Shown piece after piece: positions 1-64,000 of a stretch of 64,000 bases of DNA. A model generated the notes under the pieces. That model searched no databases, was not told the origin of the DNA, and was given only the letters and a program-made list of their open reading frames with translations. The stretch lies in contig CAINNJ010000063.1 in assembly GCA_903851195.1 (NCBI GenBank), positions 1-64,000 on the forward strand, read 5' to 3'. How positions within the stretch are numbered: the stretch's first letter is position 1; each line of letters starts with the position of its first letter. This DNA comes from an uncultured Acidobacteriia bacterium (GTDB lineage Bacteria > Acidobacteriota > Terriglobia > Bryobacterales > Bryobacteraceae). The position numbers and the translations under genes are program-made.

Positions 1-1
1 C

Positions 2-310
2 ACCCACCTCGGCATCTCCGACACCAAACAAATCACCACCGGCATCACCGCCGCCGTGAACGCCCAACTCGACCTCGCCAAAATCGAACAAATCAAACTC
101 GAAAACGCCGTCCACGCCGCCGCCTTCTCCGCCATCCCGCCCATCCCCGTCGACACCCTCATGAAACGCTACGACAAAAAGCCCGCCGAATCCGCCCCCG
201 CCGCCCCCGAAACAAAACAAACCCGGACGCCCCACAGCACCCCCTGCACAACCGAAGCCGCCGCGCCCCCGGTCCTGCACCAAACCGCCGCCCAGGCCTG
301 CGCTGCCTGA
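2..310 (+). CDS. C-terminal part of a repeated hypothetical protein (copy A)
   Basis: The window opens inside this gene. The frame is open from base 2 and ends at TGA 308-310. It encodes the last ~102 residues of a protein nearly identical to the C-terminal part of the complete gene at 21729-22445; the two agree over the THLGISDTKQITTGITAAVN stretch and diverge only in the Pro/Ala/Thr-rich tail, where this copy has extra residues (APPVLHQT). The GTG at 56 is internal and not a start. Codon use favours C-ending and AAA/CAA codons, unlike the neighbouring giant genes. The function is unknown; no signal peptide or catalytic motif is visible in this part. The family being multicopy in the genome is an inference from seeing two copies here. 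Confidence 0.75.
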   Translation, partial: THLGISDTKQITTGITAAVNAQLDLAKIEQIKLENAVHAAAFSAIPPIPVDTLMKRYDKKPAESAPAAPETKQTRTPHSTPCTTEAAAPPVLHQTAAQACAA

Positions 311-688
311 TTCGTCCCGAAATCGGTCGCGTCACTCCCTATTAAGGACAATCCTGAAAAGGCCTCTGTCCGCATGATCTTTGCCAATTGAATATTGAAT
401 TTGCCGCGCCGCAGCCCAGGAGAGGCCGCATTGCCGGAATGCGCCCCGAAGCCCGTCGTCTTATCAACGTCGGCCCCCTCGATTACCTGCCCATTAATAC
501 TCCACCACTCCCCGCCTCTACTCACCCGCCGATATCCGCACAATTTTATGTGTCGCTTATTCTGCCGTTGCGTGCCGGGCAGAATTCCGGAAAGCAAAAA
601 ATACTTCACGTGTAGGAGAAAAATCGTGGGTCGAAAAATACGTGTCTTATGGTACAAGTGAACCCTAGTCTTATTTCGGAGAAGTGGT
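311..688. other. Intergenic region: tail of repeat A, then leader of the giant gene
   Basis: Bases 311 to about 400 continue the homology to the region after copy B (22446-22530), including a conserved hairpin. From about 400 to 688 no convincing gene is seen; the short open frames here overlap one another in different frames and lack ribosome sites or recognisable products. The last 90 bases are AT-richer than the surroundings and hold two similar A-rich stretches (around 595-615 and 633-650) followed by GGAGAAG about 5 bases before the ATG at 689, so the promoter and ribosome site of the giant gene probably lie here. Confidence 0.6.
346..371 (+). repeat. Conserved 3' hairpin element, copy A
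   Basis: GGACA at 346-350 pairs with TGTCC at 367-371, and an inner CCT/AGG stem closes a GAAA loop. The same element is found 36 bases after the stop of copy B (22481-22506). Flanking bases that follow (GCATGATCTTT.CCAATTGAAT) are also conserved between the copies. It may be a processing or termination structure, although it lacks a U-tract. Confidence 0.5.
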
Positions 689-3600
689 ATGACCAAAAAA
701 CAAGGCCCAAGTTCGTCGCTTATTCTGGTGGGATTTATCCTGCCTGCCTCCCTATTTGGCGCCACTTCCGCACCGGATCCTCGCGTCCAGGAATATCTGC
801 ATGTGCCGCTGGCCTTCGAAAGGCAGGGACAGGGTCCGGGAGAGCGATATGTCGCGCGTGGACAAGGCTATACCGTAGGCATAGACGGGACCAAGGCCAT
901 TATCGGCGTGGTATCGGAGCAAGGCGAGGGTAAGGATGTCCGGCGTCATGCGGTCTCCCTGGAGTTCGCCGGAGCAAAGCGGGTAGCCGCCTCACCCGGG
1001 CCCGAACTTCCGGGGAAAGTGAACCGGATTCTGGGGAAAGATCCGTCCAAATGGGAAATAGGTCGGTCGACCTACGGGAAAGTGGTGTATTCCGGAATTT
1101 ATCCGGGAATCGACGTCGCCTACTACGGCAATCAGCAGCAGCTGGAATTCGATCTCGTGGTGAAACCGGGCGCGGATCCGCGCGCGATACGCCTGAAGCT
1201 CCGAGGCGCCGGAAAACTGTCGGTGGACAGTTCGGGCGCGCTTGATCTGGGGGAGGCGGCCGGGGGATTGCGGGTCGCGCTGCCGCGGATTTATCAGGAT
1301 GTGAACGGGACGAAGAAGAGCGTCGCGGGGCACTTTGCGATTGTTGGCCGGGATGAAGTGGCTTTTCGGGTGGACCGTTGGGATCGCAGGCGGGCGTTGG
1401 TGATCGATCCGACGATCGTGTATTCAGCCATATTCGGAGGCGGGCTGTTCTCGAGTGGAGGTTATGGGATCCGGGTCGACGGCTCGGGCAATATTGTGAT
1501 TGCGGGCTACACGTATGCAGCCGATTTTCCTACCCTCAACGCGGCGCAGAACGGTTTTGGCGGCAACAACGCCAACGACGCATTTGTCAGCAAGATCAAT
1601 CCCGCCGGAACCGCATTTATCTATTCCACTTATCTTGGCGGTTCAAATTATGACGACGCCCGCGGTCTGGCGCTCGACTCGAGCGGATCAGCGTGGGTCG
1701 CCGGTTACACACAATCCCCCGATTTCCCCCTCCTGAACGCCTCTCAGACAGCCTTTGGGGGAATTGCCGACGCGTTTGTCGCCAAACTCAGTCCGGCAGG
1801 AGCTCTGCAATTTTCTACTTTTCTGGGTGGCAGCTCGAGCGATTACGCATCGGGCATCGCGGTCGACAGTTCCGATAACGCCTACGTGGGTGGCTATTCA
1901 AACGGCGGGGTTTTTCCCACAACTTCGGGAGTCGTTTCGCCCTCCAGCTCGGGGTTTACCGATGTTTTCATCACTAAGTTCTCCCCTTCGGGTGCCGTTC
2001 TCTACTCCACTCTGTTAGGCGGGAGCAGTACTGACGTTGCGGAGGCAATCGCGGTGGACCCAGCGGGTAACGCCTACGTCACGGGCTACAGTTACTCCAG
2101 CTCCTTCACAGGCGCCCCCGCCGGCGGCGCGCAAACGACCAACAGAGGAAGTGGAGATGTATTTGTAGCCAAACTCAACGCGAACGGCACCGCTTTGCTC
2201 TATTTCACTTTCCTTGGGGGATCGGGAAACGATCAGGGAAAAGCCATAGCAGTCGATTCATCGACCGGCTCGGCCTACATCGCCGGACAGACAGCGTCTG
2301 CCGGTCTGGCCACCGCGGGAGCCGCCCAGACCACGATCGGGGGAGCCTCGGACGGATTCATCGCAAAGCTGAATGCCTCCGGAACCGCGTTCAACTACGT
2401 GACGTACCTGGGGGGCAGCCGCAACGATTACCTCACAGCCCTGGCGATCGACGGATCGGGCAATGCCTATGTGTCGGGCTATACCGAGTCCGTCAATTTA
2501 CCAACGGCGTCGGCTTTGCAGCCGGCGCTTCCGGGGAACGGTGTGTCCCTGTTTAACAGCAGCAGTTCGGGCGCCGTCTGGTCTCCTTTCGATGCGAACA
2601 TTCCGGGCGCGGTCACCGACATTTCGATCAATCCAGGCAGCGGCTCCGAGGTCGTCCTGACCGATGCCGGCATTTACCGGAGTGTGAACGGAGGCGCTTC
2701 CTGGAGTCAGCAGTCCGGGGTTTCCTTCTCTTCTTTGTCCACCAGCTTTCTTTCGCGCAGTCCGGTGGCGCCTGCCACCATCTACGCAGCGAGCTGCTGC
2801 AGTTCGATTTATAAGTCCACGGACGACGGAATCACGTGGAATTTCGTCGGGAATGCCCTGGGGCAGGCTAAGGGGCTGCTGGCCGATCCTCTGTCAGCCT
2901 CCACGCTCTACGCGTACACTTATACCTCCCCCTATGTCTTCAAATCCACGGACGGCGGTTCGACGTGGAACTCCGCCACGACGGGTCTGCCGGGATCTCC
3001 GGTGAACTCGATGGTGGCGACCACGGACGGAGCTATCTATGCAGGCACGAACGGGGCGGGGATTTATAAGAGCGTCAATCAGGGTGGATCGTGGACGGCA
3101 GTCAACACGGGGCTCTCGTCCGCTTCATATGTGAATTACAGCCAGTCTCTTGCCGCGTCCGGAACTACCTTGTATTTCGCCGGGAGCACCATTTACAAGA
3201 GTACCGACGGCGGCGCGAGCTGGTCGGCCACTTCGGCGTATGTGGGCACTTATTCGGTCGCCGCGTCCGCGCAGAATCCCTCCGTTCTTTATGCGTACAC
3301 GTATAACAATTTCGTTCAGAAATCCACCGATGGCGGAGCGACGTGGAACGCGGCGGGAACGGGTCTCCCAACGACTTCATACTATTACAACTCCAAACTC
3401 GTAGTGGACCCCGGCAACAGCGCCCATGTTTCTGTTGTCGCGCCGGTGAACACAGCGGCGTTTGCGGCCAAACTCAACAGCGCCGGGTCCGCGCTGACTT
3501 GGTCCACGTATCTGGGCGGCTCGAGTACATCCTACGCCTACGCCATGGCAAACGACGGGACGGGGAACACCTTGATTACCGGCTACACGAGCGGGAGTGC

Positions 3601-6600
3601 CTTTCCCCGAACCTCCTCGGCTTTGCCGGCCGGGACCTACGGCGCTTTCCTGACTAAGATATCGGATTCCACGGCGGCGTGTTCCACGCTCTCGATCAGC
3701 CCCGGAAACCAGACAATATCCCCTTATGGTCAGACACTCACCTACAGCGTGGTTGCCCCGAGCGGCTGCAACTGGACTGCGTCGCTGAATCAATCCTGGG
3801 CGACAATCACATCCGGCGCTTCCGGTGCGGGATCCAGCATCGTCACGGTTCAGGTCAATTACAACTCGAACAGCGCGACGCAGACGGCGATTCTGACGGT
3901 TGGCTCTCAATCCGTCACGATCACTCAGCCCAGCAGTTCATGCGTCTTCAATCCGGATCAAACTACTTATGCCGTCCCGGCAAATGGCGGAACCATTCCC
4001 GTAACGCTGACCGCGACATCCGGTTGCCCCTGGAGCATCACGAACAACTATTCCTCGGCGGTGTCGGTGGCGCCTGCTTCGTCCGGCTCCGGCAATGCCG
4101 TTCTCAGTCTCACGGTGACACCGAACCGCTCCCCTTCGGCGCGAAACTTCTACCTTCCGGTCGGAACGGCCCAGATCCAGCTCGTCCAGCCGAGCAATAT
4201 CCTGACCGTGACCACCACTTCCGTGCCCGGCGGCGCCATCGGCGCTTACTACGCCACAACACTGTCGGCCAGCGGTGGCGCCCCGCCTTACAGCAACTGG
4301 ACCGTGGCGACCGGATCTTTACCACCCGGCCTGACTCTCAACCCGACGACCGGCGTAATCAGCGGGATCCCCTCCACACGCACGGGAAGTCCCTATGCGT
4401 TCAGCGTTACGGCGAAAGACAGCACGAATAGCGTGACCTCCGCGAGCAGTCTCTCGATCGCGATCGGCCCGTTCGCAACCTCGCCCGGTCAGAGCGAAGC
4501 GCTGGCTTCGCCGCGGATGTCGGGCCAGTTGTTATTCCCGTTCGTAACCGATTTCTCCGGTTTCGACACGGAACTCACCATTTCGAACACGTCTCTCGAC
4601 ACTCTGGGCAGCGCGGCACTGAGCGGCACCTGTACGCTCAGCTTCTACGGGACCGGCGCGCCTTCGCCCGGCGTGAATGTGGCTCTGCCCGGCGGAGCGC
4701 TGGCGGCGGGATCCACCCGGGTGGTGCAACTCTCCAGCGTCGCCCCGGCATTTCAGGGCTACGTGATCGCCAACTGCACCTTTCCTCTGGCGCGGGGCAC
4801 GGCGAGGTCGGTTTACAACGCAGGGCAGCCGAACAGTCTGATTCTGCCCTCCGACGCGCAGGTAATCACCTTGCCCCGGACGGTTCCTTCGACGACAAGC
4901 TTTCTGCTTCCGTTCGTCACGAATCAGTTGGGATTCGATACGGGAATCTCCATTGCGAATACCAGTTCCGATCCGTTTGGCTCCAGTGGAGCGACACCAA
5001 CTTCGGGCAGTTGCACGCTGAATTTCTACGGTGTCGGCGCGCCTTCGCCCGGCACCGGCGTCGCCCTTCCGTACGGGCCAATCGCAAGCGGCACGTCCCA
5101 GGCGTTTACGCTTTCCAGCGTCGCCGCGGGCTTTCAGGGCTACATTATTGGCCAGTGCAATTTCGGCGCGGTTGCGGCATATGCATATGGCATTTACGGA
5201 GCCGGGCAGCCCAACGGATACGCTTTTGCCGACGTGCCGGAAGTGCTCGCTCTGCCGCGAAGCGCCAGTCCCCAGCCGCTGCTGTTTCCGGCGGTGACCA
5301 ATCAGAACGGCACCGAGACCGGCATCGCGATCGCGAACACCTCTTCCGATCCTTTCGGCAGTGTCACCGCCTCGGGCGCCTGCACGCTGAGTTTTTACGG
5401 GACCAACGCGCCGTCTTCGTTTACCACTCCGACTATCCCCGCCGGCACGGTTTACACCGCAACCCTCTCGGCGATGGGCGCCACCGGGTTCAAGGGATAT
5501 GTAACCGCGGCCTGCCCGTTCGGCCCGGCGCGGGGATTCGCTTTCGTGCTTCCTCCGGTTACGAGCAACACTTATTCGGTAACGCCGGAAGTGGTGAGCA
5601 CACCGCGGAACAGTGCCGCCTCCTCTCTTCTGTTCTCCAACGTGACAGCCGTGAACGGCTATGACACGAAGATCGACATTTCCAATACTTCTCTGGACAC
5701 CTTCGGCACCGTTGCTTCCGCCGGCTCCTGCAAAATCTCCTACTACGGCACGGTGAACGGCGGCAGCGCGCCCTCGCCGCAGACATCCGTCAGCATCGCC
5801 GCAGGGAGCCAGTTGTCGTTTTCGCTCTGGCAGGGCAACACCAGCCAGGGAATCGCGGGCGCACCCGGATTCCGCGGCTATATCATCGCGGACTGCGCTT
5901 TCCCGCAGGCCCGTGGCACGGCGGAAATCACCGGCGCGGTGGTGGTTGGCACGTCGGCGTTGCCTGCCGGCAGCGTGGGGACGGCGTATTCGCAGACGCT
6001 GAAAGCCGTCAATGGCTTTTCGCCGTACAGCAACTGGACTGTGGCGTCCGGCGCGCTGCCTGGGGGACTGACCCTCAACGCCGCGACGGGTGTCATATCC
6101 GGAACGCCGGCGACGACCGCCGGAAGTCCGTTCTCCTTCGGCGTCAGCGTGCAGGATGCGGCGGGCAATGTTTCCGGCGTGCGCAGCCTGTCCATTGCGA
6201 TCGGAAGTACGAGCATTACCGGCAGCGTGAAGTGGAACGGCTCGCCGGTTCCAGGGGCCACGGTGCAACTGAAAGCCGCCGGCGATTATTCCACTCAGCC
6301 GGTGCTGGCGAGCGCGACGGCGGGCAGCGACGGAAGCTTTGTGATCGCGAACGCTCCGGCCGGTTCGTTCACACTTTATGCGGTGAGCCCTTCGAGTGAC
6401 TACTGGTCGTGGTCGGCTACCAGCATCACGGTGGTCGCCGGACAAACGAACAATGCGGGCACTCTCACGTTGTCGAAGATTCTCCAGTTGAGTTCCCCCG
6501 CGAATAATGCCACCGGCGTGTCGCTTACCCCGACTTTGCAGTGGGTTGCATTTTCGGGGGCAACCAGCTACCAGGTCGGCGTCTTTGACAACTCGACCGG

Positions 6601-9600
6601 CGCGAGCGTGTTCACCCAGACGACCACGGGCACCCAGGCGACGATAAGTCCGGCGCTGACAGGCGGCCACAACTACCAGTGGAGTGTCTACGCCAACAAC
6701 GCCAGCGGTCAGATTGCGTACTTCAGCGCGTGGTCCTTTACCACGTTAGCCGCGACAACCACTACGCTGACATCGGCATCAAACCCGGCTGCCTTCGGTC
6801 AGCCTCTGTACCTCACAGCAGCCGTATTGCCCGCGACGGCAACGGGCACGGTCACGTTCAAAGATGGCGGGGTAACGCTGGGCACAGCAACCCTGAGTTC
6901 GGGAACCGCGTCTTTCACGGCCTCCGCGGGCGCGCTTGTGGCCGGGTCTCACGTTCTGACGGCGGTCTACGGCGGAGACACGACGAATCCCCCCAGCACC
7001 TCCGCCGCTTTGTCCCAGACCGTCAGTGTGGCCAGTTCCAGCATCGTAGCCGCGTCTTCGGCGAACCCATCGCTTTCCGGTCAGAGCATTACGCTCACCG
7101 CCGTGGTGACGCCTTATGCCGCATCGGGCACCGTGACGTTCCTCGACGGCTCGAATGTGCTGGGAACGGCAACTCTGAATCTGGGGACCGCGAAACTGGC
7201 GGTGTCGGGTCTGTCCGCCGGCGCGCACAGCTTCGTGGCGAACTATTCGGGTGACGCGAACGACATCGGATCGGCGTCTACCTCGGTGGCCCAGATGGTT
7301 TTGGCTCCGACGATTGCGACGACAACCACTCTGGCCTCGTCATCAAATCCCTCGAAGTTCGGACAGAGCGTGACTCTGACCGCGACCGTCGTCCCTTCGG
7401 GCGCGACGGGAAACGTGACGTTCTATGACGGCACCACGGTGCTGGGCACCAGCGTGGTATCGGGCGGCAAGGCGACGCTGACCACAAAGCTGTTGCCGAC
7501 AGGCGCGCGCTCGCTGAAAGCCTGGTTCGCGTTTGGGTCCACGTACTCGTCGAGCGGCTCCGCCGTCCTGAGCCAGGTGGTCGGCGCCACTCCAATCGCA
7601 TCCAACGGCTTCCTGCCAGCGGTTACCTATCCGGCAGGAACCTTTCCGGAAGCTGTCGCCGTGGGAGATTTTAATGGCGACAACAAGCCCGATATGGTCG
7701 TGGCGAATTTCTCCACGAGCGATGTCAGTGTGTTTCTCGGGAACGGCGACGGGACGTTTGGCGCCGCGGTCAGTTACGCCGTGGGTAGCAATCCCTTTGG
7801 CGTGACAATCGGAGACTTCAACGGCGACGGCAAAGCGGATCTGGTGGTGGGTAACGGCAACTCCAATAACTTGAGTGTGCTGCTGGGGAATGGCGACGGT
7901 ACTTTCCAGGCGGCGGTCAACTACAGTGGGGCATACGACTGGGTCGTTACAGGAGATTTTAACGGAGACGGGATCACCGATCTGGCGTCTCTGGGCGCCG
8001 GGGGCGCAAGCGTCATGCTCGGCAAAGGCGACGGAACCTTCTTCCCCCAGGCGATCTATCCGACCGGGAGTGGTTCTTTTGGAATCAGCGCGGGCGACTT
8101 CAACGGGGATGGACGAGTCGATCTCGCCGTTTCGAACAACGGCGACAACGATGTGACGATCCTGCTGGGCAATGGCGACGGCACATTCCGGACGGCGGGG
8201 CGTTTTGCCACCGGAGGGAGACCGCGCGATGTGACGGTGGGCGACTTCAACGGCGACGGCAAGGCGGATCTCGGGATCGCCAATAACCTGGACAACACGG
8301 TCAGCGTGCTGACGGGCAATGGCGACGGAACGTTCCAGACGGCCGCGAATTATCCTCTGGCGACCGCGTTTGGCTGGCACGTCGTGGCCGGAGATGTGAA
8401 TAGCGACGGCAAAACAGATCTTGTCGCGGGCAGCAGCGTGCTCCTGGGTAACGGAGACGGAACGTTTCAGTCCGTCGTGAACTACTCGACCCTGGGCTAT
8501 CAGGCCAGCGCGCTGAGCGATTTAAACGGCGACGGCGTGCCCGACATTGCGGTAGCCGGTTCCGGCGCCACCGTTTTACTCGGAAAGCCGTCCGTCTCGC
8601 CCTATACCATCACCGCTCTGACGCCGAACTCGGCCCCGGCCGGCGGCGGCGATGTCGCGTTGTCGATCGCGGGCTCCAATCTTGCGAGCGCAACCAGAGT
8701 GGCCTGGACCAGGCCAGGCGGCACGACCGTCCTGCTCGCGGCAAGTTTCGCGTCCGCGGCCCAGATAACAGCCTCTCTGCCCGCGTACCTGATGACCACG
8801 GCGGGCCCCGTTCAGATCGCGGTGAGCGATTCGACGGGCACGGTGATTTCCAACCAGCTGCCCTTCACCATTACGTCGCCTTATTCCATCACGTCACTGA
8901 CGCCGAATACGGCAGCGGCCGGCAGCGGTCCTGTCTCGTTGTCGATCGCGGGCTCCAATTTGTCGAGCGCATCCAAAGTGGCCTGGACCAGTCCCGGCGG
9001 CACGACGACGCTGCTTTCACCCGGCACGATTGCCGCGGCACAGATGTTGGCCACACTGCCCGCGGCGTTGTTGACGACGGCGGGTACCGCTCAGGTTGCG
9101 GTGAGCGACGCCACGGGCGCCGTATTTTCCAACCAGCTGCCCTTTACCATTGCGGGGCCGTCGATCACGTCGCTGACGCCGAATACCGTTTCGGCGGGCA
9201 GCGGTCCCGTTGCGTTGTCGATCGCGGGTTTCAATCTCACGGGCGCAACCAAAGTGGCCTGGACGCGGTCCGGCGGCGCCACGGTTCTGCTTTCGGCAAG
9301 TTTCACGTCGGCGGCACAGATAACAGCATCCCTGCCCGCATACCTGATGACCACGGCGGGCGCCGTTCAGATCGCGGTGAGCGATGCCGCGGGCGGCGTG
9401 GTTTCCAACCAGCTGCCGTTTACCATCACGGCGGCGCTTCCGGCACTCACCATCACCACCGGGAGTCTGAATCCGGCGACGCCGGGGAGCTTCTACTCGC
9501 AGGCCCTCGGCGCCAGCGGCGGCAACGGATCCTACACGTGGTCCGCGTCGGGCCTCCCTTCGTGGCTGAGTCTGACTTCGGCCGGCGTCCTGTCCGGCAC

Positions 9601-12600
9601 GCCGACGACTGAGGTCGGCCCCGTATTCGTGGTCACCGTGACCAGCGGCAGTCTGGTCACCTCCAAAACGTTCACACTTTCGGCCGCGACACAAACGGGC
9701 ACGCACAACTACCGTATCGATACGATCGCGGGACAGCTGCGTCCGAGCGGAGTGCCGGGCACCAGCACCTTCCTGCAGGCTCCCCAGGGACTCGCATTCG
9801 ACGGCTCAGGCAGCCTGTACATCGTGGAAGTGGATGGCGCCATCGTTCGTAAAATCGATGCGGCAAATACATCGGTTTCCACCGTGGCGGGCACCGGGTT
9901 CCTGCACCGCCACACGGGATCGGGCGGACCCGCGCTTTCCGCGTCCTTTAACGCCGTCCGTTACGTAGCTGTCGACAGTTCCGGAAATCTCTTTCTTACG
10001 GAGTGGGGAAGTTGCGTTGTCGACCGGGTCGACGCGGTGACGCAGGTGATCACCGTGTATGCGGGAACGGCCGGCACTTGCGGATTTGCGGGCGACGGCG
10101 GACTCGCCACCAGCGCTCAGTTCTCGTCCAACGTCCGCGGCATCGCGGTGGATTCAGCCGGCGTGCTGTACATCGCCGACAGCGGGAACTCGCGCATCCG
10201 TACGGTGGATCCGGTTACCGGGATCGTGGCGACCTTCGCCGGCAACGGAGATTCCTACAGCGGCGATAACGGGCAGGCCGCGGCGGCCGGGCTGGGTAGT
10301 CCCGTGGGAATCGCGCTCGACGCCTCGGGCAATCTGTTTGTGGGCGCCTCCAGCCGTATCCGGCGGATCGACAGGACGTCCGGCATTATCACCACCTACG
10401 CCGGGACGGGATCTTCGACGTACAACGGAGAAGGGGTTGCGGCCACCAGCGCCAATATCGGCACTCCCCGGGGCCTCGGTTTCGATAACTCCGGCAACCT
10501 CTATTTTGCCGACTCGGCCAACCTTCGCATCCGTCGCGTCGACGCCGCGACCCGACTGGTCACCACCATCGGGGGCAACGGCACCGCCGGACTGAGTGGC
10601 GACGGCGGACCCGGGCCATCGGCACAGATGACGAATTGCGAAGGGCTGGCCGTGGATGCTTCGGGCAACGTGTACTTCTCGGATTTCTCCGGCGGACGAG
10701 TCAGGAAGCTGACGAACAACGGCGGTGGTGTCTGGACCATCGGCCCCTTCGCGGGCTCGAACGGCCCGGAAAACGTGGCTCCTCTCGCTGCATTAACCCC
10801 GTATCCCCTCGGAGTCGCGACCGACGGGAATTCCAACATTCTTATCAGCGGCGGGACCGACGGCCGCATTCGCAAGGTCACCTCCGCTCTCACCAGCCTG
10901 CAAACGATCGCAGGCGCCGGATACTACGGCGGGGATAGCGGCGATGGCGGCCCGGCGACCGGCGCGGTGCTGAATTTCCCTGGTCAGATTGCCCGGGACG
11001 CCGCGGGGAACATCTACATCGCCGAGAGCCTCACGGTCAGAAAGATCGACGTCCTCGGAAATATTTCGACCGTGGCGGGCTCCTACACGTCCACAACCAG
11101 CGCCACCGATGGCGCGGTCGCGACATCCGTTCAGTTGATCATCGGGGGAATCGCCGTAAATTCCTCCGGCGCCGTGTTTTTCTCGGACACGCTAAACCAC
11201 AAAGTCTGGGGAATCGCGGCCGGAAAGCTCTATACGGTCGCGGGCACCGGAACGCCAGGGACCAGCCCCAACGGCACCATGGCAACCGCGGCCGCGCTCA
11301 ACACGCCCTTGGGCATCAGGTTTGATGGCGCGGGCAATCTGCTGATTGCCGATTATGGCAACGCTCTGGTCCGAATGATCCAGAGCGGCGGCCAGATACT
11401 CACCGTGGCCGGAACCGGCGTTCTCGGCTACTCCGGAGACGGCCTGCCCGCAACCATGGCACAGATTCGGGCCTCCGACATCGCGGTCGCTCCGAACGGA
11501 GATTTGTTCCTTGCCGCAGGCTCCGAGATCCGTCTGGTAACGCATGCAACCGGCCTGATCGAAACGGTCGCCGGCACGGGAATCAGCGGGTTCGGCGGAG
11601 ATGGAGGCCCGGCACGCTCCGCGCAGATCGCATCCGGCGCGATCAATCTGGACGCCGCGGGGCGTCTGCTGATCGCGGACACCGATAACAACGTCATTCG
11701 CCGCCTGTCCCCGACATCCTCATCGGTGGCGATCACGACCGCGTCGTTGCCCGACGGCACCGTGAACAACGCTTATTCCGCAACCCTGGCGGCGACCGGC
11801 GGGTCGGGCGGCTATGCAAACTGGACCGTCGTATCGGGCGCCCTTCCGCCCGGCCTGACTCTGGACCCGGCAACCGGGATCATCGGCGGTATTCCCTCCG
11901 CCGGATCGAGCAGTCCTTATACTTTCTCCGTCGCGGTGCGGGACTCTTCGAATACTTTTTCTCTGCCGGCCAACCTGTCGCTCCGCATCAATTCCTTCGC
12001 CATTACGTCGTTGAACCCGACTGCTGTTCCGGTCGGCAGCGCGGGCACCCGGGTCACTGTCACGGGATCCGGTTTGTCAACGGCGGGGGCGGTTGTGTTC
12101 ACCAGCCCGGGAGGCGTCGTCACCGTGCTTCCTCCCTCGCTGATCGCCGCCGCGCAGGTTGCGGCCACCATTCCGGCGTCGCTGCTGACGTCCGCCGGCA
12201 CGGCTCAGGTGGCATTGTCGGATGGTTCGGGCGTGCTTTCCAATCGGTTGCCCCTGCAGATCACGCCGTTCACCATCGCTTCAATCAGCCCGGCCACGAT
12301 ACCGGCGGGCAGCGCGAGCACTTCTGTCAGCATCGCGGGAACCGGTCTTGGGACCGCGGCGAAAGTGGCGTTCACCAGCCCCGGCGGCGCGGTCACTCTG
12401 ATTACTCCCTCGCTGATCGCCGCCGCGCAGGTCGCCGCGACCATCCCGGCGTCGCTGCTGACCACCAGCGGCACGGCTCAGGTGGCACTGGCGGACGGTT
12501 CCGGCGCGCTTTCGAATCAGTTGCCGCTCACAATCTCGTCGTCGGCGGTGACGCTGTCCCTTGGCGACGGATCGGGCCGTCCAGGACAGACCGTGGAGAT

Positions 12601-13126
12601 TCCGCTGCAGATGACAAGCACGGGAACTCCCGCGGCCACCGGTTTCCAGGCGGATCTCAGTTTCGACTCGACAAAGCTGACGTACCTCTCCGCGCGGGCC
12701 GGCGACCAGACCACAAGCGCCGGCAAGAGCCTCTCAACCAATACTCTCGCGGGCGGCGACATCCGGCTCCTGGTGGCGGGCCTGAATCAGACCGCGATCG
12801 CCAACGGGATCGTGGCGTATGCCAAATTCACGGTCAACTCGTCGTTCACGTCCGGCAGCACCGTGGTGACGCCAAAGAACTGCAGTTCGACCAACGCGGA
12901 CGGCGGAGCGCTGCCGACCGCCTGCACGGCCGGGACGATTCGCACGGCCTCCTGCGACATCAACGGAGACGGCACGGTAAACGTGTCCGACGTGCAGCTG
13001 ATCATTAACGAAGCTCTCGGCCTCATACCGGCGGCCGACGACCTGAACGGAGACGGCACGGTGAACGTGGCGGATGTGCAGAAGGTGATCAACGCCGCGC
13101 TCGGGCTGGGATGCATTCTTCCATGA
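689..13126 (+). CDS. Giant secreted mosaic protein (4145 aa) ending in cohesin-like and dockerin modules
   Basis: A secreted surface or extracellular mosaic. Visible order, approximate residues: signal peptide 1-25; DUF7948-like domain 30-243; SBBP repeats 244-620; BNR/sialidase-type repeats (STDGG.(S/T)W) 625-905; another SBBP repeat 920-995; two BACON-like domains 996-1170; putative Ig (LPPGLTLNPTTGVISG) 1171-1260; four ~120-aa tandem repeats 1271-1749; Ig 1750-1840; carboxypeptidase-regulatory-like 1841-1930; FN3-like 1931-2021; three Big_3-type Ig 2022-2300; about seven FG-GAP repeats (GDFNGDGK.DL) 2308-2635; three IPT/TIG 2640-2914; Ig 2918-3000; NHL repeats (VAGTG..G..GDGGPA) 3008-3676; Ig and two TIG 3678-3949; cohesin-like 3951-4086; type I dockerin 4088-4145 with two DxNGDGTVNVxDVQ calcium loops. 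The start has GGAGAAG upstream. No enzyme active site is recognised. Binding, adhesion or scaffold roles are inferred from the modules; propeller types (SBBP, NHL, FG-GAP) dominate. Confidence 0.9.
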   Translation: MTKKQGPSSSLILVGFILPASLFGATSAPDPRVQEYLHVPLAFERQGQGPGERYVARGQGYTVGIDGTKAIIGVVSEQGEGKDVRRHAVSLEFAGAKRVAASPGPELPGKVNRILGKDPSKWEIGRSTYGKVVYSGIYPGIDVAYYGNQQQLEFDLVVKPGADPRAIRLKLRGAGKLSVDSSGALDLGEAAGGLRVALPRIYQDVNGTKKSVAGHFAIVGRDEVAFRVDRWDRRRALVIDPTIVYSAIFGGGLFSSGGYGIRVDGSGNIVIAGYTYAADFPTLNAAQNGFGGNNANDAFVSKINPAGTAFIYSTYLGGSNYDDARGLALDSSGSAWVAGYTQSPDFPLLNASQTAFGGIADAFVAKLSPAGALQFSTFLGGSSSDYASGIAVDSSDNAYVGGYSNGGVFPTTSGVVSPSSSGFTDVFITKFSPSGAVLYSTLLGGSSTDVAEAIAVDPAGNAYVTGYSYSSSFTGAPAGGAQTTNRGSGDVFVAKLNANGTALLYFTFLGGSGNDQGKAIAVDSSTGSAYIAGQTASAGLATAGAAQTTIGGASDGFIAKLNASGTAFNYVTYLGGSRNDYLTALAIDGSGNAYVSGYTESVNLPTASALQPALPGNGVSLFNSSSSGAVWSPFDANIPGAVTDISINPGSGSEVVLTDAGIYRSVNGGASWSQQSGVSFSSLSTSFLSRSPVAPATIYAASCCSSIYKSTDDGITWNFVGNALGQAKGLLADPLSASTLYAYTYTSPYVFKSTDGGSTWNSATTGLPGSPVNSMVATTDGAIYAGTNGAGIYKSVNQGGSWTAVNTGLSSASYVNYSQSLAASGTTLYFAGSTIYKSTDGGASWSATSAYVGTYSVAASAQNPSVLYAYTYNNFVQKSTDGGATWNAAGTGLPTTSYYYNSKLVVDPGNSAHVSVVAPVNTAAFAAKLNSAGSALTWSTYLGGSSTSYAYAMANDGTGNTLITGYTSGSAFPRTSSALPAGTYGAFLTKISDSTAACSTLSISPGNQTISPYGQTLTYSVVAPSGCNWTASLNQSWATITSGASGAGSSIVTVQVNYNSNSATQTAILTVGSQSVTITQPSSSCVFNPDQTTYAVPANGGTIPVTLTATSGCPWSITNNYSSAVSVAPASSGSGNAVLSLTVTPNRSPSARNFYLPVGTAQIQLVQPSNILTVTTTSVPGGAIGAYYATTLSASGGAPPYSNWTVATGSLPPGLTLNPTTGVISGIPSTRTGSPYAFSVTAKDSTNSVTSASSLSIAIGPFATSPGQSEALASPRMSGQLLFPFVTDFSGFDTELTISNTSLDTLGSAALSGTCTLSFYGTGAPSPGVNVALPGGALAAGSTRVVQLSSVAPAFQGYVIANCTFPLARGTARSVYNAGQPNSLILPSDAQVITLPRTVPSTTSFLLPFVTNQLGFDTGISIANTSSDPFGSSGATPTSGSCTLNFYGVGAPSPGTGVALPYGPIASGTSQAFTLSSVAAGFQGYIIGQCNFGAVAAYAYGIYGAGQPNGYAFADVPEVLALPRSASPQPLLFPAVTNQNGTETGIAIANTSSDPFGSVTASGACTLSFYGTNAPSSFTTPTIPAGTVYTATLSAMGATGFKGYVTAACPFGPARGFAFVLPPVTSNTYSVTPEVVSTPRNSAASSLLFSNVTAVNGYDTKIDISNTSLDTFGTVASAGSCKISYYGTVNGGSAPSPQTSVSIAAGSQLSFSLWQGNTSQGIAGAPGFRGYIIADCAFPQARGTAEITGAVVVGTSALPAGSVGTAYSQTLKAVNGFSPYSNWTVASGALPGGLTLNAATGVISGTPATTAGSPFSFGVSVQDAAGNVSGVRSLSIAIGSTSITGSVKWNGSPVPGATVQLKAAGDYSTQPVLASATAGSDGSFVIANAPAGSFTLYAVSPSSDYWSWSATSITVVAGQTNNAGTLTLSKILQLSSPANNATGVSLTPTLQWVAFSGATSYQVGVFDNSTGASVFTQTTTGTQATISPALTGGHNYQWSVYANNASGQIAYFSAWSFTTLAATTTTLTSASNPAAFGQPLYLTAAVLPATATGTVTFKDGGVTLGTATLSSGTASFTASAGALVAGSHVLTAVYGGDTTNPPSTSAALSQTVSVASSSIVAASSANPSLSGQSITLTAVVTPYAASGTVTFLDGSNVLGTATLNLGTAKLAVSGLSAGAHSFVANYSGDANDIGSASTSVAQMVLAPTIATTTTLASSSNPSKFGQSVTLTATVVPSGATGNVTFYDGTTVLGTSVVSGGKATLTTKLLPTGARSLKAWFAFGSTYSSSGSAVLSQVVGATPIASNGFLPAVTYPAGTFPEAVAVGDFNGDNKPDMVVANFSTSDVSVFLGNGDGTFGAAVSYAVGSNPFGVTIGDFNGDGKADLVVGNGNSNNLSVLLGNGDGTFQAAVNYSGAYDWVVTGDFNGDGITDLASLGAGGASVMLGKGDGTFFPQAIYPTGSGSFGISAGDFNGDGRVDLAVSNNGDNDVTILLGNGDGTFRTAGRFATGGRPRDVTVGDFNGDGKADLGIANNLDNTVSVLTGNGDGTFQTAANYPLATAFGWHVVAGDVNSDGKTDLVAGSSVLLGNGDGTFQSVVNYSTLGYQASALSDLNGDGVPDIAVAGSGATVLLGKPSVSPYTITALTPNSAPAGGGDVALSIAGSNLASATRVAWTRPGGTTVLLAASFASAAQITASLPAYLMTTAGPVQIAVSDSTGTVISNQLPFTITSPYSITSLTPNTAAAGSGPVSLSIAGSNLSSASKVAWTSPGGTTTLLSPGTIAAAQMLATLPAALLTTAGTAQVAVSDATGAVFSNQLPFTIAGPSITSLTPNTVSAGSGPVALSIAGFNLTGATKVAWTRSGGATVLLSASFTSAAQITASLPAYLMTTAGAVQIAVSDAAGGVVSNQLPFTITAALPALTITTGSLNPATPGSFYSQALGASGGNGSYTWSASGLPSWLSLTSAGVLSGTPTTEVGPVFVVTVTSGSLVTSKTFTLSAATQTGTHNYRIDTIAGQLRPSGVPGTSTFLQAPQGLAFDGSGSLYIVEVDGAIVRKIDAANTSVSTVAGTGFLHRHTGSGGPALSASFNAVRYVAVDSSGNLFLTEWGSCVVDRVDAVTQVITVYAGTAGTCGFAGDGGLATSAQFSSNVRGIAVDSAGVLYIADSGNSRIRTVDPVTGIVATFAGNGDSYSGDNGQAAAAGLGSPVGIALDASGNLFVGASSRIRRIDRTSGIITTYAGTGSSTYNGEGVAATSANIGTPRGLGFDNSGNLYFADSANLRIRRVDAATRLVTTIGGNGTAGLSGDGGPGPSAQMTNCEGLAVDASGNVYFSDFSGGRVRKLTNNGGGVWTIGPFAGSNGPENVAPLAALTPYPLGVATDGNSNILISGGTDGRIRKVTSALTSLQTIAGAGYYGGDSGDGGPATGAVLNFPGQIARDAAGNIYIAESLTVRKIDVLGNISTVAGSYTSTTSATDGAVATSVQLIIGGIAVNSSGAVFFSDTLNHKVWGIAAGKLYTVAGTGTPGTSPNGTMATAAALNTPLGIRFDGAGNLLIADYGNALVRMIQSGGQILTVAGTGVLGYSGDGLPATMAQIRASDIAVAPNGDLFLAAGSEIRLVTHATGLIETVAGTGISGFGGDGGPARSAQIASGAINLDAAGRLLIADTDNNVIRRLSPTSSSVAITTASLPDGTVNNAYSATLAATGGSGGYANWTVVSGALPPGLTLDPATGIIGGIPSAGSSSPYTFSVAVRDSSNTFSLPANLSLRINSFAITSLNPTAVPVGSAGTRVTVTGSGLSTAGAVVFTSPGGVVTVLPPSLIAAAQVAATIPASLLTSAGTAQVALSDGSGVLSNRLPLQITPFTIASISPATIPAGSASTSVSIAGTGLGTAAKVAFTSPGGAVTLITPSLIAAAQVAATIPASLLTTSGTAQVALADGSGALSNQLPLTISSSAVTLSLGDGSGRPGQTVEIPLQMTSTGTPAATGFQADLSFDSTKLTYLSARAGDQTTSAGKSLSTNTLAGGDIRLLVAGLNQTAIANGIVAYAKFTVNSSFTSGSTVVTPKNCSSTNADGGALPTACTAGTIRTASCDINGDGTVNVSDVQLIINEALGLIPAADDLNGDGTVNVADVQKVINAALGLGCILP
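4500..5935 (+). repeat. Four tandem ~120-aa repeats within the giant protein
   Basis: Four diverged copies share LLFPFVT...G.(D/E)T.I.IANTS.D.FG, then SG.CTL.(F/Y)YG..APS, then GF.GY(I/V)...C.F..ARG. Each has two cysteines, one in the SGxCTL motif and one near the end, which could form a disulfide outside the cell. I do not recognise a named family; they are separated by short linkers containing LPR. Confidence 0.7.
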
Positions 13127-13324
13127 CGGGCGCGGCGGCGGTGAACGGAGTCTTTTGGCAAAAATGCGGACCGGAAATGTGAATTGCGGTTTATTTGTCA
13201 TGCGCGGACGGTGTGCAGCGCTCTGCAGGATGAATCCTCCCGGTTTTTCGCGGATTCTTTTTCCGGAGACGGTTTTGCGCCGGGCATTTCGGGCGATTGC
13301 GGGATTTGAAAGGAAGTATTGAAG

Positions 13325-13798
13325 ATGCGACATCGATTCGGCCTGTTTCTTCTGCTGCTGTCCGGTATTGCCCGGGGCGCTGAATTAAGCATTGATTCCG
13401 GCATCGCCGGGCCCCATGAGCCCGTCGCCCTGAACGTGCGGCTCTCGGAGGCGACGGAGGCCCTCACCGGACTCCAGTTCGACCTGGAATATGACGCGTC
13501 GGCGCTGGACGTCACGGTGGAAATCGGACCGTCGGCGGAGAGCGCGGTGAAGATTCTGCAGACCGCCCGCACCGCCAAATCCGGCCAGAGAGTAATGATC
13601 GTCGGCTTCAATCAGAACCATGTGTCCGATGGCGTAGTCGCGGTTCTGCACGTTTCGGCCAGAGAAAACAGCGGGACGGCCGCCGATTATCCCATTCGCC
13701 TGACGGCGACGGCGGGCACGAACGCACGGGCGGAATCGATCCGGGTGACCGGGCGCGAAGGAGTTTTAAGAGTGTCGGCGAGGAATTCAAAGAAATGA
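13325..13798 (+). CDS. Small secreted cohesin-like protein
   Basis: A 157-residue protein with a signal peptide (RFGLFLLLLSGIARGAE) followed by essentially one cohesin-type beta-sandwich: ELSIDSG at the mature N-terminus, the hallmark GLQFDLEYDASALDV, and the VGFNQNHVSDGVVAVLHV strand pair. AGGAAG lies 8 bases before ATG 13325; a TTG two codons upstream (13319) is the alternative start. Its stop overlaps the ATG of the next gene (ATGA, 13795-13798), so the two are translationally coupled. It follows the dockerin-bearing giant gene by 198 bases. Cohesins bind dockerins in known systems; that this one binds the neighbouring dockerin is inference. No anchor or sortase motif is visible. Confidence 0.8.
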   Translation: MRHRFGLFLLLLSGIARGAELSIDSGIAGPHEPVALNVRLSEATEALTGLQFDLEYDASALDVTVEIGPSAESAVKILQTARTAKSGQRVMIVGFNQNHVSDGVVAVLHVSARENSGTAADYPIRLTATAGTNARAESIRVTGREGVLRVSARNSKK

Positions 13799-16700
13799 GA
13801 TTGCTGAAGAGCGTACCTCTGTTTTCATGCCTGGCGTTTTTGAGCCTGGCAGTGGCGGGAGCCAATGCCGCCAGCGTCGCGCTGGGGACCGCGACGGGCG
13901 CCGCCGGATCGGTAGTCAATGTCAGTGTGCCGCTCACGTCCGCCGGCGCGCAGGTCGCCGGGGTGCAGTTCGATATTACTTACGACAACACGGCGCTGAG
14001 CTTATCCGTCGCCGCCGGAAGCGCGGCGAATGCCGCCGCCAAATTCGTTTCGACCAGCAACCTGTCGTCCGGCACGGTTAAACGCGTGATTGTGTCGGGA
14101 TTCAACACAAATATCATTGCGGACGGAAGCGTGGCCGAAATCTCGGTGACGATCGGCGCGGGGGCGCCGGCGGGAACCTATGCTCTGACGGTATCCAATC
14201 TGAGCGCCACGGACCCCAACGGTGCGTCGCTGCCGCTGACCGGGACGAGCGGCTCGGTCGTCGTGCCGGCGACGCCGCAATCGATTACGTTCGGAACCCT
14301 CAGCCCGGCGACACTTGGCGCGGCACCCTTTACTCTCTCGGCGACCGCGACGTCGGGCCTCGCGGTAAGCTTCGCATCCACCACGGCGTCGGTCTGCACC
14401 GTATCCGGCTCCACCGTCACCCTCGTGGGAGCGGGCACCTGCTCGATCACCGCGAGCCAGGCGGGCAACGCGAGTTACAGCGCGGCGACTCCCGTGGTGC
14501 AGACGTTCACCGTCGGCAAGGGAAGCCAGACGATCAGTTTCAGCGCTCCGGCGGGTCGTGCCTTCAATGCGCCGGCATTCACGCTCACCGCAACCGCGAG
14601 TTCCGGTCTGGCGGTGGCATTCGCTTCCGCCACGACGTCGGTTTGTACGGTGTCCGGTTCCACGGTGACTCTGGTCGCGCCCGGGAACTGCTCGATCACG
14701 GCCAGCCAGGCGGGCGACTCCAACTACAATGCCGCCTCCCCGGTCTCCCAAAGTTTCACCGTCGGCATGGGCTCGCAAAGCATTACGTTCTCGCCGCTTT
14801 CGAGTGCGGCCTTCGGATCGGCGCCCTTCGCTCTTACCGCCACCGCGTCTTCGGGTCTGCCCGTGAGTTTTGCGTCGACTACCATGGCGGTCTGCACCGT
14901 TTCCGCTTCCACGGTGACGATCGTGGCCCCTGGCGCCTGCTCGATAACGGCCACCCAGGCCGGCGACACGAACTACACCGCTGCTGTTCCGGTGACACAG
15001 GGTTTCACGGTCACGCCGGGTTCGCAGACCATCACCTTCGCGGCTCCCTCGGGCGTGACTTTCGGCGCGGCGCCTTTCGCGCTCACCGCCACGGCCTCTT
15101 CCGGACTGACTGTGAGTTTCGCTTCCACGACAACGCCGGTCTGCACGGTGTCCGGTTCAATGGTGACGATCGTGACGGCCGGCACCTGCTCGATCACGGC
15201 CAGCCAGGCCGGGAATACCAATTACGCGGCCGCCGCCACTGTCAGCCAGTCGTTTACGGTAGCCAAAGCGTCGCAAACAATCAGTTTCGGGGCACTCACC
15301 GGGCAGACTTACGGCGGATCTCCATTTGCGGTGAGCGCCACGGCATCTTCGGGTCTGACGGTTTCCTTCGCGTCGACGACGCCCGGAAGCTGCACGGTTT
15401 CCGGCGGGCAGGTCACACTGGTGAGCGCGGGAACGTGCACGATCGCCGCCAGCCAGACGGGCGATTCGAACTACAGCGCCGCCACCACCGTGACGCAGAG
15501 CTTCACGATCAGTCCCGGTTCGCAGACCATCACGTTCGGGGCTTTGACCAGCGTTACCTATGGGGTTTCGCCGATCGGAATCGCCGCGACCGCTTCTTCC
15601 GGTCTTCCGGTCGCCTTCTCCTCGACCACACCCGCCGTCTGTACGGTTTCCGGCGCCAGCGTGACGATCACCGGAGCGGGAACCTGCTCCATCACCGCGG
15701 CACAGGCCGGAAACGGCAACTTCAGCGCGGCGGCCAGCGTGACACAGACCTTTTCGGTGAGTCCGGCTTCGCAGACGATCACCTTCGCGCAGCCTCCCGG
15801 TCAGGCACTCTCGGCGCCGGCCTATATGCTGAGCGCCACGGCGTCTTCGGGCCTCACGGTAAGCTTCGCCTCCACGACGACGACCGTCTGTACCGTCTCC
15901 GGAACCACCGCGACGATGCTGGCCGTCGGCACCTGCTCGATTACGGCGTCGCAGGCGGGCAATTCGAATTACAACGCCGCCGTGCCGGTGACGCAAAGCT
16001 TCGCGGTCAGTCCCGCGTCGCAGACCATCACATTCGGGACACTGAGCGGTTCGGTCTACGGCGCGGCTCCGATCACGCTGACCGCGACGGCGTCCTCCAG
16101 CCTGCCGGTGAGCTTCGCGTCCACGACTTCCGCGGTCTGCACGGTATCGGGTTCCACTGTCACCATCGTGGGCGCGGGCACCTGCTCCATCACGGCCAGC
16201 CAGGCGGGAAACGCGGGTTTTGGCGCCGCGCCGAACGTGACGCAGAGTTTTAGCGTTGCCAAAGCCGCCCAGACAGTCAGTTTCGGACCGCTGGGCAACC
16301 GGGCCCTCAGTGCATCGCCGGTCACGATAAGCGCCACCTCCACCTCAACGCTGGCGGTCAGTTTCGCTTCCACAACGGCTTCCGTCTGCACCGTTTCGGG
16401 AAGCGTCGTCACCCTGCTCACCCTGGGCACGTGCACAATCTCGGCGAGTCAGGCGGGCGACCCGAATTACAACGCCGCGGCCTCCGTCAGCCAGAGTTTT
16501 ACGGTGACGGTGGGATCGCAAACGATTACCTTCGGACCTCTGAGTAATGCCACCTTCGGCGATACGCCGATCGCGCTGAGCGCTACAGCCTCCTCCGGAC
16601 TGTCCGTATCTTTCGCCTCGACAACGCTGACGGTCTGCACGGTGTCGGGTTCGGTGGTCACGCTTGTGGGCGCGGGCACCTGTTCCATCACCGCCAGCCA

Positions 16701-19098
16701 GGCCGGAAACGCGAGTTATTCCGCGGCGCCGGGTGTAACCCAGAACCTGACGGTCGCCAAAGCGTCGCAGACGCTCAGTTTCGGTGCGATCGGCGACCGG
16801 CCGTTCAATCCGGCTTCGTTCGCGTTGACGGCTTCGGCGAGTTCCGGGCTGGGAGTTTCCTTCGCGTCGGCCACCACCGCTGTCTGCACCGTATCCGGTT
16901 CATCGGTCACCATGCTGGCGACCGGAACCTGCTCTGTCGTGGCGAGCCAGACGGGCAACGCGAACTACAACGCCGCCACGGCGGTGACGCAGAGCTTCAC
17001 GGTGACGCCGGGTTCGCAGACCATCACCTTCGTGCCGCAGAGCAATGTGGCGGCGGGAACGCCGCCGTTCCAGATCGGCGCGACATCTTCCGCCGGGCTG
17101 CCGGTCACGTTCGCATCCATGACGCTGCCGGTCTGCACCGTGTCGGGGTCGCTGGTGACCATCGTGGGCGCGGGCACCTGCACACTCGCGGCCTCCCAGG
17201 CGGGGAACGGAGCTTACGGCGCGGCGACGACGGTTACCCAGAGCTTCACGGTTCTGGCCGCGCCGGCCTGCATGTACTCCCTTACCTCATCGGCTGCGAG
17301 TATTCCGCTGGGTGGCGGCAACGGATCCTTCAATCTGCAGACTACGCCCAACTGCTCCTGGACGGCGGTCTCGAACAACTCGTGGCTGACCGTCACCACT
17401 GGCACCGCGGGCACGGATTCGGGCACGATCGCTTATTCCGCGGCGCCGAACGCCACGACCAGCCAGCGCTCGGGCACCATCACCGCCGGCGGCCAGACGT
17501 TCACCGTGACGCAGTTCGCCGCCTCGTGTTCCTTCGCTCTCAGCGCGGCGGGAGTGGATCTGACGGCCGCCGGGGGCTCGGTAACCATCTCCATCTCCGG
17601 TTCGACCACCGGATGCGCCTGGTCGTCCAGCGCATCCGCCGCGGGTGTCACTATATCGCCGGCCAGCGGAACGGCTCCGGGACAGGTCACCGTCGCGGTG
17701 GGATCCAACACGGGAGTCCCGAACCGGGTCCTCACGCCGACGATCGGCGGCCAGACATTCACGATCAACCAGGCGGGCATCAACTGTGCCGTGACCCTCG
17801 GCGCGACAAGCGCTTCCGTCGCGGCGTCCGGCGGCTCCGGGTCGGTGGGCGTTACGGTTCCGGCCGGCTGCAGCTACAGCACGGTTTCCAGTGCGACCTG
17901 GATCTCGGTCACTTCCGCCGGTTCGGGATCCTCCAGCGGAACGCTCCTTTATACGGTGAACGCCAACTCGACGAGCGTGACGCGCACGGGGACACTGACG
18001 ATCGGCGGCACGCCTCTCGCCATCACGCAGCAGGGATTGGCCTGCACCGTCAGCCTGGATACCTCGTCGCTGGGAAGTCCTTTTGGCAGCGCCGGGGGCA
18101 CGGGCTCCGTCGCAATCTCCGTCAATTCCGCGGGCTGTTCGTGGCTGGCCAGGAGCGGGGCGCCCTGGGCCGCGGTCTCGCCGTCGGAGGGAACGGGCGC
18201 GGGCACGCTGTCTGTCACGGTCGCCGCGAATTCCAGCGGAAGCCCGCGCTCCGGCGTGCTGAACGTCGGTGGCCAGGCCATCAACATTTCGCAGGCGGGT
18301 CCCGCCTGCAGCTATAGCCTTCGGTCGGGCGACGGGTCGACGCCGGAGTCGGGCGGGACCGGCACGGTGGGCGTAATCGCGGCCAGCGGCTGTTCGTGGA
18401 CATCGGCGACCAACAATCCGACATGGCTGACGATTGTGTCGTCGGATTCGAGCGGCACCGGTGAAGTGAAGTTCTCGGTTGCGCCGAATACCACTGCCAC
18501 AACCCGCACGGGAACCTTAACAGTCGCCGGACAGACTTATACGGTGACCGAAGCGGGAGCGACCTGCGCGTACAGCCTGAATCTGGGAAGCGCGGCGATC
18601 GGGTCCGGCGCGACCGGCGGCTCGGTCACGTTCTCGACACCGACGACGGGATGCGCGGGGCCGGTGGTGACCAGCCGTTCGCACTGGCTGACGTTCACGC
18701 AGTCATTCAGCGGGAGCGCGGGCTCGGTGAATTACACGGCTGAGGCGAATTCCTCGGGCAGCACCCGCACCGGCACTATCCAGATCGGCAAGCAGACATT
18801 CACGGTGAGCCAGGCCGGCGCAAGCTGCTCGTACACGCTGAATGCAAACGGCGCCGTATTCGGGAGCGCGGGCGGAACCGGCAGTATTTTGGCGACCGCG
18901 AGTTCCGCGGGCTGTACTCCCGCGGTAACCAGCAGTCCCCCGGGCGTCGTGCCACTGGGTTCTCTGACCGGGCCCGTGTCGAATGTCTATACACAAACCT
19001 ACACGGTTCCGGCGTTCACGTCGGCGACAAATGCCGTGCGGGTGGTCACGATCATGCTTGGCGGACAGGTATTCCAGATTAAACAGAGGTCATTTTGA
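13795..19098 (+). CDS. Secreted repeat protein: cohesin-like domain, 12 Ig-like repeats, 7 BACON-like domains (1767 aa)
   Basis: Signal peptide (residues 1-25, ending ANAAS), then a cohesin-like module at about 27-157 (GVQFDITYDNTALSL, VSGFNTNIIADGSVAE) most similar to the small protein just upstream. Residues 163-1158 are twelve tandem 83-aa repeats of the SQTITFG.L...TATASSGLPVSFAS type. Residues ~1159-1767 are seven BACON-like domains, each opening with C(S/T).(S/T)L and closing with GGQ.(F/I)T(V/I)(S/T)QAG. The start overlaps the previous stop (ATGA). No catalytic residues are seen. The layout, a binding module on a long rigid beta-rod, suggests a surface stalk; attachment to the cell is not explained by any visible anchor. 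Confidence 0.88.
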   Translation: MRLLKSVPLFSCLAFLSLAVAGANAASVALGTATGAAGSVVNVSVPLTSAGAQVAGVQFDITYDNTALSLSVAAGSAANAAAKFVSTSNLSSGTVKRVIVSGFNTNIIADGSVAEISVTIGAGAPAGTYALTVSNLSATDPNGASLPLTGTSGSVVVPATPQSITFGTLSPATLGAAPFTLSATATSGLAVSFASTTASVCTVSGSTVTLVGAGTCSITASQAGNASYSAATPVVQTFTVGKGSQTISFSAPAGRAFNAPAFTLTATASSGLAVAFASATTSVCTVSGSTVTLVAPGNCSITASQAGDSNYNAASPVSQSFTVGMGSQSITFSPLSSAAFGSAPFALTATASSGLPVSFASTTMAVCTVSASTVTIVAPGACSITATQAGDTNYTAAVPVTQGFTVTPGSQTITFAAPSGVTFGAAPFALTATASSGLTVSFASTTTPVCTVSGSMVTIVTAGTCSITASQAGNTNYAAAATVSQSFTVAKASQTISFGALTGQTYGGSPFAVSATASSGLTVSFASTTPGSCTVSGGQVTLVSAGTCTIAASQTGDSNYSAATTVTQSFTISPGSQTITFGALTSVTYGVSPIGIAATASSGLPVAFSSTTPAVCTVSGASVTITGAGTCSITAAQAGNGNFSAAASVTQTFSVSPASQTITFAQPPGQALSAPAYMLSATASSGLTVSFASTTTTVCTVSGTTATMLAVGTCSITASQAGNSNYNAAVPVTQSFAVSPASQTITFGTLSGSVYGAAPITLTATASSSLPVSFASTTSAVCTVSGSTVTIVGAGTCSITASQAGNAGFGAAPNVTQSFSVAKAAQTVSFGPLGNRALSASPVTISATSTSTLAVSFASTTASVCTVSGSVVTLLTLGTCTISASQAGDPNYNAAASVSQSFTVTVGSQTITFGPLSNATFGDTPIALSATASSGLSVSFASTTLTVCTVSGSVVTLVGAGTCSITASQAGNASYSAAPGVTQNLTVAKASQTLSFGAIGDRPFNPASFALTASASSGLGVSFASATTAVCTVSGSSVTMLATGTCSVVASQTGNANYNAATAVTQSFTVTPGSQTITFVPQSNVAAGTPPFQIGATSSAGLPVTFASMTLPVCTVSGSLVTIVGAGTCTLAASQAGNGAYGAATTVTQSFTVLAAPACMYSLTSSAASIPLGGGNGSFNLQTTPNCSWTAVSNNSWLTVTTGTAGTDSGTIAYSAAPNATTSQRSGTITAGGQTFTVTQFAASCSFALSAAGVDLTAAGGSVTISISGSTTGCAWSSSASAAGVTISPASGTAPGQVTVAVGSNTGVPNRVLTPTIGGQTFTINQAGINCAVTLGATSASVAASGGSGSVGVTVPAGCSYSTVSSATWISVTSAGSGSSSGTLLYTVNANSTSVTRTGTLTIGGTPLAITQQGLACTVSLDTSSLGSPFGSAGGTGSVAISVNSAGCSWLARSGAPWAAVSPSEGTGAGTLSVTVAANSSGSPRSGVLNVGGQAINISQAGPACSYSLRSGDGSTPESGGTGTVGVIAASGCSWTSATNNPTWLTIVSSDSSGTGEVKFSVAPNTTATTRTGTLTVAGQTYTVTEAGATCAYSLNLGSAAIGSGATGGSVTFSTPTTGCAGPVVTSRSHWLTFTQSFSGSAGSVNYTAEANSSGSTRTGTIQIGKQTFTVSQAGASCSYTLNANGAVFGSAGGTGSILATASSAGCTPAVTSSPPGVVPLGSLTGPVSNVYTQTYTVPAFTSATNAVRVVTIMLGGQVFQIKQRSF
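14281..17268 (+). repeat. Twelve tandem 249-bp (83-aa) repeats
   Basis: Twelve head-to-tail copies, each 83 codons without length variation. The consensus begins SQTITFG and ends VTQSFTV. Each copy carries one cysteine in (V/S)CTVSG and a second 18-19 residues later in GTCSI(T/A)AS or a variant, so each module could hold one internal disulfide. The copies have diverged in the first third (the turn after ITFG) and are most conserved around the cysteines. Confidence 0.9.
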
Positions 19099-19112
19099 GA
19101 CCGGAGCACAGT

Positions 19113-21542
19113 ATGTCTAAAGGTGGCGTTTGGCTGATTGCGCTGACTTCGCTTCTTGTCTGTCCCGCGGGGCGGGCAGCCACGCAGGGTCCGGACGGTG
19201 GCGGCTACACGGCAACCGACGGTTCCGTTTACAGCTTCGTCAACATTGCCGGCGGGGGAGGAGGCGCGAGCGTACTGGCCGGAACGGACGACGGCACGGC
19301 AGTGATTTCGCTGCCTTTTCCCTTCACGTTCTATGGCACCGCGTATCGGCAGATCTGCGTTAGCACGAACGGGGCCGCGTACTTTGTGACGGATCCCTCG
19401 GTCTGCCCGGCGGTCAACGATTTTGCGAATGTCGATCTCACGTCGGCGAGTCCTTCGAGCGACCTGCCCGCGATTCTGCCGATGTGGAGCGATCTCACGT
19501 TCGACGTTCCGGGCGCGGGCGCCGTTTTTTATCAGACAATCGGCGCGGCCGGCAGCAGGCGCTTCATCCTGCAGTGGAACAATGCCTTCCCGCAGGGTTC
19601 TCCCAATCCGGTCACCTTTCAGGCGATTCTGACGGAAGGCACGAACGCCATCGCCTTCGAGTATCAAACGGCGTCTCTCGGCGCCGGCAATCCTGCCGGC
19701 GGAGGGGCGCAGGCGACGGTTGCAATCCGGTCCGCGGGCGGATCTGGAAATGGCCGGCAACTGCAGTGGAGCTTTGACTCGGCGGCGCTTTCCGACAGCT
19801 CCGCGCTGCTGTTCACGCCGGGCGCCGGACCCTTGCCCGTGACGCTCACGGCTCCGGCCAACGGCGCTACGGGGGCGAGTGTGCCGTCCACCCTGAGCTG
19901 GACCGCTTCGGCCGGCGCGACATCCTACGACATTTATCTGGGCACCATGTCGCCACCGCCTCTGGCGGGAAATACGGTCTCGACCAGTTTTACTCCGCCG
20001 TCCCTGCTGAGCGGAACCACCTATAACTGGCAGATTGTGGCGAAGAACGCGGCCGGATCGAGCCCCTCGGCAACCTGGTCCTTCACCACGGCCACGGCCG
20101 CCGGCGGAGGTGGAGGCGGTGGCGGTGGCGGTGGTTTTGGCGGTGGAGGGACAGGCGGCGCGCTCCCCGGCACACTGACAGTGTCGCCAGCCATCCTGAA
20201 CTTCGGCGCCCCCGCCAACAGCGGTCCCCTGAGCCAGACGCTTACTCTGACTTTCGTGTCCGCCAACAACTACTCGGACGTTCCCTTTCAGGCCGCGGCC
20301 TCCGATGGTCTGACGGGCTGGCTTCACGTTTCGCCAGGCGGCGGGAGCATTCCGTTCCTGTCCGCCAACGGGAGCTCTTACACCTACCAGACGACGATTA
20401 CCGTCACGGTGACCCCGGCAGTGGTGGATACCGGAACGTACACCGGGCAAATCCAGCTGAATTATGGCGTGAACGCCACGGTCCAACTGACCAAAAGCGA
20501 CAAAAACGCGGTATTTACCGTGAATCCTTCGTCGCTGAGCTTTACTTACCGGCAGGGAGATGCCAGGGCGACGCTCTCCCAGAACGTGAACGTGAGCAGC
20601 GAACCGTCGGGCGCGGCGTTTACTCCGCAAGTGCTGCTGCCGGGCGGCGGGAACTGGCTCTCCGTGCCCTCCGGGGCCATCACGACACCGGGCACCGTGG
20701 CTGTCACCGCGAACGCGGCGAACCTGTCTCCCGGCGTGTATTCGGGCAAGGTACGGCTCGTATCCGGCGGCGTCGCTCTGGACGAGCCCGTAACCCTGAC
20801 CGTCATCAGTAAAGACGCGCCGATTGTCAGCAAAGGCGGTATCGTGCCCGTGTACAGCAGTTCCGCGACAATCTCACCGGGTTCCTGGATTTCAATCTAC
20901 GGGACCAATCTGGCCGGCGCCACGGCGGTGTGGAACGGAGATTTCCCGACTTCACTGGGCGGGGTGAGCGTAACGGTGAACGGCAAGCCGGCTTACCTGT
21001 GGTTCGTCAGTCCGACCCAGATTAATCTGCAGGCCCCCGATGACACCGCCACCGGGACGGTCAACGTCGTGGTAACCAATGAGAACGGGAGTGTTACGTC
21101 TACGACGACGCTTGCGCCAACGAGTCCTTCGTTCAGTGTTCTGGGCGATGGCAAGCACCTGGCCGCCGTAATTCTGACGCCGGACGGATCGGGCAGCTAT
21201 GGCGGTGGGCAGTATGACCTCTCGGGCCCCGCCGGCGCGTTCGCTTTCAATACCCGACCGGTAAAGCCCGGCGAACAGTTGGAGTTGTTCGGGGTGGGAT
21301 TCGGGCCTACGAATCCGATGGTGCCGGCCGGTCAGAATCCGGATCAGCCGGCTCCGGTGGTGAATCCGGTATCGATCACGATCGGGGGCGTTCCGGCGGA
21401 GGTTTCATTCGCCGGGATTACGTCGGCGGGTCTGTACCAGTTCAATCTGACTGTTCCCAACGTAGCGAGCGGGGATCAGACCGTGACGGCTACGGTAGCC
21501 GGGGTGGTCACACAGACCGGGCTCGTTATCGCGGTGCAATAG
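19113..21542 (+). CDS. Secreted protein with FN3, BACON-like and TIGR03437 C-terminal domains
   Basis: An 809-residue secreted protein. ATG 19113 is preferred because GGAG lies about 7 bases upstream and a signal peptide follows at once (GGVWLIALTSLLVCPAGRAAT); a TTG at 19095 overlapping the previous stop is the alternative. Residues ~24-235 form a nidogen-like or choice-of-anchor-like domain (FPFTFYG..YRQICVSTNGAAYF, LPMWSDLTFD). An FN3-type domain follows (~240-328), then a poly-Gly linker (~330-348), then two BACON-like beta-sandwiches (~350-565). Residues ~570-end match the TIGR03437 domain (SPGSWISIYGTNLA, ..W.VSPTQIN.QAP, FGVGFGPT.P). That domain is characteristic of Solibacter-lineage exported proteins. 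The gene probably shares a transcript with the two preceding genes. Confidence 0.85.
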   Translation: MSKGGVWLIALTSLLVCPAGRAATQGPDGGGYTATDGSVYSFVNIAGGGGGASVLAGTDDGTAVISLPFPFTFYGTAYRQICVSTNGAAYFVTDPSVCPAVNDFANVDLTSASPSSDLPAILPMWSDLTFDVPGAGAVFYQTIGAAGSRRFILQWNNAFPQGSPNPVTFQAILTEGTNAIAFEYQTASLGAGNPAGGGAQATVAIRSAGGSGNGRQLQWSFDSAALSDSSALLFTPGAGPLPVTLTAPANGATGASVPSTLSWTASAGATSYDIYLGTMSPPPLAGNTVSTSFTPPSLLSGTTYNWQIVAKNAAGSSPSATWSFTTATAAGGGGGGGGGGGFGGGGTGGALPGTLTVSPAILNFGAPANSGPLSQTLTLTFVSANNYSDVPFQAAASDGLTGWLHVSPGGGSIPFLSANGSSYTYQTTITVTVTPAVVDTGTYTGQIQLNYGVNATVQLTKSDKNAVFTVNPSSLSFTYRQGDARATLSQNVNVSSEPSGAAFTPQVLLPGGGNWLSVPSGAITTPGTVAVTANAANLSPGVYSGKVRLVSGGVALDEPVTLTVISKDAPIVSKGGIVPVYSSSATISPGSWISIYGTNLAGATAVWNGDFPTSLGGVSVTVNGKPAYLWFVSPTQINLQAPDDTATGTVNVVVTNENGSVTSTTTLAPTSPSFSVLGDGKHLAAVILTPDGSGSYGGGQYDLSGPAGAFAFNTRPVKPGEQLELFGVGFGPTNPMVPAGQNPDQPAPVVNPVSITIGGVPAEVSFAGITSAGLYQFNLTVPNVASGDQTVTATVAGVVTQTGLVIAVQ

Positions 21543-21728
21543 CCTCCCGGCAGCTTCGAGTGGTGGTGAATGGCGGGATTCCGGACCGATATGGCCTTGT
21601 TGGGCGATTCGGTCCGCGAATCCCAAATATCCCCGAATTTTATTCCCCTCAATATCAACCACTTACCCCGCTCCCCCCACCAGCCGCTTCCACGCCCCGA
21701 GCCATCCTCGGCCCAGGAAGGAACCACC

Positions 21729-22445
21729 ATGTCCACACCGCAAACCGACATCTTCGACCTCTTCTACACCGGCAATTTCGTCCTCCCCCAGGATGAAGCC
21801 GAGTACGCCAAACTAACCGGCCAACTCTGGGACCGCCTGAACCCCCAGGACGCCCTCGAAGGCGCCTACGCGATGGAAATCCTCCGCGCCACCTGGCGTC
21901 TCCGCCGCTGCGCCAACGTCGAATCCGACCTCGCCGATAAAGCCCTCGCCCGCGCCGAAAAAGACGCTGCCAAAAACGGACACAACGATCCAACCGACGC
22001 CGCGCTCCACGCCAACCTGAACGAAATCCAAAACTCCGTCGACCGCGCCCGCGTCCAGGCCCTCGGCATCCTGAAAAGAGCCACCGCCGAACTCCGCCGC
22101 CTGCAAACCGAACGCCGCCTCCGCGTCGAAACCCTCCCCGCGCAATTCGAACCCACCCACCTCGGCATCTCCGACACCAAACAAATCACCACCGGCATCA
22201 CCGCCGCCGTGAACGCTCAGCTCGACCTCGCCAAAATCGAACAAATCAAACTGGAAAACGCAGTCCACGCCGCCGCTTTCGACGCCATCCCGCCCATCCC
22301 CGTCGACACCCTCATGAAACGCTACGACAAAAAGCCCGCCGAATCCGCCCCCGCCGCCCGCGAAACAAAACAAACCCGGACGCCCGGCAACGCCCCTTGC
22401 ACAACCGAAGCCGCCGCCGTCGCCGCTCAAGCCTGCGCTGCCTGA
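21729..22445 (+). CDS. Repeated hypothetical protein (copy B, complete, 238 aa)
   Basis: A complete member of the family whose C-terminus opens the window. ATG 21729 is chosen over an upstream in-frame ATG (21570) because AGGAAGG lies 8 bases before it and the sequence upstream is poorly protein-like. The protein is soluble and mostly helical, with a charged central part (LNEIQNSVDRARVQALGILK) and a Pro/Ala/Thr-rich tail with one Cys near the end (CTTEAA.). It has no signal peptide or membrane segment. The N-terminal part resembles proteins with arrays of Leu/Trp (LWDRLNPQDALEGAYAMEIL). Codon use (C-ending plus AAA/CAA) differs from the neighbouring giant genes, hinting at a separate history. 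I do not recognise a function. Confidence 0.7.
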   Translation: MSTPQTDIFDLFYTGNFVLPQDEAEYAKLTGQLWDRLNPQDALEGAYAMEILRATWRLRRCANVESDLADKALARAEKDAAKNGHNDPTDAALHANLNEIQNSVDRARVQALGILKRATAELRRLQTERRLRVETLPAQFEPTHLGISDTKQITTGITAAVNAQLDLAKIEQIKLENAVHAAAFDAIPPIPVDTLMKRYDKKPAESAPAARETKQTRTPGNAPCTTEAAAVAAQACAA

Positions 22446-22640
22446 TTTCGCCAGGAAATCGCGCGGCATTCCGAAATTAAGGACAAGCCTGAAAAGGCCT
22501 CTGTCCGCATGATCTTTTCCAATTGAATATGAATAACGGGCGTGAGAATCGGCATCGCCGTACCGGCCGTCTCGTACAGGCCCGATGCACTGCGGGGAGG
22601 GGGAGCGAACGCCCGGTCACGAAGCGTAAGCTTTGAAATC
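22446..22640. other. Spacer after copy B
   Basis: The first ~85 bases are the conserved tail of the repeat. The remainder up to the tRNA 3' end shows no gene; a short A/T stretch with weak AAGC/GCTT symmetry near 22627-22638 could be a minor stem downstream of the tRNA. Confidence 0.4.
22481..22506 (+). repeat. Conserved 3' hairpin element, copy B
   Basis: GGACA/TGTCC outer stem and GCCT-GAAA-AGGC inner stem-loop, 36 bases after the stop codon. It matches the element after copy A in sequence and position. Between copies the inner stem differs by one base at its foot. Confidence 0.5.
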
Positions 22641-22730
22641 TGGCGGAGGAAGAGGGATTCGAACCCCCGAGAGCCTTTCGACTCTAACGGTTTTCAAGAC
22701 CGGCGCATTCAACCGCTCTGCCATTCCTCC
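22641..22730 (-). tRNA. tRNA-Ser (anticodon UGA)
   Basis: On the minus strand the 90-nt sequence starts GGAGGAATGGC and ends with encoded CCA. The acceptor stem GGAGGAA pairs with TTCCTCC; the anticodon stem-loop CGGTCTTGAAAACCG gives UGA (complement of bases 22694-22696); there is a long variable arm as expected of class II tRNA-Ser, and the T arm GGGGGTTCGAATCCC is intact. It reads UCA codons (and UCN by wobble). The MFS gene lies 19 bases away with the same orientation, upstream in the transcription sense. Confidence 0.97.
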
Positions 22731-22749
22731 GTCTCCTATCGTAACCGAT

Positions 22750-23943
22750 TCACTGCCGCCATTTCCGCAGCGCCGGCGACAGCCCGGCGCAGATCCCCAC
22801 CACCGCCAGCGTCGCCACTCCGCCGCCCCAAACGCTCATCACCGGTCCCAGCCACGCCGCCGACCAGCCCGATTCCACCGCGCCCAGCTGATTCGAACAG
22901 CTGATGAAAATATTGTTCACCGCCAGCACCCGGCCCCGCAAACGATCCGGCGTTCCCGTCTGCAGCAGCGAATGCCGCAGCACCACGCTCACGTTATCGA
23001 AAACGCCGGTGAGAAGCAGCATCGCGAGCGACAGCCAGAGGTTCCGCGACAATCCGAAGCCGATCGTCGCCAGACCAAAGCCCACCACCGCCGCGATCAG
23101 CGCATGACCAGCCCGGTGAATGCGTGGCAGATGCGCCATCGTCACCGCCATCAGCACCGCGCCCACCGACGGGGCGGCCCGGAGCCAGCCCAGCGCTTTG
23201 GGTCCCGCATGCAGAATGTCCACCGCGAAGATGGGCAGCAGCGCCGTCGCCCCACCAAACAACACGCCAAAAAGATCCAGACTTACGGCGGAAAGAATCA
23301 GCTTGTTATCGCGCACAAAACGCAGGCCGTCCAGCACGGAGCCGTGATCGCGCCGCGCGGCGTCCGTCTTTTCCGGCGTGCGGCTGCGAATCGAGAGGAA
23401 ACAGAGCAGCGTCAGCACCGCGCAGACGCTCTGCAGGCCGTAAACCGTGCGGCTGCCGGTAACGGCCAGCAGCAGGCCGGCCAGCGCGGGACCGCTGACA
23501 TTCGCGATCTCCTGCGCGCTGCTGTTCCACGTGATGGCGTTGCCGAGAGTTTCCGTGGTAACGATCTGCGGCAGGATCGCCCCGCGGGCCGGACCCTGAA
23601 AAGTCCGGGCAATCGCGGTCAGCAGCAAACAGCTGTAGATGACCGGAACGGAGTGATTACTGAACACCAGAATCAGCGAGACCGTCATGTAGACAACCTG
23701 GGTCACCACCATGACCAGGCGGCGGTCATGGCGGTCCGCCACATGCCCCGCGAACAGGGAAAGAAGAACGAATGGCGCCACCTGGACAAAGCCCACATTG
23801 CCCAGCACCAGCGCCGACCGTGTCTGCAGATACAGATCCCAGCTCACCGCCAGGCTCAGCATCTGCAGGCCGAAGTTCGAAAGAAAGGCCCCCGTCAGCA
23901 GCAACCGGTAGTCGCGCAGCCGGAACGATGAGTAAGCTCCCAA
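22750..23943 (-). CDS. MFS transporter (EntS/MFS_3-like)
   Basis: A 12-helix-type major facilitator of about 397 residues. The N-terminus FRLRDYRLLLTGAFLSNFG and the loop 2-3 motif GHVADRHDRRLVM (classical MFS motif G...DR.GRR) identify the family, and the lack of a large central loop plus QLGAVESGW...GPVMSVWGGG near the end fit the EntS-like drug/siderophore-exporter group. No ATG exists near the true N-terminus: the frame is open up to 24099 but that part overlaps the 148-aa gene antisense-free in another frame. I chose TTG 23943 because it gives a normal-length protein that does not overlap the gene upstream; the start is uncertain. The substrate cannot be told. Confidence 0.8.
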   Translation of the reverse strand: MGAYSSFRLRDYRLLLTGAFLSNFGLQMLSLAVSWDLYLQTRSALVLGNVGFVQVAPFVLLSLFAGHVADRHDRRLVMVVTQVVYMTVSLILVFSNHSVPVIYSCLLLTAIARTFQGPARGAILPQIVTTETLGNAITWNSSAQEIANVSGPALAGLLLAVTGSRTVYGLQSVCAVLTLLCFLSIRSRTPEKTDAARRDHGSVLDGLRFVRDNKLILSAVSLDLFGVLFGGATALLPIFAVDILHAGPKALGWLRAAPSVGAVLMAVTMAHLPRIHRAGHALIAAVVGFGLATIGFGLSRNLWLSLAMLLLTGVFDNVSVVLRHSLLQTGTPDRLRGRVLAVNNIFISCSNQLGAVESGWSAAWLGPVMSVWGGGVATLAVVGICAGLSPALRKWRQ

Positions 23944-23989
23944 CTTAGAGCTTCGCTCATCGGCCCTGCCGCGCGCCGCGAGCAGCGGA

Positions 23990-24436
23990 TCACGAGTTGC
24001 CGTTCCGGCCGTCCACCGGACCCACCACCAGCGGAGCCGAGGCGTCGAAGCGAACGAGTTTGAGCGAAACGCGGTCCTTGTCGAGCATGTGGAAGCCAAC
24101 CGTCATGTATTTGCGTTTGCCGTCGACCATCTGATAAACGGAGGGTTTGTAACGCCAGATGGAGCCATCCGCGCGCGTGATTTTCAGCGTGCCCACGTCG
24201 CCGAATTCCACCTTCTGCGCGCCCGCGAAATGAAGCACCACCGCGCCCGGATCCGCGCCCGCTTCCACCACCAGATCCTTCACCGTGCCGCTCCCGTTGC
24301 GGTCCACATAGTCGAAACCCGCGTGCTTCGCGTGGCCCGCTCCGGTGGCATGGATATCCGCCGCCATCGCACTCCCGCCGACGGCCAGAGCGAGCGCCGC
24401 CGAGACCGCGGCCGATACGAAAACTCTTTTGTTCAT
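23990..24436 (-). CDS. Small secreted DUF7948-like protein
   Basis: A 148-aa protein with a signal peptide (MNKRVFVSAAVSAALALAVG, cleaved after SAMA). The mature part resembles the N-terminal DUF7948-like domain of the giant protein: LVVEAGADPGAVVLHFAGAQ here against LVVKPGADPRAIRLKLRGAG there, then a segment with (I/L)..(P)..YQ(M/D)V(D/N)G and a final strand before the family's usual IDP. It therefore looks like a free-standing, truncated version lacking the SBBP propeller. AGGAGAA lies 7 bases before ATG. It is divergent from the ECF sigma gene, 107 bases apart. Its role is unknown; periplasmic or extracellular location is inferred. Confidence 0.75.
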   Translation of the reverse strand: MNKRVFVSAAVSAALALAVGGSAMAADIHATGAGHAKHAGFDYVDRNGSGTVKDLVVEAGADPGAVVLHFAGAQKVEFGDVGTLKITRADGSIWRYKPSVYQMVDGKRKYMTVGFHMLDKDRVSLKLVRFDASAPLVVGPVDGRNGNS

Positions 24437-24543
24437 TGTCGTTTCTCCTTTTTGTGACCACCCTCAGGGCGGCTCTGTCCCTACACGCGCGGGTTTTCCA
24501 AAAAGGGGATCAAAATATTTTCACCCTGCGATAATAAGCGCGG

Positions 24544-25116
24544 ATGTCTGAAGCGGAACCCGCCCCGGAGTTGACCGCGCTGCTGGTCAACTGGAGCAAC
24601 GGCGACCAGCGCGCGCTCGACGAACTGATGCCCCTTGTCTATGGCGAACTGCGCCGTCTGGCGGGCGCGCATCTGCGCCGGGAGCGCTCCGATCACACGC
24701 TGCAAAGCACGGCGCTGGTCCATGAAGCGTTCCTGCGCCTGGTCAATCAGCGGGACGTCCACTGGCGCAACCGTGCCCACTTCTATGGCATCGCGGCGCA
24801 GATGATTCGCCGTATCCTCGTGGATCACGCCCGCGCCCAGCAGGCGGGGAAGCGCGGTTCGGGCGCCGTGAAAATCGAACTCGACGAGGCGATGGCCGTG
24901 TCCCGGCAGCGCGAACTCGATCTGGTGGGTCTGGACGACGCGCTGCAGCGGCTGAGCGCCCTCGATGAGCGCCAGGGGCGGATTGTGGAGCTTCGCTTCT
25001 TCGCGGGGCTCTCCGTGGAGGAGACCGCGGAGGTGATGCATCTCTCGCCGGCCACCGTGAAACGCGAATGGAGTTCCGCGCGCGCCTGGCTTTACCGGGA
25101 GATACTCAAAGTTTGA
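24544..25116 (+). CDS. ECF-family RNA polymerase sigma factor (TIGR02999-like)
   Basis: A 190-aa ECF sigma factor. Region 2 spans ~25-95 (ELRRLAGAHLRRER...LQSTALVHEAFLRL, then RNRAHFYGIAAQMIRRILVDHAR), and region 4 ~135-186 with a helix-turn-helix (LSVEETAEVMHLSPATVKREWSSARAWL). This is the TIGR02999 / ECF43-like group common in Acidobacteria and Planctomycetes, which is often linked to Ser/Thr kinases rather than classical anti-sigma factors. The next two genes, a sigma-4-like protein and a PknB-type kinase, follow with 2-base spacing and a 4-base overlap. No Shine-Dalgarno is seen; a GATAAT at 24530-24535 would place transcription start almost at the ATG, so a leaderless mRNA is possible (inference). 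Confidence 0.92.
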   Translation: MSEAEPAPELTALLVNWSNGDQRALDELMPLVYGELRRLAGAHLRRERSDHTLQSTALVHEAFLRLVNQRDVHWRNRAHFYGIAAQMIRRILVDHARAQQAGKRGSGAVKIELDEAMAVSRQRELDLVGLDDALQRLSALDERQGRIVELRFFAGLSVEETAEVMHLSPATVKREWSSARAWLYREILKV

Positions 25117-25118
25117 GC

Positions 25119-25523
25119 ATGAGTTCGCCCGAAGAAATCACCCCTTATCAATTAACGCCGGAAGGCATGCAGATTCTGGAGGGAGCCCAGAGCCTCCGGC
25201 GCCGCCTGGTTGCCGCCGCCCGCGCGGAAAAGGAAGGCACGGTCGCGCTCGATCCGGCGCGGGCGGCTCTCACGCAGATGGTGGGCGCGATGCGCCAGTC
25301 CGGCTTCGACATCCTCGACGTCGATCGGGTGCTCGATGAGTTCGAAGACATCAGCGATCGCGGCAGCCGCGCCTTCGAACTGCACTTCTTCGTCGGTCTC
25401 CCGCCGGAACGCATTGCGGCCGTGATGCGGGTTCCCGAGCGCATCGCGGAGCGCGATGTCGCCGTTGTGAAAGCCTGGCTGCTGGAGCGGCTGAAACTTC
25501 TTTCCGGCGCCGCGCGGCCATGA
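25119..25523 (+). CDS. Sigma region 4-like protein between sigma factor and kinase
   Basis: A 134-aa soluble protein starting 2 bases after the sigma stop (ATG 25119; an ATG at 25068 inside the sigma gene is less likely). Its C-terminal half, FELHFFVGLPPERIAAVMRVPERIAERDVAVVKAWLLERL, mirrors the region-4 helix-turn-helix of the sigma factor just upstream, VELRFFAGLSVEETAEVMHL...VKREWSSARAWLYREI. There is no region 2, so it cannot act as a sigma factor alone. It could compete for the -35 element or for beta-flap, or be a phosphorylation partner; this is inference. Its stop overlaps the kinase start (ATGA 25520-25523), which indicates translational coupling. Confidence 0.75.
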   Translation: MSSPEEITPYQLTPEGMQILEGAQSLRRRLVAAARAEKEGTVALDPARAALTQMVGAMRQSGFDILDVDRVLDEFEDISDRGSRAFELHFFVGLPPERIAAVMRVPERIAERDVAVVKAWLLERLKLLSGAARP

Positions 25524-27895
25524 CCCCGGAAGAATGGCGCTGCATCAAAACGATTTTCGACGCAGCCGCCGAACTTCCGCCCGCCGAACGGGACAGCTAT
25601 CTCGGCGCCGCCTGCGCCGGTAACACACGCTTGCTCCTGGAAGTCCGTTCCTTGCTCCAGTCTCTCGACGACGCGGGCGACTTCATCGAGCCCGCGGCGC
25701 CCGCCGGTCCCGGCTCCGATCCGGCGTTTCACACCGGCATGAGCTTCGGCCCTTACCGCATCGTTCAGGTCATCGGCGAAGGCGGCATGGGCATGGTTTA
25801 CCAGGCGGTGCGGGTGGACGACCTGTACCGCAAGCTGGTCGCGCTCAAGGTGGTGCGCCGCGGTCTTTGTACTCCGCTCACGCTGCGCAGGTTTGAAACC
25901 GAGCGGCATATTCTGGCTCATCTGGAGCATCCCAACATCGCCCGCCTGCTGGACGGCGGCACCACGCCGGAAGGCCAGCCGTGGTTCGTGATGGACTTCA
26001 TCGCGGGCACGCCCATTGACCAGCACTGCGACGAACAGCGGCTGCCGCTGCGGGAACGGCTGCAGTTGTTTCTCACCGTCTGCTCGGCGGTCCGGTACGC
26101 CCATCAGAACTTCGTGGTGCACCGCGACATCAAGCCGCAGAACATTCTGGTGACCGCCGAAGGCGCCATCCGGCTGCTCGATTTCGGGGTGGCGAAACTG
26201 CTCGATCCGGAAAGCGATGCGGGCAGTGAGACCACCAGTGTCGTCCAGATGATGACGCCGGAGTACGCGAGTCCGGAGCAACTGCACAATCAGGCCGTTA
26301 CCACGGCCAGCGACACGTACTCGCTGGGAGTCCTGCTTTATGTTCTGCTCACCGGGCACAAGCCGTTTGTGTTCAAAACGCGGTCGGTGCAGGAGATCTG
26401 CGACGTGATTCGGGATACCGAGCCGCGGCGTCCCTCCGTGGTGGTGAGCGGCGCTCCGGATCCGGATGCGGTGGCCGCGGCGCGCGGGGTGAAGCCGGCA
26501 AAGCTGGCGCAGGAGCTGAGCGGGGACCTCGACACCATTCTGCTGATGTCGCTGCGGCGCGAGCCCGAACGCCGCTACTCTTCGGTGGAGCAACTGGCGG
26601 GGGACATCGAACGGTACCTCGACGGACGTCCCGTGACGGCTCGCGAGGACACCTTCGCCTATCGCTCCGCCAAGTTCATGCGCCGTCATCAGGGCGCGGT
26701 AATCGCGGCCAGTTTTTCGGTCTTTCTGCTGATTGCCGGAACCATGGTGACTTCCTGGGAGGCGCATGTCGCGCTGCGGGAACGCGAGCGGGCGGAGCGC
26801 CGCTTCAACGATGTGCGGCGGGTGGCGAACTCGCTGCTGTTCGATGTACATGACGCGATCCGGAGTCTCCCCGGGTCGGCGCCGGCGGGACGGCTGATCT
26901 CGGTCAAAGCGCTCGACTTTCTGGATCGCCTGGCGCAGGATGCCGGGGACGATCGGTCGCTGCAGAGGGAACTCGCCGCAGCCTATGAGCGGGTGGGCGA
27001 CGTGCAGCGGCAGAGCGGTGAGGCGACACAGGCGGGGCCGGGTGGCGCGGTGGCCAGTTACCGGAAAGCCCTGACGCTGCGGGAGGCGCTGGCGGCTTCG
27101 GCCGACCTCGAAGCCCGCCGGGAACTGGCGCCGACTTACGCCAAGCTCAGCGACCTGCTGTGGGGCGCGCCGGATTCGTCTGCTTCTCTGAACTACTCGC
27201 GGAAGCTGCTCGCGCTGAGCGAAGCGATTGCCGCGGCTCCGGGCGCCACCGCGCAGGACCAGCTACGTCTGGCCAGCAGCAATCTGGACTACGGTTATAA
27301 GCAGAGCATGGTCACGGCAGAAAGCGCGGCCGGACTCGACAAGTGCCGAAAGGCGGTGGGGCTCTTCGATCGGCTGGCCGCCCGCAGTCCGGCGGACACG
27401 AGACTGCTCCGTCTCCGTGCCGTGGCGCGCGACCGCACCGCGGAGATTCTTGCCCGAACCACGCCGGACCGGCCGGAAGAAGCGGTGCAACTCCGGCGGG
27501 CGGCGCTCGAAATCAAGATGCGCCTGGCGGCGCTGGATCCGGCGGACGCGGAGTTCCGGCGTCTGGTTGCGTGGGGGCATTACGACCTGGCGGTGTTGCT
27601 GCAGGCTTCAGGCGACCTGAACAGCGCCAAAACGGATTACGAACTGGCCGTGCGTGGCTTCGCGCCCGACGGTGTGGAGTCGCGCGAAGACCTCGCCCTC
27701 GCGCGACTCGGTCTGGCTTCCGCGCTGCTGCAACTGCACCGGTCCGGCGAGGCGAAGGCGCTCTATCGACAGGCCATCCCCGTGCTGGTTGCCGCGCGGG
27801 CCGAGGGCCGGCTGCCGGCACTGCACAGCCGGGCCCTCGAAACCGCCGGACAACAGTTCGCCGAATCGGAAAAGCGTCGGCGTCCGGGCGCTTAG
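25520..27895 (+). CDS. Transmembrane Ser/Thr protein kinase (PknB-type) with TPR-like region
   Basis: A 791-aa kinase. Residues 1-73 are the helical lead typical of acidobacterial kinases linked to ECF sigma factors. The kinase domain is ~74-340: glycine loop GEGGMGMVYQ, VALKVV lysine, HRDIKPQN catalytic loop (~201), DFGVAK and TPEYASPEQ activation segment, all present, so activity is expected. A single membrane span follows (IAASFSVFLLIAGTMVTSW, ~396-414). The C-terminal ~375 residues are helical repeats resembling TPR, probably outside the cytoplasm. It is the third gene of a coupled operon with the sigma factor. The 3' end overlaps the convergent beta-helix gene by 4 bases. Confidence 0.92.
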   Translation: MTPEEWRCIKTIFDAAAELPPAERDSYLGAACAGNTRLLLEVRSLLQSLDDAGDFIEPAAPAGPGSDPAFHTGMSFGPYRIVQVIGEGGMGMVYQAVRVDDLYRKLVALKVVRRGLCTPLTLRRFETERHILAHLEHPNIARLLDGGTTPEGQPWFVMDFIAGTPIDQHCDEQRLPLRERLQLFLTVCSAVRYAHQNFVVHRDIKPQNILVTAEGAIRLLDFGVAKLLDPESDAGSETTSVVQMMTPEYASPEQLHNQAVTTASDTYSLGVLLYVLLTGHKPFVFKTRSVQEICDVIRDTEPRRPSVVVSGAPDPDAVAAARGVKPAKLAQELSGDLDTILLMSLRREPERRYSSVEQLAGDIERYLDGRPVTAREDTFAYRSAKFMRRHQGAVIAASFSVFLLIAGTMVTSWEAHVALRERERAERRFNDVRRVANSLLFDVHDAIRSLPGSAPAGRLISVKALDFLDRLAQDAGDDRSLQRELAAAYERVGDVQRQSGEATQAGPGGAVASYRKALTLREALAASADLEARRELAPTYAKLSDLLWGAPDSSASLNYSRKLLALSEAIAAAPGATAQDQLRLASSNLDYGYKQSMVTAESAAGLDKCRKAVGLFDRLAARSPADTRLLRLRAVARDRTAEILARTTPDRPEEAVQLRRAALEIKMRLAALDPADAEFRRLVAWGHYDLAVLLQASGDLNSAKTDYELAVRGFAPDGVESREDLALARLGLASALLQLHRSGEAKALYRQAIPVLVAARAEGRLPALHSRALETAGQQFAESEKRRRPGA

Positions 27896-30429
27896 CGCAG
27901 AATCACCAGAATGGCGACGCCCACGGCGCGGGGATTCGCCACGCTCTGGGCCGAGATGGTGACTGTGGTTGCGCGACGGACCGACGCCGGCGCCTGGTAG
28001 AAGCCATCCGGAGTGATGGTCCCGCCGCCGGGACTCACGCGCCAGGTGACATGTCCGTCCTGGGCGTTGGTCACGGTTGCCTTGAGTTGCAGAGTCGCTC
28101 CGGCCTGCAGGGTGGTGTAGCCCGGCGAGATGGTTACGGTCACCGGGCCCGTGGGTGGCGGCGGAGCCGGCACGGGCAGCACGAGTGTGGCGGTGGCGCT
28201 TTGCGTCGGGTCCGCAACGCTGGTGGCCGTCACCATGACCATCTCTCCATTGGTCGAGGCCGGCGGCGTGTAGAGCCCGCTCGGGCTGATGGAGCCGAGA
28301 GCCGGGCTGAGAGACCAGCGGACGGATTTGTCCACCGCGCCCGACACCGCTGCGCTGAACTGCTGGGTGGCGGAGGCGGCCAGAACGATCCGCGCCGGTG
28401 TTAGGGAGACGCTCACCGGAGCGTCGAGGGTCACCAGAGCGCTGCCGCCGATGGCGGGATTTGACGTGACCACGGCCCGCACCGTGATGGTCTCTCCCAG
28501 CAGCGCATCGGATGGCGCGGTGTAAACACCGGAGGCGCTGATGGAGCCTCTGGCGGGCGTCAGGCTCCACGTCACCTTGCCGCCGGCCGGAGTCGTGGTG
28601 GCGACGAACTGCAGCGTCTGAGAAGGCTCCGCGGTGGCGAGACCGGGCGCGACGGACACGCTGGTGTAGACGGTCGGTGGCGGCGGCGGAACAATGCCGC
28701 AGCCCAGGACTTCATTGGTCTCATCGACGCCCGCCGGACGCGGACCATAAGACGGCAACGGGCAGCCGAGTTCCAGCGCGCCGAGATCCGGGCCGGCACC
28801 CCGATAGGTGTCGTTGACGTTGGGCAGCAGGCGACCCGCATCGAGCGCCACGGAGCCTGCCGCCAGCGTCACGTCGGCGCTCGCCACCAGTTCGGTATAA
28901 GAGGCGGGTGGCACCAGGCCGCTGGCGAAGGGGGAGGCCGTTACCAGCATCCCGTGCGGTTCCATGCCCGCGCTCTTCAGCGTCGCGAAGTTCCGGCTCG
29001 AAAAGAGGCCGCCCCGCAGCGGATCGTTGAAGCGGAAGACCCCGTCGGGGTAATAGCCGTTGTAATCGAAGACGCCATGATCGATCGGGCCTGTCCAGTC
29101 CACCACGAACGGGCCGCCGCCGGGCGCGGAAAGAAAGAGATTATTTTCGATTTCGAAATAGTGGCTGGTGGCAGGGGTCTGCACATTGAGTTCCCGGCCG
29201 CCCGGCGTCAGGAACGTGTTGTTGTAAACCAGGACGCCGCTTGGTTCCTGCGGCGGCGTGACGGCGAGAGCGTGAAATTTCAACTGCTCATCCACGACAT
29301 TCACCACGATATTCCGCAGAAGGTAAGACGGGCCGCCGTGGATTGGCTGGACGCTCAGCGTCGCGAAGCAGTTCAGAAACAGATTGCGGAGAGCCCGGGT
29401 GTTGCCTTCGCTGCCGTCGAGTTCGATCCCGTTGTCGTAGCTGTACAGGATCTGATTTCCGTAGAAATCGTTGGCTCTCGCGCCATCCTGCTGGGTTTTC
29501 ATGGCGTCGCCATAGCCGCCGATGCGATTGTGGGCGACGACGTGGCCGGAGCCCCAGACCGCTATACCGTCGTCATTGGCGTGCGCGGCGTTATCGTCAA
29601 GATCGTTCTGCGGCCAAAGCAGACGGCCTTCGAGGATGTTGTCCGCAATATAGAAATCGAACTGCCCCTCGCGGCCGCCGATTCCGAGCGTGGTGTTCCG
29701 GATATGCACCTGGCGCACGACATTGCCGGTCGCTCCGGTGGACTGAAACCGGATCCCCCGCACGCCGTTCTGGATTGTCATTCGTTCCAGATGCACATAG
29801 CCGGCGCCGTAGACCTCGAACACATTGCAATCCGGACAGTTGCCCGCGTCCACGACGACGCCGTCCTGGCTCTCGCCGCGAATCACGATGGGATTGGCCG
29901 GCGTGCCTTCCGCCACCACGCGGAAAGCGCCCTGGTAGAAGCCGTTGGCGAGAGTGATGATGTCGCCGGGCGCGGCCGCGCCGACCGCACTGGCCAGAGA
30001 GGCGGCATCCGTAACCCGCCTCTGGCGGGGATTCGCCGGATCTTTCGGGACATCCCGTGTGGTCTGCGTCAAAGTCCAGGTCTGGTCCAGGCCATCAGGA
30101 TCGACCGCGCGCAGACGGATTTCATAAGTTGTCGCGGGTCGCAGATCGAAGACGCTGCCACTGAACTGCGGCGCCACCGTATACCCGGCGACCGTTTCCG
30201 GATGCACGCGGAACAGGGGCAGGGCCGGTTGCCAGGCCTGGGTTCCGGCGATCCGGTAGTCCATGGAGACCGATGCATTGAAGTTGTCGTCGCCGCTCAC
30301 AGGGAGCTGAACGCCGAGGGCAGTGAGCGTGGGGCGATCCAAAACGGGATCGCCCGGATGGAGGAGGTTGTCCCCATAAGCGGCGGCGCAGATCAGGCTG
30401 AAGACTGCGAGCAGCCGGAAAATGTACAT
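27892..30429 (-). CDS. Secreted right-handed beta-helix protein with C-terminal Ig-like (BIG2-type) repeats
   Basis: An 845-aa exported protein: signal peptide 1-19 (LLAVFSLICAAAYG), an FN3-like domain (~30-125), then a parallel beta-helix (~130-540) recognisable from DAASLASAVGAAAPGDIITL, NPIVIRGES and repeated short N-rich rungs (HVVAHNRIGG, RNLFLNCF). This fold is shared by polysaccharide lyases of the PL6 type and many carbohydrate-binding proteins; I cannot place catalytic residues. A Pro-rich linker (GIVPPPPP) leads to three ~85-aa Ig-like modules (VTWSLTPARGSISASGVYTAP and two copies). ATG 30429 follows an AAGGA-type site (AAGGACAACTC). It may act on or bind polysaccharides at the surface (inference). 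Confidence 0.82.
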   Translation of the reverse strand: MYIFRLLAVFSLICAAAYGDNLLHPGDPVLDRPTLTALGVQLPVSGDDNFNASVSMDYRIAGTQAWQPALPLFRVHPETVAGYTVAPQFSGSVFDLRPATTYEIRLRAVDPDGLDQTWTLTQTTRDVPKDPANPRQRRVTDAASLASAVGAAAPGDIITLANGFYQGAFRVVAEGTPANPIVIRGESQDGVVVDAGNCPDCNVFEVYGAGYVHLERMTIQNGVRGIRFQSTGATGNVVRQVHIRNTTLGIGGREGQFDFYIADNILEGRLLWPQNDLDDNAAHANDDGIAVWGSGHVVAHNRIGGYGDAMKTQQDGARANDFYGNQILYSYDNGIELDGSEGNTRALRNLFLNCFATLSVQPIHGGPSYLLRNIVVNVVDEQLKFHALAVTPPQEPSGVLVYNNTFLTPGGRELNVQTPATSHYFEIENNLFLSAPGGGPFVVDWTGPIDHGVFDYNGYYPDGVFRFNDPLRGGLFSSRNFATLKSAGMEPHGMLVTASPFASGLVPPASYTELVASADVTLAAGSVALDAGRLLPNVNDTYRGAGPDLGALELGCPLPSYGPRPAGVDETNEVLGCGIVPPPPPTVYTSVSVAPGLATAEPSQTLQFVATTTPAGGKVTWSLTPARGSISASGVYTAPSDALLGETITVRAVVTSNPAIGGSALVTLDAPVSVSLTPARIVLAASATQQFSAAVSGAVDKSVRWSLSPALGSISPSGLYTPPASTNGEMVMVTATSVADPTQSATATLVLPVPAPPPPTGPVTVTISPGYTTLQAGATLQLKATVTNAQDGHVTWRVSPGGGTITPDGFYQAPASVRRATTVTISAQSVANPRAVGVAILVILR

Positions 30430-30630
30430 GAGTTGTCCTTAAAAATGGCGGAAATCGCGGCGCGGCGGAGGCCCGGTCAGGCAGTGCGCCCACCCACGTG
30501 TACGAACGTTAACAGAATCGGAAGACCGGCTTCAAACCACCTGACTCCCCTTTTTACCGGTTTTTGACCTGCCCGTTTGTCTGATGCGCCGGGCGGCGGA
30601 ACAATCAAAACTGGAGTCAGAGGAATCTGA

Positions 30631-31542
30631 ATGTCTACTACGCTCTCCAGTCTTTCGAACGATCTTGCGGCGGCGGTGGCGCGCGTCGCGCAGTCCGTGG
30701 TCGCGGTGCATGGCCGGCCGCGGCTTTCTTCCAGCGGGATCATCTGGCGTCCCGGCCTGGTGCTGACGGCGGACGCCGCGCTCCGCCGCGATGAAGACCT
30801 GCGGGTTACGCTGCCCTCCGGCGAAACCGTGTCCGCCACGCTGAAAGGGCGGGATCCGGCGACCGATCTGGCGGTGCTTGCCTGCGAGACGGGCACGGCG
30901 CCCGCCGCGGCGTTCTCCACGGAAGCGCCGGCCGTGGGGCAGATTATTTTGACGGTGGGGCATACCAAAGACACCGGGCCGATCGCCACCATGGGAATTG
31001 TCAGCGGCGTTTCCGGCGAGTGGCAGACCTGGCGGGGCGGCAAGCTCGACCAGTTCGTCCGTCTGGACGTCTCCGTGTACCCCACGTCGGCCGGCGGCGC
31101 GGTGGCCGATGCCGCGGGAAACATCTTCGGGATTGTGGCCGCGGGGCTCTCCCGCAGTTCCGTTCTCGCGATCTCCACGCCCACCATTGCCCGGGTTGCG
31201 GAGGCGCTCTCCACGAAGGGACGGGTGGCGAAGGGGTATCTCGGGATCGGACTCCAGACGGTGCCGCTGCCGGAAACGCTGCGCGCAAAGCTGAACCTGG
31301 AGCAGCACTCGGGCGTGATGGCGCTGAACGTGGAAGAGAACGGACCGGCGGCGCGGGCCGGGGTGTTCATTGGGGACGTGATACTGGCGCTGGAGGAGCA
31401 GGAAATCACCAGCGTGGAGGTGCTGCATGCGGCGCTCGGCCCGGCCACGGTCGGCAAGGAGATGCAGGTGCGGATTTTGCGCGGCGGAGAACTGCTGCCG
31501 GTTGCGGTTACGGTCGGGGAACGGAACAGCCCGCGCGGCTGA
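30631..31542 (+). CDS. HtrA-like pseudoprotease with PDZ domain
   Basis: A 303-aa protein with a trypsin-like domain (~5-190) and a PDZ domain (~200-300, GYLGIGLQTV and DVILALEEQEI). The HtrA catalytic positions are altered: the His motif LTNAHV reads LTADAA (His to Ala), the Asp motif is kept (DPATDLAVL), and GNSGGP reads TSAGGA (Ser to Ala). It should therefore be inactive as a protease while keeping the fold and PDZ. No signal peptide or membrane helix is seen, so it is predicted cytoplasmic. It lies 17 bases before an intact HtrA-like gene, which suggests it regulates or scaffolds that enzyme; this is inference. Confidence 0.85.
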   Translation: MSTTLSSLSNDLAAAVARVAQSVVAVHGRPRLSSSGIIWRPGLVLTADAALRRDEDLRVTLPSGETVSATLKGRDPATDLAVLACETGTAPAAAFSTEAPAVGQIILTVGHTKDTGPIATMGIVSGVSGEWQTWRGGKLDQFVRLDVSVYPTSAGGAVADAAGNIFGIVAAGLSRSSVLAISTPTIARVAEALSTKGRVAKGYLGIGLQTVPLPETLRAKLNLEQHSGVMALNVEENGPAARAGVFIGDVILALEEQEITSVEVLHAALGPATVGKEMQVRILRGGELLPVAVTVGERNSPRG

Positions 31543-31559
31543 GAAGGAGCAAGGCTGCC

Positions 31560-32414
31560 ATGAGAGACTTCGGACCCGTCTCGGAACAACTTCGCCGCAG
31601 CACGGTTCAGGTGCTGGGCGGCGGTTCCGGCTCCGGCATCATTCAGGAATCCTCCGGCGTGATTCTGACGAACGCGCACGTGGCTCGTCAGGTGAATCCG
31701 GAGGTGGAACTGTGGGACGGCACGCGCCTTCCGGCCCGCGTGACGCGGCGCGACGCGAGGCTGGATCTGGCGGCGCTGCAGGTGCAGGCGACGGGGTTGC
31801 CCGCGGCTTCGTGGTGTAAAGCCGGGTCTCCGCGGCCGGGTGAACTCGCGATCGCCGTGGGTAATCCGCTGGGCTTCACGGGCGCGGTGAGCACGGGCGT
31901 GGTGCACACAGTGGGGTCGCTCGGCGGAGTCGGCGGCGGCCGGGAGTGGGTGCAGAGCACCGTGCGTCTGGCGCCTGGCAACTCCGGCGGTCCGCTGGCG
32001 AATGCGCGCGGGGATGTGATCGGCGTCAACACGATGATCGTCAGCGTGGAAGGCGGCGGCAGCCTCGCGCTCGCCATTCCCGCCGGCGTCGCAACGCGGT
32101 TCCTGACGCGGGCCGGGGAGGACGCGAACCGGATGGGCGTTACGGTGCGGCCGGTTCGCTTTCCGCGGGACGGCGGAGTGGGATTTCTGGTTCTGGAGAC
32201 CGAACCGGGAAGCCCGGCGGAGCGGGCGTCGCTGCTGATCGGGGACCTTCTGGTGGGCGCGAACGGGCGCCGTTTCCGGGGCCTGTCCGGTCTGGAGGAC
32301 GAGATCGCGGAGGCTTCGGGTCCTTTTCCCGTGCAGTTCCGGCGGGGCGGGGCGAAAACGGAGCGCACCGCGACGCTGTTGATGCCGCGTTCCGGACAGG
32401 CGCGGGCCGCGTGA
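31560..32414 (+). CDS. HtrA-like serine protease with PDZ domain (no signal peptide)
   Basis: A 284-aa trypsin-like protease with an intact triad: His in VILTNAHVA (~39), Asp in RLDLAALQ (~69), Ser in APGNSGGPL (~141), followed by a PDZ domain (~190-275). ATG 31560 has AAGGAG 8 bases upstream; an open frame continues upstream but runs through the previous gene in another frame. Unlike DegP or DegQ there is no signal peptide or N-terminal anchor, so it appears cytoplasmic. Its stop overlaps the start of the response regulator gene (GTGA 32411-32414). The three genes form one operon, implying a stress- or signal-controlled proteolytic module (inference). Confidence 0.9.
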   Translation: MRDFGPVSEQLRRSTVQVLGGGSGSGIIQESSGVILTNAHVARQVNPEVELWDGTRLPARVTRRDARLDLAALQVQATGLPAASWCKAGSPRPGELAIAVGNPLGFTGAVSTGVVHTVGSLGGVGGGREWVQSTVRLAPGNSGGPLANARGDVIGVNTMIVSVEGGGSLALAIPAGVATRFLTRAGEDANRMGVTVRPVRFPRDGGVGFLVLETEPGSPAERASLLIGDLLVGANGRRFRGLSGLEDEIAEASGPFPVQFRRGGAKTERTATLLMPRSGQARAA

Positions 32415-33052
32415 TCCGGGTCCTGGTGGCGGCGGCGTCCCCGGTCATGAGGGCTGGGCTGGAGTCCGTGGTTCGTGGCAGCGCCGCGCTCGAATTCGCC
32501 GGGGCGTGCTCACCGGGCGAACTCGAGACGCGGATCGCGGCGGTGGCTCCGGATGTTCTGCTGATCGAGGCGCCGGCGCTCGATCTCGCTGTCCCGGATG
32601 TGCCGGGGTCCGAGACGTTCAGTCCGGGGGACGACTGGCATTCGCTGCCGTCCGTGATCCTGACGGAGGCGGCGGAGCCGGCTTTGGTCGCTGCGGCGCT
32701 GCGGGCCGGAGTGAGGTCGGTGCTCAGCCGGGAGGCGGGTTCGTCCGAGATCGTCGCGGCGCTCGCCGCAGCCGCGGCGGGTCTGGTCGCGCTGCCGCCC
32801 GGCACGTTCGAGCAGTTGCTCAGCGATCCGCGTCCGGTTCCCGCCGAACTCGAAGAGCCGCTCAGCCGGCGCGAACTCGAAGTTCTGGCGATGCTGGCGG
32901 AAGGGTTGAGCAATAAGCTGATCGCGCACCGGCTCGGCATCTCGGATCATACGGTGAAGTTCCACGTCACCTCGATTCTGAGCAAGATGCGGGCGGGGAG
33001 CCGGACGGATGCCGTGATGCAGGGAATCCGGCTGGGTCTGATTATGGTTTGA
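32411..33052 (+). CDS. NarL/FixJ-type response regulator with degenerate receiver domain
   Basis: A 213-aa protein with a receiver-like domain (~1-120) and a LuxR-type helix-turn-helix (~148-213; LSRRELEVLAMLAEGLSNKLIAHRL, DHTVKFHVTSILSKM). The acidic pocket normally written DDH is AAS here (VLVAAASPVMRAGL), the phospho-acceptor position reads LLIEAPAL with Glu in place of Asp, and the usual Lys motif reads SVLSREAG. Phosphorylation as in canonical regulators is therefore unlikely, and the Glu may mimic the active state. GTG 32411 overlaps the HtrA stop. No histidine kinase is nearby. Confidence 0.85.
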   Translation: MIRVLVAAASPVMRAGLESVVRGSAALEFAGACSPGELETRIAAVAPDVLLIEAPALDLAVPDVPGSETFSPGDDWHSLPSVILTEAAEPALVAAALRAGVRSVLSREAGSSEIVAALAAAAAGLVALPPGTFEQLLSDPRPVPAELEEPLSRRELEVLAMLAEGLSNKLIAHRLGISDHTVKFHVTSILSKMRAGSRTDAVMQGIRLGLIMV

Positions 33053-33089
33053 CAGGGGTGGTTTGACGCTAAACTGGGTGAGGTCCCCC

Positions 33090-33695
33090 ATGGCCGGTTC
33101 AAACACCTCCGCCGCCCCGTCCCGTCCGCCTGACGCGACGCCGGACACCGCTACGTCGGCCACCGCTACGTCGGCCACCGCTACGTCGGCCACCGCTACT
33201 TCGAAGGACGCGCTCTCGCGGAGCGGGATGCGGTTGACGCGCCAGCGGCAGATCCTGCTCGATCTGATCGACAAGACCGGCCAGCATCTCGATGCGGAGC
33301 GGCTCTTCCAGCTGGCGAAAGAGAAAGATCCGAAACTGAACCGGGTCACGGTTTACCGGACTTTGAAGCTGCTGAAAGAGGGCGGCCTGGTGGATGAGCT
33401 CGACCTGATGCACCAGGCGGGCGAGCAGCATTTCTATGAGACGCGGCGCAAGCAGGAACATGCGCACGTCATCTGCCTGAGCTGCGGCAAAGTGGAAGAG
33501 TTCTTTGGCGAACCGCTGCTCCGGCTGAGGCGGCAGGTGGAGACGCATTTCGGGTTTCAGATTGTGCTCGCGCGGACGGAGATCGGCGGGTACTGTTCGC
33601 ACTGCCAGGCGCTGCGCGCGCGTGAACTGGAAGAGGCCGCGACGGAAATGGCACCGGCCGCGCCGCTGAAAAAAAACCGCGGCAAGTCGAAATGA
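33090..33695 (+). CDS. Fur-family metalloregulator with repeat-bearing N-terminal extension
   Basis: A 201-aa Fur-family repressor. ATG 33090 is supported by GGTGAGG 7 bases upstream; a TTG at 33063 is the alternative. The winged helix is at ~46-110 (RLTRQRQILLDLI, NRVTVYRTLKLLKEGG), followed by the dimer/metal domain with EHAHVICLSCG and GYCSHC, two CxxC pairs that fit a structural zinc site. Which metal or peroxide it senses (Fur, Zur, PerR) cannot be told. The first ~40 residues are an unusual Thr/Ala/Ser-rich extension coded by a 15-bp tandem repeat. The stop overlaps the start of the phosphatase gene (ATGA 33692-33695). Confidence 0.88.
   Translation: MAGSNTSAAPSRPPDATPDTATSATATSATATSATATSKDALSRSGMRLTRQRQILLDLIDKTGQHLDAERLFQLAKEKDPKLNRVTVYRTLKLLKEGGLVDELDLMHQAGEQHFYETRRKQEHAHVICLSCGKVEEFFGEPLLRLRRQVETHFGFQIVLARTEIGGYCSHCQALRARELEEAATEMAPAAPLKKNRGKSK
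33147..33203 (+). repeat. 15-bp tandem repeat in Fur-family gene
   Basis: Three perfect units of ACCGCTACGTCGGCC (33147-33191) and a fourth partial unit to 33203. Each adds five residues (TATSA) in frame, so copy-number change would lengthen or shorten the N-terminal extension without breaking the gene. Confidence 0.9.
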
Positions 33696-35425
33696 AACCG
33701 TCGGCGCCTGGCTCGGGCGGGGGCCCGGGCTCAGGCGAAAGCAACGAAAGCCTCGTGGTGGTGGATCCCAACGGCCGCCGCACGCGTGTCCCGCTTTATC
33801 CGTTCCCATTCCGGATCGGGCGCGCGCCGGATAACCATCTGGTTCTGCGGGACAGCCGCGTTTCGCGCAATCACGCCCAGGTTTCGCACCAGGACGGCAA
33901 TTGCGTTCTGGAGGACATGGGCAGCCGCCACGGCGTCTGGGTGAATGGCGAACGCATCTTCAACTCCGTGGTGCTGCACGGGGCGGAACGAATCGAATTC
34001 GGGGTGCCGGACGGGTACCAGCTTCGGTTCACCCGTTCCAGCGAAGAGCTTCAGCATTTGCTCGCGAAGCCGATTGTGCCGGCGCCTCCCGCTTCCGGCG
34101 CCGCGCCGAAGTCGGGCGGCACAACGAATCTGGAGCGGCTGCGCGCCGTGCTGGAAGTGGCCCGCTCACTGCAGAGTTCTTTCTCGGTGGACGACGTTCT
34201 GAATACGGTCGTCGACGCGGCCACGGCGGTAACGGGCGCCGAACGCGGGTTTCTGCTTCTGTTCGACGACGCCCATGAACTGCAGGTCCGAAGCGGCCGG
34301 GCGCGCGGCGGCTTCGAACTTCCTCCGGGCGACCTGCGGGTGCCGCGCCGGCTGATCCAGCATGCGCTCGAAAGCCGGCGGGATCTGTTCACGATGTCGT
34401 TCGACCCCACGGCACTGGACGAGCGCTCGCCTGGCAATACCATCGCGGACCTGGAACTCCGGAGCGTCTGCTGCGTTCCTCTTGTCCGCGTGAACCTCAG
34501 CGGCGGAACCAATACCCAACTGATTGCCGCGGCGCGTTCCAACGCCGGGGTGCTCTACATGGATTCCCGGCTGACGGCGGTCGATCTGGCCGGAGGCAAC
34601 CGCGAACTGCTGCAGACGCTGGCTATCGAGGCTTCCACGGTGCTGGAGAACGCACGGTTGCTGGAAGAAGAACGCGCCAAACAGCACATCGAAGAGGAAC
34701 TGGGTGTGGCGCGGCGAATCCAGCAGAGTCTGCTGCCGCGGGTTCTGCCGGAGACCGGTTGGTTTCGGGTGTGCGGGTCCAGCCATGCGACCCACGAGGT
34801 GGGGGGCGATTACTTCGACGTGGTCAACGTGACCCGGGACATCTGGTCCGTGGTGGTGGCGGACGTCTCGGGGAAGGGAGTGAGTTCCGCCCTGATGGCG
34901 AGTTTCTTACAGGGCGCTTTTCTGGGGGCGGCGCCGGGAGGCAGCATTCCCGCCGTCCTTTCCCGGATCAACGATTTCATGAGTCAGCGGGCGGAACACG
35001 GCAAGTACGCCACGTTGTTTTTCGCGACTCTGCATGCCGGGGGGAAGCTCGCGTACGCCAATTGCGGCCATTGCGCGCCGATTCTGGTGCGCGGCGCGGC
35101 CAGCGGGAATGCGGGGAATATGGAAAGCCTGACGCCAACGTCGATGCCGGTGGGGCTGCTGCCCGGCGCGCCGTTCATCGAAGAGCACCAGGAGCTGTTT
35201 CCGGGCGACCGGCTGGTTCTTTACAGCGACGGCGTGACCGAAGCGCAGAACCCGATCGGGGATTTTTTCGGCAAGGACCGGCTGCGCGACGCGATCGGCC
35301 GGGCGGCGGCGAAAGATTGCGGGGGCATGCATGATGCGATCCAGCAGGCGCTGCGGGATTTCACGGGCGGGGCCGAGCAATCCGACGACGTGACTCTGGT
35401 GGTTGTCGAGTACGCCGCGCCTTAG
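33692..35425 (+). CDS. FHA-GAF-PP2C (SpoIIE-type) phosphatase
   Basis: A 577-aa cytoplasmic signalling protein. An FHA domain at ~22-115 (FRIGRAPDNHLVLRDSRVSRNHAQV, with the Arg/Ser/His-type phosphothreonine-binding set) is followed by a GAF domain (~150-320) and a SpoIIE/PP2C phosphatase (~350-575; LGVARRIQQSLLP, HEVGGDYFDV, VVADVSGKGVSSALMA, LVLYSDGVTEA, QSDDVTLVVV). The metal-binding Asp residues in GGDYFD, ADVSGKG and SDD are present, so it should be active. The FHA domain suggests it reads Thr phosphorylation, possibly by kinases such as the one at 25520-27895; the link is inference. Start codon overlaps the Fur stop; 3' end overlaps the convergent lipoprotein gene. Confidence 0.9.
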   Translation: MKPSAPGSGGGPGSGESNESLVVVDPNGRRTRVPLYPFPFRIGRAPDNHLVLRDSRVSRNHAQVSHQDGNCVLEDMGSRHGVWVNGERIFNSVVLHGAERIEFGVPDGYQLRFTRSSEELQHLLAKPIVPAPPASGAAPKSGGTTNLERLRAVLEVARSLQSSFSVDDVLNTVVDAATAVTGAERGFLLLFDDAHELQVRSGRARGGFELPPGDLRVPRRLIQHALESRRDLFTMSFDPTALDERSPGNTIADLELRSVCCVPLVRVNLSGGTNTQLIAAARSNAGVLYMDSRLTAVDLAGGNRELLQTLAIEASTVLENARLLEEERAKQHIEEELGVARRIQQSLLPRVLPETGWFRVCGSSHATHEVGGDYFDVVNVTRDIWSVVVADVSGKGVSSALMASFLQGAFLGAAPGGSIPAVLSRINDFMSQRAEHGKYATLFFATLHAGGKLAYANCGHCAPILVRGAASGNAGNMESLTPTSMPVGLLPGAPFIEEHQELFPGDRLVLYSDGVTEAQNPIGDFFGKDRLRDAIGRAAAKDCGGMHDAIQQALRDFTGGAEQSDDVTLVVVEYAAP

Positions 35426-37164
35426 GACGGATCCAAAACCGGCGCGAAGGGATTGACGCTGGCGGGGTCCGGCGGCTGCGTAATTTTGGGCTGTTCGCCG
35501 CGCAGGCGAGGGTAGATCTCGCGGATGGAGAAGTCGTTCCCCTGGCTCTTTTCGGAGAGTTCCTTCCAGACCGGCACAGCTTCCTGCCGCTTGCCGTCCA
35601 GTAACAGCGCGTAGCCGACGGCCAGTGCCCTCACCGGGGCGGCTTTGGGGTCGGGCAAGGTGCGGTCGGCGCGGGTGACCCACTCGGCGGCGCTTGCCGA
35701 GGGCAGAGTGCAGAAGCGGACGATAAACGATCCGGGCGTGGTGGGCGGTCCGGCGGCGGCGGCGTCTTTGGCGGCGGCGATCCGGTCGCCCGAGAGCAGA
35801 TCGAAGATGGCGAGTTCGTCGTAAATGGCGGGCTTTTCGGCCGGGTTTGCGGCATCGAGAGCGGCGCGGAGTTCGGCTGCGGCTTCCTTCCGGCGTCCGG
35901 TCCGACAGAGCCAGTCCGCGGCGAGCAGCGCGAAGCCGCCGCCCTTCTCCCGCGCTTTGCGGAACTGTTCGAAGAGAGCATCCGCGCCGGGCTTGTCCCC
36001 CGCGCGAAACTTCGCCCAGGCGGCTTTGTAAAGATCGCCGCCGCCCTGGAACGCAGGGGCTTTGGCGCTGGCCTGCAGGTAGGCCGCGGCCGCTTCCGGA
36101 AATTTCCGGTACATGAAGTGGATATCGCCGAGGGAGTCGAGCGGATTCGGCTCGGCGGGCCGGAGGAGCCCGTAGGTTTTCATCGCCTCCACCGCGCCCT
36201 GGTAGTTGCCGTTCCAGGCGAGCGTGTAGCCCAACTGGTTGCGGGCGTCGGCGTCATCGGGAAGGACCTCGGTCAGCTTTTTCCAACTGGCGGCGGCCGC
36301 TTCGAACCGACCCTCGGCGGTCTCTCCCTGGGCGAGCGAGCGCAAGAGGACGGTGTCGCCGGGGCTCAGTTCGGAAATGCGTTTCATGGCCTCGAGACGC
36401 CCCGGTCCCTGATCTCCGTTGAGGGCGTCGGAGAGGAAATCGAGGTAGGCCAGATTCAGGTCGTCGAGCTTCCGCAGGCGGGCCGTTGCGATCGTTTTCG
36501 CGGCCGCGGCATTGTCGCCGAGGGCGCGCTGCCCTTCGGCCAGCGCTACCCAGGCGTCTCCGAAATCGGGCTCGGCGGTGACGGCCTGTTCCAGCGCGGA
36601 AACGGCTGATTGAGTGTCGGTTTCGCGGCTGGTGAAATAGAGCCGGAGGGCCTGTTCATTCCGGATTCCTGAAGGGGCGGCTTTGTCGGAGAACGCTTTG
36701 GCCAGGCGGTCCATGGCGTTCAGGGGATCGGGGGCCATGGCGACCACGGAGCGCACCGTCGTGCCCGAAGCGAGGTCCCGTTCCGCGCCGCTGATTCGCA
36801 GCCCGGCGGCGGTTTTCTCGATGTAGCCGGTGATGACATGCGTGGCCCCGGCGGCCTGTGCCGCCGCGAGTTCGGTGGAGATACCCGGGACTGCCGAGGG
36901 ACGCGCGCCGAGGGACAAGCCGAGCCGGGATACTGCCGGGCGGGCGAGGAGCGGTCCGTCCAGCGCCCGTGCCAGCGACTGGGAGAGCAGATCGCTCGCG
37001 GCGCGCGCCGTCCATTCGAGCGCGACGTCGCCGGTCAGATTTTCAAACCGCACAACCGCGTAACGGGGAGCAGGTCCTGCCGCTTTCTTACCGCAACCGC
37101 CCGTGAACGCGGTCAGGGCGATGAAGAGGCCGGGAAGCGCGAAACGCGCCGGCTTACAATACAC
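35422..37164 (-). CDS. TPR-containing lipoprotein
   Basis: A 580-aa protein with a lipoprotein signal (LPGLFIALTAFTGGC, Cys at ~24). Residues ~30-165 resemble the CsgG/TolB-like N-terminal domain used by acidobacterial TPR proteins (YAVVRFENLTGD.ALEW...L, GATHVITGYIEKTAAGLRIS). Residues ~170-560 are TPR-type helical repeats (AWVALAEGQRALGDNAAAAKTI, LGYTLAWNGNYQGAVEAMKTYG). It is probably anchored facing the periplasm. ATG 37164 overlaps the end of the upstream TPR gene by 11 bases, so the two are co-translated, and it is the last gene of the five-gene operon that starts at 41405. The partner is unknown. Confidence 0.82.
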   Translation of the reverse strand: MYCKPARFALPGLFIALTAFTGGCGKKAAGPAPRYAVVRFENLTGDVALEWTARAASDLLSQSLARALDGPLLARPAVSRLGLSLGARPSAVPGISTELAAAQAAGATHVITGYIEKTAAGLRISGAERDLASGTTVRSVVAMAPDPLNAMDRLAKAFSDKAAPSGIRNEQALRLYFTSRETDTQSAVSALEQAVTAEPDFGDAWVALAEGQRALGDNAAAAKTIATARLRKLDDLNLAYLDFLSDALNGDQGPGRLEAMKRISELSPGDTVLLRSLAQGETAEGRFEAAAASWKKLTEVLPDDADARNQLGYTLAWNGNYQGAVEAMKTYGLLRPAEPNPLDSLGDIHFMYRKFPEAAAAYLQASAKAPAFQGGGDLYKAAWAKFRAGDKPGADALFEQFRKAREKGGGFALLAADWLCRTGRRKEAAAELRAALDAANPAEKPAIYDELAIFDLLSGDRIAAAKDAAAAGPPTTPGSFIVRFCTLPSASAAEWVTRADRTLPDPKAAPVRALAVGYALLLDGKRQEAVPVWKELSEKSQGNDFSIREIYPRLRGEQPKITQPPDPASVNPFAPVLDPS

Positions 37165-37948
37165 GCGGCTCCATGGTCAGCAGGAGCTTAAATTCATCGG
37201 TCTCGCGCAGTTCGGCGAACTCGGGAACCTGGGTCATTTTGAGCTTGTCTTTCAGTCCTTCTTCGAGAGCTTTACGCAGATACTGGAGGGCGAGTTCGTT
37301 CTTTCCCGAGTTCGCGTACATGCGGGCCAGTTCGTAGTGATACCGGGCGCGGTCCGCCACGGTGCGATCCTGCAGTTCCGTGCCGACGGTGCCCCGGTGT
37401 TCGAAGATGTTCGGATCGAGCGAGAGCGCCTTCTGGTAGGCTTTCGCCATGTCCTCGAAGCGGCCGCGCGAGTAATAGGCGGTCCCGAGATTGCTCCAGA
37501 ACGAGGCGGAATCGGGCGAGAGATCGATGGCTTTTTTGTAGCGGGCGATGGCGCCGCGATAGTTTTTCAGGGCGTAATAAACGGTGCCCACGTTGTTGAC
37601 GGCGTCGGCATACTTCTTGTCCAGCTTCATGGCGCGCTCGTAGTTCTTCCGCGCGGCCACGAAATCGCCGAGCTGGTGGTAGGCGATGCCGATCTTGTTG
37701 TTCACAACGGGAAGGTTCTGCGGGGCTTCGCGATAGGCATCGATGGCCTCGCGATACATTTTGCGCGCCATGTAGACATTGCCACGCTGCTCCGGCGAGA
37801 GCTTCTTCGCGGGCTCGGCTTCCGACAGGCGTTGCGGGATACTGCGTCCCGGTTCAAAGGCATGCTCCGTCAGTTGCCCGTAAACACGGGGCAGGACGGC
37901 ACAGTTGAGGGCGAGAAAGGTGAGAGCGAAAGTTCGACCGGAAACCAT
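37154..37948 (-). CDS. Exported TPR protein
   Basis: A 264-aa protein. ATG 37948 is preferred over an upstream ATG (38002) because GGGAGG lies 6 bases before it and a signal peptide begins directly (VSGRTFALTFLALNCAVLPRVYG). The mature protein is mainly TPR repeats of 34 residues (YREAIDAYREAPQNLPVVNNKIGIAY, DFVAARKNYERAMKLDKKYADAVNNVG, NYRGAIARYKKAIDLSPDSASFWSNLG). It lies 63 bases after the PBP gene in the same direction and may support envelope assembly; this is inferred from context only. Confidence 0.85.
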   Translation of the reverse strand: MVSGRTFALTFLALNCAVLPRVYGQLTEHAFEPGRSIPQRLSEAEPAKKLSPEQRGNVYMARKMYREAIDAYREAPQNLPVVNNKIGIAYHQLGDFVAARKNYERAMKLDKKYADAVNNVGTVYYALKNYRGAIARYKKAIDLSPDSASFWSNLGTAYYSRGRFEDMAKAYQKALSLDPNIFEHRGTVGTELQDRTVADRARYHYELARMYANSGKNELALQYLRKALEEGLKDKLKMTQVPEFAELRETDEFKLLLTMEPRVL

Positions 37949-38011
37949 ATTGGCCTCCCTGAGTACCTGGGTGATTCTATTGGAGCACATTCCAGGCACC
38001 ACAGATGTTGT

Positions 38012-40555
38012 CTACTTGAACACATCCTTGAGCTTGCCGAAAAAGCCCTTTTTCTTCTTCTGGTCGGCCGGTTGGCCGTCCGGGCTCTGGTAGGGCAGGG
38101 GACCGTTGCCGGTATTGGCGTTGTCGGCGCGGCGAGGCGTTCCGCTCTGGCCCGGAGAGGCCTCGCGGGTCGTCGACGTGTCGTCCCAGCTGGAGACGGT
38201 CAGATCGCGCTTGCCATTGCCATGCAGCGTGCAGGAGCCGACGGGCTCCGTGCCGGCGATAAAGACCTCGGCCTTCTGTTCCGGGCAGGCGGGCGTGGCC
38301 GGTTTGCCGGACTGGGGATCGATGGTGACGGTCACCACACCGTCCGGCGCGGCGAATTCCTTGGCGTTGGCGTACTGACGGAACTGGAGGGCGCGCTTCA
38401 TGAACTCGGTCCAGATGGGGAGAGCGGAGTGCGCGCCTTCCAGATTCAGGTCGCGGTTGTCGTCGAAGCCCACCCAGACGATGCAGAGCAGGTCGGAAGT
38501 AAAGCCGGCGAACCAGCCGTCCTTCGATGTGCCCGTCTTGCCCGCGGCGGGGACCGTGAAGCCGCGTCCGCGAACGCCGGCGGCGGTGCCGGTCCGCATG
38601 ACTTCTTCGAGCATGCTGACCATCAGGTAGTTGACACGGGGGTCAAGCACGTTTTTGGTCTGCGGTTTCTGGTCGAGGAGAACTTTGCCGCTCGGTTCCT
38701 TGATGAGGGAAATGAGGGTCGGGTTGACGTGGACGCCTTTGTTGGCGAAGACGGTGTAGGCGCCGGCCATTTCGAGCGGCGTTGCGACGTAGGAACCGAT
38801 CGCCATGGCGGGCGTGGCTTTTACGTCTTCACTGATGCCGGCTTTGTGGGCGAGATTCACGACGGCTTTGTAGCCCACCATCTCCGCGACCTTGATGGTG
38901 GCGATGTTGCGGGATTTGGCGAGGGCGGTGCGAAGGGTGATGGGCCCCATGAAGTCGTGTTCGAAGTTCTGGGGGCTGTACTCATCGCCATCGAAGAGGA
39001 ACGTGGTGGGTTCGTCGACCACGATGGAGGCCGGGGTCAGGGTGGTGGTGCCGCCCGCGACCGCGGTGTTGAGGGCGGCGGCATAGACGAACGGCTTGAA
39101 GATGGAACCGGGCTGGCGCTGGGCGAGAATCCGGTTCAGCTGACTGATACCGTAATTCCGGCCGCCCACCAGCGCTTTGATTTCGCCGGTGTGCGGATTG
39201 AGCGCGATGAGGGCGCACTGCGGTTCCACGAACTTCGCGGTTTTGAAGCGCTTCTGTTTGCGAACCAGGTCGTCCACCTGCTTCATGCCGGCGGTCACCG
39301 CTTCGTTGGCGGCGCGCTGCAGATTCAGGTCGAGCGAGGTGTAGATGCGGTCGGAATTGACCTGAAAATCGTAACCGGGGAAACGCTTGTCGAGATCTTC
39401 GTTCAGCAGGTCGACGAAGTAGGGGGCATCGCTCGATTCAGTGGCGCCGTTGACGACCCGCATGGGCTTTTCGGTGGCGACGGCGTACTCGCGATCGGTA
39501 ATGTAGCCGTTCTGCCGCATCATGCCGAGGATCCAGTTGCGGCGGTCGCGCACGCGGTCGCCGTGGCGATAGGGATTGTAGAAGCTGGCGCCGCGCGCGA
39601 TGCCGGCGAGGGTGGCGGCTTCCTCGACCGAGAGCGATTTGATGTCTTTGCCGAAGTAGACCTGGGAGGCTTCGCCGAAGCCGCGGATGGTGAAACTGCC
39701 GTGATAGCCGAGATCGATCTGGTTGCAGTAGAGTTCGAAGATCTGCTCTTTGGTGAGCTTCTGTTCCAGCTGCAGCGTGATCATGACTTCGGCGAGTTTG
39801 CGGCGCCAGTTGCGATCGAACGTCAGGAACATGTTGCGCGCCAGCTGCATGGTGAGGGTGGAGGCGCCCTGTTCGTTCCGGCCCCGCTTGATGTCGATAT
39901 AGGCGGAACGCGCGATGCCGATGGGGTCGAATCCGGAGTGCTGGAAGAAGCGCTTGTCTTCGGCGGACAGGACGGCGTTTTTCAGCGACGCGGGGATATC
40001 CTCATAGCGCACGACGCGCTGCTTTTCCCGGTTCCGGTCATAGAGATTGGTGAGGAGCTGCGGTTCCAGTTCGTACATCGGCCGGTCGGTGTTGTCCCCG
40101 AGAGAGACGATGCGGTGCACCTTGCCGGCGGCGAACTTGACCGTGAAGGCGTCCTGCTGAAAGTACGACTGCGCGCCGGGGAAGATGTCGACGGAGTCCG
40201 GCCGCAGCGTGTAGTAGCCGATCGGATTGTTGCGGTTTTCGTTGTAGCCGGCGTGGCGCAGCGTGCCGGCGAGGTCGCCCGGGGTGGTCTGGTCGCCCAC
40301 CGCGATGGTGCCGGGCGCGGCGTAAATTCGGGACGTGGTGGTGTAGGGGCCGCCGCGCAGGCGCTCGTCGATGAGAGCCGCGTACTTCCGGTAGTAGTGA
40401 ACGAACACAACGCCGAACGCGATCACCGCCACCAGGCACAAAGCGAGGAATGCTTTGCCGACCGGGTGCAGGAAAAAGCGAACCAGCAGCGCGTTCTCGG
40501 CCACCCGGACTTTGCGTTCGGGCTTGCGGGCCGGGCGGTCTTCAGCGACCTTCAT
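38012..40555 (-). CDS. Class A penicillin-binding protein (PBP1b-like)
   Basis: An 847-aa bifunctional peptidoglycan synthase: short cytoplasmic tail, one membrane span (AFLALCLVAVIAFGVVFVHYY, ~35-55), a UB2H-like region (~75-165), a GT51 glycosyltransferase domain (~170-350; AVLSAEDKRFFQHSG, GASTLTMQLARN, LYCNQIDLGYHGSF) and a transpeptidase domain (~420-740) with SxxK in QPGSIFKPFVYA, SxN in AKSRNIATIK and KTG in AAGKTGTSKDGW. All catalytic motifs are intact. The UB2H-like region points to the PBP1b rather than PBP1a type. The C-terminal tail is Lys-rich (KKKKGFFGKLKDVFK). It is third in an operon with small membrane proteins upstream and TPR proteins downstream. Confidence 0.93.
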   Translation of the reverse strand: MKVAEDRPARKPERKVRVAENALLVRFFLHPVGKAFLALCLVAVIAFGVVFVHYYRKYAALIDERLRGGPYTTTSRIYAAPGTIAVGDQTTPGDLAGTLRHAGYNENRNNPIGYYTLRPDSVDIFPGAQSYFQQDAFTVKFAAGKVHRIVSLGDNTDRPMYELEPQLLTNLYDRNREKQRVVRYEDIPASLKNAVLSAEDKRFFQHSGFDPIGIARSAYIDIKRGRNEQGASTLTMQLARNMFLTFDRNWRRKLAEVMITLQLEQKLTKEQIFELYCNQIDLGYHGSFTIRGFGEASQVYFGKDIKSLSVEEAATLAGIARGASFYNPYRHGDRVRDRRNWILGMMRQNGYITDREYAVATEKPMRVVNGATESSDAPYFVDLLNEDLDKRFPGYDFQVNSDRIYTSLDLNLQRAANEAVTAGMKQVDDLVRKQKRFKTAKFVEPQCALIALNPHTGEIKALVGGRNYGISQLNRILAQRQPGSIFKPFVYAAALNTAVAGGTTTLTPASIVVDEPTTFLFDGDEYSPQNFEHDFMGPITLRTALAKSRNIATIKVAEMVGYKAVVNLAHKAGISEDVKATPAMAIGSYVATPLEMAGAYTVFANKGVHVNPTLISLIKEPSGKVLLDQKPQTKNVLDPRVNYLMVSMLEEVMRTGTAAGVRGRGFTVPAAGKTGTSKDGWFAGFTSDLLCIVWVGFDDNRDLNLEGAHSALPIWTEFMKRALQFRQYANAKEFAAPDGVVTVTIDPQSGKPATPACPEQKAEVFIAGTEPVGSCTLHGNGKRDLTVSSWDDTSTTREASPGQSGTPRRADNANTGNGPLPYQSPDGQPADQKKKKGFFGKLKDVFK

Positions 40556-40572
40556 ACTCTTCAGGATAACGG

Positions 40573-40920
40573 TTATCTGGTGGAGGCTTCCGGGTGGAAG
40601 TGGAGATCAAGGCGGGAGAGCACCAGATCCTTCTGTACTTTGTATTTCGTCAGAAGGCGGACTTTACCGCCTGCGTGTGTGATCTGGACATCGCCGGGAT
40701 GCACCGGAAGACCAAGCTGGCGGGCGCGGGCGAGGATCTTCGGGCGGAGGATTTCATCGGGCGCGGCGGCGGTGGAAGGCTCGGCCGCGAGGGTGTGGAT
40801 GTACTGCCCGAGTTCGTAATTCTCCACATATATGGGAGCGAGCGACAGCAGAACCAGGACCAGGCTGCCGAGGACAGCGAAGCCGGAAACCGCGCGCCAG
40901 ACCGGAAGCCGTTCCCTCAC
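40573..40920 (-). CDS. Small single-span membrane protein
   Basis: A 115-aa protein with one N-terminal membrane helix (AVSGFAVLGSLVLVLLSLAPIYV) and a periplasmic alpha/beta domain of about 80 residues (ILARARQLGLPVHPGDVQITHAG). The layout resembles DUF4845-like proteins but I cannot confirm the family. Its ATG overlaps the stop of the upstream membrane protein gene (40917-40920) and it ends 17 bases before the PBP gene, so it is part of the same operon. A role with the PBP is inference. Confidence 0.75.
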   Translation of the reverse strand: MRERLPVWRAVSGFAVLGSLVLVLLSLAPIYVENYELGQYIHTLAAEPSTAAAPDEILRPKILARARQLGLPVHPGDVQITHAGGKVRLLTKYKVQKDLVLSRLDLHFHPEASTR

Positions 40921-41405
40921 CGTGTCTGATCGGAGTCTTTGTCCGGACCCATCTCGCTGGTTGCGAAGAGCTCACTCCAGATGTCGCCGTGCTCGGTCCA
41001 TTCGGGCTGCACGGTGCCGGAAATCTGCAGTTCCTCGACATTCAGCTTGCCGTGGCCATAGGGGCAGATGTACTCAAGACGCGGGCGGCCGAGTTGCAGA
41101 ATGTAACTCCAGGAGCCGGTTTCCACGGGCATGACAAGCTGCCGGAGGCAGGTACGGCAGCGATAACGCTGATCCCAGATGGCGAGGTAGAAGAGCCCGT
41201 AGGAGAAGAGAAACCACACGCCTGCCAGCGTGGTGTACGGCAGGTCGAAGCCGAACTGGTAGGGGTTGATGTGGAACCACCGTGTGCGAGGTTCCCAGAA
41301 CAGGTTGAGAAACTGGAGAGCGACCGCCGAGCCCAGCGCGGCTCCGGCAAGTTTCAACAGCAGGAAGCCCCAATACTTCACGTGACCTTTGACCGCCTGG
41401 AGCAT
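40917..41405 (-). CDS. Two-span membrane protein with zinc-ribbon-like cysteines
   Basis: A 162-aa protein with two hydrophobic helices (YWGFLLLKLAGAALGSAVALQF and LAGVWFLFSYGLFYLAIW) and a C-terminal region with CRTC and later YICPYGHG, a Cys/Cys...Cys/His set that could bind zinc. AGAGGAA lies about 8 bases before ATG 41405. It is the first gene of the minus-strand operon that continues with a small membrane protein, the PBP and TPR proteins, and is divergent from efp. I do not recognise the family. Confidence 0.75.
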   Translation of the reverse strand: MLQAVKGHVKYWGFLLLKLAGAALGSAVALQFLNLFWEPRTRWFHINPYQFGFDLPYTTLAGVWFLFSYGLFYLAIWDQRYRCRTCLRQLVMPVETGSWSYILQLGRPRLEYICPYGHGKLNVEELQISGTVQPEWTEHGDIWSELFATSEMGPDKDSDQTR

Positions 41406-41443
41406 AACCAGGTTTCCTCTTCTTTCACTATACGGCAGTTTTG

Positions 41444-41465
41444 CGCGACCGGGCTTCCGGTCGCG
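41444..41465 (+). promoter_or_regulatory. Perfect inverted repeat in the efp upstream region
   Basis: CGCGACCGG at 41444-41452 and CCGGTCGCG at 41457-41465 are perfect 9-bp complements around a GCTT loop, between the divergent starts at 41405 and 41529. TACAAT follows at 41470-41475. It may be an operator or a leader hairpin; it does not sit at the end of any gene, so termination is unlikely. Confidence 0.5.
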
Positions 41466-41528
41466 TTGTTACAATGGAAAATTCGCTCTGCAAGCAATGA
41501 TTCTCAACAGCCTGGAGTCCGCCTAAAA

Positions 41529-42086
41529 ATGTTAAGCGCAACGAAAATCCGCCCCGGAATGGTGATCAAGTTCAACAACGAACTGTATTCCGTATTCGCC
41601 ATGACCCACCGCACGCCGGGCAACCTGCGGGGCTTCGTGCAGGTCCGGATGCGCAGCCTGCGCAACGGTTCGATGAACGAGCATCGCTTTTCCACCGACG
41701 ACAAAGTGGAGAAGGCCGTGATGGACGAGCAGAACATGGAGTATCTGTACCAGGACGGCGAATACTACTACTTCATGAACACGGAAACGTACGAGCAAAT
41801 CCATCTCACGCAGGATCTGCTGGGCGACGCCACCGAGTATCTGATGCCGAATCTGAATGTCGCGGTGGTGTTTTACGAGGGCAAACCGATCAGCGTGGAG
41901 TTGCCCCCCACGGTGGACATGAAGGTGATGGAGACCGAGCCGGGACTGAAGGGCGCCACCGTTTCGAACGTGTCGAAGCCGGCCAAGATGGAAACCGGAC
42001 TGGTGGTGCAGGTGCCTCCGTTCATCAATGAAGGCGAGATGATCCGCATCAACACGTCCGAAGGCACCTATCAGGAACGGGCCTGA
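41529..42086 (+). CDS. efp: Translation elongation factor P
   Basis: A 185-aa EF-P with its three beta-barrel domains (IRPGMVIKFNNELY; YLYQDGEYYYFMNTETYEQI; the C-terminal signature ETGLVVQVPPFINEGEMIRINT). It relieves ribosome stalling at polyproline stretches. ATG 41529 is chosen since the open frame upstream has no EF-P similarity. The tip loop of domain I reads RTPGNLRGF, so the residue aligned with E. coli Lys34 (PGKGQAF) is Asn; neither the lysylated Lys nor the rhamnosylated Arg position is kept exactly. No modification enzyme gene (epmA, earP) is seen in the window. Confidence 0.95.
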   Translation: MLSATKIRPGMVIKFNNELYSVFAMTHRTPGNLRGFVQVRMRSLRNGSMNEHRFSTDDKVEKAVMDEQNMEYLYQDGEYYYFMNTETYEQIHLTQDLLGDATEYLMPNLNVAVVFYEGKPISVELPPTVDMKVMETEPGLKGATVSNVSKPAKMETGLVVQVPPFINEGEMIRINTSEGTYQERA

Positions 42087-42092
42087 TTCGTT

Positions 42093-42524
42093 TTACGGGG
42101 TGACTGGCGGACGCCAGTCACCGCCCGCTGATCCGTCCGGACTCGCGACCACGACGACATAGCCGTCCGGGTCGCGGAGCCAGCACTCCCAGTGGTTCGG
42201 CCCGCCGTCCCCGTCGGGCGGATTGCGGTGTTTTGGCAGCACTATCTCCACGTTCATCTCCTGCGCTCGCTGTATCACCGTGTCAAAATCATCCACTTCG
42301 AACCAGAGCAGCAGGCCGTTGCCGTAGGGCTTGTCGCGCGGATCGCCGATGGGGCCGTGATGGTGGTCGACCTTGAAACTGTGCAACTGCAGGACGAGGC
42401 GTTCGTTCCAGAGCAGGCGTTCGTAGTCGGGGCCGCCGTGATCGCTTTTACAGCCCAGCAGGCGCTGGTACCACCGGCTGCTGGCTTCGACATCGGTGAC
42501 GGCAAGTAAAGGTTGAGGGCGCAT
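42093..42524 (-). CDS. VOC-family (glyoxalase-like) protein
   Basis: A 143-aa protein of the vicinal-oxygen-chelate fold with paired beta-alpha-beta-beta-beta halves: PLLAVTDVEASSRWYQRLLG at the start and HWECWLRDPDGYVVVVASP near the end, the latter with the family's Glu/His-type metal ligand region. ATG 42524 is used; upstream in-frame sequence (to 42662) looks non-coding. Substrate is unknown. It follows the MGAT4-like gene by 40 bases on the same strand. Confidence 0.85.
   Translation of the reverse strand: MRPQPLLAVTDVEASSRWYQRLLGCKSDHGGPDYERLLWNERLVLQLHSFKVDHHHGPIGDPRDKPYGNGLLLWFEVDDFDTVIQRAQEMNVEIVLPKHRNPPDGDGGPNHWECWLRDPDGYVVVVASPDGSAGGDWRPPVTP
42099..42122. terminator. Perfect 10-bp hairpin between convergent efp and VOC genes
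   Basis: GGTGACTGGC and GCCAGTCACC pair around a GGAC loop, starting 12 bases after the efp stop and overlapping the last codons of the VOC gene. There is no clear T-tract on either strand, so it is a candidate Rho-independent or transcript-protecting structure only. Confidence 0.4.
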
Positions 42525-42564
42525 GACGACTAACAGGGTAATGCATCGCGGCCCGGCGGAATAG

Positions 42565-43251
42565 CTATCGTCTTTGACCGGCCAGCGATGAGGACACGCC
42601 GATGTGTTCGAAGAGGCCTTTTTTGACGAGACTCGGGTGGCCGGTCCTCTTTTTGAAGTCAATGTGTTCGTCGATCAGCCAATCGACCGGCATTTCGTAG
42701 TACATCAGGCGTAAATACGCGGCCAATTGTTCCAGGCCCGCGCTTTGAAAGGCGATGGCGCAGGCGCCCAAAGGGGAAAGTTTGATGCTGAACCAGTTGG
42801 GAGGAGCGGCCTGGATTATCCGGCGAACGGCGCTCAGACAGCCGTGAGAAGCGACCATGTCGTCTTCCAGATGCACGTAATAAGGGGCGAGGCCGGAATA
42901 CTGCTGCATCAGGTACGCAGCGTCGAAAGCCTGTTTCGACCGCCATCTCACGCGGGCTTCGTCGTCTCCGAAATTGCGGACCAGGCCATCGAGCGGCGGC
43001 TGTCCGCCGCTGCAGCGGGCCAGGGTCAACTGTCCGGCGTCGATAAAAGGCGCGAATTCCCGCGCAACTTCGGTCATATTGGCGGAAGGCCGGGCGCTGA
43101 AGTCGCAAACGGCGATTTGTGTTCCGTCGAGAGGGTCGCTGTTCACGAGGCTCCGCACGGTTTTCAGCAGGTAGTTCTGCGGCCGTTCGACATGGGGAAT
43201 GGCGATGCACAGGGGCAGATCGCGAGGGTTCGGCGCGCCGCGGAAAAACAT
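42565..43251 (-). CDS. MGAT4 (GT54)-like N-acetylglucosaminyltransferase homologue
   Basis: A 228-aa protein that reads like the catalytic core of the eukaryotic GnT-IV (MGAT4) family: CIAIPHVERPQNYLLKTVRS at the start, RVRWRSKQAFDAAYLM in the middle, then YYVHLEDDMVAS (with the EDD metal/nucleotide motif), WFSIKLSPLGACAIAF and MPVDWLIDEHIDF. In eukaryotes the family adds beta-1,4 GlcNAc to N-glycan mannose. ATG 43251 has AGGAG 7 bases upstream; GTG 43269 is the alternative. There is no signal or membrane helix, so it would act in the cytoplasm. It is divergent from the GT25 genes. The bacterial acceptor is unknown; the GT54 call rests on motif recall, without a search. Confidence 0.75.
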   Translation of the reverse strand: MFFRGAPNPRDLPLCIAIPHVERPQNYLLKTVRSLVNSDPLDGTQIAVCDFSARPSANMTEVAREFAPFIDAGQLTLARCSGGQPPLDGLVRNFGDDEARVRWRSKQAFDAAYLMQQYSGLAPYYVHLEDDMVASHGCLSAVRRIIQAAPPNWFSIKLSPLGACAIAFQSAGLEQLAAYLRLMYYEMPVDWLIDEHIDFKKRTGHPSLVKKGLFEHIGVSSSLAGQRR

Positions 43252-43326
43252 GAATGGCTCCTGTTTCACTTTAATGGTTGCGGACAGCGCGTCCCGCTAT
43301 ACTGGGGCAAACTTCCCCGCCGGCCG

Positions 43327-44127
43327 ATGAAAGTATTCGTGATCAATTTAGCGGCCGCGACGGAGCGGCTGGCGCATATGCGGGCGGCTCTCGGCAGCAT
43401 TGGCGTGGCTTTCGAACGGTTCGAAGCACTCGACCCGGACCGGGCCGCGCGGCATCCCTGTTTCTCTCTGATTCGACCTTTGCAGGGGCGTGCGTGGGTT
43501 CCCGGCGAGATCGCCTGTCTGCTCTCGCATTACGAAGTGTGGCGTTCGATAGCCGCGGGCGCCGATGAGTTCGGCGTGGTGCTGGAGGACGACGTGCTCG
43601 TCGATGCCCGCCTGAAGAAGGTGGTCGACGGCGAGTCCGGAATTCCCGGCGACGCGGATGTGGTCAAGATCGAGACGGGCGAGTATCAGAAGGTGGCCTT
43701 GTCGCGGCGCTCTGTTGCCACGGCGGGAGGTCCCGCGTATCATCGGCTGCTTTCGGTGCATTACGGGGCCGGCGCTTATGTGTTGTCGCGCAGGGCCGCG
43801 CGGTTTCTGACCGATCGCGTTGCTTCCTTCGATATGCCCGTGGACGATCTGCTGTTTGCCGATGAGCATCCGGCGGCGAGAAAACTGCGCGTGTACCAGG
43901 CGGTGCCGGCGGTCGCGATCCAGAGCGTTAATCTGCGCCCCGAAGATCAGCTCGCGCATCTGCGGAGCGGACTGGACGAGGCGAGGCGTCTGGGCTGGAG
44001 CAGCGCGCGCTACGAGAGCCGGACCTTGCGGGCAATCCGGCGGAGATGGAAGAAGCGCCTACGCCAGGTGTACTTTCGCCTGTTCGCAATGCGGATGATT
44101 GTCCCGTTTGGCTGGCACAACTCATGA
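43327..44127 (+). CDS. GT25-family glycosyltransferase, copy 1
   Basis: A 266-aa glycosyltransferase of the LPS-biosynthesis GT25 family: N-terminus KVFVINLAAATERLAHMR, then FERFEALD, WVPGEIACLLSHYEVWR, the metal motif VVLEDDVLVD, and a late (F/L).MPVDDLLF segment. GT25 members typically transfer galactose or related sugars to LPS or glycans. No signal peptide; it likely acts at the inner face of the membrane. The stop overlaps the start of copy 2 (ATGA 44124-44127). Sequence upstream in the same frame is antisense to the MGAT4-like gene and is not part of it. Confidence 0.9.
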   Translation: MKVFVINLAAATERLAHMRAALGSIGVAFERFEALDPDRAARHPCFSLIRPLQGRAWVPGEIACLLSHYEVWRSIAAGADEFGVVLEDDVLVDARLKKVVDGESGIPGDADVVKIETGEYQKVALSRRSVATAGGPAYHRLLSVHYGAGAYVLSRRAARFLTDRVASFDMPVDDLLFADEHPAARKLRVYQAVPAVAIQSVNLRPEDQLAHLRSGLDEARRLGWSSARYESRTLRAIRRRWKKRLRQVYFRLFAMRMIVPFGWHNS

Positions 44128-44933
44128 AGGCTTACGTCATCAATTTACCGGAGGCCGAGTCGAGGCTGGCGCACATGCGGGAGGTGCTTGCCGGCATCGG
44201 TCTGCCGTTCGAGCGGTTCGAAGCTCTTAACCCCGCCCGCGCCGCCCTGCATCCGTGCTTCGCGCAGATTCCGCCCATGAAGGAACGCAACTGGGTTCCA
44301 GGGTAAATTGCCATCATTCTTTCTCATTTTGAGGTTTGGCGTCTGATTGCGAACGGCGAAGAGAAGTTCGGCATGGTGCTGGAAGACGATCTGGTGGTGG
44401 ACCCGGCGTTAGCGCGGGTGCTGAACGGCAGTTGTCCGATCCCCGAGGACGCGGATCTCGTCAAACTGGACAGCGGGCAGCACAGCTTGGTTGCGCTGTC
44501 CCGCCGCTCAATGGCCACTCCGGACGGGTTCGCGTGGCACCGTCTTCGTTCGCTCCACTATGGAGGGGCGGCCTATCTGATTTCCCGCCCGGCGGCCCGC
44601 AAACTGATGGAATCCATTGCGCTGTTCGACATGCCGGTAGACGACGCCCTGTTCACGCCCGGCCATCGGGTGGGACGGATGTTGCGCGTGTGGCAAGCCG
44701 TGCCGGCGCTGGCGATTCAGCACCTCAATCTCCCGCCGGAGCGCCAGGTGCCGGAACTGGGCGAGGGAATGAACGGATTGCGGGCGGAGGAACGGGCACG
44801 CAGCCTGCGAAAGAGGTCGGCCCGGGATGTGGTTCTTTATTCCTGGCGCTTGCTGCGGAATCATGTGCTGATCCGGTTTTTCTATTTATACGCGCCGCCT
44901 CGCGTGATTCCGTTCGGAGTTCCCCGCCGATGA
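44124..44933 (+). pseudogene. GT25-family glycosyltransferase, copy 2, interrupted by one stop codon
   Basis: It starts at ATG 44124 (MKAYVINLPEAESRLAHMRE) and reads as a full-length GT25 protein except for TAA at 44304-44306. The two intact paralogues have WVPGEIACLLSHYEVW and WVPGELACLLSHYEVW at this point; here it is WVPG-stop-IAIILSHFEVW, so one G-to-T change of a GAA Glu codon explains the break. After it the frame stays open to TGA 44931-44933 and keeps MVLEDDLVVD and MPVDDALF. The TAA is not a selenocysteine or pyrrolysine codon. The rest shows no other damage, so the mutation is recent or a sequencing error. Its stop overlaps copy 3. Confidence 0.85.
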
Positions 44934-45778
44934 AGGCTTTTGTCATTAATCTGTCCGGCGACGCGGTGAGGTTGCGGCACATGCGGGAGATGTTTGCCCG
45001 CATCGGCGCGACGTTCGAGCGTTTCGACGCGCTGGATCCCGAACGTGCGGCGAAGCATCCTGGTTATTCGCTGGTCCCGCTGCTGCGAGACCGCGAGTGG
45101 GTGCCGGGCGAACTGGCCTGTCTGCTTTCGCATTATGAGGTGTGGCGCGCGATCGCGGAGGGCGAAGAGGAGTTCGGCATGGTGCTGGAAGACGACGTGT
45201 TTGTCGATCCCGCACTGGCGCGAGTGCTGGACGGCAGTTGTCCGGTTCCCCCCGGTGCGGACGTGGTGAAACTGGAGACGGGTGAATACAACGTGGTCGC
45301 CTTGTCGCGCCGCGCCGTGGCCACGCCGTACGGATTCGGTTATCACCGCCTACACTCGGTCCACTACGGGGCCGGGGCTTATGCGATCTCACGCGGGGCG
45401 GCGCGGGTCCTGATCGGGTCGATCGGGCTCTTCAATATGCCGGTGGACGATCTTTTGTTCACGCCCAGCCATCCGGTTGGCCGCAAACTGCGTGTCTGGC
45501 AGGCGGTGCCCGGACTGGCGATCCAGAATATCAATCTTCGGCCGGAACTCCGGAGCGCGGACCTGGGCGACGGCATGGCGGCGATCCGGGCGGAAGTACG
45601 CGCCCATCGAGAGGCGCGGAAAACGGCGCTGGAGTTGTTCCGCGACAGGGTTTACCTGTTCCGCGACCGCTGCCGCGAGCGCGCGCTGCATTTCTACGCG
45701 CCGGCGAGAGTGGTGCCGTTCGGGGTCAGCGTCAATTCCATCAAAGCAGGCGGGACAGGTTCAGGACGGGATCGATGA
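44930..45778 (+). CDS. GT25-family glycosyltransferase, copy 3
   Basis: A 282-aa GT25 enzyme (KAFVINLSGDAVRLRHMREM, FERFDALDPERAAKHP, GMVLEDDVFVD, FNMPVDDLLFTPSHP). ATG 44930 overlaps the stop of copy 2. It is closest to copies 1 and 2 in this window, so the three arose by tandem duplication. The last ~15 residues (IKAGGTGSGRDR) run past the family's usual end near VVPFGV and overlap the convergent GT4-GT2 gene by 38 bases. Confidence 0.9.
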   Translation: MKAFVINLSGDAVRLRHMREMFARIGATFERFDALDPERAAKHPGYSLVPLLRDREWVPGELACLLSHYEVWRAIAEGEEEFGMVLEDDVFVDPALARVLDGSCPVPPGADVVKLETGEYNVVALSRRAVATPYGFGYHRLHSVHYGAGAYAISRGAARVLIGSIGLFNMPVDDLLFTPSHPVGRKLRVWQAVPGLAIQNINLRPELRSADLGDGMAAIRAEVRAHREARKTALELFRDRVYLFRDRCRERALHFYAPARVVPFGVSVNSIKAGGTGSGRDR

Positions 45779-47844
45779 GCCGGTCCTGGATCGCACGCCT
45801 GAAGTGGATCGGCAAAGCCGTTCGGTACGCTTCGCGGAGTTTGCGAACCGGCCACGAGCCGGAACTGTTGTAGACAGCCTGGAGAGAGCGCCCGAAAGAC
45901 GGCGCGTTCTCCCGCATGAGCTTTTCCCGCAGGGGGCCGGTGACGCGATGCTTGTCGAGCACGCGGAGGAAGGTGGCCATCATGTCGTCTTGGTGCCGGG
46001 TGGTGAGGCGCTCGCCTTCATGGTCGCGGCAGTTGTAGAGTCTTTGTTCCACGATCGAGACAGTCGCGCCGTTTTCCAGAAGGCTCCAGGGAAGATCCCA
46101 GTCGTCGATGCCAGGCGAATCGCCGAGCGACTCATCGAGGCCGCCGATGGCTTCCAGCGCGGTTCGCCGGTAGAGGAAGAAGTAGCTCAGGTAGTGCGCT
46201 TTCTCTGCGAAGGTGGGCCGGCGGTCGTACTCGGCGCGGGTCCAGTCGCCGGTGATGTGGCGAAGGCGTGTTTTGCCGTCCGCCTTCCAGGCCTGCAGGC
46301 CGGTGCTGACGATGTCGGTGTCGTGGCCGAGGCAGAGTTCGACGGCGCGCGGGTCGAGCCAGTCGTCGGAAAGAAGAAAACCGACTCGGGGCGCGGAGGT
46401 TGAACGGATGCCCAGATTGAGCGCGGCGGCGAAACGCATGCCGACGGGACGCTCCAGGATGCGGAGGGTCGGATAGCTCGCCTGCAGTTCCGCGAGGACC
46501 TGCCGGTTGGAGGCGGGGGTGGCCGGCGAGAGGACGACAAGGACATCGCATGCTACGGTCTGGTGCAGCGCGGAGAGAACGGCCTGCCGCAGCCACGCGT
46601 CGTTCTGGCGGAGCAATGGCAGGATCAGGCTGACTTGCGCGGCTGTTTGATTCGCGTTCAGGGTGGATTCCACGATTTGCAAGAGATTCTCCATAAAGCG
46701 GCCGGAACTGAAGCGTTCCGCGCTGCGACTCAAAGCCGAGGCGAGGTCGTGCCGCTCGGCGGGGTTTTGCGCGACATGCAGAATTCGCGATTGCAGATCT
46801 TCGGCGGATTGGTAGAGAAGTCTCGGTTCATTGTCGACGATTTCCACGGCGCCGCCGCTGTCATGCACGAACGGAATGCAACCGGCGCGGAGGATCTCCG
46901 CGATGGCGATGCCGAAGTGCTCATCGATCATGGCGTGGATGCCGTAACGCTGGCGCACGGCGAGAGCTTCGAGGTCCTGCCGCGAGAGATCGGGGTACAG
47001 CGTGATCCAGCCGGCATCGGTTGCGTGTTGCCGGAGTTGGCGAAAGTACTGTTGTTCCCCGGCCATGTCACCGACTTTGCCCACGATGTGGAGATGCAGG
47101 TCCGGTATTTCGGCGCGGAGAGGCTGGAGGGCGTGGATGATCCAGTCAAGCCGCTTGTCCGGGTGGATGCGGCCGATGCAAAGGAAGCCGTTCTCGCGTT
47201 CGTGCCAGGGGACGGCCGGGAAAACGCCGGTAGCGGGCGGGTAGAGAGTGGTGGTGTTGGTCCGGTACGCGGCCTGGAAATGGGATCCTGTCCAGTCGGA
47301 ATTGACCAGAGTCTGGTTGGCGCGCATGCGGCGCAGGGAGAAATCGCCCAGCCACATCCAGGGGCGAAGAGAGCCGCGGCAGAGGGCGATGAACTTTCGC
47401 CATGCGGGCAGATTTTCCGTCGCCTCAAGTGCCTGCGAGAATTCGCCGAGCCAGGGGTAGTGGATGTACTGGAGTCCGGGGGGGGCCGAAGTCGGTTTCC
47501 ATTTCGGTGGCGATGGTGAGGCGGAAGGGTTCGCGAACACGCCTGGTGAGCCGCATGAGAAGCACGGCGGGAAGGATGCTGGCGGGGTCGGGGTCCAGGG
47601 CTGCAAGGAGGCGGGCGTAGGCGCGCAGAGGCCACGCGGGGCGCAGCAACTGGATGTCGGTTTGGCGCAGCGAGGTCCCGTACTGGCGGTTGAAGCCCGC
47701 TGTGTCGACGGAAGAACTCCAGGTGAAGACCGTGACGTCACAGGCGGAACAGAGCGACTGCAGAGCCCAGGCGAAGACCGCTTCTTTGCCGCCGATCGGT
47801 TCGGTTTTCGCCTGCATGAAGAGGATGCGTGGTTTACCGCTCAT
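45741..47844 (-). pseudogene. GT4-GT2 bifunctional glycosyltransferase, frame broken at a C8/G8 tract
   Basis: The gene starts at ATG 47844 (SGKPRILFMQAKTEPIGGKEAV) and is readable to TEMETDFGPP; there the frame shifts at a run of eight G on the + strand (47478-47485, C8 in the coding sense) and continues with GLQYIHYPWLGEFS... to the end. Reading with C7 or C10 would give one ~700-aa protein. The N-terminal half is a GT4 (GT-B) enzyme (FLCIGRIHPDKRLDWIIHAL, EHFGIAIAEILRAGCIPFV); the C-terminal half is a GT2 (GT-A) domain (VSLILPLLRQNDAWLRQAVL, GFLLSDDWLDPRAV). The start overlaps the stop of the GT4 gene upstream. It may be a phase-variable gene in the off state, a pseudogene, or a sequencing error. 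Confidence 0.8.
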
Positions 47845-49073
47845 GCGTGCTGCAGAGCCGGGGCGCGTTTGCCGGCAAGGAGGTCTGCATAGAGCGTCAG
47901 GTGCGCCTGCGCGCAATCGTCCCAGCTGTAGCGCCGCTCCACGAGCGCCCGGGCGTTTTTCCGGAGACGCTGGCGGAGAGCGCGATTATCCAGTAGTTCC
48001 GTCACGGCTCGGGCGAAATCCCGCGGGGTGTCGGCAAGCAGGAGGTGCTCGCCGTGGCGGGCTTCAAGACCTTCGGCTCCGACCGTGGTGGAAACGACGG
48101 CGCGCCCGAAGGCCATCGCTTCGAGGATCTTCAGACGGGTTCCGCCACCGGCGCGCAAGGGGACGACGGCAACATCGCACCGGCGATAGCAGGGCTCCAG
48201 TTCGTCCGCTCGTCCAGCCAGGTTCACGCCGGGGCGGCCTACCAGGGAGGCCAGCGTTCGCAGCGGGTCGTCGCCCACCAGTTCAAGACTACAGTCGGGA
48301 TGAGTTTCCCGGACCAGAGGGAGGATCTCATCGACTATCCAGCGGGCGGCGTCCGCGTTGGGAGGGTGGACGAAGAGGCCGACGAATAAGAGCACCGGGG
48401 GCGCGGGATCCGGTTCTGGAAGAAAGACTTTCGTTGTGAAATCGACGCAATTCGGCAGCACCTGAACTCTGGCGCCCGGATGTGCGCAGTTCCCGATTGC
48501 CGCGCTGTCCCGGGACGAGACCGTGATGCAGGCATCGTACGTGCCCAGGAGTTTTCTTTCTGCCTTCGCGAGTTGCCGGGCATTCCACGCACGCCAGAGC
48601 CGCCAGAGGGGATTTGCTTCAATTCGCGCCATCCGGGCGTAGGCAACGGAAAGAACATCGTGAAGAATCATGGCGCGAACCGTCTCGCCCGATGCTTCGA
48701 GCAGTCTGGCGTATCCGGCAAGTTCGAAGTGCTCGATCTGGATGACGTCGAACGGCCGGGCGGCGTGCAGTTGCGCGAGACGCATTTCGAGTTCGCGGGA
48801 GCGCCGGAGGGCGAACAGAGGCACGCCTCCGGAGAGCACCTCGCGAGCCGCGGTCCAAATCGCGCCCGCGCCCGTATTGATGTGGCCGGTAACGACCGTG
48901 AATCCCTGCCGGCGAACGGCTTCGGCGCGGTCCTGATCCGCCTCGCCGCGTACATGAAAGCCGAAGGTGACCTCGTGTGTCCGCTGCATGCGCCGCGCAA
49001 TTTCCCAGGTGCGGATACGGGCTCCGCTGTCGGGCGGAAAAGGAATGAAAGAAGCTACAATGAGGATTCGCAC
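47841..49073 (-). CDS. GT4-family glycosyltransferase
   Basis: A 410-aa GT-B enzyme: N-terminal Rossmann part RILIVASFIPFPPDSGARIRTWEIARRM, C-terminal nucleotide-sugar part with VLLFVGLFVHPPNADAARWIVDEI, DVAVVPLRAGGGTRLKILEAMAFGRAVVST (the E-x7-E region). No membrane span, but these enzymes act at the inner membrane surface. The start is GTG 49073, with no clear Shine-Dalgarno. It precedes and overlaps the GT4-GT2 gene and is divergent from a GT2 gene 113 bases away, across an AT-rich gap (49101-49140) that likely holds the promoters. Confidence 0.9.
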   Translation of the reverse strand: MRILIVASFIPFPPDSGARIRTWEIARRMQRTHEVTFGFHVRGEADQDRAEAVRRQGFTVVTGHINTGAGAIWTAAREVLSGGVPLFALRRSRELEMRLAQLHAARPFDVIQIEHFELAGYARLLEASGETVRAMILHDVLSVAYARMARIEANPLWRLWRAWNARQLAKAERKLLGTYDACITVSSRDSAAIGNCAHPGARVQVLPNCVDFTTKVFLPEPDPAPPVLLFVGLFVHPPNADAARWIVDEILPLVRETHPDCSLELVGDDPLRTLASLVGRPGVNLAGRADELEPCYRRCDVAVVPLRAGGGTRLKILEAMAFGRAVVSTTVGAEGLEARHGEHLLLADTPRDFARAVTELLDNRALRQRLRKNARALVERRYSWDDCAQAHLTLYADLLAGKRAPALQHA

Positions 49074-49186
49074 AGAGGTCCGGCAGCGCGCCGGTCAACG
49101 ATTGATAATCCCGCTAGTTTATCAGAAAAAACTATTAAATCGTAGTTCCGGCAGTCTTTCGCGCTTGTCCTGCAGGGCGGCCAGCA

Positions 49187-50092
49187 TTGGATAAAGCCGA
49201 ATATTCGGCTTCCGTGGTTATACCTTCGTCCGGCCGGCCCGCGGTTCTGGAGGCGACGCTGGAAGCTTTATGCAATCTGGACGCGCCCCGCGGATCGTTC
49301 GAAGTCATTGTGGTGGATGACGGCGCGGTCCCGCCGCTTCAGGACCGGTTGCGGCCTTATCGGGAACGGCTTGTGCTTCGGTCTCTGCGGCTGGAGGGAA
49401 GGGGCCCGGGCGCGGCGCGCAATGCAGCCGCGGGCATGGCCTTTTCGCAGCTTCTGATTTTCCTGGACGACGACTGCGTGCCCGTTCCGCACTGGCTCCG
49501 GGCTTATCTGGACGCCGGCGCGGAGTTCCCCGATTGCGCGCTGGCGGGCCCGATTCTGAACGCATTGCCGGGGAATCTCTGTTCGGAGGCCTTCCATCTG
49601 ATTTTCGGCTATCTGTATTCGCGCCACGTGGCGGGCAAGCCGGAAGGGGCAGGCACCCATGCGCCCTTCATCATCTCCGCGAATTTCGCGGTTCCCGCCG
49701 AATTGTTCCGTTCTCTGGGAGGATTCGACGAGCAATTCCGGGTGGCGGCGGAAGATCGCATGTTTTCAGAAAACTGGTTACGGAGCGGGCGGAAATTTCG
49801 CGCCGTGGGGGATGCGCGCGTTTATCACAACCGGCCACTTACGGCGAGGGCTTTCGTGAAGCAGCAGTTCGTGTACGGACGCGGCAGCATGGTCTTCCGC
49901 CGGGCGGTCCGGCAGCGAGGATGGCCGGACCCGACGGCGGAATCCGCCTCGTTTTACCGCGATTTGCTGCTGGTCGCGCTCCGGGATCCGGACCCGCTCC
50001 GGAGGCCGGTGATATTTCTGCTTTTAGCTCTTTCTCAGATCGCCACCGCCGCCGGTTACTTCACTGAATACGCGAGCGGGGAACGGGCATGA
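49187..50092 (+). CDS. GT2-family glycosyltransferase
   Basis: A 301-aa GT-A enzyme: ASVVIPSSGRPAVLEATLEAL, EVIVVDDGA, GPGAARNAA, LIFLDDDCVPVPHWL (DxD motif), then GGFDEQFRVAAEDRMFSENWLRSG as the acceptor-side ED motif. TTG 49187 is used as start because no ATG or GTG lies close to the first strand; GGGCGG lies about 10 bases upstream. The 3' part ends in a hydrophobic stretch (PVIFLLLALSQIATAAGYFTEY) that may dock on the membrane. The ABC exporter starts 19 bases downstream, so the pair is probably an operon. Confidence 0.88.
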   Translation: MDKAEYSASVVIPSSGRPAVLEATLEALCNLDAPRGSFEVIVVDDGAVPPLQDRLRPYRERLVLRSLRLEGRGPGAARNAAAGMAFSQLLIFLDDDCVPVPHWLRAYLDAGAEFPDCALAGPILNALPGNLCSEAFHLIFGYLYSRHVAGKPEGAGTHAPFIISANFAVPAELFRSLGGFDEQFRVAAEDRMFSENWLRSGRKFRAVGDARVYHNRPLTARAFVKQQFVYGRGSMVFRRAVRQRGWPDPTAESASFYRDLLLVALRDPDPLRRPVIFLLLALSQIATAAGYFTEYASGERA

Positions 50093-50111
50093 TGAGGAGC
50101 GCCGAGGTCCG

Positions 50112-51896
50112 GTGAAAATCCTGTTTTCTTATCTCGGGCGACACGCAGGGGCGATTGTGTACGCTCTCGCGATGGCGACAGTTGCGCAGTGCTGTGTTCT
50201 GCTCGATCCGCTGATCATGCAGCACATTCTCGACAAATACTCGGGATATCCGCGAACAGCCGCCTGGCGCGATTTTCTCTACGGCGCGGCGCCCTGGTTC
50301 AGCGCGATCGGGGCCAGCGTCGGTGTCGCCTGGTTTGCCAGGAGTCAGCAGTTTTCCGTGGTGGACCGGGTGAGCCACAAGGTGGGCGCCAGGATGTTCG
50401 CGGACGGCGTGCGGAGTTGCCTGCGCATGCCGTTTTTCCGGTTCGAGTCGCAGCGGAGCGGGGAAAGAGTGGACGGCCTGAACAGGCTGAAGCGGGATGT
50501 CGAGGTTCTGCTGAAGAGTTTCATCAACAAGATTTTCACGTCGCTGCTCGCGATTATTCTGATCGTGGTTTATACGGCGCGTGTGTACACCGCGCTGGCT
50601 CTTTGTTATCTGATCGTGGCTTTCATCCTGACCTATATGAGCATGGTGCTCACGCAGCGCCTGAACAAGGTGAACCGCGAGATATATCTGCGCCATGCCA
50701 ACATGGCCGGGAGTACGACGGAGACCCTTCGCAATATCGAACTGGTCAAGAGCCTCGGCCTGACCGAACAGGAGATCGCGCGGTTCGAAGACGAGTCCGA
50801 GGCGATTCTCAGACTGGAACTGAACCGGGTAAGAGCGTCCCGCTTCTATACGTTCTTCCACGGGGCCTGCGTGCACTTGATGCGGCTTGGCCTGCTGATG
50901 CTGCTGTTCTATCTGAGATTCCGGAGCCTGATTACCGCGGGGCAGTTTTTGTCCGTCTATCTGTATTCGTATTCCGTCTTTGGTCCCATGCAGGAGCTGG
51001 GAAGTCTGATTCTCGAATTCCGTGAGAGTGAGATGTCTCTCAAGGAATTTTCGAGGGTACTGACGGAGTCTGCGGAACCTCAGAGCGCCGGGGCGGTGCT
51101 GCCGGCAATCCGTGAACTGGAGTTCCAGTCGGTTTCTTTTCGCTATCCGGGGCGCGAGAATTACGTCCTGAAAGACGTCTCACTACGGATCCGCGCCGGG
51201 GAGACGGTGGCTTTTGTCGGTCCGTCGGGAGCCGGTAAAACCACGCTCGTGAAACTGATTTCCGCTCTCTACGCGCCGGTTGGGGGCTCGATCTCTTTTA
51301 ACGGCGTCCCGGCCGGCGAACTTGATTCCGAAGGCCTCAGAATGCGCATGGGTCTGGTTACGCAGGACACGCAGTTGTTCTCGGGATCGATCCGGGACAA
51401 TTTGCGGGTGGTGAAGCCGCATGCGGGCGACGACGAACTGCTGGAGAAACTAACGCAGGCCTCGGCGGCGGGGATTTTGCAGCGCGCGCCGTCCGGTCTC
51501 GATACCCTGCTGGGCGAGGGCGCGCTGCGTCTTTCGGGAGGGGAGCGGCAGCGCATCGCGATCGCGCGGGCGCTGCTGCGGGAACCCGATCTGATCATTT
51601 TCGACGAGGCGACTTCGTCGCTCGATACGTTGTCGGAACGGGATATTACGGAATCGTTCGTGAAGGCCGCTCGTACCCGGAAGATGATTTCCATCGTCAT
51701 TGCCCACCGGTTATCGACGGTGGTGCGTTCCGACCGGATCTATGTTCTTGATAAGGGACAAATCGTGGAGAGCGGAACGCACGGGGAGTTGCTGGACTCC
51801 GGTGGACTGTACCGGCAGTTATGGAGGCAACAGACCGAGGCGGAACAGGTCCGCCCCAGCGACGTCACTGACCGGATGGAAGCGATTCTTAGCTAA
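50112..51896 (+). CDS. ABC exporter, fused membrane and ATPase domains (MsbA-like)
   Basis: A 594-aa half-transporter: six-helix membrane domain (~1-315; LLAIILIVVYTARVYTALALCYLIVAFILTY) and an ATPase domain (~340-575) with Walker A GPSGAGKTT (~371), Q-loop LVTQDTQLF, signature LRLSGGERQRIA (~475), Walker B LIIFDEATSSLD (~497) and switch His in VIAHRLS. All ATPase motifs are intact. It would act as a homodimer in the inner membrane, and by position it probably flips or exports the glycan or glycolipid made by the adjacent glycosyltransferases; this is inference. GTG 50112 is the start. It lacks the peptidase domain of bacteriocin exporters. Confidence 0.92.
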   Translation: MKILFSYLGRHAGAIVYALAMATVAQCCVLLDPLIMQHILDKYSGYPRTAAWRDFLYGAAPWFSAIGASVGVAWFARSQQFSVVDRVSHKVGARMFADGVRSCLRMPFFRFESQRSGERVDGLNRLKRDVEVLLKSFINKIFTSLLAIILIVVYTARVYTALALCYLIVAFILTYMSMVLTQRLNKVNREIYLRHANMAGSTTETLRNIELVKSLGLTEQEIARFEDESEAILRLELNRVRASRFYTFFHGACVHLMRLGLLMLLFYLRFRSLITAGQFLSVYLYSYSVFGPMQELGSLILEFRESEMSLKEFSRVLTESAEPQSAGAVLPAIRELEFQSVSFRYPGRENYVLKDVSLRIRAGETVAFVGPSGAGKTTLVKLISALYAPVGGSISFNGVPAGELDSEGLRMRMGLVTQDTQLFSGSIRDNLRVVKPHAGDDELLEKLTQASAAGILQRAPSGLDTLLGEGALRLSGGERQRIAIARALLREPDLIIFDEATSSLDTLSERDITESFVKAARTRKMISIVIAHRLSTVVRSDRIYVLDKGQIVESGTHGELLDSGGLYRQLWRQQTEAEQVRPSDVTDRMEAILS

Positions 51897-53382
51897 GCGG
51901 CTGCAGACGTGTTTGCTGCACGATCGTCAGTTCCCGTTGCAGGCGGAGAAATTCCCGTTCCTGTTCCGGCGTCCGCTGATAACCGCTCCAGGCAAGATTC
52001 ACGGTTTCCATCGGATCGTTCGCGAGATCGTACATCTCCCATTCGCACGGCACGCCGGAGTGTTCGGCGTCATAGTATTGCGCCAGTTTATAGCGTTCTT
52101 CGCGAATGCTGACGATGTGGTTATTGGGTCGCGGGTAGACTTGGGTGGCGTTGCCCGACTGGAAGTCGTCATAGGTAAAGACGACATATCTCTGTGGTGG
52201 CTCCGCGGCGGGATCGAGGACAATCCGCGAGTAGTCGACGCCCTGCCAGTTCGCGCGGGCGGATGCGGGTGCGTTGAAGAGGCTGGCCAGCGTGGGCAGG
52301 AAGTCCACGTGCGAAACCATGGCCTGTGAGACGGCGGGCTCGGGATAGAGTTTCGGGTTCGACCAGATCATGGGCACACGGAGCGTTTCTTCATAGAAGT
52401 TGAAGTTTTTTTGCCGCTGGCCGCCGTGCGCGAGGCCCATTTCGCCGTGATCGGACGTGCGGACGATCAGGGTATTTTCCAGCAGACCCTGCTCTTCGAG
52501 GGTGTCCAGCACCTGCATCAGATAGCTGTCCTGCAGCTTCATCAGATTGCCGTAAAAGTTCAGGTATTTCAGTCCATCCGCCTCCGTGTTCAGCGTTCCC
52601 AGGCCCTGGTTGGTGAGTTGCAGGAACTGTTTCTGTGCGGAAGGCTTGGTGGAGAGGTCTTCCCCGGCGGTGGAGGGCATGCCGATGTCGCCCACGAACC
52701 AGGACGGCGCCGTGTAGCAGTTGGTGTAGTCCGGAGTTGCGTTCGGAAACGCCAGCACATCATGCGGATTCACCAGCGAAATCACCATCGAAAACGGCTT
52801 TTCTTTGGCCTGGCCGGAGGTCAGCCAGGCAATGGCGCCCTGCTGGCCCTGCATCGCCTGCCCGTCCTGTGCCATGAACCGTCCGTCGTTGTTCGCGGCG
52901 CCGCCACCGTACTGGTCGGGATTCTGATTTTCGCCGGCGTCGGGGGCGTCCCAGCCCTGAAAGCCGTAGCGGTTGACGTCCTCGGGTTTCCAGTTGTCCG
53001 GGTTGAGGCGCGACGGTTTGGTGACGTGAAATTTGCCGCGGTAGGGAGTTGAGTAGCCCGCCGCTGCCATCACGGTGCCGAGGTTTGGCAACGAGGTGGG
53101 AAGTTCCTGCTGCGGATACCGGACGGAGTCCATGTTCGTCTGAAGGGTCCATTTCACGCCGTGCTGGGCGGGAAAGTAGCCGCTGAGCAGGCTGGCGCGG
53201 CTGGGGGAACACATGCAGGCGCTGCAAAACGCGCGGGGAAAGGTGAGGCCGTGTTTCTTGAGACGCTGTTCGGCCGGGAGGTTGGCTTCGGCCCAGCCGG
53301 GCGGGAAATGCTGGATAGCGCGCTCCTGATCGGTCAGAAAAATCAGGAGGTTCATGCCCTGGAGATCAGGTGTCTGGCTCAT
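51889..53382 (-). CDS. Sulfatase (formylglycine-type)
   Basis: A 497-aa sulfatase. The formylglycine signature CxPSR is present as CMCSPSRASLLSG with the first Cys of CSPSR as the modified residue; other family motifs are LLIFLTDQER near the N-terminus, GKFHVTKPSR, and TLIVRTSDHGEMGLAHGG with the metal-binding Asp/His. It needs a formylglycine-generating enzyme, not seen in the window. No signal peptide is visible at ATG 53382, so it may be cytoplasmic or have a start further upstream. It would remove sulfate from a sugar or other ester; its position at the edge of the glycan locus suggests a sulfated glycan substrate (inference). It overlaps the ABC gene by 8 bases. Confidence 0.9.
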   Translation of the reverse strand: MSQTPDLQGMNLLIFLTDQERAIQHFPPGWAEANLPAEQRLKKHGLTFPRAFCSACMCSPSRASLLSGYFPAQHGVKWTLQTNMDSVRYPQQELPTSLPNLGTVMAAAGYSTPYRGKFHVTKPSRLNPDNWKPEDVNRYGFQGWDAPDAGENQNPDQYGGGAANNDGRFMAQDGQAMQGQQGAIAWLTSGQAKEKPFSMVISLVNPHDVLAFPNATPDYTNCYTAPSWFVGDIGMPSTAGEDLSTKPSAQKQFLQLTNQGLGTLNTEADGLKYLNFYGNLMKLQDSYLMQVLDTLEEQGLLENTLIVRTSDHGEMGLAHGGQRQKNFNFYEETLRVPMIWSNPKLYPEPAVSQAMVSHVDFLPTLASLFNAPASARANWQGVDYSRIVLDPAAEPPQRYVVFTYDDFQSGNATQVYPRPNNHIVSIREERYKLAQYYDAEHSGVPCEWEMYDLANDPMETVNLAWSGYQRTPEQEREFLRLQRELTIVQQTRLQPLS

Positions 53383-53485
53383 TTGTTTGTATTTGTCTGT
53401 AATGGCCTCGGCACGGTTCTCCGAGCGTGTTCCATCGTTCCAGGATCAAACCTGGGTGCGTCTTCCCGTTCTGCCCGAGTAAGGA

Positions 53486-55091
53486 TTATCGGACTGTCGG
53501 GTATGTGATGCCCAGTTGTTCCAGATAGGTGTTGTATTTGGAGGGATCGTAATAAAGCGCCTTCATGCGGGGCCTGTATTCCTCCATGATCTTCTGGTTC
53601 AGCCAGATTGCCGGTTTGTCGTCGGGGCGCAGCAGACTTTTATATTTCACGGTTTTGGTCTGGACGTTCCGGAAATAGTCCCAGGCTTTATCGACAAGTT
53701 CCGGATGCAGCAGGATATCCAGCATGGTCATGGCCTGCACTTTGGCGCCGGCGACAACGCCTTTGTGCGCGATCGGGGTCGCCATGGCGATGCCGTTGGC
53801 CCAGTTATGGCCGGGTCCGCCGGGGATGTTGGATGGGTAGCGCAGCGTTACGGTGGGCACGTTCCAGGAGACGTCGCCGATATCGTCCGAGGGTCCGCCG
53901 GTGGGTTGCGGGCCGAAGCCTTCGCCCTCGCCTTCGGTTCTCTCCGCGGCGGGCGGGCGCAGGGGAGGAATTCTGGTGGCGAGTCCGTTCACGGGCACGT
54001 TGAGTTCTTTCTGCAGCGCTTTGGCGAGAGTCTGGTCTTCCGGCGACCATTCCGGCAGGCCGACCTTGCGGATATTGGCGTCCATGGCCTCCGCGATGGG
54101 CTCGTTGAAGTAACCGGGCCAGGCTGTTCCGAGCACGCGCGAGGTCCATTTGGTGTCGGTCATGAGCGCCGCCGCGGTGGCCATGTTGTCGCCAATCTTC
54201 CACAGATTCATGATGTGGTCGTAATCCATCTCGCGGTAGTAATACCAGCTGGCGGCGTTCGGCGGGACGACGTTGGGCTGGTCGCCGCCGTTGGTGATCA
54301 CGTTGTGAATGCGCGTTGCGAGGCGGAGGTGTTCGCGGCGGAAGTTCCAGCCGACGTCCATCAGTTCGACGGCATCCAGAGCGCTTTTGCCGCGCCAGGG
54401 CGCCGCCGCCGCGTGGGCACTCTCGCCCTGAAACATGTATTCCAGAGACACCAGTCCACTGCCGCCGGAGGCTCCGTAAGAGACGCCGAGATTGTTCGCG
54501 ACATGCGCGAAGAGCACCACGTCGACATCCTTAAAAACGCCCGCGGACGAAGTAAGCCTTCGTGCCGAGGGCCTCTTCGGCCACGCCGGGCCAGAGCCTG
54601 ATGGTGCCGTGCAGGTGCTCCCGCTCCATCACCTTTTTCACGGCCAGAGCGGCGATGATGTTCATCGGCATGCCGGAGTTGTGGCCCTCGCCATGGCCCG
54701 GAGCGCCGTCGATCATGGGCGCGTGATAGCCGACGCCCGGTTTCTGGGAAGCCTGCGGAATGTCGTCGATATCGGAACCGAGCGCGATCACGGGCTTGCC
54801 TTCGCCCCACGAAGCGACGAAGGCGGTGGGGATGCCCGCCACGCCACGCTCGATGCGGAAGCCTTCTTTTTCGAGGATGCCGGTGAGGTACTTTTGCGTC
54901 TCGAACTCCTGGAAGCCGAGTTCTCCGAAACTGAAGACGCTGTCGACCATGACCTGTGCCTGCTTCTTCATGGCATCGATCTGGCCGGCCAGATCCGCCT
55001 TCATGGCGGCTTCCCGTTCCGGTGTGGGCGATGTCTGGGCGAACGAGTTGCAGACAAGAATTACCGCGGGAAGACAGAGTCTTCGGATCAT
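53486..55091 (-). pseudogene. M20-type amidohydrolase (AbgB-like) with signal peptide, frameshifted
   Basis: ATG 55091 (AAGGAG 5 bases upstream) starts a signal peptide (RRLCLPAVILVCNSFAQ) and the M20 N-terminal part with SDIDDIPQ, GHGEGHNSG and PGVAEEALGTKAYFVRG; the frame then stops at TAA. The rest continues in the +1 frame with VFKDVDVVLFAHVANNLG, dimerisation-domain motifs and the C-terminal part to 53486. The shift is at about 54537-54547 (GTCCGCGGGCG in the coding sense), either one extra base or two lost from a GC-rich run; the paralogous family consensus VRAG(V/L)FKDVD favours loss of two. Metal ligands His, Asp-type, Glu-Glu are kept. It follows the symporter by 10 bases in the same direction. 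A functional enzyme would hydrolyse acyl-amide bonds of a small substrate. Confidence 0.82.
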
Positions 55092-55101
55092 GAGTTCTCC
55101 T

Positions 55102-56599
55102 TCAGGAATTTCGAACGGGATCCTCGGACTCGGAGGCGGCTGGCGACGCTTCGTCGTAATTTAGCACAGGGTTCGCCAGCGTGCCGGAATATCGGAAGGA
55201 ATCCATACTCCGCACGACCAGCGCGTTGACAAGAATGGCCGCGAGTAAGCCGATGGCCGATTCATTGACGTGATCGGCGAAGCCCGCTATGCGCCAGGCG
55301 AGGCCCGTCAGGATGCCGGTGAGGATCGCGCAAAACATGCTGAGTCCGTTGCATCTCCAGCCCATGGCTCGAATCAGCACCGCGCCTCCGAGACCGGCGC
55401 CGAAAAGGGATGCCGTGACGATGATGGTTTGCGCCACCGAGCCGGGCAACAACAGAGAGGCCGATGGAGAGAGCCCCGACGAGAGCGACCGTAAACTCAT
55501 TTCGCGCGGCGCTGGTCTTCATCAGCGAGGGCAGGAGATTGCGCCGGAAAATCTGGGCGATGGCCACGAGGATGCCATTCGCCGTCGCGGCGATGGTGGC
55601 AAAGATATCGGCAAAGATGACGCCCGCGAGGAAGGGGTTCATCTTTGCGGAAAAGAACGCGCTGAGACCGGTTTCGGGATCGGCGAGGCCAGGGATTACG
55701 CCGCGCAGAAGAATGCCGAAGACGGTCATGGCCACCCATGTGCCCTGCACGAAAAGAATGTAGATCCAGCGCGCGGCCTGTGTTTCGTCCGGACTTTGGC
55801 CGGCGAGATAGCGGGAGGTGACCTGAGGCTGGCCGAGGCCGAAGCCAATGGCGGCGCCCGCGAACCCGAACAGAATCCCGAGGACAGGGTAGAATCCGGG
55901 CGAGAACATCGATAAATAGGCGGGGCCGGCCGCGCGGATATTCACGGCGAAAGCCGGCATATTCGCGGCATAAAAGACAAGACTTCCCAGGGCGAGGAGA
56001 GTTCCGCCGATCCGGATGACGGCCTGTACCAGGTCCGTGTAGACGGAGCCACGAAAGCCGCCGATGGTCGAGTAGGAAATCACCAGGCACGCCACGACCA
56101 GAATTCCCTGCCAGGGGGGAAGGCCAAAGACGCCGCCGACGATTTTCTGTCCGGCCATCCACTGCGCCGAAGCATACGGCATGAGAAGGCAGAAGATGAG
56201 GATCGCCGAAGCCGCGATGGTGAACTGTTTCCAGCGTCCCGAGAAAGGATGGGCGATGAGTTCCGGTATGGTGACCGCGCCGGTGTCGCGGGCCAGAGCG
56301 TTGAGCCTGCCGGGGAACAGAGCCCAGAAAATCAGATCTCCGGCCAGCCAGCCGAGCGGCAGCAGAAGGGCGCCGGCGCCTGTTGTGTAGCCGAGGCCGA
56401 CGGCTCCCGTGACGATGAAGCCGCTGGAGCCGGTGGTTGCTGCGCTGAGGCCGACCGCCCAGCGGCCGAGCTGACGACCGGCAAGTTCGTCGCCTCCGCC
56501 GGAAGCGGATCTGCGCCGTGCCAGGAAGGCCGCCGCGACGGTCGCTAAGAACGGCACGAGAAAACCCGGCACCGCGTAGCCTGCCTGACTCCAGTCCAT
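55102..56599 (-). pseudogene. Sodium:solute symporter (SSS family), frameshifted near the C-terminus
   Basis: ATG 56599 (GAGGAAG just upstream) begins a multi-span symporter: VGLSAATTGSSGFIVTGAVG, the SSS signature-like region GGFRGSVYTDLVQAVI, and FGFAGAAIGFGLGQPQV. After FTVALVGALSIGLSV the frame shifts and the remaining helices continue in the +1 frame as LLPGSVAQTIIVTASLFGAGLG...LLAAILVNALVV. The break lies near 55445-55465 in a TCTCTGTTGTTG stretch. Total length without the extra base is ~498 residues, normal for SSS with 13 spans. It is coupled to the amidohydrolase gene, suggesting uptake of the amidohydrolase substrate. Confidence 0.82.
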
Positions 56600-56721
56600 T
56601 TCTTCCTCTGTTTCGGGAATTGGCGGTCCGGACCGCGAACAGGCGGGCCGCTAATTCGTACTCGATTTTAGCAGCGGCTCAAGTGAAATAGTCCGAAACC
56701 GGACACGGCTGGCCTTAATGG

Positions 56722-57732
56722 CTACAAAATGTCGCGCACGCGCGCGAAACCGTGCACACGGGTGAGAATTCGGGTCACGATTTCACCGCCCGGATCGGTG
56801 ACGGGATTGATCGCGACAAACAGAGTCGTGTCTTCGCGGCGCGCCAGAACATTACTGACCACCATCGCGCGCATCATCCAGATGGCTGCCTTCATGTCCG
56901 GGCAAACCACCCCGAACCAGCCGTCGCAGGAGATTTCCGAAGCGACCAGTCCGGTAGCCGCCTGGATGTTCGAGGCCATCTGGTTCCGGACCTGCGGATC
57001 GATATTAGCCGGCCCGATATCAACCGGCCCGCTGTCAGGCAGTACGTCAAAACCGGCTGCGGCGGGCTGGATCAGCGGCGACTCCGCCGCTATGGCCCCG
57101 AAGAGATCTTCAATTTGCCGTTGCTGGGCGGCAGGCGTATGGTCCAGCCAGTAATGGCAAGTTTTCGCCATCGCCGTGATTACGTTTTTAATTTCTTTTT
57201 CGATTCGGTACGCGGGTCCGGCAGGTAAGTAAAGATTTGTTCCTTCACAACGCGCGGAGACGTTCTCCATCACAATCGCCCGGGCGAGCCATGCGGCAGT
57301 TGTCGCGGTGGCGCATTCCACGCGAATCCAGCCAGGAACCGGGGACGCTGCAGCAGGAAGTTCCGTCAGCATCGTGATTCCGCGGCAGATCTCGTCCACG
57401 GCGTGTTGGTAGCGATCCGGATCGGCCTCGACTTCCGTTCGCGAGCCCGGCAGCAGCAGCCGGCCTTTGTGAGGTGGCCCACCGGCCATCGCCAGGTCGC
57501 AGAAGGTGACCCACATGTCCTGCCACGCCACCTTGCCGTCCCGCCCGAATTTCAGGCTTGCCGAGCCCATGGACACGGGCTCTACTTCGTCATAGCAGTC
57601 CTGATACTCCTCGGGAAGGATCGCCCGGACCCTTAGTTCCAGCGATTCGAAAGCCCGCCGTTGCTCCGGATTCATCCTGATCATCCTTGCCGCCACTCTG
57701 GTCTCTGCCCACAACTCACCCAAAGACAGCAC
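56722..57732 (-). CDS. Hypothetical protein with an internal duplication (336 aa)
   Basis: A soluble protein of unknown function. Two ~65-aa segments (about residues 132-195 and 262-325) are related: both begin GW(I/F).V.C, then A.W..RA(I/M)V..NV.AR.E.T.L(Y/F), and end in a Gly/Pro turn and a final helix. The first segment is followed by a conserved helix (ITAMAKTCHYWLDHTPAAQQRQIEDLFGAI). GTG 57732 is used because GAGGAGG lies 6 bases upstream; no signal peptide is present. Similar two-fold proteins occur in related acidobacterial genomes as far as I recall, but I cannot name the family. It stands alone, with a 122-base gap before the symporter. Confidence 0.7.
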   Translation of the reverse strand: MLSLGELWAETRVAARMIRMNPEQRRAFESLELRVRAILPEEYQDCYDEVEPVSMGSASLKFGRDGKVAWQDMWVTFCDLAMAGGPPHKGRLLLPGSRTEVEADPDRYQHAVDEICRGITMLTELPAAASPVPGWIRVECATATTAAWLARAIVMENVSARCEGTNLYLPAGPAYRIEKEIKNVITAMAKTCHYWLDHTPAAQQRQIEDLFGAIAAESPLIQPAAAGFDVLPDSGPVDIGPANIDPQVRNQMASNIQAATGLVASEISCDGWFGVVCPDMKAAIWMMRAMVVSNVLARREDTTLFVAINPVTDPGGEIVTRILTRVHGFARVRDIL

Positions 57733-57810
57733 GTTTGCCTCCTCATGCCGATGAGCAAATTATAGTTGGGTGAAGTTGGGGGACCGGGGAATTCGGCCGC
57801 TCTCGCGGTT

Positions 57811-58008
57811 CTATTCAGGGAGATGATGCGACGACTGACGGTGCGCCTCCTGCGCCAGTTCAAAGGCTTTCGTTGCGTGGTCCAGTGCCTGCCTGGAAGA
57901 CTCGTGTGCGCTCAGGTGGTCACCTTTTGCGTGATGTTCCATGGCCGCGTTGTGAGCGTGCGCCGCGAGTTGGTGCATTTCGGCGGCTTTCTGATGCGAA
58001 TCGTTCAT
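57811..58008 (-). CDS. His-rich small helical protein
   Basis: A 65-aa protein with 12 His residues and heptad-like A/H/K spacing (KAAEMHQLAAHAHNAAMEHH, then EAHRQSSHHLPE), predicted to form one or two helices. GAGG lies 9 bases before ATG. His-rich mini-proteins of this kind are seen in soil Acidobacteria and may bind metals; the role is unknown. Because a long antisense frame also exists, the call rests on the regular amphipathic pattern and the RBS. Confidence 0.6.
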   Translation of the reverse strand: MNDSHQKAAEMHQLAAHAHNAAMEHHAKGDHLSAHESSRQALDHATKAFELAQEAHRQSSHHLPE

Positions 58009-58127
58009 CGTGTCGGACCTCGGTTACATGGTACTGCCGATCGGCCACCATAGTTCCCGTCCGGATGGCCAAAAAAATCTGAGCCGGATCCGCGCGACGG
58101 GCATCAACCGACAAAGGGAGCGAAAAG

Positions 58128-58541
58128 ATGACGACGAATCCAGTTCCTGCAAAGGCGTCTCCGGGGCTTTCTCCCGAGGAGATGAAGCAGTTTGTCCTGC
58201 ATCATTTTGAGGTGTTCGTGAACCAGAAGGACTCCTCCATTGCGTACCGAAGTTTCAGTGAAGACTTCCTCGATCACGACGAGCCGGGTGGAGAAGCCGT
58301 CGGTCCGGAAGCCGCCAAAATCATGATGGAGGGCGTTTACAGGAAGTGGCCGGATATCCGGGTATCGGTGGAGGATATTCTTGCGGAGGCGGATAAAGTG
58401 ATGGTTCGCAACATCTGGCGCGGGACGGACAGCGCTTCGGGCGTTGCAGTCGAGTTTCACGGGTTCGTGCTCTGGCGCTTTGCCAATGGAAAGATCGTGG
58501 AGCGCTGGGCCACCGTTACGCCCCCGACGCCCGTTCGATGA
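58128..58541 (+). CDS. SnoaL/NTF2-like protein
   Basis: A 137-aa protein of the NTF2-like superfamily, closest in pattern to the SnoaL-like ester-cyclase family: an N-terminal helix (MKQFVLHHFEVFVNQKD), then YRKWPDIRVSVEDILAEADKVMVRN and a late VEFHGFVLWRFANGKIVERW strand set. GGGAGCG lies about 8 bases before ATG 58128. Such proteins isomerise, hydrolyse or bind small molecules; which, cannot be told. The FAD oxidoreductase follows immediately. Confidence 0.82.
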   Translation: MTTNPVPAKASPGLSPEEMKQFVLHHFEVFVNQKDSSIAYRSFSEDFLDHDEPGGEAVGPEAAKIMMEGVYRKWPDIRVSVEDILAEADKVMVRNIWRGTDSASGVAVEFHGFVLWRFANGKIVERWATVTPPTPVR

Positions 58542-59526
58542 AGGTGGAAAATTCGCGGAGCCTGGAAAATCCTGCGTCATTGTCGGGGCGGGGATGGCGG
58601 GCCTGACCGCTGGCCGGACACTGCAGGCGCGCGGCTGGGAAGTCACCTTACTGGATAAAGGGCGCGGTTTCGGCGGCCGCATGGCCACGCGATCGGTGGG
58701 ATCCGGGCAGTTCGATTACGGGGCGCAGTTCTTCACGGCGCGGGACGTCCGTTTCGGGGAAGCTATTCGCCGGTGGGAGTCCGCCGGTTGGGTGGCGCCG
58801 TGGTTCACCCAGGATGGGTTCGAGCACGAAGCGCACACGCGATACCGGGCCGAGGGCGGCATGAGCGCGCTTGCCGGCCATCTGGCGGAGGGGTTGGATG
58901 TCCGAAGGGCGAGTCGGGTTGGGAGTGTGGAACCGTCCGGGGCCGGCTGGAACGTGATGGCGGATTCGGGCGAAGTGTTTCGGGCAGGCGTGTTACTGCT
59001 GACGCCGCCTGCGCCGCAGACGGCGGAGTTGCTGGCGGGTATCGCGACGCGCCTGCAGCCGGATGTCATTCCTGTGCTCAACAGCATCGTTTTCGACCCC
59101 TGCTATGCCCTGCTCGCAGCCCTTGACGGACCGGGCAAGGTGCCGTTTCCGGGCTATATTCGGCCGACCAGCGGACCGATCGAGTGGATTGCCGATAACA
59201 GCGCGAAGGGAGTTTCCCGGGGAAATGCGGCGCTCACGATTCACGCGCGGGCCGATTTTTCCGATCGCTATTTCGATTCACCCCGCGATGAGGTTGCGGC
59301 GGTACTGCTGGAGGCGGCGGCGCCGTGGATGGGAGGACCGGCCACCGAATGGCATCTGCATCGCTGGAAATACAGTAAGCCGACAACCGGGGACCTGCCG
59401 CTGTGCCTGTTTTCGCGCGAACCGGCTCCACTGGCGATCGCGGGCGATGCGTTCGGCGGATCGCGGGTGGAAGGCGCTTTCCTGTCCGGGCTCGCGGCGG
59501 CGGGAATTTTCGCGGAAGGATTCTGA
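58486..59526 (+). CDS. FAD-dependent oxidoreductase (renalase-like)
   Basis: A ~340-aa flavoprotein. The Rossmann signature CVIVGAGMAGLTAGRTL is followed by GRGFGGRMATRSVGSGQFDYGAQFF (the GG motif and FAD contact of the amine-oxidase/renalase group) and ends with PLAIAGDAFGGSRVEGAFLSGLAAA (the GD FAD-binding motif). The start is unclear: no ATG, GTG or TTG lies at the expected place in frame; ATG 58486 is in frame but inside the previous gene, while ATG 58538 (overlapping the previous stop as ATGA) is one frame off. It probably acts on an amine or NAD(P)H-type substrate in the cytoplasm; the substrate is unknown. Confidence 0.78.
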   Translation: MERSWSAGPPLRPRRPFDEGGKFAEPGKSCVIVGAGMAGLTAGRTLQARGWEVTLLDKGRGFGGRMATRSVGSGQFDYGAQFFTARDVRFGEAIRRWESAGWVAPWFTQDGFEHEAHTRYRAEGGMSALAGHLAEGLDVRRASRVGSVEPSGAGWNVMADSGEVFRAGVLLLTPPAPQTAELLAGIATRLQPDVIPVLNSIVFDPCYALLAALDGPGKVPFPGYIRPTSGPIEWIADNSAKGVSRGNAALTIHARADFSDRYFDSPRDEVAAVLLEAAAPWMGGPATEWHLHRWKYSKPTTGDLPLCLFSREPAPLAIAGDAFGGSRVEGAFLSGLAAAGIFAEGF

Positions 59527-59527
59527 G

Positions 59528-60667
59528 ATGACGAGAACGCTGGCTCTGGTGGTAGCGATGATTGCGTGCCTTTCGGCGGATTCGAGGGGCCAGGAGTCTG
59601 CCGGGGCACTCTGCGTGAAGGATCTGGAGGTGATTCCCGGATTTCTTCTGGAAAATGATACGGGCGCGAAAGATCATCTGGCCCAGTTCGGACAAAAGCA
59701 CTTTGACGACGCCTTCGCCGCGGCCAGAAACGCAGCGCTGAACGCGAAGGACGCGGCGGGCTGCGAAACGGCGCTGCGCAGCTATCTGACCGCGTGGCGT
59801 AAAGGGCATCTGGGACTGCAGACGCTCGGTGTCGCTTCGGGAGGACCGGAGCCTTCACGGGAGGAGATTGCGGCGCGGCGCCGCAGGAATACACCCACCC
59901 TGGAAGTGCTATCGCCGAAAACGATCCTGATTACGCTGAAAAACTTTGAGGATTACAATCGAGAGCCGCTGATCGAACTGCTGAAGAAGAATCATGGGAC
60001 GCTGGCCGCGCATCCGGACTGGATCATCGACGTGCGCGCCAACGGCGGCGGCAGCGACAGCAGTTACGCACCGCTGCTCGCCTGGCTCATGGCGGACGAG
60101 GTGGCGACGGTGAGCGGTGAGTTGCTGGCAACACCCGCGAATATCGATGGCTGGACGCGGTACTGCGGAATCGCTTCTCCGGGAGACACAGTGTGCGAGA
60201 AGGCGCTGCAGGAGGGCGCGGACCGGATGCGGAAAACCGCCACGGGTCAGTATGTCGCGCAGGATGACAGTGGCGCGCTGGATCTCGATCGGGTCAAGCC
60301 GCTGGAACCGCGCCGCCCGTCGAGGGTGGCGGTTCTGATCGATCATGACTGCGGGAGTTCGTGCGAGGAGTTCGCTTTGGTGGCGCGTCAGAGCTTTCAG
60401 GTGAAGCTGATTGGCCGACGGACTTACGGCTCTCTCGATTATTCGAATCTGCGTCCGTTCGAACTTCCTTCGGGACAGCGGCGGCTTTGGTACGCGACAT
60501 CCCGGTCGAAACGAATTCCCGGTAATCCGGTGGACATCGCGGGAGTTCCGCCGGATATTTATCTGCCGCGAGAGACGGGAGCGGGCGCCGACCGGGATGA
60601 AGTGCTGCGAGTGCAACGCTGGCTGGAAGGCGGCTCGCTCGCCGTTGAGAAAAGCGCCCGTAAATAA
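59528..60667 (+). CDS. S41-family (tail-specific) serine peptidase, secreted
   Basis: A 379-aa protein with a signal peptide (RTLALVVAMIACLSADSRG). The catalytic core fits the S41 C-terminal-processing peptidases: DVRANGGGSDSSYAPLLAWLM, then a serine in DHDCGSSCEEFALVARQS (the nucleophile position) and GRRTYGSLDYSN. No PDZ domain is evident; the N-terminal region (~25-130) is helical. ATG 59528 is 2 bases after the oxidoreductase stop, so the two are likely one transcript. It would cleave proteins in the periplasm; the target is unknown. Confidence 0.85.
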   Translation: MTRTLALVVAMIACLSADSRGQESAGALCVKDLEVIPGFLLENDTGAKDHLAQFGQKHFDDAFAAARNAALNAKDAAGCETALRSYLTAWRKGHLGLQTLGVASGGPEPSREEIAARRRRNTPTLEVLSPKTILITLKNFEDYNREPLIELLKKNHGTLAAHPDWIIDVRANGGGSDSSYAPLLAWLMADEVATVSGELLATPANIDGWTRYCGIASPGDTVCEKALQEGADRMRKTATGQYVAQDDSGALDLDRVKPLEPRRPSRVAVLIDHDCGSSCEEFALVARQSFQVKLIGRRTYGSLDYSNLRPFELPSGQRRLWYATSRSKRIPGNPVDIAGVPPDIYLPRETGAGADRDEVLRVQRWLEGGSLAVEKSARK

Positions 60668-60679
60668 AGCCGCGGCAAT

Positions 60680-61873
60680 TTAACCCGAGATTTCAGCGGT
60701 CTGTTCAGCCGGCGATTTCCAGATCCGTCCAAGAGCGCGCAGCCGGCTTTCAAGGAGTCGCGAGCCGGGGCCATTCATGAACGGCTTCTCGGTCAGCAGG
60801 TAGATCGGCACACAGATGGCGATCATGGCGGGGACGATGAGCAGGCAGTAGAGCAGGATGCCGCGCGTGTAGCTGAGAGCGAAGAAGAGTTCCTTGAGGC
60901 GGTACGGCAGCGACATCAGAATCAGGCCGTGCCAAAGGTAGAGCGTGTAGCACATGCCGCCGATTGCGGTCAGGGCCCGCAGTCTGAAAAGCCGGTTCAG
61001 AAACCTGCCCCCGAATATTCCGGTGAAGATGAGGAGGATCAGGATCGGATCGAGCCAGAAGAACGAGGCGGCCGGTCTGCTTATCAGAATGGCCAGCAGC
61101 GCGGAAGCGGCGATGGCCACGATATCCCAGATGAACCGCGCGGAGCGCCGAATCAGGCCGGAGGCGTAGAGGTCCGCGAAGAGAATGCCGGCCAGAAAGT
61201 AATTCATCATTTGCGCGAAAGTGGATTTGAAGCGAGGCATCGGGGGACCGAACTGCGCGAGCCATGCCACCGCCGCTATCATCGCCAGTTGCAGGAGCCA
61301 CCGAAGCCGTTTGTTGCGGAACCGGTAGATTCGGGTAAGCCACGGAGCGACCAGGTAGAAGCTTACCTCCACTTCGAGGGACCACGTGAATATGGCGAGA
61401 GGGTTGGCCGCGCCGAAGATCAACATGTGGGAATAAATGAGTCCCGCGGCGTAATCCGGCAGGAAATGGCGAAAACTCCAGGGCTTCAGGTACATCGCCG
61501 TCAGAGCCATGATGTACGGGGGTTCGATTCGCGTCAGGCGGCGCAGGAAATAGCGGCTGATAGCCGGAGCCGGGGCGCCCTGAAACCGGTGCAGCGCGAA
61601 CGGCAGCGACACGATAAATCCGCTGAGCACGAAGAAGAGCTCGACTCCAAACCAGCCCTCGCCGATGAGGCGCAGTAAGAGCCCGTGACCCTGGGACCAG
61701 CCGACCTGGTATCCCTGTCCGCGCGCCACAGCCAGATCGATGCCGGCATGTTCAAACATCACCGCGAGGATGGCGAAGAACCGGATACCGTCGACTTCCG
61801 GAAGGAATGTGCCGGACGAGGTTCTGCGGGACAGAAGGCCAAAAAGGCGCTCGGATAGGTTCGACAGTGGCAC
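60680..61873 (-). CDS. Acyltransferase family 3 protein (OafA/YrhL-like)
   Basis: A 397-aa membrane protein with about ten spans, starting with the family motif EVDGIRFFAILAVMFEHA (the catalytic His region), then EGWFGVELFFVLSGFIVSLPF and YFLRRLTRIEPPYI. Family members O-acylate glycans and lipids (e.g. O-antigen acetylation). The start is GTG 61873. The gene could modify a surface glycan such as the one built at 42-52 kb; that link is speculative. Confidence 0.88.
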   Translation of the reverse strand: MPLSNLSERLFGLLSRRTSSGTFLPEVDGIRFFAILAVMFEHAGIDLAVARGQGYQVGWSQGHGLLLRLIGEGWFGVELFFVLSGFIVSLPFALHRFQGAPAPAISRYFLRRLTRIEPPYIMALTAMYLKPWSFRHFLPDYAAGLIYSHMLIFGAANPLAIFTWSLEVEVSFYLVAPWLTRIYRFRNKRLRWLLQLAMIAAVAWLAQFGPPMPRFKSTFAQMMNYFLAGILFADLYASGLIRRSARFIWDIVAIAASALLAILISRPAASFFWLDPILILLIFTGIFGGRFLNRLFRLRALTAIGGMCYTLYLWHGLILMSLPYRLKELFFALSYTRGILLYCLLIVPAMIAICVPIYLLTEKPFMNGPGSRLLESRLRALGRIWKSPAEQTAEISG

Positions 61874-61952
61874 GAGCCTGAGCAGTCAGGATAACAGCCG
61901 CGGGTGTACTGGCCCAACCGGAATTTCGGTAAGGCGTGGATTCCGACCGAAT

Positions 61953-63026
61953 CTAATCCGCGGATGTCCCTGCGGTCAGATCCGGCCTTGATGGTGCAGC
62001 GTGGAAACGTTCCCGAAAGGCCCCGTTGTTCGCATACCAGGCGACCACGTCCGCGATGGTCTCTTCCACCGGCCTGAACCGGGCCCCGAGTTCTCTCTCC
62101 GACCTGGCGTGATTGAAGTGAGACCGGTCCGCCTCGCGGGTCATCAGCCTTACGGTTGCCATGCCAAGCAGGACGGGCTGTCCGGTCAGCCTGGACCAAA
62201 CCTCGCCGGCCGCCGCCATAAGGTAGAGCAAAGCGGCGGGAATCTTTCGCCGGGGCGCCTTGATCCCTGTCACCCTTTCGAGGACTGCGAAATGATCCGC
62301 CATGGTCGAGTGGCGACCGGCGGCCAGGTAACGCTCACCGCGACGCCCTCTCTCCGCGGCGGCGATCAGAATGGCAGCGACATCACGCGCGTCCACCACC
62401 GAAAAACTGCCGGGAACGACGCCCGGAAGCTTTCGGTTGACGAAGTCCAGAACAACCTGGCCGGCGGATGTGGGACCAAGATCGCCGGGTCCGTGCATCC
62501 AGCCGGGGAGAACGAAAGTTGCATGGAAATCCGGGTGCGAGGTCAGGAAACTGTCCACTTCGCGGTCCGCGAGGATCTTGCTCCGGTAATAGTCGTCGGC
62601 GTCTTCCGTCCGGCGGAGCATGGTCTCGTCCACAAGCGTTCCGGGCGGTCCATCCAGAACAGCAATGGAACTGGTGTGAATGAACCGGCGCACACCCGCT
62701 GAATAGCAGTGGCTCAGCAAACCGGAAGTTCCTTCGACATTAATCCGCCGGAGTTCTTCGGAATGATTTCCCCCTTTGTAGCTCTCGCGAAAACAGGCCG
62801 CGGTATGAAACACGACGTCCTGATCGCGCAGCAAGTGCGCAAAAGCCGAGACGTTCTTCATGTCTCCCGACACGACTTCCACGTCCAGCCCCCTGAATTG
62901 TTTCTCCGCCTTTTCGGGGGATCGGGCCAGTGCCCGCACCCGCACCCCTCTGCCCGCGAGTTCCCGCGCCAGGTTGTTGCCGAGCAATCCGGTGGAACCG
63001 GTAACGAATGCCGTTCTGAAAGTCAT
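61953..63026 (-). CDS. NAD-dependent epimerase/dehydratase (extended SDR)
   Basis: A 357-aa extended SDR: TAFVTGSTGLLGNNLARELAGRG nucleotide-binding loop, VVFHTAACF, the Tyr region DDYYRSKILADREV (YxxxK), and FVLPGWMHGPGDLGP. It resembles dihydroflavonol-reductase-like hydroxysteroid or sugar-nucleotide enzymes; the substrate is unknown. ATG 63026 is used rather than the upstream in-frame ATG (63149), which lies in the divergent TetR gene. It is divergent from the TetR gene, 85 bases apart, with operator-like repeats between. Confidence 0.87.
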   Translation of the reverse strand: MTFRTAFVTGSTGLLGNNLARELAGRGVRVRALARSPEKAEKQFRGLDVEVVSGDMKNVSAFAHLLRDQDVVFHTAACFRESYKGGNHSEELRRINVEGTSGLLSHCYSAGVRRFIHTSSIAVLDGPPGTLVDETMLRRTEDADDYYRSKILADREVDSFLTSHPDFHATFVLPGWMHGPGDLGPTSAGQVVLDFVNRKLPGVVPGSFSVVDARDVAAILIAAAERGRRGERYLAAGRHSTMADHFAVLERVTGIKAPRRKIPAALLYLMAAAGEVWSRLTGQPVLLGMATVRLMTREADRSHFNHARSERELGARFRPVEETIADVVAWYANNGAFRERFHAAPSRPDLTAGTSAD

Positions 63027-63036
63027 ATAGTTCGCG

Positions 63037-63079
63037 TGGTAAGTCCGATACCAACTGGTATTTGGATTACGTCTGGTAT
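63037..63079. promoter_or_regulatory. Cluster of TGGTA(T)/(A)TACCA half-sites between SDR and TetR genes
   Basis: TGGTA 63037-63041 pairs with TACCA 63049-63053 across 7 bases; ATACCA 63048-63053 pairs with TGGTAT 63056-63061 across 2 bases; a further TGGTAT lies at 63074-63079. Such overlapping inverted repeats between a divergent TetR gene and its neighbour fit an operator for the TetR protein. Confidence 0.5.
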
Positions 63080-63111
63080 ATTCAGGATTCGGGATTCGCG
63101 GAGGAATTTTC

Positions 63112-63729
63112 GTGGCGAGGCTGAGCAGAGAACAGAGCCAAAAGCGCACGCGCGAGAGCCTGCTGGAATCGGCGCGGGAGATTTTTATCCGTGACGGTTT
63201 CGCGGGCGCCTCGGTCGATCAGATTGCGGAGCACGCCGGCTATTCGAAAGGCGCGATCTACTCGAATTTCAGGAATAAGGAGGCGTTGTTCCTGGAGCTT
63301 CTCAGGGAACACATGCGCCAGGAACTGAACGGCTTGCAGTTCCTTCTGGAACAGAGCGGTTCGGCGCGGGAGATTCTGATCGCTCTGAAGAGCAAATACA
63401 GCAGTCCCGACAGCCAGGTGCCGGCGATGCTCTCGCTGGAGTTTCAACTCCACGCGGTCCGTCACCCGGAATTTGCCGAGCCTTTCGCGGCGCTTTATCG
63501 GAACCAGCGGAAAGCCATCGCGGGGCTGGTGAGATTATTCGCGAAGAAAGCGGGAATAGCGGAGCCCGCGAACGCCGGGGAGATTGCGACCGCTTTAATG
63601 GGACTGACGCACGGCGTGGCGCTGCAACGCGCGGCCGATCCCGGATCCGTGCCGGCCGCGGCAGCCGGCAGGGCTATTGAGATGCTTCTTTCCGCGATTC
63701 TGATTCAGAGCCCGGCCGATGCCTGGTAG
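63112..63729 (+). CDS. TetR-family regulator
   Basis: A 205-aa repressor: N-terminal helix-turn-helix (RDGFAGASVDQIAEHAGYSKGAIYSNFRNKEALFLELL), then a helical ligand-binding domain. GTG 63112 has GGAGG 7 bases upstream. It is divergent from the SDR gene and probably represses both by binding the half-sites in between. Ligand unknown. Confidence 0.92.
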   Translation: MARLSREQSQKRTRESLLESAREIFIRDGFAGASVDQIAEHAGYSKGAIYSNFRNKEALFLELLREHMRQELNGLQFLLEQSGSAREILIALKSKYSSPDSQVPAMLSLEFQLHAVRHPEFAEPFAALYRNQRKAIAGLVRLFAKKAGIAEPANAGEIATALMGLTHGVALQRAADPGSVPAAAAGRAIEMLLSAILIQSPADAW

Positions 63730-63816
63730 CTCACCCCGATCCGGAACCGCCCCGCGACGTCCGCCTGGCATGGGACCATGTTTCACGCGATTTTCACGAG
63801 TTGCGTTTTATCATCA

Positions 63817-63828
63817 GGAATATATTCC
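63817..63828 (+). promoter_or_regulatory. 12-bp palindrome upstream of the last gene
   Basis: GGAATATATTCC is a perfect palindrome 28 bases before ATG 63857, in an AT-rich stretch that could also contain a -10 element. Candidate operator; no regulator is assigned. Confidence 0.35.
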
Positions 63829-63856
63829 GTTATTCGTCGGGAGCGAAGGTCAAAAA

Positions 63857-64000
63857 ATGAAAAATTCAGGTAGAACGCGGCGTGTTTCCGGGCAGCGCAG
63901 TCCGCGAAAAGCGTGGCTTGCCGCGGCGTGGCTTGCCGCAGTTCTTGCGGGGGGACCGGCGGCGCGCGCCGGCGAACTGGAAGTCTACAACCTCTCCGGC
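63857..64000 (+). CDS. 5' part of a secreted protein (runs off the window)
   Basis: ATG 63857 with GAGCGAAGG 9 bases upstream starts a long signal peptide (RKAWLAAAWLAAVLAGGPAARAG) followed by ELEVYNLSG, and the frame is open to the window end. Bases 63911-63940 are a 15-bp tandem duplication (GCGTGGCTTGCCGC(G/A)) that repeats AWLAA inside the hydrophobic core. Only 48 residues are visible, so no function is called. Confidence 0.7.
   Translation, partial: MKNSGRTRRVSGQRSPRKAWLAAAWLAAVLAGGPAARAGELEVYNLSG

Follow-up and report, generated by a model that had tools for sequence, protein, structure and literature searches.

A probable non-cellulosomal cohesin-dockerin docking cassette for giant beta-propeller proteins in a Bryobacteraceae genome

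Acidobacteriota are common soil bacteria, and to our knowledge their surface assembly is little understood, giant secreted mosaic proteins having mostly no known means of attachment. The window analysed here, a stretch of 64,000 nucleotides from an uncultured member of the Bryobacteraceae, raises the question of how one such protein could be held: ORF1 encodes 4145 amino acids that end in a cohesin and a dockerin, and the cohesin genes ORF2 and ORF3 follow it. The module types, two modelled cohesin folds, a gene order that recurs in relatives, and modules that co-occur and cluster there are observed features, and the explanation that best fits them is that ORF1-ORF3, with ORF4 probably cotranscribed, are a cognate, non-cellulosomal cohesin-dockerin docking cassette for giant beta-propeller proteins, a reading that we regard as probable.

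ORF1 (689..13126, on the + strand like every feature of the cluster), delineated from profile matches and reading of the sequence, contains DUF7948, the SBBP, FG-GAP and NHL beta-propeller repeats, He_PIG and Big_3_5 according to Pfam, as well as a signal-peptide-like N-terminus and BACON-like and IPT-like Ig modules recognized by eye. Among the families listed, no identifiable enzyme domain lies above its curated cut-off, propeller folds such as SGL aside, and an NCBIfam 'glycosylhydrolase' model scores 72.9 of 175 bits, far under its cut-off. The C-terminus carries one cohesin and one dockerin, the combination seen in monovalent adaptors. The cohesin (PF00963, 12548..12940, amino acids 3954-4084), which has two cysteines of its own, is matched with E = 1.6e-13 in a whole-protein hmmscan and 7.3e-16 in the C-terminal fragment alone; the class-A dockerin (12953..13123, with its PF00404 match at amino acids 4090-4136), separated from it by a linker of only a few residues, is matched with E = 3e-6 and 2.1e-10, respectively. 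The calcium loops of the dockerin are DINGDGTVNVSDVQ and DLNGDGTVNVADVQ, the D-x-N/D-x-D pattern is present in both F-hand repeats (DINGDGTVNVSD and DLNGDGTVNVAD), the predicted structure has two helices, and a cysteine stands at either end, ahead of loop 1 and past helix 2. The A2 dockerin profile, in which this dockerin is itself included, matches it at 3.6e-22, and the class-A dockerin profile matches the solved dockerins 4fl4_A (1.4e-8) and 1ohz_B (9.5e-7).

ORF2 (13325..13798, from PF00963 and a structure model) encodes a signal peptide, seen by eye, and a single cohesin (module at 13385-13720, hmmscan E = 8.2e-6), nothing else; its likely start within the frame 13319-13798 is the ATG at 13325, which has AGGAAG upstream and lies 198 bases past the ORF1 stop. 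A 4-base ATGA overlap joins it to ORF3 (13795..19098, 1767 amino acids, from Pfam and a six-frame search), the product of which comprises a signal peptide (by eye), a cohesin immediately after it (PF00963, 13876..14265), about 12 Ig-like repeats (by eye) and BACON modules. The ORF3 cohesin is matched with E = 1.1e-13 in the six-frame search and 3.8e-14 in the N-terminal fragment, and is absent at E<=1 from the whole-protein hmmscan; all three cohesins lie above the PF00963 curated cut-off of 24.1 bits. Both modules that were modelled, from shallow alignments of 10 and 9 rows, adopt the cohesin beta-sandwich fold, the ORF2 model (pLDDT 86.8, pTM 0.81) aligning by Foldseek with cohesin 6kgf_C at 5.4e-11 and with 4n2o_F of Ruminococcus flavefaciens at 3.2e-7. 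Chance motifs are ruled out by the profile E-values and the structure models. An earlier note on this DNA, made from the sequence alone, had described a giant protein whose last two modules are a cohesin-like one and a dockerin of two calcium loops between cysteines, followed by two genes with a 4-base overlap and a cohesin-like module each, one of them almost nothing else; the profile matches confirm this description, and the cohesin fold that it anticipated is borne out by the models of the ORF1 and ORF2 modules.

ORF4 (19113..21542 from the ATG at 19113; frame from the TTG at 19095), identified by TIGR03437 and Pfam, probably belongs to one transcription unit with ORF1-ORF3. An N-terminal module of unknown type is followed by an fn3-like part under the Pfam cut-off and by a C-terminal Soli_cterm domain (about 20862-21539, TIGR03437, 1.8e-52), with which a TIG match overlaps. 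The gene order that includes ORF4 is also found at locus L165, and two relatives (L060 and L097) have the architecture signal peptide-cohesin-Soli_cterm, with a cohesin of the ORF1-ORF3 subtype. By eye, no SLH, LPxTG or PEP-CTERM-like end is present on ORF2-ORF4; ORF2 and ORF3 lack the C-terminal signature of a PEP-CTERM anchored cohesin (PEP motif, hydrophobic stretch, basic end), and, as a point against the cassette, no anchor was found on ORF3 or ORF4.

In the whole genome (7.7 Mb), the only PF00404 match is the ORF1 dockerin, and PF00963 finds four cohesins in four frames, three of them in the cluster. The A1 cohesin profile gives 5 matches in 5 frames, and the narrower profiles together add two cohesins, on contigs C64 and C4, and a second, partly degenerate dockerin, also on C64, in a frame that has no Pfam match at E<=1e-3. 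A canonical cellulosome is rejected, there being one cohesin per frame by both PF00963 and A1 and one PF00404 dockerin genome-wide: neither a multi-cohesin scaffoldin nor a dockerin-bearing glycoside hydrolase was found in this genome, although enzyme-like dockerin proteins exist in relatives.

The fourth PF00963 cohesin, the only one outside the cluster, forms the C-terminus of a secretin (G000 C1:55387-55704; PF00263, 1.1e-36), and might be taken as the partner of the ORF1 dockerin, in which case the giant would dock at the secretion pore. The two families are distributed differently, PF00963 cohesins occurring in 105/121 genomes of the bacterial family, well over half of them among the matches listed in frames of about 780-930 amino acids like that of this secretin, versus PF00404 dockerins in 37/121. 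The exposed residues differ as well. Alignments of the cohesins to 1g1k and 5nrm were obtained, and one exposed position on strand 3, which we take to be equivalent to residue 39 of the Clostridium thermocellum cohesin and to have a role in binding, is Q in 46/48 distinct rows of the ORF1-ORF3 (A3) type, among which are a few shortened copies of one protein, with an acidic residue (D or E) beside it in only 33/48. The same Q occurs in 0/19 C-terminal cohesins of long, secretin-like frames (a type checked by Pfam for the secretin of this genome only), in which P (15/19) and R or K (17/19) stand where Q and D are expected; the grouping follows score and length rules applied to 100 rows, 5 of which fell under 'other'. 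Docking to the secretin cohesin is highly improbable and is rejected on distribution and exposed residues.

The order of dockerin-ended protein or proteins, lone cohesin and cohesin-headed protein is found in four genomes: that of the window, G121 (L165), G129 (L184) and G183 (L186), in views of gene order and dockerin neighbourhoods made with a first home-made cohesin profile that included three wrong-strand seeds (L032, L040 and L042). G121 is Bryobacteraceae bacterium GZL_FP_2_bin.159, which contains L158 as well as L165, and G129 and G183 belong to other families of the phylum; that the three-gene order recurs in these three genomes, in two cases outside the family, is new here. The sample includes two further members of the window's own genus (G041 and G097); at E<=1e-5 the cohesin subtype and the dockerin class are absent from both, and the set is therefore accessory.

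The relatives also bear on the purpose of the C-terminal tandem. A possible, though not favoured, interpretation is that ORF1 molecules link up, each dockerin bound by the cohesin of the following molecule, into putative head-to-tail fibres for which ORF3 would be the base and ORF2 the terminator. All five class-A dockerins found in G121, in frames of 972 to 6076 amino acids, sit in C-terminal cohesin-dockerin tandems; G183 has two such tandems, and G076 and G082 have small stand-alone tandem proteins. In the tandems seen, the linker is of a few residues (by eye), and Q together with D or E is kept at the exposed positions of all 8 tandem cohesins compared from the window (one), G121 (five) and G183 (two). 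Against chains, G129 shares the gene order with a dockerin that lacks a tandem cohesin, the stand-alone tandems have neither residue (G076, GLLFTVTW) or not both (G082, GLQWTLEL), and the available part of a genomic survey (PMC11557425) interprets monovalent adaptors as type-switching, with anchoring scaffoldins as their docking sites. Chaining is compatible with a docking cassette, from which it differs in the purpose of the tandem. The C-terminal position of the tandem in the window, G121 and G183 would also suit an intramolecular role, in which the dockerin, folded against the cohesin of its own chain, is a lock or sorting signal at the C-terminus; this is very unlikely because a linker of so few residues would hardly let the dockerin turn back to reach the usual binding face, free cohesin genes are retained next door, and the G129 dockerin has no cohesin in its chain.

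If the modules are partners, they should be found together. Across the 121 genomes of the family, the cohesin subtype and the class-A dockerin occur both in 27, cohesin only in 9, dockerin only in 7 and neither in 78 (Fisher p = 3.7e-13), such that 9/36 cohesin genomes lack the dockerin and 7/34 dockerin genomes lack the cohesin; by genus, the only way in which kinship is considered in these tests, the counts are 21/7/6/42 (p = 5e-8). The family counts use profile A1, seeded with 5 rows of which 3 are from the window and 1 (L060) was picked up as a dockerin neighbour, and the phylum counts use A3. Among 294 genomes outside the family, with single totals of 14 and 15, both occur in 4 (p = 0.003), and in 4/4 of these a cohesin and a dockerin share a contig, at a distance of about 5 kb or less. 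Genome counts may be low because limited numbers of first-look candidates were scored per genome (up to 15 cohesins and 22 dockerins for the phylum, 37 and 55 for the family). Within the family, 14/49 class-A dockerins lie no more than 5 kb from a subtype cohesin (4 in one frame with it, the other 10 in a different frame), against 0.24 expected, and 35/49 do not. Co-occurrence in relatives, which the earlier note had named as a check, is thereby borne out, both by genome and by proximity, and the order is kept across families.

Alternatively, the modules could be folding or calcium-binding blocks that never pair, brought together where genes for secreted giants cluster. Proteins of this kind are patchworks of widespread extracellular modules, a cohesin domain is also present on the secretin, and most class-A dockerins found with PF00404 lack a cohesin in the surrounding stretch (any cohesin accompanies only 3 of 17). 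This account is improbable: co-occurrence is specific to the class-A dockerin, since class-B dockerins show no association with these cohesins (2/34/8/77 in the 121 genomes, p = 0.72); DUF7948, which the giant also contains, does not track the class-A dockerin (p = 1.0) and, among the matches listed from the 27 genomes with both features, lies within 20 kb of one in 0/34 cases, a set that does not include ORF1 of the window, which has both in one frame; and the gene order is maintained across families. A by-product of giant-gene clustering is weakened as an explanation because both controls are negative. The dockerin classes were assigned by eye from 50 rows, several of which fit no class.

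The class-A dockerin is not confined to giants like ORF1. In relatives it is also borne by proteins of the GH44, GHL15, heparinase-II/III-like, beta-helix and CBM types, likely carbohydrate-active enzymes among them. The remark of the earlier note that no glycoside hydrolase is involved thus stands for the ORF1-ORF3 cluster and fails for the dockerin class; likewise, its idea of a non-cellulosomal surface assembly gains from the folds, co-occurrence, clustering and gene order, and has to be qualified for a dockerin class that is not free of enzymes.

In the docking cassette that we favour, Sec export would come first, after which the C-terminal dockerin of ORF1, with its two calcium loops and with ends probably tied by a disulfide, is predicted to bind the N-terminal cohesin of ORF3. 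The giant beta-propeller protein would then be held non-covalently and calcium-dependently on the long Ig/BACON stalk of ORF3, and the free cohesin of ORF2 may bind the ORF1 dockerin too, whether to cap it, to escort it or to compete for it. As a putative monovalent adaptor, ORF1 could accept one more dockerin protein, possibly another copy of itself, because its cohesin keeps the exposed Q-x-D residues. A larger picture, tentative and rather doubtful, is of an exported, calcium- and disulfide-locked kit widely shared in Acidobacteriota, in which tandem giants are chained head to tail on cohesin-headed stalks, a lone cohesin caps or escorts, and enzymes bear the same plug: a modular surface, cellulosome-like in logic and not meant for cellulose. 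Apparently, a plug-and-socket arrangement resembling that of cellulose-digesting bacteria is used here on other proteins. If so, cohesin-dockerin logic extends past cellulosomes to adhesin-like giants, and the pairs are candidates for orthogonal use in protein engineering. So small and recurrent a set offers a direct handle on surface assembly, as binding could be assayed with three short modules, all encoded in a single cluster.

Cohesins and dockerins outside cellulosomes, in archaea as well as in other bacteria, have reportedly been treated by Peer et al. in 2009. They are also described in ANME archaea, in the part of the source available (PMC9012536); in the available parts of descriptions of known non-cellulosomal sets, including Archaeoglobus fulgidus (2xdh) and ANME, a three-gene order with a lone middle cohesin was not found. 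No such system is described in the titles and abstract openings covered from the open-licence literature on cohesins and dockerins of Acidobacteria, Acidobacteriota or Solibacter, which includes PMC3922913, and nothing in the open-licence library searched was found to join PEP-CTERM, cohesin and dockerin, or Bryobacteraceae and dockerin; the phrase 'autonomous cohesin' was not found there, and the stem acidobacter has 0 occurrences in the text of PMC11557425.

Comparable, too, are pairs from the same bacterial family in which a class-B dockerin gene adjoins a small cohesin gene (8/11 loci, three G104 copies counted as one), likewise a dockerin-ended gene beside a small cohesin; they differ in dockerin class and in that their cohesins have a PEP-CTERM-like tail (8/8 by eye; 4/8, L044, L046, L049 and L053, are also matched by PF00963), which ORF2 lacks. 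The autonomous cohesin of R. flavefaciens (PDB 4n2o; 4wkz, ScaG), judging from the partial record, resembles ORF2 in having little beyond one cohesin, but is a chain of about 190 residues from a cellulosome producer, whereas ORF2 belongs to a surface-protein gene set. As far as the available part of PMC11557425 goes, the monovalent adaptor scaffoldins of Paenibacillus guangzhouensis are alike in combining one cohesin and one dockerin in a protein that may bear another functional part, and in their abundance, 28 per genome alongside fewer anchoring cohesin proteins, compared with 5 in G121; there, however, the additional part is in many cases a glycoside hydrolase, and SLH domains are present on the anchors, whereas here the adaptors are beta-propeller/Ig giants.

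The window opens at a contig end (position 1 of contig C63 of its genome). ORF1 (689-13126, plus strand) encodes a 4145-aa mosaic of propeller and Ig-type domains (DUF7948, SBBP, FG-GAP, NHL, Big_3_5 and He_PIG in Pfam) that ends, as the earlier note proposed, in a cohesin followed by a dockerin. The next two genes share the overlap ATGA and each carry a cohesin, again as claimed: ORF2 (ATG at 13325) encodes a signal peptide and a single cohesin, the protein rightly described as almost nothing else, and in ORF3 (from 13795) a signal peptide precedes the single cohesin, with roughly 12 Ig-like repeats, counted by eye, and BACON modules after it. The dockerin and each of the three cohesins score above the curated Pfam cut-offs. 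ORF4 (frame from 19095, ATG at 19113), directly after ORF3, has a C-terminal Soli_cterm domain (TIGR03437, 1.8e-52). By eye, the N-terminal module of ORF4 (window 19113-21542) resembles the N-terminus of a 972-aa cohesin-dockerin protein of a relative (L165), so that the same head may occur on a dockerin protein and on a Soli_cterm protein. Downstream of the cluster lies a Ser/Thr protein kinase with TPR-like repeats (25520-27895).

The gene order recurs in relatives. In the nearest named one, Bryobacteraceae bacterium GZL_FP_2_bin.159 (G121, L158-L160; tandem identity 62-66%), the 972-aa frame ending in cohesin and dockerin is followed by a 190-aa lone cohesin (40% identical to ORF2), a cohesin-headed frame of 2134 aa and two Soli_cterm proteins, the second of which also has a cohesin; all five of its class-A dockerins (E<=1e-5) are in C-terminal cohesin-dockerin tandems. 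The match to this genome suggests that the window's organism belongs to Bryobacteraceae too. Two genomes from other families of the phylum keep the order, with a dockerin-ended 1006-aa frame, a lone cohesin and a cohesin-headed 418-aa frame in G129, and two proteins with both cohesin and dockerin, a lone cohesin with an apparent insertion, and a cohesin-headed 616-aa frame in G183. G402 and G323 each combine, in one stretch, a small dockerin protein bearing an fn3-like part (by eye) with cohesin-headed proteins. Propeller content varies among the dockerin proteins adjoining lone cohesins: it is present in ORF1 and, as PF21783 (1.3e-7), in G129; one of the two G183 proteins has a weak whole-protein match (PF10282, 2.2e-5) with no single stretch over threshold; and a domain scan found no beta-propeller in the 972-aa protein of G121, three other giants of which carry NHL or FG-GAP repeats. 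Profile searches found neither the window-type cohesin (A1) nor the class-A dockerin (A2) in two genomes of the same genus (G041 and G097).

Co-occurrence among relatives, which the earlier note had offered as a check, is borne out by genome counts. The A1 profile (built from five cohesins) matches 36 and the A2 profile (from 17 dockerins) 34 of 121 family genomes; both occur in 27, cohesin only in 9, dockerin only in 7 and neither in 78 (Fisher p 3.7e-13; 9.8e-13 without the window's genome). The profiles were seeded in part from dockerin neighbours, and kinship was handled by genus counts alone (21/7/6/42, p 5e-8). Across the same genomes, A1 cohesins showed no association with class-B dockerins (2/34/8/77, p 0.72), nor class-A dockerins with DUF7948 (p 1.0). 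Cohesin-bearing genomes hold 49 of the 58 A2 matches, of which 14 lie within 5 kb of an A1 cohesin (0.24 expected; four, the window's included, are same-frame tandems), and the count rises to 16 at 10 kb (0.49) and to 19 at 20 kb (0.97). Only 3 of 17 stretches fetched around class-A dockerins found with PF00404 contain a cohesin, each of A1 type; most of these dockerins lack an adjoining cohesin. Among 294 genomes of the phylum outside the family, 14 have the cohesin, 15 the dockerin and four both (p 0.003; a stricter E cut-off gives 4/3/1/286 and p 6e-7).

PF00404 matches 37 of the 121 family genomes, and four recurring dockerin classes were named by eye among 50 places outside the window's genome, some remaining unclassed; the window dockerin falls by eye in class A. 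In 17/17 aligned class-A dockerins one cysteine precedes loop 1 and another follows helix 2. Twelve of them have a second cysteine pair and the other 5 lack it, with no case of a single one. The pattern suggests two disulfide bonds, the outer of which is probably the one kept in the window dockerin. Contig C64 of the same genome has a second class-A-like dockerin and, some 6.7 kb away, a weaker cohesin of the window type (L170:3145-4380 and L170:7682-10978); the second loop of this dockerin is degenerate, and after the dockerin comes a part that is fn3-like by eye, with no Pfam match. Similar small dockerin-fn3-like proteins occur at L145, L146 and L147. Among 15 class-A dockerin proteins of relatives, five have carbohydrate-linked domains (GH44, GHL15, heparinase II/III-like, CBM96 and a PL4-type CBM, the last below the Pfam cut-off), three more a right-handed beta-helix, and the remainder IPT, DUF5123, a weak M10 peptidase match or the dockerin alone. 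The lack of a glycoside hydrolase is therefore a trait of the window cluster, as the earlier note had it, and not of the dockerin class. At L060:9968-11227 (record partly N), a GH44-like protein with a class-A dockerin is divergent from a cohesin-Soli_cterm gene, forming a cellulosome-like pair in a relative.

Class-B dockerin genes adjoin small cohesin genes with a PEP-CTERM-like tail at 8 of 11 loci (L044-L049, L051 and L053, not L050; three copies in G104 counted as one; one cohesin is a weak match, E 0.004), which points to two or more dockerin-cohesin pairs in the family; the tails suggest exosortase-anchored cohesins. PF00963 cohesins occur in 105/121 family genomes, many in frames about the size of the own genome's secretin, which carries a C-terminal cohesin (L093:5328-7919 = C1:55327-57918, minus strand). 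Residues at the putative binding face differ in such C-terminal cohesins of long frames. At an exposed strand-3 position, which we take from clostridial complexes to lie on the presumed dockerin-binding face, Q is found in 46/48 distinct cohesins of the phylum-count profile (A3), 9/11 PEP-type and 0/19 C-terminal long-frame cohesins (the 19 taken as secretin type, with Pfam confirmation for the own genome's one); D follows at the next outward position in 29/48, 9/11 and 0/19, respectively. This pattern is compatible with, though no proof of, dockerin binding by the A3-type and PEP-type cohesins and not by the long-frame ones.

Module anatomy, the fold of two cohesins, gene order and co-occurrence are established, and the finding is specific and well founded: this is a recurring non-cellulosomal cohesin-dockerin cassette, whose home is most likely Acidobacteriota. 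The products of ORF1, ORF2 and ORF3 would be exported by Sec; ORF1 would dock, calcium-dependently, on ORF3 and other cohesin-headed proteins, ORF2 would occupy the dockerin, and disulfides would add stability. No description of the gene set, of the tandem on beta-propeller giants or of the conserved lone cohesin was found in the open-licence literature searched; the kind of system is already known. With its own cohesin beside the dockerin, ORF1 has the make-up of a monovalent adaptor in the sense of PMC11557425, making chaining possible.
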